Program-made: the position numbers and the translations under genes
Notes under the pieces: model-generated
What the model saw: only the letters and a program-made list of their open reading frames with translations
Database searches by the model: none
What the model was told of the DNA's origin: nothing
From: a virus
Reading direction: 5' to 3' (one strand)
Length of the DNA stretch: 22,230 nucleotides
IMG/VR virus record: IMGVR_UViG_3300021437_000091
Span: 1-22,230 of that record
Shown here: one piece after another, positions 1 through 22,230 of the stretch
Layout: each line of letters opens with the position of its first letter
Position numbering within the stretch: the stretch's first letter is position 1

Positions 1-657
1 ACGCTCAACCTCAGCGTCAACGACGTCGGCGGCACCACCATCAACGGCACGGCGCTGATCCCGTTCATTCGCGCCGGCGGCCTGGCAGGCGCCACCATGC
101 AGATGGACCGCGCCTTCTTCGACGGGCAGGCCAGCACGCCCACCGGCGCGCTGCTGATGTTCACCGGCCGCGTGGCGGACATCGAATGCGACCGCTACGA
201 GGCGCGCATCACCGTCAAGTCCAGCCTGGAACTGCTGGACGTGATGCTGCCGCGCGACGTCTACCAGGCCGGCTGCCTCAACACCCTGTTCGACACCTCT
301 TGCGGCCTGGCGCGCGCCACCTATGCCGTCACCGGCACGGCTGGCGGTGCCACGGACAGCCGCAAGCTGACCTTCCCGCACAGCCTGTCGCAGGCCACGG
401 GCTACTTCGACCTGGGCGTCATCAAGTTCACGTCCGGGCTCAACACCGGCATCAGCCGCACGGTCAAGGTCCACACCCACGGCTCCCCGGGTGGCATCAC
501 GGTGCTGCAACCGTGGCCGTTCGCGGTTGCGTCCAGCGACGCATTCACCATCCTGCCGGGCTGTGACAAGAGCCGCGCCACCTGCATCAGCAAGTTCGGC
601 AACCTCGCGCACTTCCGCGGCATGCCCTTCATCCCCATCCCGGAGACGGTGACGTGA
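1..657 (+). CDS. DUF2163 / BR0599-family phage tail protein (5' end outside window)
   Basis: The frame is open from base 1 to TGA at 655-657, so the gene starts upstream of the window. The C-terminus carries the conserved end of the BR0599 family (DUF2163 plus its C-terminal domain): a GCDKSRATCISKFGN stretch followed by FRGMPFIP. Proteins of this family sit between the tape-measure/minor tail proteins and the NlpC/P60 peptidase in lambdoid and gene-transfer-agent tails, and are thought to be part of the distal tail or hub. The next gene starts at GTG 654 inside a GTGA overlap, which indicates translational coupling. Family assignment is from recognised motifs; the exact structural role is inferred from synteny. 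Confidence 0.9.
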   Translation, partial: TLNLSVNDVGGTTINGTALIPFIRAGGLAGATMQMDRAFFDGQASTPTGALLMFTGRVADIECDRYEARITVKSSLELLDVMLPRDVYQAGCLNTLFDTSCGLARATYAVTGTAGGATDSRKLTFPHSLSQATGYFDLGVIKFTSGLNTGISRTVKVHTHGSPGGITVLQPWPFAVASSDAFTILPGCDKSRATCISKFGNLAHFRGMPFIPIPETVT

Positions 658-1085
658 CGCCGCGGCAAGCCGTGGCCGCCGAGGCCATGACGTGGCTGGG
701 CACGCCCTACCACCCGCACGCCCGCGTCAAGGGCGGCGGCGTGGACTGCGCCATGCTGCTGGCCGAGGTCTTCGAGCGCGCCGGCGTCGTGCCGCACGTG
801 GACCCCGGCTTCTACGCCATCGACTGGCACCTGCACCGCAGCGAGGAACTCTTCCTGGACTGGCTGCAGCGCGCCGGCGCGCGCGAGATCGCGCAGCCCC
901 GCCTGGGCGACGTGTGCGTCTACCGCTTCGGCCGCACCTACAGCCACGGCGCCATCGTGGTCAGTGATGACGGGCTGCTGATCCATGCCCTGCGCGACAG
1001 CGGCCGCGTGGCGCTGGGCCGCGAGACCGAGGCGCCGCTGGCCGGCCGCCCGCGCCTTGCCTTCAGCTTGTGGAGCGACGCATGA
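654..1085 (+). CDS. NlpC/P60 family tail-tip peptidase
   Basis: A 143-residue protein matching the phage NlpC/P60 cysteine peptidase family. The catalytic Cys is in GGVDCAML (C32), the His in SHGAIV (H98), and H111 in LIHAL is a plausible third residue. The family cleaves peptidoglycan stem peptides, and tail-borne members help DNA entry across the wall. The GTG start at 654 overlaps the previous stop as GTGA. The stop at 1085 overlaps the ATG of the tail protein at 1082 as ATGA. This tight DUF2163-NlpC-J order is the canonical tail-tip cluster. Confidence 0.92.
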   Translation: MTPRQAVAAEAMTWLGTPYHPHARVKGGGVDCAMLLAEVFERAGVVPHVDPGFYAIDWHLHRSEELFLDWLQRAGAREIAQPRLGDVCVYRFGRTYSHGAIVVSDDGLLIHALRDSGRVALGRETEAPLAGRPRLAFSLWSDA

Positions 1086-4000
1086 GCGGCCAGACCATCA
1101 GCACCAGCGAGACGCGCATCGAGGCGCTCACGCTGCAAAGCAGTTCCTACGGCGTCGTCATCCCCAAGGTCTACGGCGTGTGCCGCATCCCCGGCAATCT
1201 GCTGTGGTACGGGGGGTTCAAGGCCGTCCCGCACACCACCACGCAGGGCGGCAAGGGCGGCGGCGTCAAGACGCAGAGCACCTCTTACACCTACACCGCC
1301 AGCGTGCTGATGGGCCTGTGCCGCGGGCCCATCCTCAATGTGCGCACCGTCTGGCGCGGCAAGAACAAATTCAGCACCGGCTACTTTCCGGGCCAGGTGC
1401 AGACCGCCACGGACGTCTGCACCGTCTCCGGCGGCCTGCAGTACACGGTGGCGAATGCCAGCGGGTTCCTGCAGGTGCAGTCGGTGCGCTACACCTACTA
1501 CGACCAGGTGACGTCGGGCGTCATCGCGCGCCAGGCCACCATGGCCAATGGCCGCGACTACACGGTGTCCGCGGCCGGCGTGCTGACCTTCGCCGCGCAG
1601 TTCGCCGGCAAGTCGGTGAGCATCGAATACCAGTACGCCACCGGCTCCCCCACGGCGCCACCGCTCGGGCTGACCCTGGCGGCCGGCAATATCGGCCAGG
1701 CCACCTGGTCCCCGCTGACCACGTTCACGCCCACGGGCGGCGCGGCCGGCGACAACGCGGTGGGCTACAGCGGGCTGGCCTACGTGGCCGCCGCCGACTA
1801 CGACCTGGGCAGCGGTGCCCAGATCGAGAACCATACTTTCGAGGTGCAGGGGGCCATGGCCTACCACCTGGGCAGCAGCGTGCCGGACGTCGACCCCACC
1901 AAGGTGCTGCTGGACCTGCTGTGCGACTCCACGGCCGGCGCCTCATTCCCGCCGACGATGCTGGACATCTGGGCCGACTGGAGCAGCTTCTGCCTGGCGA
2001 ATGGCCTGCTGGTGAGCCCGGCGCTGACCGAGCAGCAACGCGCCTCGGACATCGTGGCCACCATGGCCAGGCTGACCAACACCGGCCCCGTGTGGAGCGC
2101 CGGCCGGCTGCTGATGGTGCCCTACAGCGACGACGCGGCCAGCGGCAACGGCGCCACCTTCACGCCCAGCCTGGCACCGGTCTATGACCTGGACGATGAC
2201 TGCTGGCTGTCCAGCGGCAGCGACGCCCCGCTGCGGGCCAAGTCCAAGACGCCGGCCGACCGCTACAACCACGTGCGCGTGGAGTACCTGGACCGCGACA
2301 ACCAGTACAACCCCACCATCGCCGAAGCCAAGGACCAGGCGGACATCGACGCGTTCGGCCTGCGCTCCATGGAGATCGTCAGCGCGCACTGGGTGTGCAC
2401 CGTGGCCGCCGCCCGCCAGGTGGCCCAGCTGCTGGTGCAGCGCAGCCTGAACGTCGTCAGCGAGTACTACGCCACGCTGCCGTGGCATTTCGCGCTGCTC
2501 GAGCCCATGGACCTGGTCACGCTCACCGACACCGCGCTCGGCTTGTCGCGGCAGCTCGTGCGCATCACCACCATCGAGGAATCCGAGAACGGCGACCTGG
2601 CCATGACCTTCGAGGACGCCTCGGCCGCGGCGGCTGCGGCCGTCTATGCGGCGCAGGCCCCGGCGGGCTACCAGGCCGACTACAACGCCAGCCCGGGCAA
2701 TGCCGACACGCCCGTCATCTTCGAGGCGCCGGCAGACTGGAGCAGCACCGGCGTCATGCTGCTGGTGGCCGCGCGCGGCACCACCGCGATGTGGGGCGGC
2801 TGCCAGGTGTGGGTGAGCCTGGACGGCAGCAACTACCGCAAGATCGGCACCGTGTACGGCGGCGCGCGCTATGGCACGCTCAGCGCCGGGGCCAGCGGCG
2901 GCGCCAGCACCATCGCCGTGCAGGGCCTGGGCACGCAGCAACTGCTGTCGGGCAGCGCGGCGGATGCCGCCAAGCTGTCGACCCTATGCTACGTCGGCGG
3001 CTCGAACCCGGAGTACCTGGCCTACTGGACGGCCACCTACACCGGCAGCTCCGGCGCCAATGCCTACACCCTGGGCGGCCTGGTGCACGCCGCCTACGGC
3101 ACCGCGGCCGGCGCGCACAGCAGCGGCGACACATTCGTGCGCGTGGACAGCGACGTGGCGCGCAGCGACGAGCTGGACGTGGCCTATGTCGGCCAGACCG
3201 TCTACGTCAAGCTGCTGAGTTTCAACCTCACCGGCGGCGGCCAGCAGGGCCTGGCCGACGTGTCGCCCTACACCTACACCGTCACCGGGGCGATGGCGGC
3301 ATTGCGCCCCGGCGTCAGCGGCAAGGGGCTCACGCTGCTGGCCGACTCGATCATCTTCACCTACCCGTCCGGCGGCGGCGTCAGCCCGTCGTCGATCACG
3401 CTCACCGCGCTGCGCAAGGGGCTGCTGAGCGGCACCGTCACGTGGGCGGTCGTGGCCGGCACCGTCACGCTCGCCGGCTCGGGGGACACGCGCAGCATCG
3501 CGCCGGCGTCTATGACCACCACCACCGCCACCATCAGCGCCACCATCACCGACGCGGTGGGCACCTACACCGACTACGTGACCATCACCAAGGTGGTCGA
3601 CGGCGCGGCCGGCCTGCAGACCGCGACGGTGATGATCTACAAGCGCGCTGCGTCGGCGCCCGCCCTGCCGTCGGCCACGGCCACCTACACCTTTGCCACC
3701 AGTGCGCTGACCGGCCTGAACAACGGCTGGACCACCTCGGTGCCGGCGGCCGACGGCAACCCCCTGTATGCGTCCGCCGCCACCGCCAGCGCCACGGGCG
3801 CCACCGACACCATCGCGGCCGGGGAATGGGCGTCCGCCGTCATCCTGGCGCAGGATGGGGCGGCCGGCGGCACCGCCGCCAGCGTCTTCATCTACCAGCG
3901 CGCCGCCTCGACGCCATCCCTTCCGTCGGCCACGGCCACCTACACCTTCGCCACCGGCGCGCTGACGGGGCTGAACAACGGCTGGGCCGCCACCGTGCCA

Positions 4001-4819
4001 TCGGGCAGCGACCCGTGCTACGTGTCGACGGCCACGGCGTTCTCTGCAGGCGCCACAGACACCATCGCCGCCGGCGAGTGGGCCGCCGCAACCGTGCTGG
4101 TGCAGGACGGTGCGGTGGGGCCGCCAGCGGCCGTGCTGAGCCTGTCCGCCGACAGCGTGACACTGGTGGCGGACTCAACCGGGTTCGTGGCCAGTTTCAC
4201 GGGCGCGGCGGCGACGGCGTCGGTGATCCTGGGCGGCACCACGGACGACACGGCCAACTGGACGATCGGCGCCACCGACAGCTCGGGCGTCACCAGCTCG
4301 CTGTCCGGCACCACCGTCAACATCGTGGCCATGTCGGCCGACACGGGCTACGTCACCGTCACCGCCAGCCGCACTGGCTACGTCACGCTCAGCAAGCGCC
4401 TCACCGTCAACAAGGTGCGCGGCGCCGGTACCACCAGCGGCCCGGTCAGCGGCGGCTACTACGCATCGGACGTGGCGCGCAGCGTTGCCTCGCATGCCGG
4501 CGTGCGGTTCGAGACCGACGGCACCGTCATGGCCAAGGATTCCGGCGGCACCTACATCACGATCGGCAACTGGTACGCGCCGACCACTACCGGCATCGGC
4601 GGCAGCTACTGGATGTACGTCACGCCCCGGTCCGGCGCCGACACACTGAACACGGGCACGCTCAACTCCTGGATCGACATGAGCAGCCACTTCGCATTCA
4701 CCTATGACCAGACGACCGTCGGCGTGAAGTACGGGGTGTTCGACTACCTGCTGTCGCTGACCAGCGGCGGCGCGACGGTGGCCACCGGCGTCATCGAAAT
4801 CAGCGTGGAGTATGCATAA
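1082..4819 (+). CDS. J-like phage tail protein (central fibre / host specificity)
   Basis: A 1245-residue protein. ATG 1082 is preferred over the in-frame upstream start at 1070 because it makes an ATGA overlap with the peptidase gene. The N-terminus (YGVVIPKVYGVCRIPGN, then WYGGFKAVPHTTTQGGKGGG) is typical of the J/TipJ/Rcc01698-like tail-tip family. About residues 1-550 form the conserved hub part. The remainder is low-complexity, Ala/Thr/Gly-rich and beta-rich, with Ig-like character and two tandem modules near residues 850-1010. The C-terminal region is probably the receptor-binding, variable part. It acts at the tail tip in adsorption and DNA ejection. Family call is confident; host range is not predictable. 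Confidence 0.88.
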   Translation: MSGQTISTSETRIEALTLQSSSYGVVIPKVYGVCRIPGNLLWYGGFKAVPHTTTQGGKGGGVKTQSTSYTYTASVLMGLCRGPILNVRTVWRGKNKFSTGYFPGQVQTATDVCTVSGGLQYTVANASGFLQVQSVRYTYYDQVTSGVIARQATMANGRDYTVSAAGVLTFAAQFAGKSVSIEYQYATGSPTAPPLGLTLAAGNIGQATWSPLTTFTPTGGAAGDNAVGYSGLAYVAAADYDLGSGAQIENHTFEVQGAMAYHLGSSVPDVDPTKVLLDLLCDSTAGASFPPTMLDIWADWSSFCLANGLLVSPALTEQQRASDIVATMARLTNTGPVWSAGRLLMVPYSDDAASGNGATFTPSLAPVYDLDDDCWLSSGSDAPLRAKSKTPADRYNHVRVEYLDRDNQYNPTIAEAKDQADIDAFGLRSMEIVSAHWVCTVAAARQVAQLLVQRSLNVVSEYYATLPWHFALLEPMDLVTLTDTALGLSRQLVRITTIEESENGDLAMTFEDASAAAAAAVYAAQAPAGYQADYNASPGNADTPVIFEAPADWSSTGVMLLVAARGTTAMWGGCQVWVSLDGSNYRKIGTVYGGARYGTLSAGASGGASTIAVQGLGTQQLLSGSAADAAKLSTLCYVGGSNPEYLAYWTATYTGSSGANAYTLGGLVHAAYGTAAGAHSSGDTFVRVDSDVARSDELDVAYVGQTVYVKLLSFNLTGGGQQGLADVSPYTYTVTGAMAALRPGVSGKGLTLLADSIIFTYPSGGGVSPSSITLTALRKGLLSGTVTWAVVAGTVTLAGSGDTRSIAPASMTTTTATISATITDAVGTYTDYVTITKVVDGAAGLQTATVMIYKRAASAPALPSATATYTFATSALTGLNNGWTTSVPAADGNPLYASAATASATGATDTIAAGEWASAVILAQDGAAGGTAASVFIYQRAASTPSLPSATATYTFATGALTGLNNGWAATVPSGSDPCYVSTATAFSAGATDTIAAGEWAAATVLVQDGAVGPPAAVLSLSADSVTLVADSTGFVASFTGAAATASVILGGTTDDTANWTIGATDSSGVTSSLSGTTVNIVAMSADTGYVTVTASRTGYVTLSKRLTVNKVRGAGTTSGPVSGGYYASDVARSVASHAGVRFETDGTVMAKDSGGTYITIGNWYAPTTTGIGGSYWMYVTPRSGADTLNTGTLNSWIDMSSHFAFTYDQTTVGVKYGVFDYLLSLTSGGATVATGVIEISVEYA
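3634..4110 (+). repeat. tandem ~255-bp repeat inside the tail protein gene
   Basis: Two copies, 255 bp (85 residues) apart and starting near 3634 and 3889, encode related modules. Each begins IYKRAAS or IYQRAAS, continues PSATATYTFATxALTGLNNGW and ends DTIAAGEWA followed by QDGA. DNA identity is high over PSATATYTFAT, so the duplication is fairly recent or kept by recombination. Such repeats in tail fibres change fibre length and are hot spots for recombination. Confidence 0.85.
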
Positions 4820-4821
4820 CC

Positions 4822-5247
4822 ATGCCAAACCAGAAGAAGTGGCCCGCAGCGGTGAAAAGGCTCTTGGTGGCAGCGCTGGTGGCGCTGGGGATCAGGTCTG
4901 CGCACGCGTTCGACCGCGATCCGCTGGACGTCCCGCTGCGGCAGTACGCGTTCCTGCTGGCCGTGGCGCTGCTGGGCGGGCTGGTGTCCTGGTATGCCAA
5001 GGTCCGCTCGGGCACCGTGCGCGCCTGGCACATCAGCACGCTGGTGGGCGAGCTGGCGACCAGCGCCTTTGCGGGGCTGGTGGCGTTCTGGCTGTGCACC
5101 GCAGCCACCGTGCCGCCGATGGTGACCGCCGCGCTGGTGGGCGTGGCCGGGCACATGGGCACGCGCGCCATCGTGCTGCTGGAGCACTGGGCAGAGCGCC
5201 GGTTTGGCGGCCGGGACATGGCGCCTGAGCAGGAGCGGGGGCCATGA
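4822..5247 (+). CDS. LydA-type phage holin
   Basis: A 141-residue membrane protein just downstream of the tail protein stop. The hydrophobic segments near residues 41-58 (YAFLLAVALLGGLVSWY), 74-95 (VGELATSAFAGLVAFWLC) and 98-117 fit the three-helix LydA/holin-3 family, whose members contain GELATSAFAG and ALVGVAGHMG-like signatures. A short basic N-terminus precedes a possible additional hydrophobic stretch (residues 14-29). It would form inner-membrane lesions for lysis. No endolysin is seen next to it in this window, so the lysin must lie elsewhere or be absent. Confidence 0.85.
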   Translation: MPNQKKWPAAVKRLLVAALVALGIRSAHAFDRDPLDVPLRQYAFLLAVALLGGLVSWYAKVRSGTVRAWHISTLVGELATSAFAGLVAFWLCTAATVPPMVTAALVGVAGHMGTRAIVLLEHWAERRFGGRDMAPEQERGP

Positions 5248-5483
5248 ACGCGGCGGCCTGGGAGCACATGCACGACCGCGAAGAGGCGCAGGCCGTGGCG
5301 TGGATGGTGCGCGTCCCGGGGCGGCCCGAGGCGCGCTTCGTCAGCTTCGACCGCGGGCATGCGGAGCACTACGCGACGCGGATGCATGGGACGATTCATC
5401 CGCTCGGCGAGCTGCCGGTAAAGGCCGCTGCGGCTTCTAACGGCCCCGAAGCCGCCCCAGGCGCGCGGTCTGTGGACAACTGA
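5244..5483 (+). CDS. small phage protein of unknown function, end of late operon
   Basis: A 79-residue protein starting at ATG 5244 in an ATGA overlap with the holin stop, which supports it as a real coupled gene. The sequence is soluble and His/Arg/Glu-rich at the N-terminus (EHMHDREEAQAVAWMVRV), with no motif I recognise. It is the last plus-strand gene of the late operon. Its stop lies 6 bases before the first integron-type core site of the accessory array, so the original 3' end may have been altered by cassette insertion. Confidence 0.7.
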   Translation: MNAAAWEHMHDREEAQAVAWMVRVPGRPEARFVSFDRGHAEHYATRMHGTIHPLGELPVKAAAASNGPEAAPGARSVDN

Positions 5484-5498
5484 TCCGCGGGTTAGGCC
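5435..5498 (-). other. terminal half attC (site f) at the array/phage boundary
   Basis: Plus-strand GTTAGGCCCC at 5489-5498 is the left core box (GGGGCCTAAC on the minus strand) that closes the three-gene cassette: it is an exact complement of that cassette's start at 6493-6502. A possible partner, GTTAGAA (minus, 5441-5435), lies 61 bp away, the right distance for a short attC, but it fails the last position of GTTRRRY. The sequence between does not fold into the stem seen at the other sites. The internal part of this attC is probably lost or replaced by phage sequence. Confidence 0.55.
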
Positions 5499-5799
5499 CC
5501 AATGCCTTGCGCAGCGCATCTACGTGCTCGTCCATCAGCCCGTTCGGGTCCCATACGCCGCCGCGCACCACGGTCCACGCGATCACACAGCGTTGGGCAG
5601 CTCGGCGCCACTGCTCGACTTCGGCTTTCGCTTCGGCCAACGATTGAGCCAGCTTCGCCACATTCGCGGCTGCAGCATCGGAAACAACGGCGTCGGCCAT
5701 GATGCGGCGGCGCAGTCTTGCGTTCTCTCGGTGCAGGTGCAACAGCCTCTTCTGAGCGGCTTGCGCGCTTACCTTGACCATGATGTCTCCGTCAGCCAT
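5437..5799 (-). CDS. hypothetical coiled-coil cassette protein
   Basis: A 120-residue protein starting at ATG 5799, preceded by GGAGG with the TGA of the upstream gene overlapping the ribosome-binding region. Residues 12-70 are Ala/Glu/Lys/Arg-rich with heptad-like spacing and are probably a coiled coil. WDPNGLMDEHVDALRKALG then follows. The C-terminus is read through the left core box of site f, and the TAG lies in the putative right box, so the last ~20 residues may not be native. Third gene of a three-gene cassette; function unknown. Confidence 0.6.
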   Translation of the reverse strand: MADGDIMVKVSAQAAQKRLLHLHRENARLRRRIMADAVVSDAAAANVAKLAQSLAEAKAEVEQWRRAAQRCVIAWTVVRGGVWDPNGLMDEHVDALRKALGPNPRISCPQTARLGRLRGR

Positions 5800-5802
5800 G
5801 TG

Positions 5803-6129
5803 TCAACCTCCAATGCCCAGCTTGCGCTGAAGCAGTCGCGCGAACTCGTGATGCACTTCGTCTGCGTATGGGTCGGCGTTCGCCGCGTCCCACAGTTCTT
5901 CCACGTCCAGCGGGTCCAGCGGGTGCAGGGGCGTCGCGTAGTGCTCTGCCGCCTTGCTCCAGGTGTGCGCCTCGCGCTTCAGTGCCGCGTTCTCTGCCTC
6001 CAGCGCGGCCAGTCGCTCAGCGGTCAATGGAAACCACTTCTCCAGGCTGCTGTTCTCGCGCCACTGGCGGCCAATCTCGGCATCGTCCGGGCCAGCCTCG
6101 CCGTAGGCGTGCATGTTCGGGTCGTCCAT
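5803..6129 (-). CDS. hypothetical cassette protein
   Basis: A 108-residue acidic protein starting at ATG 6129 behind AAGGAAG. It begins MDDPNMHAYGEAG, has a Leu/Glu/Ala-rich helical stretch (LTAERLAALEAENAALKREA, residues 36-55) likely to form a coiled coil, and ends with a helical segment (FARLLQRKLG). Ser/Asp-rich N-termini like this occur in small phage early proteins, but I do not recognise a family. Second gene of the three-gene cassette; only 3 bases separate it from the next gene. Confidence 0.6.
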   Translation of the reverse strand: MDDPNMHAYGEAGPDDAEIGRQWRENSSLEKWFPLTAERLAALEAENAALKREAHTWSKAAEHYATPLHPLDPLDVEELWDAANADPYADEVHHEFARLLQRKLGIGG

Positions 6130-6146
6130 CTGTCAAGTCTTCCTTG

Positions 6147-6470
6147 TCAGTTCGCCAAGTCGGCGGCCACCAGCACAATCGCGCGCCTCGTGGCGGCTGT
6201 CGGGTCAGCGCCCCACGGTACGTCGCGCGCGGCCACGTCGCTGTCAAACGCCAGCGCGGTCACGGTCACGCACCCCTCGGTCACCATCTGCCCGATGTCC
6301 ATCTCCAGCGCCACGGCCAGCTCCAGCGCCTGGCCACTGTCGGTCAGCGGGTTCCATTGCCGAAAAGACCCCGGCCCATCGTCGCCGTGCGTCAGCAACA
6401 CGTCGTCCTCCAGCCAGTAGTAAATGCCGGCCGCCCGTGCAGCTCGTTCGAGCAGTGTCTTGTCGTCCAT
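6147..6470 (-). CDS. hypothetical phage-type protein (WNPLTDSG motif)
   Basis: A 107-residue protein starting at ATG 6470 behind GAGAAGG. The FRQWNPLTDSGQALELAVALEMDI stretch (residues about 37-60) resembles a recurrent motif in small phage early proteins (WNPL-D-GDALRLAVKL type), whose role is unknown. It is the first gene of the cassette that opens at GTTAGGC (6502-6496, minus). Its ATG is not in phase with the GTT crossover codon, unlike the other cassettes, and it has its own ribosome-binding site. Confidence 0.65.
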   Translation of the reverse strand: MDDKTLLERAARAAGIYYWLEDDVLLTHGDDGPGSFRQWNPLTDSGQALELAVALEMDIGQMVTEGCVTVTALAFDSDVAARDVPWGADPTAATRRAIVLVAADLAN

Positions 6471-6507
6471 AGTCCTTCTCGCTCCGGATACAGGGGCCTA
6501 ACCCGTC

Positions 6508-6515
6508 GCTCGAAC
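6508..6515. repeat. 8-bp target site duplication, left copy
   Basis: GCTCGAAC here is repeated exactly at 9124-9131, immediately outside the two ends of the ISL3-family element. Eight base pairs is the usual duplication length of the ISL3 family. Confidence 0.85.
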
Positions 6516-6540
6516 GGCTCTCCGGATTTCCATGTTGAAA
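6516..6540 (+). repeat. left terminal inverted repeat of the ISL3-family element
   Basis: GGCTCTCCGGATTTCC followed by ATGTTGAAA. The outer GGCTC and CGGATT blocks match the right end; the region between and inside them has diverged. It reads directly into the leader of the first passenger gene. Confidence 0.75.
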
Positions 6541-6592
6541 CGTCCATGATGGTTTATAGTCTGAAAACGGATTAACGTGTGGAAAGTAGACC

Positions 6593-6997
6593 ATGATTGA
6601 CCTGATGCAAGACCCCAAGCGCCCCTCCACTTTCATTGCCAACACGGGTGGCGAGACACCGGCTGAGCAGGTGCTGCGGAAGTTGGCGTGCTGGCTTGGA
6701 GCTGGTGGGTACAACGCCCCGACGGTTGATGCCGACGTGTTCCACGACAAGATCATCTGGGGCATAGGTGAGCTTGTTCAGGAGACGAACAGGCTTCAGC
6801 TTGAGGTTCATCGCTACCGAGACGCCTGGAACACCCAACGCCAGATCAACGAACTGATCAGACCCTCGTTCACGCACGAGGAGGTCATGAACGCGATGCA
6901 CGAGGCAGAAGTCCCGGACGGCCCCTTCAAGCTGATGCTGATGATCATGGACACCATCCGCGCCGACCGAGCTGCGGACATGGGCGACGGTGGTTGA
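6593..6997 (+). CDS. hypothetical passenger protein of the ISL3-family element
   Basis: A 134-residue protein starting at ATG 6593, with GGAAAG 7 bases upstream. The N-terminus reads MIDLMQDPKRPSTFIANTGG. The middle is helical (IGELVQETNRLQLEVHRYRDAW, near residues 57-78), and a second helical part includes THEEVMNAMHEAE. No known family recognised; the composition fits small phage or mobile-element proteins. First of three genes in tight order ahead of the transposase, so it probably shares its transcript. Confidence 0.65.
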   Translation: MIDLMQDPKRPSTFIANTGGETPAEQVLRKLACWLGAGGYNAPTVDADVFHDKIIWGIGELVQETNRLQLEVHRYRDAWNTQRQINELIRPSFTHEEVMNAMHEAEVPDGPFKLMLMIMDTIRADRAADMGDGG

Positions 6998-7036
6998 GCC
7001 ATGCCCTCGAACGACATTGAACCAAAGGAGATGACG

Positions 7037-7300
7037 ATGGAACGCGAGCAGGTTTGGGGCGTGGCAGTGATGGCGCCGAAGCAGAAGGAGGCCGCGCAGA
7101 AACACTGCTTCGGCGACTGCGGGAAGATCAGCATGGCAGGCGCCATCAACGACGAGGTGACCGGTGGCTTGTTCGTCTGCTGCCAGCCGACGTGCCCCTA
7201 CGAAGGGACCGTGATCCCGAACTACGGCGAGACGATGAGCTTTGGTCGCCCGCACACCGTGCACCTGCGCCTGCTGGAGCCGGTTGGAGAAGGCGCATGA
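7037..7300 (+). CDS. hypothetical Cys-rich passenger protein
   Basis: An 87-residue protein. I place the start at ATG 7037 rather than 7001 or 7031 because AAAGGAG (7024-7030) lies 6 bases before it. The sequence begins MEREQVWGVAVMAPKQKEAA and has Cys pairs HCFGDC and VCCQPTC about 28 residues apart, consistent with a small zinc-binding fold. The stop overlaps the next ATG as ATGA. No family recognised; function unknown. Confidence 0.6.
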   Translation: MEREQVWGVAVMAPKQKEAAQKHCFGDCGKISMAGAINDEVTGGLFVCCQPTCPYEGTVIPNYGETMSFGRPHTVHLRLLEPVGEGA

Positions 7301-7707
7301 GCGCCAGCAACTGGCGGCAGGGAGTGTGCGAGCGGGTGTCACTGCGAATCAACCGCGGGCTGAACGGCGGCGATTGCCCTGGTGCTGGCGCACTCGGCGA
7401 GTGCCCAGCCGTGTATGAGATGAGCCACGACGATGACGATGCAGGCGCCTCGTTCACGGCGGAGGTGTACCTGGCAACCCGTGCGCAACGCTTCACGGCG
7501 GCGACGCTGGCCGAGTGGATAGAAGCCTGCGGCGGCATTGAGCCTTGCATCAGCCATGTGATTCACGATCCTTACAACGGGACGGCTGATGGGGTCTGTT
7601 GCGACGGAGCGCGCCATTGGCGGGCGGAATTCCGGGTCGAACGCGACAAGCAGCCCACGTCTGCACCAGACGTGAGCCTGAATCGACAATCGGTGAATGA
7701 CCACTGA
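7297..7707 (+). CDS. hypothetical passenger protein ahead of the transposase
   Basis: A 136-residue protein starting at ATG 7297 in an ATGA overlap with the previous stop. It contains several Cys (GVCERV, GDCPGAGALGECPAVY, EACGGIEPC, GVCCDG) and an acidic DDDDAG run. The stop at 7707 overlaps the transposase start (7697) by 11 bases, so translation of the transposase is probably coupled to this gene. I do not recognise the family. Position and overlap argue for a regulatory or accessory role in the element, but that is inference only. Confidence 0.6.
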   Translation: MSASNWRQGVCERVSLRINRGLNGGDCPGAGALGECPAVYEMSHDDDDAGASFTAEVYLATRAQRFTAATLAEWIEACGGIEPCISHVIHDPYNGTADGVCCDGARHWRAEFRVERDKQPTSAPDVSLNRQSVNDH

Positions 7708-9112
7708 CATCCTCGACCTTCACGGGTGGACCGTCCTTGCAAAGCGCCTCGAAGACCGTGAGTACGAGCTTGAAGCTGAGTACACCGTCAAGCCCACCGC
7801 CTGCCAGAAGTGCGGCGTGCTGGATCGGCTGTACCGGCACGGCACCAAGGACACCATCTACCGTGACAGCCCCATCAGGGGCCACGCAACCCGCATCCTG
7901 GCCCGCGTGCAGCGGTACAAGTGCCGGGAGTGCGGCGAGACGTTCCTGCAGCCCCTGGCGGGCATCCAGGAGGACCGCCGCATGACTGCCAGGTGCGCCG
8001 AGTACATCAAGGAGCAGTGCCTCCGCGACACCTTCACCAGCATCGCTGACCACGTTGGTTGTGACGACAAGACCGTGCGCAACCTGGCAGGCGAGTACAT
8101 CGCCACGCTGGACGCCGCCTACAAGCCTTCCCTGCCGGCCTGGCTGGGCATCGACGAGACGCAGATCGACGGGAAGATGCGCTGCGTCATCACCGACATC
8201 GGCGGCCGGCGCCCCATCGAGATGCTGGCCGACCGGGACAAGGGCACCCTGACCACCTGGCTGCACCGGCACAAGGAGCGCAAGCACGTCGAGGGCGTGG
8301 CCATCGACATGTGGCGCCCGTACCGCGACGTAGCCGGCACGATCTTCCCGGGCGTGCCGGTCGTGATCGACAAGTTCCACGTCGTGCGAATGGCGAACTA
8401 CTGCATGGAGCGCGTGCGCATCCGGGTGGCCAAGACCCGCACCAAGGAGGTCCGGCGCGACTGGATGCGCTCCAAGGCCATCCTGAACAAGCGCGAGTCC
8501 ACCCTGACCGAGAAGCAGCGGTTCAACCTCGACATGTGGCTGGCCAACGAACCCGAGCTGGCCGACGCCTACCGGCTCAAGGAGAGCTTCTACGGCATCT
8601 ACGGCATGAAGAAGCCGCAGGCTCTGGCCGCCTATGACGCCTTCAAGGGCGACGTCCCCCAGGCGCTCAAGGCCGACTTCAAGGTGCTGCTGACCGCGAT
8701 GCGCAACTGGCGCCCGGAGATCACCGCCTACTTCGACCACCCGATCAGCAACGCCTACACCGAGGCACTGAATGGGGTGGCCAAGACGATCAACCGTGCT
8801 GGCCGGGGCTACAGCTTCGAGGTGCTGCGAGCGCGGCTGCTGTTCGGTTCCAAGCCCCGAATACAACCACCAAAGGAGACACCCATCATGACCCGTGGTG
8901 AACAAGCACTGCAGCGCGCCCAACTCCTCAGGGCAGGGAATGGACGGTGCCAGTCGTGCAGCGGAGCGTTTGAACCGGCCTCGCTGTTCGTCCACCTGAC
9001 CCCTGCCGTGGTCCCTGGCGAACATCGAAAGCCGATGCTTCTCTGCCAGAACTGCCACAGACGATTCCACACGGATGAACTCAGCGGTCATGCCTCAGAT
9101 TCCACACACTAA
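7697..9112 (+). CDS. ISL3-family transposase with C-terminal HNH-like zinc module
   Basis: A 471-residue protein. It has an N-terminal zinc ribbon (C36-x2-C39, C76-x2-C79), a helix-turn-helix near 110-132, then the DDE catalytic core with D153 in GIDETQID, D225 in VVIDKFHVVR and E356 in NAYTEALNG. This is the ISL3 (DDE_Tnp_ISL3) order. The transposase part ends near residue 385. Residues about 398-471 form a second module: CQSC (418-421), VHLTP (H433), LLCQNCHRRFH (C450, C453, H454, H458), an HNH-nuclease-like zinc knuckle in which the usual first D/H metal ligand before H433 is Val. ATG 8888 (M398) has its own AAAGGAGA 8-14 bases upstream, so the module may also be made separately. The protein excises and inserts the element. 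Confidence 0.88.
   Translation: MTTDILDLHGWTVLAKRLEDREYELEAEYTVKPTACQKCGVLDRLYRHGTKDTIYRDSPIRGHATRILARVQRYKCRECGETFLQPLAGIQEDRRMTARCAEYIKEQCLRDTFTSIADHVGCDDKTVRNLAGEYIATLDAAYKPSLPAWLGIDETQIDGKMRCVITDIGGRRPIEMLADRDKGTLTTWLHRHKERKHVEGVAIDMWRPYRDVAGTIFPGVPVVIDKFHVVRMANYCMERVRIRVAKTRTKEVRRDWMRSKAILNKRESTLTEKQRFNLDMWLANEPELADAYRLKESFYGIYGMKKPQALAAYDAFKGDVPQALKADFKVLLTAMRNWRPEITAYFDHPISNAYTEALNGVAKTINRAGRGYSFEVLRARLLFGSKPRIQPPKETPIMTRGEQALQRAQLLRAGNGRCQSCSGAFEPASLFVHLTPAVVPGEHRKPMLLCQNCHRRFHTDELSGHASDSTH
8888..9112 (+). CDS. possible internally initiated HNH-like protein, 74 aa
   Basis: In-frame ATG 8888 within the transposase gene is preceded by AAAGGAGA at 8872-8879, a strong ribosome-binding site. 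The product would be MTRGEQALQRAQLLRAGNG followed by the CQSC...LLCQNCHRRFH zinc module. HNH proteins often begin with an R-L-G/N-x-C-pattern before the first CxxC, so this looks like an originally free-standing gene that became joined in frame to the transposase. Whether it is translated on its own is unknown. Confidence 0.4.
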   Translation: MTRGEQALQRAQLLRAGNGRCQSCSGAFEPASLFVHLTPAVVPGEHRKPMLLCQNCHRRFHTDELSGHASDSTH

Positions 9113-9123
9113 TCCGTTGAGCC
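9099..9123 (-). repeat. right terminal inverted repeat of the ISL3-family element
   Basis: On the minus strand the end begins GGCTCAACGGATTAGTGTG. It shares GGCTC and CGGATT with the left end. The transposase stop codon (9110-9112) lies inside it. Confidence 0.75.
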
Positions 9124-9131
9124 GCTCGAAC
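9124..9131. repeat. 8-bp target site duplication, right copy
   Basis: Exact copy of GCTCGAAC at 6508-6515. It covers the end of the attC right arm and the start of the spacer to the right core box, so the insertion cut the attC between its stem and its crossover site. Confidence 0.85.
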
Positions 9132-9138
9132 GGACGGC

Positions 9139-9540
9139 CTACGGCCGCCGTTCAGCTCCCACGTTGGGCGGCTCGCTGTTCGCCAGTTTCAAAAGCACGG
9201 CCGCGTGGCAGGCGTCATCCTCGTATGGCCCAGGGCGCTTGCACCAGCAGGCCAGGTTCTTGCCGCGCAGCTCGGCACGGGCGGCAGCCACCAGCAGTGC
9301 GTTCTGTGGCGCGAATCCCAGGTAAATCTGCCAGGAGTGGCGGGCGTTTTTCGTCACCGTGCCGTAGGGGTTCGTCGCGCCCACCTTGAACGGGTTCCCC
9401 CACTTGGTCGTGCGATCAACCTTCACGGTGTTGGGTGGCATTTTCCAGCCCTTGGCGCGGCTTAGTTGCACGCGCTCCGGCTCCAGCCGCCCAACTGGCG
9501 CATCGAGCGGACCCTCAACGGCCCCGGTGTCCTGTTCCAT
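9139..9540 (-). CDS. DUF4326 domain protein (cassette gene using an attC-borne start)
   Basis: A 133-residue protein with the DUF4326 signature: RVQLSRAKGWKMPPNTVKV then DRTTKWGNPF, and a C-terminal GKNLACWCK with CHAAVLLKLAN. The family is common in phages and mobile DNA, and its activity is unknown. The ATG at 9540 lies in the hairpin loop of attC d, 6 nt after AGGAGG (9552-9547). Residues about 5-15 (TGAVEGPLDAPVG) are encoded by the attC right arm. The domain itself starts only at residue ~22, so the extension is recombination-derived. A native GTG could be at RVQL, preceded by CCGGAGCG. The stop lies in the loop of attC e. Confidence 0.85.
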   Translation of the reverse strand: MEQDTGAVEGPLDAPVGRLEPERVQLSRAKGWKMPPNTVKVDRTTKWGNPFKVGATNPYGTVTKNARHSWQIYLGFAPQNALLVAAARAELRGKNLACWCKRPGPYEDDACHAAVLLKLANSEPPNVGAERRP

Positions 9541-9591
9541 CTTCAACCTCCTGCGCGGGCCGTTGGGGTCCGCTCATGCTTATCGTTAGGT
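9489..9591 (-). repeat. attC site d, long form, 103 bp
   Basis: Minus strand: left box ACCTAAC (9591-9585), spacer, 19-bp arm GAGCGGACCCCAACGGCCC, a ~32-nt loop, right arm identical in reverse complement except for one extra unpaired base (A on the minus strand, T9515 on the plus strand), spacer, right box GTTGGGC (9495-9489). Both boxes fit RYYYAAC/GTTRRRY. A single extrahelical base in an otherwise perfect stem is characteristic of integron attC sites, where it selects the bottom strand. Closes the methyltransferase cassette. Confidence 0.9.
9538..9552 (-). promoter_or_regulatory. Shine-Dalgarno and ATG in the loop of attC d
   Basis: AGGAGG (9552-9547), 6-nt spacer, ATG (9540-9538), all inside the unpaired loop of the attC hairpin. 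The layout is the same as in attC b. It is the only ATG with a good ribosome-binding site for the DUF4326 gene and decides its start. Confidence 0.8.
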
Positions 9592-9592
9592 T

Positions 9593-10267
9593 TCACAACA
9601 GCCCCTCTTGCACAGGCTGTCTTGGTTCTTCAGGCGGCAGTAGCGTGCCCTGGGCCTGGGCGCGGGCTATGCGCTCGCAGGCGGCATCGAAGTAGCCGCG
9701 CTCGCGCTCAATGCCAGTGAACGCCAGCCCGAGCTGTACGCACGCCACGCCAGTGCTACCGCTGCCCATGAACGGGTCCAGCACCGTCGCGGGCCTGCCG
9801 GCTTGGTCCAGGCACCACGCCATCAACGGCACCGGCTTCTGCGTCGGGTGGTAGTGCTTCCCTTCGGTCGCCAGTTGCCCGTGGCTGTAGTCGAAAACGC
9901 GGTTCGGCTTGTCCAAGTTTGTCCAGGCGTGCTCGGCTTCGCTGCTGCTCCAGTTGCGCAGGATCTTGTTCCACGACAACCAGCACCGCGAAGGCTGCAA
10001 CAGGTAGAACTGTCCTCCCCACACCACGGCATGTTCGGCTTTTGTCAGCGCCAGTTCCACGCCGTCGGCCACTATGGCGCGGTCCCACTCCGGGGCGCCG
10101 CCGTAGTAGTGCTTCCCCCAGCCGCTTTTGCCAGGCCGGTGCAGGTGCTCATACACGCCATAGGGCGGGTCTGTCACCACTGCAGCAAAACGCGGCAGCA
10201 GCGGCAGCACCTCGCGGCAGTCGCCGTGCCACAGTTCCGCGTTGCCGATCACCACTTTCTCTGCCAT
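9593..10267 (-). CDS. orphan DNA methyltransferase (beta-class, N6-adenine or N4-cytosine)
   Basis: A 224-residue protein. ATG 10267 is preferred because GAAAGG lies 5-10 nt upstream; the adjacent ATG 10270 is too close. It has motif IV DPPYG at residues 33-37 (adenine/cytosine amino-methyltransferase active site) before motif I-type DPFMGSGSTG at 164-173 (S-adenosylmethionine binding), the beta-class order. HPTQKP (about 142) precedes it. No restriction endonuclease is adjacent, so it probably protects phage DNA or acts in regulation. It is a single-gene cassette. The stop TGA (9595-9593) overlaps the extended left box of attC d. The frame is open in phase from the GTT crossover codon to its own start. 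Confidence 0.92.
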   Translation of the reverse strand: MAEKVVIGNAELWHGDCREVLPLLPRFAAVVTDPPYGVYEHLHRPGKSGWGKHYYGGAPEWDRAIVADGVELALTKAEHAVVWGGQFYLLQPSRCWLSWNKILRNWSSSEAEHAWTNLDKPNRVFDYSHGQLATEGKHYHPTQKPVPLMAWCLDQAGRPATVLDPFMGSGSTGVACVQLGLAFTGIERERGYFDAACERIARAQAQGTLLPPEEPRQPVQEGLL

Positions 10268-10293
10268 CATCACCTTTCGTTGCGCCGAGTGAA

Positions 10294-10353
10294 ACCTAAC
10301 CTGTCCATCAAGCGGACCAGCCTTCGGCCGGCCGCTTATGTCCAACGTTGTGC
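10294..10353 (-). repeat. attC site c, short form, 60 bp
   Basis: Minus strand: left box GCACAAC (10353-10347), 9-nt spacer, AAGCGG-CCGGCC, loop GAA, GGCTGG-T-CCGCTT (one unpaired T, one G-T pair), 9-nt spacer, right box GTTAGGT (10300-10294). The right box fits GTTRRRY; the left box deviates at one position. The 60-bp size and shape match short attC sites such as that of aadA cassettes. It closes the 95/105-aa cassette; the TGA of the 105-aa gene is in its right arm. Confidence 0.9.
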
Positions 10354-10625
10354 CGCTCGCGCACTGCCACCGCCGTCACTTCGGCCCAGTCGGCGGTCAA
10401 GGCGGCGAGCATTTCGGTCAGCTCTTCGCGCGTGATGGTGACCATCACAAACGACTCGCCAGGGTGGCCGCCCGACTCATCGCCGCGCACGTCTGCTGGC
10501 CGAACAAGAAGTTGCACTGCGTTCGTCATCGTCACGCCGTCTTTGCATTCCCAAAGGCACATGCTGCAGGCGGCAATGGCAGGGTCAACGAACGAGTCAT
10601 CTCCCAGGGTTGGTGTGGCGCTCAC
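10308..10625 (-). CDS. hypothetical cassette protein, 105 aa
   Basis: Starts at GTG 10625 in a GTGA overlap with the stop of the upstream gene. Begins (M)SATPTLGDDSFVDPAI, has a Cys cluster CSMCLWEC near residues 20-27, then VTITREELTEMLAALTADW. The last ~15 residues (HNVGHKRPAEGWSA) are encoded by the left arm, loop and right arm of attC c, and the stop is in the attC, as often seen for cassette genes. An alternative start is ATG at MTNAVQLL. Function unknown. Confidence 0.65.
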   Translation of the reverse strand: MSATPTLGDDSFVDPAIAACSMCLWECKDGVTMTNAVQLLVRPADVRGDESGGHPGESFVMVTITREELTEMLAALTADWAEVTAVAVRERHNVGHKRPAEGWSA

Positions 10626-10909
10626 GTCAGTGCCTCCCCATGCACAAGCACCGCGCGGCAGAACGCGCGCAGTTCGTCGGCCGTGCACAGTAGCGAGTCA
10701 ACACCCATCGGCGCACACTCGCCGATCAGTTCGTCAATGGCCGTAGTGCCAATGCCGTCCTCGGCCAGTGCAAGCGCCTCGGCCTCGTGCCACGGCATGC
10801 CCGTCTGCTCGTGCAACAGCTCGGCGCGCGCCAGCCATCCGCGCTTCGGAACCAGCGGCACAACTGACGGTTCGAGCGGACCCTCAACGGCCCGGCTACT
10901 TTGTCCCAT
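10622..10909 (-). CDS. hypothetical cassette protein, 95 aa (attC-borne start)
   Basis: ATG 10909 lies in the loop of attC b, 6 nt after AGGAGG (10921-10916). Residues about 4-18 (SSRAVEGPLEPSVVP) are encoded by the attC right arm and crossover site, followed by cassette-borne sequence LVPKRGWLARAELLHEQTG. The core is MPWHEAEALALAEDGIGTTAIDEL in two parts, followed by a Cys-containing C-terminal helix region. GTG within the GTTGTGCC crossover box could be an internal native start. The start overlaps the end of the DUF551 gene by 14 nt. Function unknown. Confidence 0.65.
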   Translation of the reverse strand: MGQSSRAVEGPLEPSVVPLVPKRGWLARAELLHEQTGMPWHEAEALALAEDGIGTTAIDELIGECAPMGVDSLLCTADELRAFCRAVLVHGEALT

Positions 10910-10959
10910 CTTCCACCTCCTGTGCGGGCCGTTGGGGTCCGCTCAACCTAGCGTTAGGG
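10858..10959 (-). repeat. attC site b, long form, 102 bp
   Basis: Minus strand: left box CCCTAAC (10959-10953), spacer, 19-bp arm GAGCGGACCCCAACGGCCC (10944-10926), ~32-nt loop, right arm 10893-10874 perfectly complementary apart from one extra base (T10884 on the plus strand), spacer, right box GTTGTGC (10864-10858). Both boxes keep AAC and GTT but each misses the consensus at one or two positions. The stem is identical to that of attC d, so the two sites share ancestry. Closes the XF1762-DUF551 cassette. Confidence 0.88.
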
Positions 10960-11210
10960 CGCTTGAGCACTAGCACGGGTGCTGGTGGCGACGGCTGCCA
11001 GAACCACGCATCTACCGCCAGCCCCGGAACGCTGAAACTGGCAAGCCCCGCTCCGTCTTCGCCGCCGCTCCTGTACCGCCCGCCCAATACTCGACCGTTC
11101 AGGTAGCCCATCGGCAGCAGCTGGTCAACGCGAACCACGAAAAGCACATCCTGGCCGTCCCTTGGCAAGCGTTCGGCGCAGTCAATCCAATCTCCGAGAT
11201 CGTCGTTCAT
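10896..11210 (-). CDS. DUF551-like protein
   Basis: A 104-residue protein. ATG 11210 is chosen because it makes an ATGA overlap with the XF1762 stop. The sequence DWIDCAERLPRDGQDVLFVV near the N-terminus and WFWQPSPPAP downstream follow the DUF551 pattern (W-S-xx-RLPxxGxxVL ... W-xPLPxxP), a small domain common in phage early regions, function unknown. The last ~20 residues (ARLSGPQRPAQEVEDGTK) are encoded by attC b's left arm and loop, hence not family-conserved. Second gene of its cassette. Confidence 0.8.
   Translation of the reverse strand: MNDDLGDWIDCAERLPRDGQDVLFVVRVDQLLPMGYLNGRVLGGRYRSGGEDGAGLASFSVPGLAVDAWFWQPSPPAPVLVLKRPNARLSGPQRPAQEVEDGTK
10907..10921 (-). promoter_or_regulatory. 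Shine-Dalgarno and ATG in the loop of attC b
   Basis: AGGAGG (10921-10916), 6-nt spacer, ATG (10909-10907) in the hairpin loop. The DUF551 reading frame terminates (TAG 10898-10896) 9 nt beyond this ATG, so termination and initiation occur in the same loop. Confidence 0.8.
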
Positions 11211-11785
11211 CCAACCCATCTCCATTTGCCGCCCACAAGGTCATCGCCTACGGGTTCAACAGTGCGTCCCGGCCGGCTGTGCCACATCGCGGCGCTTCCG
11301 CCAGCGTCCTCTTTGTCAAGCCTGAATCCAGCGGCGCGCAAGCTGGCGCCGCCTTCCTCGGGCAGCGTGTAGGTGTAGATCGGCGTGTAACCCATCGCTC
11401 GCGCGGCCTTGCGCGCAGCGCCGTAGAGCATGCTGCAAGCGTTGCGCGTGCCATCGGCACACAGGCGGGTCACTTCGGCGGCCTTGCCGTTGTCCAGTCG
11501 CGGGGCTACGGGTCGGCCAACAATCGCCACGCCTACCAGCGCCCAGGCTTCTCCATTCGCAGCCCGCGTGCAGGCTTCCACGCCCACCGCGAACTTGTGC
11601 CCCACCACCGGGCGGCTGTGGCGGTGCCGCTGGCGCACAAACTCGTTCGCGGTCTTCAGGTCACACGGCACCACACGCAGCAGCGGCGCGCCACCGTCCG
11701 CGCGCTCCGGCACCAGCGCCCTAACACGCAGGTCGAGGCGAGGCCCAACGGCCTCGCGCACCTGTGGGTGTGGCTGCTGGGTCAT
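11207..11785 (-). CDS. XF1762-family protein (GNAT-like fold suspected)
   Basis: A 192-residue protein with the family hallmarks: FVRQRHRHSRPVVGHKFAVG, then VGVAIVGRPVAPRLDNG, VTRLCADGTRNACSMLYGAA, and YTLPEEGGASLRAAGF. XF1762-family proteins are frequent in phages; the AAxxxAxxxGYxxIxTYT pattern resembles acetyltransferases, but no activity is established. The ATG 11785 lies in the loop of attC a, in an ATGA overlap with the stop of the 114-aa gene. Residues 1-36 are attC- and cassette-leader-encoded; the conserved domain begins near LRVVPCDLKTAN. First gene of its cassette. Confidence 0.88.
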   Translation of the reverse strand: MTQQPHPQVREAVGPRLDLRVRALVPERADGGAPLLRVVPCDLKTANEFVRQRHRHSRPVVGHKFAVGVEACTRAANGEAWALVGVAIVGRPVAPRLDNGKAAEVTRLCADGTRNACSMLYGAARKAARAMGYTPIYTYTLPEEGGASLRAAGFRLDKEDAGGSAAMWHSRPGRTVEPVGDDLVGGKWRWVG

Positions 11786-11818
11786 GGCCGTTGGTCCCGC
11801 CTCACCAGCACGTTGGGC
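11719..11818 (-). repeat. attC site a, long form, 100 bp
   Basis: Minus strand: left box GCCCAAC (11818-11812), spacer, arm GAGGCGGGACCAACGGCC, ~32-nt loop, arm that pairs with one unpaired base and two mismatches, spacer, right box GTTAGGG (11725-11719). The left box fits RYYYAAC; the right box misses the final Y. The stem shares its inner AACGGCC/GGCCGTT with attC b and d. Its left flank is identical over 17 nt (GCGAGCCGCCCAACGTG) to attC e. It is the first site of the array in gene direction; no matching cassette start is found upstream. Confidence 0.82.
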
Positions 11819-12126
11819 GGCTCGCGACGCACCCAGACCGGGCGCGGCGTCGTGCAGTCGCATGTAGCCAGGGCCATCGCGCACGACTCGCAGAAGTTCA
11901 GCAACTGGCGCGCGGCCACGCGGCCCGCTTCAGTCACCGTAAAAATGGGGTCGCCGCCGGAAAGTGGGTGCCCGTCGCGGCGCGTCATCAGCCCCTCGGC
12001 CACCAACGCCTGGCAGTGCGGGTAATCCGTGCTGCCGGGGCCGGTCACGAAGTGGTTGCGGTATTCGCGGTTGCTTCGGCCCAGGCCCAGTGCGTGCCGC
12101 AGGATGTCTTGCTGTTCGATATTCAT
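11782..12126 (-). CDS. hypothetical phage early protein, 114 aa
   Basis: Starts at ATG 12126, 2 nt after the stop of the ParB-like gene. Sequence EQQDILRHALGLGRSNREYR, then NHFVTGPGSTDYPHCQALV and GLMTRRDGHPLSGGDPIFTVTEAGR resembles a small protein I have seen repeatedly in betaproteobacterial prophage early regions (function unknown; winged-helix-like C-terminal pattern). CESCAMALATCDC could bind metal. The last ~15 residues and TGA are encoded by attC a's left arm and loop, so this gene sits at the joint between phage operon and cassette array: either the first cassette gene or a phage gene with an attC joined to its 3' end. Confidence 0.78.
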   Translation of the reverse strand: MNIEQQDILRHALGLGRSNREYRNHFVTGPGSTDYPHCQALVAEGLMTRRDGHPLSGGDPIFTVTEAGRVAARQLLNFCESCAMALATCDCTTPRPVWVRREPPNVLVRRDQRP

Positions 12127-12128
12127 GG

Positions 12129-13090
12129 TCAGTAGGTGCCTTCCTGCGCAAACGGGTGCGGGCGGGCCTCTTCTTCGACCATCTCGCCGGCGCAGCCGGC
12201 TTCGTCCGTCTGTTCTTCGCCGGCGCCGGCCGGCGATGCGCCGCCCGCTTGTGACGGGTCAAGCGCGGCCGATGCCTCGTCATCTTCCGCGCCCGCGCCA
12301 GCGGATGCTGTGGCGCGGTCGGCGCGCCAGGCCGCCATCACCGCGTTCGCGTCGATGCCGTAGTGGTTGGCCAGGGCCAGCAGCGGGCCAGGCTTCGTGT
12401 GCAGGCTGTAGGTGTGCACGCGCACGTCGTCGACGATGGCGCAGTCCATCACCAGGGCGGTGAGCTGCACCACGTCCATGTGGTCGATCTGGCGCTTCAG
12501 CGCCTCGACATCCTTCAGGCCGTGCAACAGGGCGAGGAAGCTCTTGTCGTGCCAGTCCACGCCCGATAGCGCCGCGGCGGCCACCAGGCGCAAGTCGAAG
12601 GCGTCGCGGGCCCGTTGCGCGGCCACCTGGCGCACGTGCATCAGCAGCGCGGTGCGGCGCGAGGTTTCCTCTTTCGCCCTGGCTTCCACGGCCGCGCGTT
12701 TCCTCGCGTCCGCCTCTTGCTGCGCCTTGTGGGCATCACCTTGGGGCAGGTCTTCCTTCTTCGCCAGGCCGGCGGCCACCAGGTCGGCGCGGGCGACGGC
12801 CTGCACGGTCTGGCCGGTGCGCTGGTCCTGGATCAGCACCACCTGCGGCGCCGGCGCGCCGGCCTTCTTGGCCTGCTTCTTGAGCACCGCCTTTACCTTG
12901 CTCAGCTCGAGGTAGGCGCCCTTCACGGCGCCGTGCGCGCTGAGCGACGCGCGGGCCTTGTTGCCGGTGATGACCACCTTGCCGGCGGCCTGCAGCGCCG
13001 CGGCCTCGCGCGCCAGGTGGCCTGACGCTTGGCGTCGTCGGGGTCGATGGCCGGGCCGGCGCGGCGGAAGTCGCGGTTCTTGGCGGGCAT
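12129..13090 (-). pseudogene. ParB/RepB-like protein lacking its N-terminal half, with a frameshift
   Basis: ATG 13090 with AGGAG 8 nt upstream, right after the kinase stop, opens MPAKNRDFRRAGPAIDPDDA, but this frame soon leaves the coding phase. From about 13020 the -1/+2 frame continues as HLAREAAALQAAGKVVITGN and runs to TGA at 12131-12129. One missing base near 13015-13025 explains it. The downstream part has the C-terminal half of phage/plasmid ParB proteins: VVLIQDQRTGQTVQAV, and LLALANHYGIDANAVMAAW. The N-terminal ParB nuclease/HTH domains are absent, giving about 320 residues if repaired. It may be a decayed gene, a sequencing error, or a natural C-domain-only protein. Confidence 0.7.
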
Positions 13091-13092
13091 GA

Positions 13093-13650
13093 TCAGGCTC
13101 TCCTCAGGCTGTCGACCAGGCGGTCCACCTGGTCGAACAGGGTGGCTTGGCTGCCGAAGTTCAGCAGCTCGGTGGTGACGGTCAGATGGTCGCTGTGCGA
13201 CTCACTGACATGCGGGCGCGCCTGGGGCGTGATGTCGCGCACCACGCGCACCAGCACGCCGCCGCGGGCCTGCAGCCATTCGGCCTCGTTGGGGAAGCGC
13301 ACATCGCTGACGACGATGTTCTCCGTCTGCAGGTGCGGCGCCGCCAGGCGCAGGCTGGCCACGCGCAACCAGAAGTCGGGCGCCAGGCTGCGCCCCCACT
13401 CGGTGCCCAGCGTCTGCGCGAGCTGGCGGTAGCTGAAGCCCAGCGCTGTGGGCTGTTCTTTCAGGGCGCGCTCGACCATCCAGGCGCCGTCGATGTCGGC
13501 ATCGGCGAACAGGGCGCCGATCATGTTGACGATGGGGTCGGCCATCGCGATCTCGACGAAGGCGAACTCGCGCTCCAGGTACGCGGCCACGGTGGACTTG
13601 CCGGCGCCGGCGCGGCCGGTCAGGCCGACGAGCAGGGGCGCGGTGGTCAT
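13093..13650 (-). CDS. deoxynucleoside monophosphate kinase (phage type)
   Basis: A 185-residue P-loop kinase. The Walker A GLTGRAGAGKST is at residues 8-19. FVEIAMADPIVNMIGALF and FSYRQLAQTLGTEWGR follow, with a VSDVRFPNEAEWL strand characteristic of phage dNMP kinases (T4 gene 1-like group). The family phosphorylates dNMPs to dNDPs to support phage DNA synthesis in the cytoplasm. The start ATG 13650 overlaps the upstream stop as ATGA. It is in the leftward early operon, in line with a replication-supply role. Confidence 0.88.
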   Translation of the reverse strand: MTTAPLLVGLTGRAGAGKSTVAAYLEREFAFVEIAMADPIVNMIGALFADADIDGAWMVERALKEQPTALGFSYRQLAQTLGTEWGRSLAPDFWLRVASLRLAAPHLQTENIVVSDVRFPNEAEWLQARGGVLVRVVRDITPQARPHVSESHSDHLTVTTELLNFGSQATLFDQVDRLVDSLRRA

Positions 13651-14048
13651 GCCGCCAGCGCCTGCGGGGTGGCCGCGGTGGCCGTGGTAACCGTTGCAGC
13701 GGGGGGCGCCGGCCACCAGGTGTGCAGCGCCTTGGCCAGCAGCGCGGTGCGGAAGGCGTCGCCCGCGTGGTACAGGCCGCGCAGCGTGTAGAACACCAGG
13801 CCTGGGTGGTCGCGCGCCTCCAGGCGCTTCATGTCCAGCTCGATCTCGCTGGCCAGGTGGCGCACGTCGAAGATCACCCACGCCAGGCCCTCGTGCCGGG
13901 TGGCGCGCAGGAAGTGGTGCAGGTAGCCGTCGACGGCCACCGGGTGCAGGCCGATGGCGCTGCCGTCGCGGAACATCACTTCGCAGCGCTGGGCCTGCAC
14001 GGTGTAGCGGTCGCTGTGCGCGATGGCGCGTGTGTCTGGGAGGAACAT
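13647..14048 (-). CDS. hypothetical early protein, 133 aa
   Basis: ATG 14048 with TAGGAG about 9 nt upstream; the longer open frame extending to 14894 in the same phase is not used because it covers three other genes. The product begins MFLPDTRAIAHSDRYTVQAQ and contains FLRATRHEGLAWVIFDVRHL and LVFYTLRGLYHAGDAFRTAL, then an Ala/Thr/Pro tail. No family recognised. The stop overlaps the kinase start by 4 bases. Confidence 0.72.
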   Translation of the reverse strand: MFLPDTRAIAHSDRYTVQAQRCEVMFRDGSAIGLHPVAVDGYLHHFLRATRHEGLAWVIFDVRHLASEIELDMKRLEARDHPGLVFYTLRGLYHAGDAFRTALLAKALHTWWPAPPAATVTTATAATPQALAA

Positions 14049-14058
14049 GCTCGGGCTC

Positions 14059-14487
14059 CTATTGGGTGACGGGCGGGGATTCGAGATCCGCGGCCAGCGC
14101 GATGGCGCGCACGCGGCACAGGACGTTGACGGGGTCGCCGCGGTGGTGGCCGGGCGCCAGGCCTTCGCCGCTGACGACGACTTCCACGCCGGCGCGCAGG
14201 CGCTGGGCCTTGCTGTGCGCGGCCAGCGCGGTGGTGGCCGGGCAGCCCTGGTCAGGGCAGTGCAGCGTGGCCAGGATGTGGCGTGCCTCGGGGTGGCGCT
14301 GCAGGTGCTGCGCCACCAGCACCTGCAGGTGGGTGGTGCCGTCGGTGCTGCTGTAGACATGCGCGTCCTCGAGCAGCAGGCCCCAGACGGCCAGGCGGAT
14401 GGGCAGCTCGGGCGCCGGGGGCGGCGCTTGCAGCTCGGGCAGCAGGGCGGCCTGGGCCGGGCCGGCGCTGTGGGTGGTGGCGTGCAT
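14059..14487 (-). CDS. hypothetical early protein, 142 aa
   Basis: Begins MHATTHSAGPAQAALLPELQ, with LPIRLAVWGLLLEDAHVYSS and THLQVLVAQHLQRHPEARHI, then a GVEVVVSGEGLAPG strand. LHCPDQGCPA has a Cys pair. The pattern hints at an OB-fold-like or single-stranded-DNA-binding-like small protein, but I cannot name a family. The stop TAG overlaps the ribosome-binding site of the next gene, fitting coupling in the operon. Confidence 0.68.
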   Translation of the reverse strand: MHATTHSAGPAQAALLPELQAPPPAPELPIRLAVWGLLLEDAHVYSSTDGTTHLQVLVAQHLQRHPEARHILATLHCPDQGCPATTALAAHSKAQRLRAGVEVVVSGEGLAPGHHRGDPVNVLCRVRAIALAADLESPPVTQ

Positions 14488-14500
14488 GGCGTGGCGCGGC

Positions 14501-14764
14501 TCAGCCCAAACGCAGCAGGCCCAGGCGCACGGCGGCCCACAGGGCCACGCCGGCCAGCGCCACGCCCGCCAGCAGGCCGTAGCCCAGGCCCACGAGCCAG
14601 CCGCGGGCGCGGGCGCCGCGCTGGCCGGTGTCGTAGCCGTCGCTCCAGGCGTTGTGCACGGCCTGGGCCAGGCGCTCGTCGGGGTGGCGCGGTTGCACGG
14701 GTGCAGGCGTCCGCACGGCAGTGACGCGGCGGCCGCTGATCAGGCGCAGGTCGGGGCCGCTCAT
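14501..14764 (-). CDS. small single-pass membrane protein, 87 aa
   Basis: A basic, soluble N-terminus (MSGPDLRLISGRRVTAV) is followed by one C-terminal hydrophobic segment at about residues 55-84 (WLVGLGYGLLAGVALAGVAL). The ATG overlaps the previous stop in ATGA. Likely an inner-membrane early protein; superinfection or host-takeover roles are possible but there is no motif to support one. Confidence 0.68.
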   Translation of the reverse strand: MSGPDLRLISGRRVTAVRTPAPVQPRHPDERLAQAVHNAWSDGYDTGQRGARARGWLVGLGYGLLAGVALAGVALWAAVRLGLLRLG

Positions 14765-14979
14765 TGCAGGGTCCAGCCGATGAGGCCGGCGAAGAAGGCC
14801 AGCAGGTACAGCAGCCAGGGGTGGGGCACTTCGACGGGCTCGTGCTCCCAGCCGTCGCGGATGTGCAGCGGCGCCGGGGCGGTGCGCTGGTCATCGCACA
14901 GGCTGTCGGTCAGGCAGTCGGCACCGGCGCCGGCCGGGTGCGCCATGTGGGTGGCGATGGCGTCGTCCAGGGCGCTCAT
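14761..14979 (-). CDS. small membrane-anchored protein, 72 aa
   Basis: Begins MSALDDAIATHMAHPAGAGA and ends with a hydrophobic helix WLLYLLAFFAGLIGWTLQ (residues 55-72), probably C-terminally anchored. It is embedded between two 4-base ATGA-type overlaps with its neighbours, which supports translation. Two Cys in DCLTDSLCDD. Function unknown. Confidence 0.68.
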   Translation of the reverse strand: MSALDDAIATHMAHPAGAGADCLTDSLCDDQRTAPAPLHIRDGWEHEPVEVPHPWLLYLLAFFAGLIGWTLQ

Positions 14980-15209
14980 GACAGCACCCCAGGGCGCAGG
15001 TCGGCGCCGAAGATGCAGTAGACGCGGCCGGTGACGGTCCAGTTGGCGGTGCCGCCGTTGGGGATGCGCGGCGTGGCGTCCAGCGGGCCGCCGGCGTCGA
15101 GCCAGTCTTCCTTGCGCACGCGGCCGGCTTTCCAGCCGATCAAGGTGCTGGGGTTGAAGTCAGCGCCGCCGGATGTGACCTGCGCGCCGGTCTGGTGGAT
15201 CAAGAGCAT
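14976..15209 (-). CDS. hypothetical early protein, 77 aa
   Basis: ATG 15209 is chosen over the longer start at 15293 because AGGAGG lies 5 nt upstream of it, and the region above is a structured divergent intergenic stretch. The product begins MLLIHQTGAQVTSGGADFNP and ends NWTVTGRVYCIFGADLRPG. No family recognised. The stop overlaps the next gene by 4 bases. Confidence 0.65.
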   Translation of the reverse strand: MLLIHQTGAQVTSGGADFNPSTLIGWKAGRVRKEDWLDAGGPLDATPRIPNGGTANWTVTGRVYCIFGADLRPGVLS

Positions 15210-15229
15210 GGGGCCCTCCTGGGGATGGC

Positions 15230-15291
15230 GGGCGCCCCTGTCGGTCCTACGATGGTTGGCTCTGACCTCAACCATTGCCGGAGGGGCGCCC
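15230..15291. promoter_or_regulatory. nested inverted repeats in a divergent intergenic region
   Basis: Outer arms GGGCGCCCCT (15230-15239) and AGGGGCGCCC (15282-15291) are perfect complements. Inner arms ATGGTTG (15252-15258) and CAACCAT (15269-15275) are also perfect. The right outer arm contains the GGAGG ribosome-binding region of the plus-strand gene at 15292 and ends at its ATG. A transcript from upstream would hide that site in a hairpin; alternatively the repeats are operator DNA for both directions. Confidence 0.6.
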
Positions 15292-15537
15292 ATGACGATT
15301 GCGTTGCTACTTGTTCATTCCACGCGCAGCGGGCCTGTCTTCATCGGGCAAAGCGCGGACGGCCGGTTCCATGTCGTGTGGAAGGGGGAGTCGCTGGGGA
15401 ACTACGAAACGGTGGGGCTGGCGGTTGACGATGCGGCCGGCGGCCACACGGACGCACCGTCTGACGGCACGGACTTGGGCTCGCTCGAGCTCAGTGGCGA
15501 CCCGAGCGACTGGTCGACGGTCAAGGCAGCCCAGTAG
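15292..15537 (+). CDS. small conserved phage protein, 81 aa
   Basis: Starts at ATG 15292 with GGAGG 7 nt upstream. The sequence RFHVVWKGESLGNYETVGLA, then VDDAAGGHTDAPSDGTDLG and LSGDPSDW, matches a short protein I recall from betaproteobacterial phages, where it is found near the repressor region; function unknown. It is the only plus-strand gene in the leftward operon and overlaps the 3' end of the minus-strand gene by 136 bp, so the two transcripts are antisense to each other there. Confidence 0.7.
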   Translation: MTIALLLVHSTRSGPVFIGQSADGRFHVVWKGESLGNYETVGLAVDDAAGGHTDAPSDGTDLGSLELSGDPSDWSTVKAAQ

Positions 15538-16040
15538 CCGGGGTCAAGCGTTTCGCGCACGTCGTGTGCGGACTTGGCTGACAAGCGCAGGTACATCGGC
15601 TCGCCGTCGGGCCGGGTGAAAGAAATGCCCTGGTCACCTGTCGCCGGGTCGGGCGGCAAGGTGCCGCGCCAGTCCACCGGCACGAAGATGGCGGGGATGC
15701 GGGTACCGACTCGCGGCCCGGTGCAGTCCGGGCATGCAATGCGCCTGGGCGAGTAGGGCTCCCTGATGAATCCGAGCCCACCGCATGCCGCGCACCGCTG
15801 TGCGGCGGCCTCGAACAGCCAACCCGACCGGCTGCAGATCGCATCGACGGCAGCGGCCCTAGTCTGCACGAAATCCCCGCCGCGCATGTCGGTGCAGCGC
15901 CGTGAGGGCATGCCAGTCACCGGGTCGACGGGTGCGACCGGGTGGTCGCAATACAGCACCACGCGCGGCGGGGTGCTGGAAGCGTGCCGGCACTCGGCGC
16001 ACTTGGGCGCGGCGCGGCTGGGGTGTTGGTCGGGTGGCAT
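15402..16040 (-). CDS. zinc-finger-like early protein, 212 aa
   Basis: Starts at ATG 16040. The N-terminal Cys set CAEC (14-17), C31 and C49 and a second set CAACGGLGF plus IACPDC (a CxxCxGxG / CxxC pattern as in DnaJ or zinc ribbons) suggest two zinc-binding sites. The central part (IPAIFVPVDWRGTLPPDP) and SFTRPDGEPMYLRLSAKSAH are typical protein-like sequence. The last ~45 residues lie antisense to the plus gene at 15292. First gene of the leftward operon, facing away from the repressor region. Function unknown; DNA or RNA binding is possible. Confidence 0.72.
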   Translation of the reverse strand: MPPDQHPSRAAPKCAECRHASSTPPRVVLYCDHPVAPVDPVTGMPSRRCTDMRGGDFVQTRAAAVDAICSRSGWLFEAAAQRCAACGGLGFIREPYSPRRIACPDCTGPRVGTRIPAIFVPVDWRGTLPPDPATGDQGISFTRPDGEPMYLRLSAKSAHDVRETLDPGYWAALTVDQSLGSPLSSSEPKSVPSDGASVWPPAASSTASPTVS

Positions 16041-16077
16041 CGTGCGCTCCGTCGGTGGGGACGGGGCGCATTACATC

Positions 16078-16117
16078 ACATGGTTTACTTCAACGCAACA
16101 CCAATTCATATGGTTTA
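16078..16117. promoter_or_regulatory. direct repeats A(C/T)ATGGTTTA, possible repressor operators
   Basis: ACATGGTTTA (16078-16087) and ATATGGTTTA (16108-16117) lie 30 bp apart, about three helical turns, in the 86-bp AT-rich gap between the leftward operon and the YdaS/Cro-like gene. The second is 9 bp before its GTG. Placement fits operators controlling the divergent promoters. No clear -35/-10 pair was identified. Confidence 0.45.
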
Positions 16118-16126
16118 ATCGCCGCT

Positions 16127-16411
16127 GTGAAGCTAAGCGCCTACATCAAACGATTTTCCGCCCAACAGCGGGCGGAGTTCGCGATCGCGGTCGGGACGAC
16201 TCTCGGCCACTTCCAGAACGTGGCCTATGAGCAGCGCGTCGCCAGCGCGGCCCTTGCCAAGCAGATCGCCATCGGCACCCAGCGTGCGGTCGCGGAGTGG
16301 GATCTGCGGCCGAACGACTGGCACTTGATCTGGCCCGAATTGATCGGCACTGAAGGCGCGCCGGCTGTCCTGCAAGCCACTACCACCACGGAGGCCGCGC
16401 ATGCCGCCTGA
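16127..16411 (+). CDS. YdaS/Cro-like helix-turn-helix repressor
   Basis: A 94-residue protein; GTG 16127 gives (M)KLSAYIKRFSAQQRAEFAIA, a typical start of the YdaS family (AYIxxxxxxQRxxFAxxxG), with the HTH continuing through AAALAKQIAIGTQRAVAEW-like sequence (residues about 40-60) and a family-like end LRPNDWHLIWPELIG. Such proteins are Cro/antirepressor-like regulators next to the phage repressor region. It stands divergent to the leftward early operon, the usual place for a cro-type switch gene. No separate CI-like repressor with a peptidase domain is seen in the window. Confidence 0.8.
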   Translation: MKLSAYIKRFSAQQRAEFAIAVGTTLGHFQNVAYEQRVASAALAKQIAIGTQRAVAEWDLRPNDWHLIWPELIGTEGAPAVLQATTTTEAAHAA

Positions 16412-16748
16412 TCGCCTGCCGAACGCATTGGCGGGGGCGTGCGCTCCGGCCGGTGAGCCCGTCACTGCGTTGTCTGCATTGCGAGAACAGTGGCGCGCAG
16501 ATCTAGCAGCACTGGATCGGCCGCATCTAGTCCACCTCGGATTCGTCACCGTCGCCGAGTTGCGCGAGGCTGGCCTCTTGCCTATCGATTTCGCAGTGGG
16601 TGATGAGCCGGTTCCACCGTCAGAAACCAGGCCGGTTCCTTTTCGTCGGTGCCGAGTTGCAGCCAGCGCGAAACGACACGCCAAAACAGGCCCGGCGAGG
16701 CGGGGTGCGAAAAGATGTCGCCCACTGCAAGGGCGCAGTGCTCCATGA
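16401..16748 (+). CDS. hypothetical protein downstream of the repressor
   Basis: ATG 16401 overlaps the preceding gene and has GGAGG 6 nt upstream, which supports initiation. Residues 1-60 (ALSALREQWRADLAALDRPH, then HLGFVTVAELREAGLLPID) look protein-like. The C-terminal half is Arg/Pro/Ala-rich and antisense to the minus-strand gene 16582-16824, so the real end may be affected by a frameshift or the tail may be non-functional. Function unknown. Confidence 0.5.
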   Translation: MPPDRLPNALAGACAPAGEPVTALSALREQWRADLAALDRPHLVHLGFVTVAELREAGLLPIDFAVGDEPVPPSETRPVPFRRCRVAASAKRHAKTGPARRGAKRCRPLQGRSAP

Positions 16749-16824
16749 CAAAGCCGTCCAGTGGAAGACCCGTGGCTTTGATGACGGACTGTTGCGATTC
16801 GGTGATGACGAAGTGCACGCTCAT
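16582..16824 (-). CDS. small conserved phage protein, 80 aa
   Basis: ATG 16824 is chosen over 16848 because AGGAA lies 7 nt upstream. The product starts MSVHFVITESQQSVIKATG and continues GDIFSHPASPGLFWRVVSRW then AWFLTVEPAHHPL. A HPxxPGLxxRVVxRxW...W-x-L-x-x-E-x-HPL pattern recurs in small proteins of betaproteobacterial phages; no function is known. It is convergent with and overlaps the plus gene at 16401 by 167 bp, so only one may be major. The strong protein-like sequence favours this one in the overlap. Confidence 0.62.
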   Translation of the reverse strand: MSVHFVITESQQSVIKATGLPLDGFVMEHCALAVGDIFSHPASPGLFWRVVSRWLQLGTDEKEPAWFLTVEPAHHPLRNR

Positions 16825-16831
16825 GGGTGTT

Positions 16832-16879
16832 CCTGCCGTGGCAGGCATGGTTGGGGAATCGCGATCCTGCCACGGTGGG
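16832..16879. promoter_or_regulatory. two related palindromes, candidate operators
   Basis: CCTGCCGTGGCAGG (16832-16845) is a perfect 6+6 palindrome. CCTGCCACGGTGGG (16866-16879) matches its reverse complement at 12 of 14 positions. Their centres are 34 bp apart, just upstream of the minus gene at 16824 and about 155 bp ahead of the CII-like gene. Candidate binding sites for a dimeric repressor. Confidence 0.5.
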
Positions 16880-16926
16880 GCGCCCGCCCTTGCAGTTGTC
16901 TCCTCCCGGCTGATGGCCGTGGGTTC

Positions 16927-16960
16927 GCGCCCCGGGGCTCACGCTTCGGGGCGCTTTTTT
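16927..16960 (+). terminator. rho-independent terminator
   Basis: Stem GCGCCCCG (16927-16934) / CGGGGCGC (16947-16954), 12-nt loop, followed by six T. Oriented on the plus strand, it would stop transcripts from the repressor region before the CII-like gene at 17032. Confidence 0.85.
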
Positions 16961-17031
16961 CTGTCGGACGCAAGCGCTGTGCATGCGCCCAGTCTCGGCC
17001 TGCATCGACCGGTAATTCAACGGGGGCGGCG

Positions 17032-17394
17032 ATGAAACTTCCCTATGAAGGCCAATTGACGCTGCCCTTGCTCGGCGGCGTCGTCCAGGCGCAGCGCCTG
17101 GTGGTACCCGCGGGCGTGGTGATGGGCATCAAGAGCTTCCGCCATGCCTGCCGCCTGGCGTGGAAGCTGCGGCACCCGCGCATCACTCAGCGCACGCTGG
17201 CCGAGTTGGCGGGGCTGTACGCGAGCCACGTCTCGGACTACTTCAGTGTCCACGACAACCGGCTGGAGCTGCCGGCGCGCCATGTGGCGGCGGTCGAGCG
17301 GGTGCTGGGCAACGTGGTCATCAGCCAGTATCTGGCGCAGCAGGCCGGCGTGACGCTGCTGGAGGAGATCCAGCAGGCGCGGAGGGCAGCGTGA
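17032..17394 (+). CDS. CII-like phage regulator (helix-turn-helix)
   Basis: A 120-residue protein; ATG 17032 follows GGGGGCGG and the region after the terminator. Residues about 40-70 (LRHPRITQRTLAELAGLYAS) with HVSDYFS form a helix-turn-helix. The C-terminal AAVERVLGNVVISQYLAQQA is typical of the family of phage CII-like/XRE-type proteins in this position. It probably activates or represses early rightward genes at the head of the replication operon. The end overlaps the next ATG as TGATG. Confidence 0.78.
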   Translation: MKLPYEGQLTLPLLGGVVQAQRLVVPAGVVMGIKSFRHACRLAWKLRHPRITQRTLAELAGLYASHVSDYFSVHDNRLELPARHVAAVERVLGNVVISQYLAQQAGVTLLEEIQQARRAA

Positions 17395-17612
17395 TGCAGC
17401 AGCAGGCGGTGGTGCTCGAGCTGGGCGTGGTGTACCTGTCACCCGCGGGCCGCCGGTGTCGGCTTTTCGTGGACGAAGCGGCCGTCAAGCCACGCAAGAC
17501 CGAGGCCACGCTGGTGAATGACCTGCCTGACGGCACCGCGCCCGCGAGCCCGTTCGCCGAAGGCTTCGTGCTGTCCAGAATCAACTGGTATCTGCTGCGG
17601 AGGGCGCCGTGA
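17394..17612 (+). CDS. small phage protein, 72 aa
   Basis: ATG 17394 overlaps the previous TGA (TGATG). Product MQQQAVVLELGVVYLSPAGR then CRLFVDEAAVKPRKTEATLV and SRINWYLLRRAP, a compact beta-rich sequence. No known family. It is coupled at both ends (overlap with GTG 17609 of the next gene), which supports it as a real operon member. Confidence 0.65.
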   Translation: MQQQAVVLELGVVYLSPAGRRCRLFVDEAAVKPRKTEATLVNDLPDGTAPASPFAEGFVLSRINWYLLRRAP

Positions 17613-17899
17613 GGCCACCCGGCGAGATCCGACAGGCGCTGGCCAGCGCTGCCGTGGCGCTGGCCAGCGAGCGCGGCGCGGTGACCTGGCGCGACATGGC
17701 CGAACGCGCCGGCGTGGGCTACCTGGCCGCGCGGCGCACGGTGGAGAACATGGAGCGCGCGGGTGCGCTGCAGCCGGTGGGCTACGCGAAGCGGCCGCAC
17801 GCGCGACGGTGGATGAGGCTGTACGAGCCATCGGGCAACTGGGCGACGCAGACCACGGGCGCCGATCTGGCGGGCGTGATGAGCGGGTGGGGCCGGTAA
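17609..17899 (+). CDS. small winged-helix DNA-binding protein, 96 aa
   Basis: GTG 17609, with CGGAGG about 9 nt upstream, overlaps the previous stop as GTGA. The sequence IRQALASAAVALASERGAVT followed by WRDMAERAGVGYLAARRTVE and NMERAGALQPVG is a helix-turn-helix/wing pattern: a helix, a recognition helix with YLAARRTVENM, and a beta-hairpin. Phages of this type carry such a protein before the replication gene. It may help replication initiation or regulate the operon; that is inferred from place. Confidence 0.72.
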   Translation: MRPPGEIRQALASAAVALASERGAVTWRDMAERAGVGYLAARRTVENMERAGALQPVGYAKRPHARRWMRLYEPSGNWATQTTGADLAGVMSGWGR

Positions 17900-17923
17900 G
17901 CAAGGCCGCGCCGGCCCCTCCTC

Positions 17924-20542
17924 GTGGACCATCAACCCATTGACTTCGCGGCGCTGGCCGACGCGCTGCTGCAGCGCGCACCCCGCCTGGTGGCCGAGTG
18001 GTTGCCCCATGGCGTCGAGCGCAATGGGCGCTGGTATGTGGGCGACTTCGACGGTGGCGAGGGCGAAAGCGCCAATGTCAACCTGCGCACCGGGCAGTGG
18101 ATAGACAACGCCGCACCGGATGAGGACAAGGGCGGCGACCTGGTCAGCCTGTACGCGCGCATCCGGGGCTTGAACAACGGCCAGGCGGCGCGCGAGCTGA
18201 TGCGGGATCTGGGCTGGGAGCGCCAGCACACCGCCGCCGCACAGGCGTCTGCACCTGCTGTGCCGCCCGAGACACCCCCGCCGGATGCCAACGACGAGCC
18301 GCAGGCCGACCCCGGGCACGTGCCGGCGCGGGCTGCCAGCAGGGAGCGCTGGCGCGCGGTGTTGCCGGTGCCGCGCCACGCGCCGGTGCCCCTGCGCTTC
18401 CGGTTCGGGTTCAAGGACAAGAAGGCCGGGCGCTGGGTTGAGCTGGACGCGGTGCGCACCTGGGAGTACGTCTTCGAGGGCCAGCGCTATGGCTACGTGG
18501 CGCGGTTCGAGCGCATCAACAGCGATGGCGAGACCGTCAAGGACACGGTGCCGTTGACCTGGTGCGAAGACACGCAGGACCCGCGGGGCAGCCAGCGCTG
18601 GCACTGGAAACAGTGGGCGGCGCCGCGGCCGCTGTACGTGCCTGCCACGCTGCTCAGCGGCGACCTGTCGCTGCCCGTGGTGGTGGTGGAAGGCGAGAAG
18701 TGCGCCGAGGCCGGCCACAAGCTGCTCGGGCACGAGTTCGACTTCGTGAGCTGGCCAGGCGGCTGCAAGGTGTGGAGCATGGCGGCCTGGGGCTGGTTGC
18801 GGGGCCGCGTGGTGTACCTGTGGCCGGACGCCGATGCCAAGCGCCGGCGCTTGTCGGCCGCGGAGCGCGAGGCGGCCGTCGACCCGGCCACCATGCCGCT
18901 GCTGCCTGAGCACAAGCAGCCGGGCATGGCCGCCATGGTGGGCATCGGGCAGTTGCTGCTGGCCGAGTACGGCTGCACGGTGCACATGTGCCGGGCGCCG
19001 GCGCCCGGCGTGAAGCCAGACGGCTGGGACATCGCCGACGCGATCGACGGCGGTTGGGATGCCAAGCGGGTGCGGGACTTCATCCGCGCATCGACGGTCT
19101 TCGTGGCGCCCGACGATGCCGCGCGCGCCGCGGCCGCCGAAGTGCCTTCCACCCCTGGCAAAGCTGGCGCGAGCCCTGAACCGGCAGCGCAGGCCTGGCG
19201 CAGCAAGCTGCTGAAGAACGGCAACGGCATTACCACCAAGGACCGCGAGAACATCGTGCTGGCCCTGGACGGGCTGCCGGAGAAGGCGCTGCCGGGCATC
19301 CCAGAGGCGGCCGGCGTCATCGCCTTCAACGAGCTGACCAACGACGTGGTCAAGCTCAGGGATTCGCCCTGGTGCACGCCGGCCGGGGCGTGGGCGGAAG
19401 TCGATGATTTGTTGATGGGCGAATGGCTGGTGCGCACGCACTGGATGCCCAGCATCCCCCGCGGCACGCTCGAAGAGGCGGTGCGCATGGTGGCCTATCG
19501 CCATCGATACCACCCGGTGCGCAGCTACCTGCGCGGTCTGGTGTGGGACGGCGTGCCCCGCTTGAGCACCTGGCTGCGGCGGGCGTGTCTTGTCGAGGAC
19601 GAATGGGACGATCGCGACCCGCTGCAGCGCTACCTGGCGCGCGTGGGCACCTTCTTCGTCATGGCGATGTGCGCGCGCGTGATGACGCCGGGCGTCAAGT
19701 TCGACTACATGCTGATCCTCGAGGGCGCGCAGGGCATGCGCAAGAGCACGTTGCTGCGCACGCTGGCCGGCGACTGGTTTGCCGACACCGGCCTGGTGCT
19801 GGGCGACAAGGACAGCTATCAGCAGCTGCAGGGCGTGTGGCTGTACGAGATCCCCGAGCTGGACGCGTTCAGCAAGGCCGACGTGATGAAGATCAAGGCC
19901 TACGTGGCCAGCCAGGAAGACTACTTCCGGGCGAGCTTCGACCGGCGTGCGGCGAAGTATCCGCGCCAGCTCGTGTTTGCCGGCACCACCAACGAGGACC
20001 ACTACCTGACGGACCCGACGGGCAACCGGCGCTTCTGGCCGGTGCGCGTGACGCGGCTGATCGACACCACATGGGTGGTGGAGCACCGCGACCAGTTGAT
20101 GGCCGAGGCCATGGTGCGCGTGAGCAAGGGGGCGCGGATGTACCCGACGCCTGACGAGGAGCGCGAGCTGTTCGTGCCGCAGCAGCAGGCACGGGCTGTA
20201 GAGAACGCGATCGAGAGCGCTATCGCGCGCTACCTGTATCCGCCGAAGAACGTGGCCGGCCCCAACACCGACGGCGACCTGGTCAGCGAGATCTCGCTGG
20301 TCCCGCTGCTGGGCAAGGTGGGCATCGGGCTGGAAAAGCTCGGGCCCGGCCGCTTCCACGAGAAGCAGGCGGCGGCGGCGCTGCGGCGGCTAGGCTGGAC
20401 CGAGGGGCGCAGCAGTGCGCCAGGCCGCCCGCGCGTGTACCGCAGGCCTGATCCAGATCCCCTTCGCGGCAGCGAAGGCTCATCAACCGGCCCCGCGCAG
20501 GGCCACCAACCAGAAGGGCCCGACGATGACTGCCCGTTCTGA
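17924..20542 (+). CDS. Toprim/VapE-type replication protein (primase-helicase)
   Basis: An 872-residue protein, GTG 17924. Residues about 1-110 are a primase-like N-domain (WYVGDFDGG, LVSLYARIRGL, ARELMRDLGW). A Toprim-like part follows with VVVVEGEKCAEAG (E near 255) and YLWPDADAK (DxD near 299-301). The C-terminal virulence-associated E (VapE) ATPase domain has Walker A LEGAQGMRKSTLLR (near 598-611), WLYEIPELDAF with an acidic Walker B, FAGTTNEDHYL, DPTGNRRFWPV and an arginine-rich finger. VapE proteins are SF3-like ATPases used for phage and satellite replication initiation. It acts on phage DNA in the cytoplasm and probably defines the origin nearby. The acidic tail ends EGPDDDCPF. Confidence 0.93.
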   Translation: MDHQPIDFAALADALLQRAPRLVAEWLPHGVERNGRWYVGDFDGGEGESANVNLRTGQWIDNAAPDEDKGGDLVSLYARIRGLNNGQAARELMRDLGWERQHTAAAQASAPAVPPETPPPDANDEPQADPGHVPARAASRERWRAVLPVPRHAPVPLRFRFGFKDKKAGRWVELDAVRTWEYVFEGQRYGYVARFERINSDGETVKDTVPLTWCEDTQDPRGSQRWHWKQWAAPRPLYVPATLLSGDLSLPVVVVEGEKCAEAGHKLLGHEFDFVSWPGGCKVWSMAAWGWLRGRVVYLWPDADAKRRRLSAAEREAAVDPATMPLLPEHKQPGMAAMVGIGQLLLAEYGCTVHMCRAPAPGVKPDGWDIADAIDGGWDAKRVRDFIRASTVFVAPDDAARAAAAEVPSTPGKAGASPEPAAQAWRSKLLKNGNGITTKDRENIVLALDGLPEKALPGIPEAAGVIAFNELTNDVVKLRDSPWCTPAGAWAEVDDLLMGEWLVRTHWMPSIPRGTLEEAVRMVAYRHRYHPVRSYLRGLVWDGVPRLSTWLRRACLVEDEWDDRDPLQRYLARVGTFFVMAMCARVMTPGVKFDYMLILEGAQGMRKSTLLRTLAGDWFADTGLVLGDKDSYQQLQGVWLYEIPELDAFSKADVMKIKAYVASQEDYFRASFDRRAAKYPRQLVFAGTTNEDHYLTDPTGNRRFWPVRVTRLIDTTWVVEHRDQLMAEAMVRVSKGARMYPTPDEERELFVPQQQARAVENAIESAIARYLYPPKNVAGPNTDGDLVSEISLVPLLGKVGIGLEKLGPGRFHEKQAAAALRRLGWTEGRSSAPGRPRVYRRPDPDPLRGSEGSSTGPAQGHQPEGPDDDCPF

Positions 20543-20623
20543 CCAGCGAATGGTGTGCGCACCCGAAAAGGTCGGGGCAGCCCAGGGCGCGCCTATGTGA
20601 GCAGCAGCGGCCCGGCGCGCCGG

Positions 20624-20733
20624 GATGTCCGTGATGTCCGTGTGTCCACGTGTTTGCAGCGACTGCTGAATGGCTTCGGGAAGAGCCGGCAGCAGTAGCC
20701 AGCGGAGCACTGCGCGGCGATGTCCGGATGTCC
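20624..20733 (+). repeat. GATGTCC short direct repeats (two pairs)
   Basis: GATGTCC occurs at 20624, 20633, 20719 and 20727, that is as pairs with 9- and 8-bp periodicity, plus a related GTGTCCACGTG at 20642. They lie in the 287-bp non-coding stretch between the replication gene (end 20542) and the next ORF (20830). Apart from these repeats and a GC-rich tract at 20761-20795, I see no gene there. They may be replication-protein binding sites (iterons) or a hypervariable spacer. Confidence 0.55.
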
Positions 20734-20829
20734 AGGGCGCAGAGCGGGCAAGCGGGCGTGCTGGCGCCCGCCCTCGCGCGCGCCCGAGGGTGCAAGGCGA
20801 TTCAACTCTCCATGAATTGAGAGGGACAG

Positions 20830-21120
20830 ATGGACAAGAGAGAACAGGGCAAGGAATCGAGATGGGATTGGCTGCCGACAGCCATGCCTGGGGTGGCGCG
20901 GCTGATGGCAGAGAAGCGCGCGAAGCTGGGCAGCGCCCACGTGGCGGAATGCTGGCGGCGAGGGATGGCGGGTGAGCCTGGCTGGTTCTTCGCTCGGGAG
21001 GGCGCCATCGCCATCGGCACGCCCTGGAACGACCCCGAGATGGCCAATTTCGCGGCGCAGCAGATCACGCGGACGCAGGCCATGGTGGTGATGCGCGAGG
21101 CGGCCCATGGCGCGCAATGA
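20830..21120 (+). CDS. hypothetical phage protein ahead of Q, 96 aa
   Basis: Starts at ATG 20830; GAGAGGGACAG lies just upstream. The sequence WDWLPTAMPGVARLMAEKRA and WRRGMAGEPGWFFAREGAIA, then IGTPWNDPEMANFA, matches a protein type common in betaproteobacterial prophages immediately before the antiterminator (function unknown). It overlaps the next gene by 14 bases. Confidence 0.75.
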   Translation: MDKREQGKESRWDWLPTAMPGVARLMAEKRAKLGSAHVAECWRRGMAGEPGWFFAREGAIAIGTPWNDPEMANFAAQQITRTQAMVVMREAAHGAQ

Positions 21121-21457
21121 GGTCATCGAGCAGCGCCTGCGCGAGTGGGCGCAGTGGCTGAAGGTGGGCGATGGCTCCGGCTACCCGACGAAGTGCACGC
21201 TGCACCCGGAATGGTCGCCACCGTCGGCTGGCATCACGCCGACGATGAAGGTCGGTGCGCCGAGTTCGGCCAGGCAGACGCATCGCGCCGTCGAGGTCTT
21301 GTCGGTCCGAATGCGCAACACACTGGTGCTGCACTACGTGCTCGGGTTGTCGATCGACGACTGCGCCGCACGGCTGGGCTGCCAGGCACCGGCGATCTAC
21401 CCGCGCATCTGGCGTGCGCATCGGCTGCTGCTGGTGTCCCTGGGCGGCGGACAGTAG
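21107..21457 (+). CDS. Q-type late antitermination protein (sigma-like HTH)
   Basis: A 116-residue protein. The N-terminus EQRLREWAQWLKVGDGSGYP is followed by HPEWSPPSAG, and the C-terminal half RMRNTLVLHYVLGLSIDDCA plus ARLGCQAPAIYPRIWRAHRL is a helix-turn-helix with sigma-70 region-4 character. This is the pattern of small phage antiterminator/late-regulator proteins (Q/DUF1133-like). Its position between replication and late genes, directly before a terminator, agrees with a role in switching on the late operon by antitermination. Confidence 0.78.
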   Translation: MARNEVIEQRLREWAQWLKVGDGSGYPTKCTLHPEWSPPSAGITPTMKVGAPSSARQTHRAVEVLSVRMRNTLVLHYVLGLSIDDCAARLGCQAPAIYPRIWRAHRLLLVSLGGGQ

Positions 21458-21520
21458 TACGGAATTCAAGGAATGGGTACATTTCAGGCACTCTGCACCA
21501 GGTCTGACCAGACCGCAGCA

Positions 21521-21553
21521 ACGCCCGCCGGCTTGTCCCCGGCGTGCGTTTTT
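21521..21553 (+). terminator. rho-independent terminator between Q and the late genes
   Basis: Stem ACGC-C-CGCCGG (21521-21531) / CCGGCG-T-GCGT (21539-21549) with one C/T mismatch, 7-nt loop, followed by TTTT (21550-21553). It sits between the antiterminator and the tail Z gene, where a Q-dependent late terminator is expected. Confidence 0.72.
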
Positions 21554-21579
21554 CATTGCCAGATCGAAAGGTCAATCTC

Positions 21580-22185
21580 ATGGATGCACCGATCACCGTC
21601 AGCGTCACCAGCAACATCGACAAGGTGTTGGCCGGCATGGACCGCATCAAGCGCGAAGTTGTCGACCAGGCGCTACCCCGTGCGCTTAATCGAACGATCG
21701 AAATGGCCCGCACTCAGAATGCCCGCGACATGAAGGCCGATGGCTATAACTTCAAGGTCGGCGAGATCAAGAGCGCCGTCAAGCTGGTGATGGCATCAAG
21801 GGGAATGCGAGGCGTGCGGATGCGGGTGCCGCGCAACGCCAAGAGCCTGATGGAATTCAACCCGACCGAGACGAACGCGGGGGTCATCGTCAAGGTGCAT
21901 AAAGGCCGCAAGCTCATCAAGGGCGCCTTCATCGGCCAGCTCCAAAACGGCCGATATGGCGTCTACGTCGAAGACAAGTCGCAAGGCAAGCTCATCCTTC
22001 GCCGTGCCAAGGTGCACAAGAAGGGCAGCACTGGCGGCTGGCAGGCTTACCCGGTGCGCAAGCTCTACGGCCCCAGCATAGGCGGCGCGTTCGTCAACGC
22101 GGGGCTGCAGCGTGCGCTCGACAAGTATGTGGCCGAGACCTTCGACAAGCGTCTGACGCACGAGATCAAGCGCATTACCGGCTGA
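21580..22185 (+). CDS. prophage minor tail protein Z (GPZ family)
   Basis: A 201-residue protein. ATG 21580 is used instead of 21544 because GAAAGG lies 10 nt upstream of it and 21544 is within the terminator. Motifs: VSVTSNIDKVLAGMDRIKRE, ALPRALNRTIEMARTQNARD, HKGRKLIKGAFIGQLQNGRYG and YPVRKLYGPSIGGAF, all conserved in the lambda Z-like family (Phage_tail_Z). It acts in tail completion and head-tail joining. Its place as the first late gene right behind the terminator is unusual, because terminase or head genes normally come first. Confidence 0.9.
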   Translation: MDAPITVSVTSNIDKVLAGMDRIKREVVDQALPRALNRTIEMARTQNARDMKADGYNFKVGEIKSAVKLVMASRGMRGVRMRVPRNAKSLMEFNPTETNAGVIVKVHKGRKLIKGAFIGQLQNGRYGVYVEDKSQGKLILRRAKVHKKGSTGGWQAYPVRKLYGPSIGGAFVNAGLQRALDKYVAETFDKRLTHEIKRITG

Positions 22186-22230
22186 ACGCCCGGGTCCTTC
22201 CTGGCAACTCGGCGAAGCGGGCACCATGAT
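22186..22230. other. window end, no feature seen
   Basis: 45 bases after the tail Z stop. CCCGGGTCC and a GC-rich tract are present, but no ribosome-binding site with a start or terminator could be identified. Confidence 0.6.

Follow-up and report, generated by a model that had tools for sequence, protein, structure and literature searches.

The array of genes at 5491-11821 of the window (the whole 22,230-bp virus record analysed here, probably a fragment) is a real integron gene-cassette array (CALIN) of a phage-adapted variant, and it very probably belongs to a phage integron that is resident in a group of temperate tailed phages. Integrons are gene-collecting systems of bacteria, which stockpile defence genes in them. 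What appears to be new here is a phage-adapted lineage with an integrase clade, an attI and a fixed slot, in which the cassettes are reversed and the recombination sites appear also to start translation. If this is true, phages have their own system of modular gene exchange, and its cargo is counter-defence.

Table 1. Features of the window, in order of position
Feature	Coordinates	Strand	Remarks
Tail genes (tail assembly, minor tail and tail tip protein)	97-4819	+
Holin	4822-5247	+	Convergent late region, adjoining the array end
Array end, right core box GTTAGGCCCC	5491-5500	+	Own-end partner of 6493-6502; without attC hairpin
Cassette unit 1	5491-6502	-	Three minus-strand ORFs (5437-5799, 5803-6129, 6147-6470), without Pfam match
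attC BC, left part	6493-6516	+	Final 10 nt are the target-site duplication (TSD)
Insertion	6517-9122	+	ISL3-family transposase (7697-9112) and three plus-strand ORFs; imperfect TIRs, 10-bp TSD
attC BC, right part	9123-9172	+	Forms a full attC with 6493-6516
Cassette unit 2	9163-9495	-	DUF4326 protein (ORF 9139-9546), start inside the loop of its own attC D
attC D	9486-9594	+	Minus-strand loop AGGAGGT-TGAAG-ATG
Cassette unit 3	9585-10300	-	N6/N4 DNA methyltransferase (9593-10264)
attC E	10291-10356	+	Short form; top strand is plus
Cassette unit 4	10347-10864	-	ORFs 10308-10688 and 10622-10909, without Pfam match; 10622-10909 starts in attC F
attC F	10855-10962	+	Minus-strand loop AGGAGGTGGAAG-ATG; upstream ORF ends within the loop, stop and start overlapping
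Cassette unit 5	10953-11725	-	Mom-like DNA-modification protein (11207-11788), start in attC G; DUF551-like ORF (10896-11225)
attC G	11716-11821	+	Operon-proximal array end
Phage early operon	11782-16040	-	Upstream of the array; includes deoxynucleotide monophosphate kinase (DNMK, 13093-13650); syntenic with intI-bearing relatives

Cassette units and attC sites of the window

The first 10 bases of each unit from GTT were compared with the box at its own far end. In all five units the two boxes are exact reverse complements (10/10 nt; pairs 5491/6502, 9163/9495, 9585/10300, 10347/10864 and 10953/11725), whereas the facing boxes of one site match at only 5-7 of 10 positions. Among 120 permutations, the full own-end score of 50/50 is reached solely by the true pairing. 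The initial annotation had described five minus-strand units obeying this own-end rule and bounded by attC-like sites. The rule itself is borne out, and attC sites do lie between the cassettes, but units 1 and 2 are separated by a single attC that an insertion has split, and the left end at 5491 is a right box alone.

The hallmarks of attC, namely RYYYAAC / GTTRRRY cores, arms that form a palindrome and an additional base in one of them, are present at BC (interrupted) as well as at D, E, F and G. Before the insertion the array thus comprised five consecutive attC (BC, D, E, F and G), ending at 5491 in the lone core box. Three sites are about 110 nt long and the others shorter; the hairpins are imperfect, those of D, F and G folding as long ones. 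Folding, which had been proposed as a check, gives bottom-strand z scores of about -5 for F and G but only -1.3 for the short site E, and an Rfam search of the window gave no attC match. The gene at 11782-12126 is not bounded as a cassette, since there is no matching left box to the right of G. The right box GTTGGGCGGC is common to sites G (11812-11821) and BC (9163-9172). Elsewhere in the window, 16897-16959 on the plus strand has a weak Rfam match to a toxic small RNA of Betaproteobacteria (25.5 bits against a gathering threshold of 50, E 0.23).

A transposon-like insertion of the ISL3 family, which did not belong to the ancestral array, makes up the 6.5-9.1 kb stretch. Its 2,606 bp split one attC and are flanked by a 10-bp TSD, CGCTCGAACG, with imperfect TIRs; joining the flanks restores an ordinary attC of about 60 nt. 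The frame of the transposase runs on into an HNH-like CxxC...CxxCH tail (RCQSC...CQNCHRRFH).

Direction of the cassette genes

An extra base in one attC arm is the mark that separates the top from the bottom strand. In every window site the plus-strand arm left of the loop carries at least one extra base, so that across the array the plus strand is the canonical attC top strand; this corrects the initial annotation, which had named it the bottom strand and had not noticed the inversion that follows from it. All cassette genes outside the insertion lie on the minus strand, opposite to it; they are inverted relative to attC, each being preceded by its own attC and not followed by it.

To what extent is this inversion a property of phages? 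Collections of virus and bacterial genomes were scanned with one identical 16-base attC motif, and loci from two other cassette proteins were added. A stem-based caller with a codon-usage model finds 215 inverted and 9 canonical cassettes in viruses (215/224), as against 119 canonical and 16 inverted in bacterial genomes (119/135). A motif-only test, which sets the motif strand against the nearest gene, gives 144 sense to 2 antisense in virus contigs and 27 sense to 150 antisense in bacterial genomes (Fisher P ~1e-60, for loci that are related by descent and thus not fully independent). The bacterial sense-oriented loci are mostly chance motif matches without attC arrays; the canonical exceptions among the virus cassettes number 9-10. 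Three bacterial-genome contigs that do have sense-oriented attC arrays (L274, L286 and L296) may be prophages with phage-type integrons.

Two possible artefacts were considered. Query bias as the source of the contrast is countered by the use of the same motif in both collections, and a phage extra base placed in the opposite arm, which would mimic an inversion, is opposed both by the polarity of the breakpoints and by the intI/attI geometry.

Cassette movement in related phages

A search with the Mom-like protein found 20 virus loci, several with attC arrays of their own; in most of these loci the Mom homology begins only past the attC-coded part. Where near-identical cassettes lie in different neighbourhoods (L050/L069, L022/L050 and L011/L346), the identity runs from the YYYAA^C upstream of the gene and takes in the upstream attC. 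At the 3' end it stops at the next YYYAA^C in four of the five pairs examined, and the downstream attC is excluded. These breakpoints fit the inversion and thus lend it support that does not depend on the extra base. Against this simple picture, three breaks lie at the opposite (GTT) box. Two pairs of near-identical genes (L022/L050 and L068/L215) that break at the GTT box also differ in their attC arms, which simple IntI polarity does not explain.

Units in related phages therefore move as cassettes with core-box boundaries; the window's own units are tied to this movement by homology alone, through the Mom unit. The interpretation of the units as cassettes is upheld in these other phages by the core-box boundaries, the differing neighbours and the arrays that end at attI beside a genuine intI. 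The boundaries and neighbours likewise contradict the scenario put forward as a refutation, that homologous phages carry the same genes in the same order with hairpins that are ordinary repeats.

The phage IntI, attI and the slot of the array

The window contains no intI, and nothing in it, including the array end at 5491, matches the phage attI of its relatives. The initial annotation had suggested that intI be sought beyond the array, and it is indeed present in related phages. In L011, a contig whose helicase-primase is similar to that of the window, a full IntI scoring 479 bits (cut-off 265) lies downstream of inverted cassettes on the same strand. IntI-specific features, in score and motifs, are present in the relatives, and relatives of the L011 IntI occur at 61 virus loci. 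A ParB-like protein and an SSB directly follow intI in L011 (13343-15705), and the SSB could affect the folding of single-stranded attC.

All visible arrays are upstream of intI. The top strand of their attC is the one opposite to intI, which is also the arrangement in bacteria, but their genes are codirectional with intI (10/10 in L396, 4/4 in L385 and 3/3 in L370). In contrast to these phage contigs, a bacterial isolate contig, L389, has mostly canonical cassettes. In a tree of 87 IntI sequences, 38 viral ones form a single all-viral clade with support of 100/98, a claim whose breadth is limited by bacterial sampling from approximately one class; a few other viral IntI are placed among the bacterial ones.

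A conserved attI, beginning AACTTAAATTCnACGACA, lies directly before intI in these phages. A scan for this motif gave 23 stretches and 11 pairs in which the attI side is 91-100% identical and the cassette side unrelated, with the switch at AA^C. Identical attI beside unrelated cassettes, switching exactly at YYYAA^C, implies recent insertion and is the clearest evidence for it.

The setting of the array is that of a phage genome, with genes for tail, holin, neck and helicase-primase proteins on the contig. In the window, DNMK is followed by two genes, the array, and finally the convergent genes for holin and tail. The corresponding slot of related contigs contains an array, the conserved attI, intI and phage integrase, and then convergent lysis and tail genes; the integrase past intI is a phage tyrosine integrase, and one contig also carries a terminase. 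The gene order thus places the window array in its relatives' slot, with the recombinases missing. In G050, where the helicase-primase and DNMK match those of the window at 55% and 64% and further proteins also match, DNMK is followed by about nine attC and intI; then come one excisionase-like and one integrase-like gene, both called by eye from sequence and place. L390 and L385 have DNMK, array, intI and a further gene, which in L385 is a phage integrase. The proposal that the array forms part of a phage early operon is supported by the DNMK operon upstream of it and by its synteny with intI-bearing relatives. The virus assignments are of metagenome contigs, mostly incomplete. A search for the long attC arms of the window as an exact pattern gave no virus contig, one with a phage-core protein yielded no relatives, and megablast against phages and plasmids gave no matches.

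Are such arrays simply fragments of bacterial chromosomal integrons, picked up by chance and without phage adaptation, as in the Vibrio anguillarum phages? The likely host group is integron-rich (89 of 229 genomes above the cut-off) and the same attC motif is found in its bacteria. Fragments of this origin, however, should keep the canonical gene direction of bacteria, and in the phages it is the opposite. The clade of 38 viral IntI and the fixed slot beside the phage integrase likewise argue against chance pick-up, as do the start signals of phage attC loops, which are absent from bacterial ones, and we regard this explanation as very improbable.

A phage-resident integron leaves room for two states of the window array. 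It may be a dead remnant, in which intI has been lost, exchange has ended and the array is kept for its expressed genes: intI, attI and phage integrase are missing where relatives carry them, and one attC is disrupted by the insertion. The own-end boxes are nevertheless still perfect in 5/5 units, and an IntI of the host or of a co-resident phage could act in trans, so that we consider a dead remnant plausible but not quite probable. The array would otherwise be one that is mobilised by such an IntI.

Translation signals within attC

Read on the minus strand, the loops of D and F contain AGGAGGT followed, after a short spacer, by ATG. Three proteins, namely DUF4326, the small 10622-10909 protein and the Mom-like one, have their starts within their own attC; they use the same frame and have similar attC-coded leaders. 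The stop of ORF 10896-11225 falls within the F loop, a few bases past the next start; such overlap of stop and start is a usual sign of translational coupling and suggests it here. Among 350 unique attC of inverted virus cassettes, a strong Shine-Dalgarno sequence with a start codon is found in the loop of 61 in sense orientation and of 3 in antisense orientation, as against 1 sense and 5 antisense in 226 canonical bacterial attC. The attC-internal start occurs in only about one third of the long sites and is rare in short ones.

The many sites with a Shine-Dalgarno sequence and ATG in the loop, between the genes of an operon, would also be expected if the hairpins were regulatory or coding repeats of the phage, acting as translation-coupling modules and merely resembling attC. 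Such repeats, however, explain neither the own-end rule nor the intI and attI at the array end, nor a sequence switch exactly at the core box, and they are contradicted by the attI breakpoints. We consider this reading extremely unlikely.

The initial annotation had proposed that the phage promoter could replace the integron Pc promoter. The layout suggests that the phage operon promoter would take over this role; no consensus promoter and no sigma-70-like match was found in the array, by scans of a kind that misses many promoters.

Cassette cargo

Of the 139 virus cassette proteins, many are DNA methyltransferases or Mom-like proteins, although the counts of both are inflated by the use of those proteins as queries. 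The anti-defence families Tad3, Tad2-like and Acb2/Tad1-like are also present, and in G050 the two cassettes nearest to intI are a Tad2-like one and one with a sub-threshold Acb2/Tad1-like match. DNA modification and counter-defence make up most of the cargo, so that the array is most likely an exchangeable counter-defence store. The attI motif together with inverted attC provides a sequence signature for finding new anti-defence genes.

A proposed mode of operation

The phage-resident integron would sit where the early operon ends and the late genes are about to begin. In complete relatives its own IntI is encoded immediately behind the array, and an excisionase-like gene, a phage integrase or both come next. 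Circular cassettes are inserted at the attI just before intI, as the breakpoints show, with IntI as the presumed catalyst, and cassettes, intI and phage integrase, which by their gene order read one way, may be transcribed as one operon. Each gene has its own attC upstream, the loop in about one third of the long sites offering a Shine-Dalgarno sequence and start codon, so that a cassette could arrive with its own translation start. We infer the steps of transcription, translation and catalysis from the anatomy.

A wider proposal, on which we are evenly divided, is that of a separate phage integron world, in which the phage IntI lineage swaps inverted cassettes among phages at the early-operon attI. 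Through the inversion, the recombinogenic attC bottom strand would lie on the non-template strand, where it could be exposed by early transcription, which would tie exchange to infection. Phage and bacterial pools would be kept apart, the cassettes of each being backwards in the other's array, attC would serve as a portable translation start, and counter-defence would be stockpiled. With a phage-adapted lineage, both the shuffling of phage accessory genes and the mixing of phage and host cassette pools become testable.

Comparison with known integrons

The initial annotation called phage-borne cassette arrays rarely described. Phage examples have been taken for occasional fragments; attC clusters in phages have been published, together with a few integrons (TJE1, PH101, P12002L and Vibrio anguillarum phages), and recombination with IntI1 was seen for 5 of the 6 phage attC tested there (Qi et al. 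2023, PMC9892861). Those arrays resemble the present ones in their attC and, in some, methyltransferase genes, and differ in being host-integron fragments or integrase-less clusters; that of TJE1 has canonical orientation in our scan. A search confined to the open-access literature gave no description of inverted phage arrays, of a phage IntI lineage, of a phage attI or of starts inside attC.

Sedentary chromosomal integrons of bacteria, such as the Rubrivivax arrays found here, share the attC structure, the own-end rule, the IntI and attI adjoining the array and the intI/attC geometry, whereas their cassettes are canonical (119/135) and their attC loops are without sense-strand start signals. 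Vibrio superintegrons also have antisense features within cassettes, in the form of antisense promoters (PMC11014356), but these are occasional, whereas in the present phages the orientation of the genes follows a near-universal rule. In Treponema-type integrons (PMC3607928) intI and the cassette genes again read one way; there, however, the integrase direction is atypical and the cassettes are normal, whereas the phage type combines normal intI/attI/attC geometry with inverted genes.

Virus Rctr41k (L413, KX853513.1, 4680-10055) has an IntI annotated as xerD, at least five attC with own-end matches, and canonical cassettes codirectional with intI. In this phage the arrangement resembles the Treponema-type solution and would reach the one-operon layout by another route. 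The integron of Rctr41k has gone unrecognised in a public phage record.

Follow-up and report, generated by a model that had tools for sequence, protein, structure and literature searches.

The window analysed here, a 22,230-bp stretch of DNA that makes up a complete IMG/VR virus record, carries phage genes for tail, holin, primase/helicase, neck, Mom-like and nucleotide kinase proteins. An ISL3-family element interrupts an attC site in this genome, and the locus has the following features.

6496-6502, + strand: attC box GCCTAAC, severed from its stem
6508-6515, + strand: target duplication GCTCGAAC, left copy, in the L'' arm of the attC
6516-9123, + strand: ISL3-family cargo element, 2,608 bp, with terminal inverted repeats, 8-bp duplication and transposase
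6516-6539, + strand: left terminal repeat, which includes the first copy of the motif, CGGATTTCCATGTTGAA (element +8 to +24)
6555-6560, + strand: probable -10 box TATAGT (element +40), directed towards the cargo; position kept in most relatives
6568-6584, + strand: second copy of the motif, CGGATTAACGTGTGGAA (element +53), a proposed operator for the transposase
6593-6997, + strand: cargo ORF 1, 134 aa; no Pfam or PHROG match
7001-7300, + strand: cargo ORF 2, 99 aa; no recognised family
7297-7707, + strand: cargo ORF 3, about 136 aa; no recognised family; its end overlaps the transposase start
7697-9112, + strand: ISL3 transposase, 471 aa (DDE_Tnp_ISL3, E 1.8e-57)
8879-9109, + strand: C-terminal tail of the transposase, CxxC..CxxC, weakly HNH-like (profile match to 4h9d)
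9094-9123, + strand: right terminal repeat
9124-9131, + strand: target duplication GCTCGAAC, right copy, which restores the L'' arm beside the stem
9132-9169, + strand: remainder of the attC, comprising the stem-loop and the box GTTGGGC (9163-9169)
9139-9546, - strand: DUF4326 ORF of the adjoining cassette, whose 3' end runs into the attC (Pfam, E 1.4e-21)

An ISL3-family element with three cargo genes

The ends of the element are GGCTCTCCGGATT on the left and, reverse-complemented, GGCTCAACGGATT on the right; as in other members of the ISL3 family, the terminal inverted repeats start with GG and are accompanied by an 8-bp duplication. Elsewhere on the + strand of the window, the duplicated octamer is found only at position 3000. 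Thus, the original prediction of an ISL3-family element with an exact duplication at 6508 and 9124 is borne out, since the ends are of the ISL3 type and the ISL3 transposase is intact. When the whole element was used as a DNA query against isolated phages, there was no match.

The transposase matches the NCBIfam ISL3 equivalog above its cut-off and has the DDE, Zn ribbon and HTH domains of the family, with an intact catalytic triad (D153, D204 and E356, invariant across 15 aligned sequences). After residue 385, the complete proteins from viral contigs have a tail with a CxxC..CxxC pattern, which is absent from the twelve plasmid and isolated-phage relatives that we compared. Over this tail, an alignment profile matched the HNH endonuclease 4h9d weakly (E 0.0038), and the tail varies among relatives; on these grounds, we go no further than the label "HNH-like zinc finger". 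In an AlphaFold model, the core has pLDDT values of mostly 80-95 and the tail is of low confidence, and the best PDB match is the ISCth4 transposase. Two related elements (L021:5481-6401 and L022:4519-5652) have lost the DDE core by internal deletion and have kept their ends and duplications; in these derivatives an open frame still joins the N-terminal zinc ribbon to the tail.

The left end of the element is organised in the same way in most of its relatives. A CGGATTAACGTGTGGAA-like motif lies at +8, a position shared by nearly all of them, and in most a TATAGT or variant near +40 is followed by a repeat of the motif at +53, with the first cargo gene typically starting near +62 to +87. The right end also has the motif, at +8. 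A consensus promoter scan of the left end called no promoter; from the conserved position of the TATAGT, we infer a promoter between the two copies of the terminal motif.

Three small ORFs, the cargo cistrons, precede the transposase gene. Genes unrelated to transposition thus lie inside the ends, as is the case for passenger-bearing insertion sequences. Searches of Pfam and PHROG assigned no recognised family or function to the window cargo, and a further search for relatives of the cargo found none. Residues 2-64 of cargo ORF 1 are 68% identical to a stretch inside an ordinary phage protein, suggesting that cargo is drawn from phage genes; one relative of this ORF (L168) is not bounded by element ends. 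Since the end of ORF 3 overlaps the start of the transposase gene, these two genes are probably translated from one message.

The cargo differs from element to element: from about +75 to the transposase gene, the sequences are unrelated, even between elements whose transposases are 87-99% identical. DNA methyltransferases are the cargo in five relatives, as C5 DNA methylases (L010, L022) or N6/N4 DNA methylases (L020, L032, L037). Other elements carry a NADAR protein (L030) or a PAPS-reductase-like protein (L055), and there are weak matches to a methyltransferase-like protein (L049) and a MazG-like protein (L002). In three elements (L015, L027, L047), a near-identical 62-aa ORF (METKPKHPGGRPKLPD...), possibly encoding a regulator of transposition, lies directly upstream of otherwise different transposases.

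The element splits an attC in a phage cassette array

Joining the flanks of the element (6496-6515 and 9132-9169) gives a 58-bp site, GCCTAAC-N44-GTTGGGC, with RYYYAAC and GTTRRRY boxes, an imperfect stem of 14 symmetric pairs and extrahelical bases. The right-hand copy of the duplication rebuilds the entire L'' arm. This site is the sole strict pair of boxes 50-75 bp apart in the rejoined window, and only 0.025 sites per window with an equally good stem are expected by chance (200 dinucleotide shuffles). Removal of the element therefore restores a 58-bp attC with both boxes, as had been predicted, and such a site is rare by chance. The prediction of a single unpaired T was incorrect in detail; there are two unpaired bases, six apart, which read C and A on the + strand and thus G and T on the - strand. 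An exact 24-mer search of IMG/VR viral contigs for the uninterrupted attC, which the original prediction had proposed to look for in other genomes, gave no match. Similarly, we found no attC after the gene in the eight best of 80 loci with DUF4326 relatives, and hence no empty site.

The crossover box of an attC is marked by the side on which the unpaired bases lie, a rule known from aadA7-type sites. In the rejoined attC, all unpaired bases are in the 5' arm of the + strand, which by this classical rule suggests that the crossover box is GTTGGGC (9163-9169), which stays with its stem, and that GCCTAAC (6496-6502) is the box that has been cut off. By contrast, the array genes are all on the - strand, and gene orientation would suggest the opposite polarity. 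The claim that the insertion separates the crossover box from its stem is correct in that the two boxes are split; on the polarity of the unpaired bases, however, the severed box would be the other one. Whichever polarity holds, 2.6 kb now separates the boxes, and, as judged from the arrangement of the site, the DUF4326 cassette should no longer be excisable through the interrupted attC.

Four further attC-like sites (9489-9591, 10294-10353, about 10858-10959, and 11719-11818) follow the interrupted one, making five between 6496 and 11818. In all five, most of the unpaired bases belong to the 5' arm of the + strand; three of the five have a C as the first unpaired base and, six bases on, an A as the second. 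A C with a second unpaired base six positions on is the pattern of classical attC sites such as that of aadA7. The shared pattern of unpaired bases supports a real array, apparently of the kind without an integrase; an integrase was sought among part of the ORFs, on a contig that may be partial, and there was no match. In two long attC-like sites (9489-9591 and about 10858-10959), the arms are near-identical and the start codon of the next ORF is inside the loop. The array also includes an N6/N4 methylase cassette (9593-10345) and a gene for a Mom-like DNA modification protein (PHROG 1384; 11207-11884).

The clade of the element was found almost only in viral contigs and prophages

The same six peptides, used as queries, matched 18 viral-contig loci, as against three loci among 84,980 genomes of bacteria and archaea. 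Two of the three genome loci, in Massilia, correspond to the viral records L009 and L011 (the same match), and the third, in a Lysobacterales genome, is close to helicase/primase genes of phage type. When genomes around these hosts were sampled (274, 399 and 398 genomes), the seed genome was the sole match at a strict threshold. Phylogenetic analysis placed 29 viral or prophage-type sequences in one clade (support 100/99), with the relatives from plasmids and isolated phages falling apart from it. The clade was found almost only in viral contigs and prophages, among collections of which the viral one was searched most deeply.

More distant relatives, laid out in the same way, occur in isolated phages. 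In Vibrio phage K256 (L153), a gene encoding a DNA methyltransferase lies ahead of the transposase gene, and the duplication is GAAAAGAG. The corresponding site is uninterrupted in a sister phage, K303 (L159), and the alignments on its two sides overlap by 8 bases where they meet, which is what one copy of the duplicated bases would give. This pair of genomes shows that, for distant kin of the window element, the unit is a clean insertion in phage DNA. Bacillus phage BSP9 also has an adenine methyltransferase gene ahead of an ISL3-type transposase gene. Pseudomonas phage HB2107-3I (L155:225-4231) has two tandem ISL3-type transposase genes, each preceded by a gene.

The insertion into attC looks incidental

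We gathered relatives of the transposase from viral contigs, genomes, plasmids and isolated phages, and then located the ends of their elements. Exact 8-bp duplications flank 21 elements, including the copy in the window; three others (L005, L006 and L010) have intact ends without an exact duplication. The original prediction had considered that other copies might have different ends; the ends proved to be common to the copies, and it is the target that differs. Only one of the 21 elements with a duplication, the window copy, is inside an attC, whether strict boxes are required or relaxed boxes with a stem. The other 20, whose duplications are A/T-rich, lie in ordinary phage DNA. An A or T occupies positions 4, 5, 6 and 7 of the duplication in 17, 19, 18 and 19 of the 21 elements, respectively, and the window duplication is an outlier in the family, being unusually G+C-rich, with C and G at positions 4-5. 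Because the window copy alone among the 21 sits in an attC, its insertion there looks like a single, incidental event, with no evidence of targeting.

We considered three other explanations for the position of the element. The first is that the lineage prefers safe sites, such that gaps between phage genes are favoured and the attC is one such gap. Indeed, the window copy has a cassette gene on either side, several other copies are at gene boundaries, and individual copies are found beside a terminator-like stem (L010), beside a LexA-like box (L015) and directly after a stop codon (L160). Nonetheless, in genomes packed with genes, selection acting on copies already inserted would produce an equal pattern; we consider a preference of this kind somewhat unlikely.

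A second explanation is that the ISL3 lineage recognises the attC hairpin, making it a new attC-targeting insertion sequence like the IS1111-attC group. That group, which includes ISKpn4 and ISPst6, was reportedly described by Tetu and Holmes in 2008. The window element has inserted into a good attC, with a duplication that spans the first extrahelical base. Moreover, an exact search with the left-end sequence found seven viral loci, four of them contigs already known, and in one of the seven (L160) the element is just downstream of a GCCTAAC, 7 bp away. The L160 sequence, however, is the stop codon of a gene in ordinary phage DNA, and the 10-kb locus has no other attC-like site or array. Given that none of the 20 other duplication-bearing copies is in an attC by strict or relaxed definitions, and that their duplications are A/T-rich, the proposal of a separate case of attC targeting by an ISL3 element is not supported, and we rejected this candidate; recognition of the attC hairpin by this lineage is very unlikely.

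Lastly, since the contig comes from a virus record, the junctions could in principle be an artefact or chimera of metagenome assembly, which is extremely unlikely since a misjoin would neither yield an exact 8-bp duplication at base-exact family ends nor rebuild an attC across the junctions.

Like the window element, members of the IS1111-attC group are positioned in attC sites. They differ in having a DEDD transposase (of the IS1111/IS110 type) rather than an ISL3 transposase, in making no duplication, in choosing their target with a guide RNA (PMC11187229), and in targeting attC recurrently, as opposed to once in 21 elements. Reading the attC landing as incidental avoids proposing a second attC-targeting family of insertion sequences from one example.

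Discussion

We consider it very probable that 6508-9131 represents one phage-borne, cargo-carrying ISL3 insertion that landed by chance in an attC between two phage cassettes. Transposition would be by an ISL3-type cut or circle mechanism, into A/T-rich octamers, and here the insertion splits the attC boxes, such that the site should no longer be usable by an integron integrase. We propose that the promoter predicted between the two motif copies at the left end transcribes the cargo and then the transposase gene as one operon, and that the transposase, made last, may bind the motifs and shut off its own promoter, thereby acting as a timer.

Phages are generally considered to contain few insertion sequences, so a clade almost confined to phages needs an explanation. 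Exchangeable cargo is probably what pays for the persistence of the lineage in phages, and the methyltransferases carried by several relatives would likely shield phage DNA from restriction. Methyltransferase cargo behind a conserved promoter is thus a testable explanation for a phage-dwelling clade, and transposition is a possible route by which phages trade counter-restriction genes without homologous recombination. We tentatively suggest, as a possibility somewhat short of even, that the lineage is a phage-specific shuttle for accessory genes, with a fixed promoter-operator slot, exchangeable and often anti-restriction cargo, a timer set by the last position of the transposase, and an HNH-derived tail by which the transposase is adapted to life in phages.

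The window lineage resembles ISL3 family members such as ISPst9 and ISPpu12 in its transposase domains, GGCTCT-type ends and 8-bp duplications. It differs from the family in the CxxC..CxxC tail past residue 385, the fixed left-end module of promoter and motifs, the cargo before the transposase, and the near-restriction to phages. A passage in one paper reports circular intermediates for ISL3 members, citing work on ISPst9 (PMC3812183). An ISL3 element with a passenger gene is already known, the fosB3 element of enterococci (PMC3812183), which has one cargo gene before its ISL3 transposase gene, GGGTAATCGGAT ends and an 8-bp duplication, and is about 2.4 kb long. Unlike the window element, it is plasmid-borne and lacks the CxxC tail, and its transposase is about 40% identical to that of the window. 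In the open-access literature searched, we found no paper that joins ISL3, phage, cargo and DNA methyltransferase. The apparent novelty is an ISL3 lineage that dwells in phages and combines a fixed regulatory slot with cargo that is exchanged and a transposase that has a zinc-finger tail.

Arrays of attC sites without an integrase (CALINs) are known from phages (Qi et al., 2023; PMC9892861), and the window array is similar to these in its location in a phage and in its methyltransferase cassettes, with no integrase match among the ORFs scanned. It differs from phage CALINs in that a transposon interrupts one attC and in that the direction of its genes is opposite to the polarity that the unpaired bases suggest.

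What the first reader, a model, noticed from the sequence alone, without database searches (positions are those of the whole stretch)
9489..11818. attC hairpin loops act as translation relays between cassettes
In the three long attC sites (a, b, d) the loop carries the start codon of the next cassette's first gene. In b and d it is preceded by AGGAGG with the same 6-nt spacing; in a it is an ATGA stop/start overlap. In a and b the upstream gene reads through the left arm and stops in the same loop. The new protein reads through the right arm (AVEGPLE, AVEGPLD, EAVGPRL) and crossover site into the cassette. If real, any cassette recombined next to such a site gains an initiation signal without a gene-borne start. 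I know of no named mechanism for this.
Basis: partly seen in the sequence, partly recalled or inferred. Interest (0 to 1): 0.9.

Follow-up and report, generated by a model that had tools for sequence, protein, structure and literature searches.

The report
Phage integrons with back-to-front cassettes
A family of bacterial viruses appears to carry gene-swapping platforms (integrons) in which each swappable gene sits behind its recombination hairpin instead of in front of it, often with the protein's start signal inside the hairpin loop, so one structure seems to serve both for moving a gene and for switching on its translation.

Summary
The region is an integron cassette array in a phage contig; three long attC hairpins carry start codons in their loops as described. 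It is not a local accident: in viral arrays 46 of 92 distinct long attC sites have Shine-Dalgarno+ATG in the loop on the gene strand and 0 on the other. In a set fetched by integrase, not by attC, it is 9 of 12 and 0. By attC polarity the genes are inverted relative to bacterial cassettes (viral 82 gene-strand, 0 opposite, 59 undecided of 141; bacterial 2, 43, 47 of 92). Near-identical cassettes share their 5' attC, not the 3' one, so the start signal belongs to the gene's own cassette and travels with it. Related contigs encode an integron integrase (a 23-member viral clade) at the 3' end of the array in gene direction; the window lacks it. Two gene pairs with different attCs keep the loop start in frame, so some exchange at the right box remains possible. 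Counter-examples: phages TJE1 and Rctr41k have ordinary polarity. Nothing was tested experimentally.

The parts
9119..9172 (-). fifth attC, short type, its right box lost where an ISL3-family element begins; left box 9163-9172 matches the right box of the 9489-9591 site over 10 nt (read from sequence)
6493..6565 (-). right half of a further attC on the other side of the insertion (right box GTTAGGCCCC at 6493-6502)
5491..5500 (-). last cassette boundary box GGGGCCTAAC, matches the right box at 6493-6502; array end, no intI in the window
11782..12126 (-). phage gene upstream of the array (phrog_13561), stops in the loop of site a
11207..11785 (-). Mom-like DNA modification protein gene, starts in the loop of site a
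10896..11225 (-). DUF551-like gene (below Pfam cut-off), stops in the loop of site b
10622..10909 (-). gene of unknown function, starts in the loop of site b
10308..10625 (-). second gene of the same cassette; GTGA overlap with the one before (read from sequence)
9593..10267 (-). N6/N4 DNA methyltransferase gene, starts after the short site c
9139..9540 (-). DUF4326 gene, starts in the loop of site d
5437..6470 (-). last, multi-gene cassette (ORFs 6147-6470, 5803-6129, 5437-5799)
6566..9118 (+). ISL3-family element (terminal inverted repeat AACGGATTA.., transposase 7697-9112) that interrupts the array

Best explanation
The window is the intI-less end of a phage-borne integron. In this class each cassette is attC followed by gene, in gene direction: the recombining attC strand (canonical bottom strand) is the coding strand. 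Cassettes are read as one operon from the phage's early genes towards attI and, where present, intI. Long attC sites carry Shine-Dalgarno and ATG in the hairpin loop, so a ribosome can load in the single-stranded loop, or re-initiate there after ending the upstream gene, and melts the right arm while translating it as an N-terminal extension. Shown by sequence: sites, polarity, cassette unit, in-frame loop starts, and the place and direction of intI in relatives. Inferred: that the loop starts are used, that IntI acts on these sites, that transcription comes from early phage promoters, and that cargo such as methylases serves counter-defence.
For: Cassette-flanking boxes match over up to 10 nt in the window and in contigs G001, G002, G003, G007. 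Gene orientation relative to attC polarity, same code for both collections: viral 82 sense/0 anti/59 undecided of 141 cassettes, bacterial 2/43/47 of 92; by contig 46/0/17 of 63 and 1/27/6 of 34. Unit: near-identical cassettes share the 5' attC. Loop starts: 46 of 92 distinct long sites on the gene strand, 0 on the other; 41 of 46 open for at least 40 codons past the right box, against 18 of 46 for the other permitted frame; AUG mean unpaired probability 0.67, outer arm 0.04. Set fetched by integrase: 9 of 12, 0 on the other strand, shuffled mean 1.1. intI at the 3' end of the array in the gene direction, box GGGGCCTAAC 54 nt before its ATG. A clade of 23 viral IntIs, support 99/98, with six catalytic positions kept in 23 of 23. 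Phage genes in the window, G001, G017, L472, L480.
Against: No expression or recombination data. 46 of 92 long sites have no SD-ATG in the loop, and short sites nearly never do (viral 2 of 73). Phages TJE1 and Rctr41k carry canonical-polarity cassettes, so inversion is not universal in phages. The ORF-length measure gave 10 viral cassettes as anti, against 89 sense and 42 undecided. Some N-termini could start internally. The site finder was tuned on the window and L005.
Confidence: 0.75

Rival explanations
1. One reading: the attC belongs to the upstream cassette and gives an initiation signal to any cassette that recombines behind it.
For: Two homologous gene pairs (L179/L328, 83% identical; L092/L330, 90%) have different attCs with the change at the right box, and both members keep the loop ATG in the same frame. 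The only reading frame never used is the one with forced stops (frames 0 and 2: 26 and 20 of 46), so attC exchange would often stay open.
Against: Breakpoints of near-identical cassettes lie at the left box; the 5' attC moves with the gene. Polarity by the extra base agrees, as does the position of attI/intI.
Confidence: 0.1
2. The loop starts are not used; real starts lie inside the cassette bodies, and loops look like starts because they are purine-rich and arms are open in two of three frames.
For: Internal ATG/GTG codons exist in some genes (for example before PPNTV in the DUF4326 gene). Half of long sites lack SD-ATG.
Against: Shuffled loops give 5.9 of 57 against 27 observed. The used frame stays open for at least 40 codons in 41 of 46 against 18 of 46 for the other permitted frame. 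Different attCs before the same gene both place ATG in its frame.
Confidence: 0.15
3. An ordinary cluster of bacterial cassettes picked up by a phage, with nothing special about orientation.
For: Phage CALINs are published (PMC9892861), and TJE1 and Rctr41k here have ordinary polarity.
Against: In this sample 0 of 141 viral cassettes were called in the bacterial direction by the codon model, while 43 of 92 bacterial ones were; a separate viral IntI clade accompanies such arrays.
Confidence: 0.05
4. The inversion was selected for recombination, not translation: it puts the recombining strand on the coding strand, which in genes co-directional with replication is the lagging-strand template; loop starts are a by-product of compact phage genomes.
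For: Inverting the V. cholerae array raises cassette excision strongly (PMC11023631, abstract).
Against: Direction of replication through these arrays is unknown; it does not by itself explain the SD-ATG excess in loops. It is compatible with the best explanation rather than exclusive.
Confidence: 0.25

Closest known systems
Integron fragments and CALINs in phage genomes (Qi et al. 2023, PMC9892861; abstract, section 3.4 and find passages read)
   Same: attC clusters without intI in phages; methyltransferase cargo; phage attC sites shown there to recombine with IntI1 on the bottom strand.
   Different: The parts read report no inversion of genes relative to attC and no start codons in attC ('start codon' 0 and 'loop' 0 occurrences); its TJE1 array has ordinary polarity by my finder.
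ORF-11 coupling in attI1 and short ORFs inside attC with termination-reinitiation (review PMC8876359, passages read; primary papers not read)
   Same: Translation signals inside integron recombination sites help express neighbouring cassette genes.
   Different: There the ORF in the site is a short separate peptide that helps a neighbouring gene; here the gene itself begins in its own attC loop and the attC is at the gene's 5' end.
Reverse integrons of Treponema (PMC7691350, passages read)
   Same: intI and cassette genes point the same way.
   Different: There the cassettes lie downstream of intI and the gene stops in the R'' box, i.e. ordinary gene-attC cassettes; here the array lies on the 5' side of intI and the cassettes are attC-gene.
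Class 1 and chromosomal integrons of Xanthomonadales and Burkholderiales
   Same: IntI family TIGR02249, attC fold, attC array on the 5' side of intI.
   Different: Cassette genes read away from intI (13 anti, 7 sense of 20 cassettes next to bacterial IntI; beyond a score of 8: 11 anti, 0 sense) against 1 and 19 of 20 (0 and 11 beyond 8) next to viral IntI, near-duplicate contigs included.

Membership tests
Integron cassette array / CALIN | two or more attC sites with R boxes that match across each cassette | tested here: met
   4 complete sites in the window, box match 10 of 10 for all three cassettes between them
Integron cassette array / CALIN | attC sites recognised by IntegronFinder or HattCI models | not testable with these tools
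   models not available; own finder used, Markov control 0-2 hits per 22 kb
Complete integron | intI of family TIGR02249 in the same element | tested here: not met
   none in the window nor in six other viral records; present in related contigs G013 and G011 over the cut-off
Bacterial-type gene cassette | gene lies 5' of its attC, on the strand opposite the recombining one | tested here: not met
   window genes lie on the strand with the extra base in the 3' arm; viral/bacterial contrast; cassette unit
Reverse integron | intI and cassettes in the same direction, array downstream of intI | tested here: not met
   array on the 5' side of intI in 22 of 22 viral IntI loci that have sites
Recombination-active attC | integration into attI by IntI through the bottom strand | not testable with these tools
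   needs an assay
attI1 ORF-11 type translational enhancer | short ORF in attI whose stop is supplied by the cassette | tested here: not met
   starts lie in attC and run into the gene

The most novel reading that the evidence does not exclude
There is a virus-specific lineage of integrons, with its own integrase clade, whose cassettes are built back to front: attC first, gene second, start codon in the attC loop. The recombination hairpin doubles as the ribosome-loading module, new cassettes enter at the far end of a phage operon next to intI, and attC modules can occasionally be exchanged at the right box without loss of reading frame. Such phages would hold a shuffling store of counter-defence genes that a host integron would insert in the silent direction.
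Probability: 0.5. Interest if true: 0.92.

Novelty: new variant of a known kind. Interest (0 to 1): 0.82.

Why it matters
Integron cassettes are taken to be gene-then-attC, expressed from a promoter beside intI. A phage class with attC-then-gene cassettes, its own integrases and translation starts inside the recombination hairpin would change what counts as a cassette, explain how integrons can work without a Pc promoter, and give phages a shuffling store of genes such as DNA methylases. It also makes testable how one hairpin can serve DNA recombination and ribosome loading, and gives a new way to find phage counter-defence genes.

Tried and rejected
A first orientation count with the polarity forced on both strands and by longest open frame was ambiguous (225 of 326 undecided) and was replaced by a strict polarity rule and a codon model. 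A first cassette-homology count held self matches and was replaced; two near-duplicate loci, L109 and L180, were left out. My early impression that the right box GTT is always read in frame 0 (7 of 7 by eye) was wrong: 26 frame 0, 20 frame 2. The '+1 frame' control is partly trivial, because ATGA starts make TGA; the comparison with the other permitted frame is the fair one. From the count 21 overlapping loci were left out (17 refetches of the same contigs and 4 window copies), leaving 314 viral sources including the window; 120 bacterial loci were examined. From the counts 33 overlapping or near-duplicate loci were left out. From the IntI tree I dropped near-identical, short or weak rows (L464, L478, L480, L494, L489, L493, L496, L499, and bacterial fragments L524-L530, L533-L535, three of which came back as outgroup). 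L486, L490, L495, L497, L498 and the L491/L492 pair fall outside the 23-member clade. The finder found no sites in Shewanella phage M16-3 or Polaribacter phage P12002L, so their polarity is untested. Rfam and tRNA scans of the window gave nothing. PADLOC named only the methylase among 8 proteins. Literature searches whose listings showed no report of inverted phage cassettes or of starts in attC loops: (open-licence PMC papers only, no preprints).
Full report
What is in the window. The window is a 22,230-base virus record. Its left part has phage tail genes on the plus strand. Between about 5.4 and 12.1 kb lie genes on the minus strand separated by attC-like hairpins at 11719-11818, 10858-10959, 10294-10353 and 9489-9591, plus a fifth at 9119-9172, cut by an ISL3-family element. 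The boxes at the two ends of each of the three cassettes between the four complete sites match over 10 of 10 nt, the mark of units that have existed as circles. First-order Markov copies of the window gave 0-2 site-like hits per 22 kb on both strands. The cargo includes a DUF4326 protein, an N6/N4 DNA methylase and a Mom-like protein.

The observation. The reading frames run through the right arm and right box into the genes, and in a and b the upstream gene stops in the loop. Sites b and d are 84% identical over 106 nt and so are not independent.

It recurs. A stem pattern found a second contig (L005; whole record G001) with the same layout. In viral arrays 27 of 57 distinct long sites have Shine-Dalgarno-ATG in the loop on the gene strand and 0 on the other strand; shuffled loops give a mean of 5.9 and a maximum of 12. 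Short sites have 2 of 73. Bacterial long sites have 3 of 13 against 1 of 13 on the other strand. With the viral loci fetched up to then, it is 46 of 92 against 0, from 48 loci; 41 of 46 frames stay open for at least 40 codons past the right box, against 18 of 46 for the other frame that the stem permits; the AUG is more than half unpaired in 33 of 46 predicted folds. In loci fetched by integrase rather than by attC, 9 of 12 new long sites have it, 0 on the other strand, and 9 of 9 run past the box.

Which way round. An attC has a polarity, set by an extra unpaired base in one arm. With the same strict rule and the same codon model, viral arrays had the gene on the strand with the extra base in the 3' arm in 82 cassettes, on the other strand in 0, undecided in 59 (141 cassettes, 68 arrays). 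Bacterial genomes, found with one of the same patterns, gave 2, 43 and 47 (92 cassettes, 34 arrays). By contig: 46, 0, 17 of 63 viral, and 1, 27, 6 of 34 bacterial. A cruder ORF-length call gives 89, 10, 42 viral and 5, 70, 17 bacterial. So in this sample the phage cassettes are inverted relative to bacterial ones.

What moves. Two cassettes of one phage (L332, 98.7% identical over 448 nt) begin to match inside the left box, run through attC and gene, and part just after the next left box. Over 15 homologous cassette pairs the 5' attC alone is alike in 6, the 3' attC alone in 2, neither in 7; the three pairs above 95% identity all share the 5' attC. The unit is therefore attC plus gene in gene direction, and the start codon in the loop belongs to the gene's own cassette. 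A remainder survives: L179/L328 and L092/L330 are homologous genes with different attCs, the change lies at the right box, and in all four the loop ATG is in the gene's frame. The neighbour does provide ends: of 86 upstream genes called on the gene strand, 37 stop before the left box, 32 in it, 4 in the spacer, 12 in the hairpin and 1 beyond.

The integrase. None of the first 7 viral records examined, the window included, has an integron integrase. Of 34 further records 2 have one over the curated cut-off. In G013 and G011 it lies at the 3' end of the array and points the same way; G017 holds an N-terminal remnant in the same place. In G013 a box GGGGCCTAAC, matching the last cassette's right box, lies 54 nt before the intI start: a candidate attI. 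A search with this protein gave 43 viral loci. In a tree of 56 rows, 23 viral integrases form one clade (99/98) next to one that holds 18 bacterial integrases and IntI1 (83/90); six catalytic positions are kept in 23 of 23. Of 22 viral integrase loci with sites, all have them on the 5' side of intI, 21 in the same polarity; 12 of 13 bacterial loci with sites show the same platform (one of them, L341, also has a site on the 3' side), and one (L353) has its only site on the 3' side. Cassette genes beside viral IntI: 19 sense, 1 anti of 20 (11 and 0 beyond a score of 8); beside bacterial IntI: 7 sense, 13 anti of 20 (0 and 11 beyond 8); near-duplicate contigs are included. So the platform is the ordinary one and only the genes within the cassettes are turned round.

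Are these phages? Tail genes were found in the window, G017, L472 and L480, a major head protein in G001, and a primase in G013; one protein each from L474 and G001 had no match. A phage-type tyrosine integrase gene follows intI in L472.

Counter-evidence. Tetrasphaera phage TJE1 and virus Rctr41k have genes in the bacterial direction (annotation; sites), so inversion is not a rule for all phage arrays. The patterns select CGG stems and a 7-nt spacer. No experiment was possible. The direction of replication and the promoters are unknown.

How it most likely works. Early phage transcription runs through the array towards attI/intI. The coding strand is the strand that IntI would fold and cut. 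In mRNA the same hairpin forms, with Shine-Dalgarno and AUG mostly unpaired in the loop; ribosomes load there or re-initiate after ending the upstream gene in the left box or loop, and read the right arm as the start of the protein. Cassettes keep their own start wherever they go. The use of the starts and the activity of IntI are inferred.

Comparison with what is in print. Phage CALINs and their recombination with IntI1 are published (PMC9892861; abstract, section 3.4 and find passages read). Coupling from ORF-11 and short ORFs in attC are reviewed in PMC8876359 (passages). Reverse integrons have intI and cassettes in one direction, but with the array downstream of intI and ordinary cassettes (PMC7691350, passages). 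I saw no report of inverted cassettes in phages or of genes starting in attC loops in the listings of searches, which cover open-licence papers only.

Noticed in passing
window 6566-9118: ISL3-family element with inverted ends and other ORFs inside; its transposase has a C-terminal stretch weakly like an HNH endonuclease (phrog_3106, E 0.0055). No target duplication was seen; the flanks look like halves of two different attC sites.
   Followed up: partly
window 5803-6129 (-) and L005:14-325 (+): The last, multi-gene cassette of the window has a close homologue next to the array of G001, so such genes are shared between these phages.
   Followed up: no
L536 (Virus Rctr41k) 4680-9434: An intI-like gene is followed, downstream and in the same direction, by an array with ordinary-polarity attC sites: a reverse-integron-like layout in a virus record.
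   Followed up: partly
L331 (G003:1-18000), sites 640-5024 (-) and 12560-15912 (+): One phage contig carries two attC arrays on opposite strands.
   Followed up: no
L472 11187-12278: A phage-type tyrosine integrase gene lies directly after intI, suggesting that the integron sits in the phage's integration module.
   Followed up: no
viral attC sites, for example L328 and L332: Two size classes: long sites (often with a loop start) and short sites with a 3-4 nt loop and no start, mixed within the same arrays.
   Followed up: partly
L005:1633-1734 and window 10858-10959: Different upstream proteins end in nearly the same tail (..SGPQRPA..EDGT..), because the tail is encoded by the next cassette's attC left arm.
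   Followed up: partly
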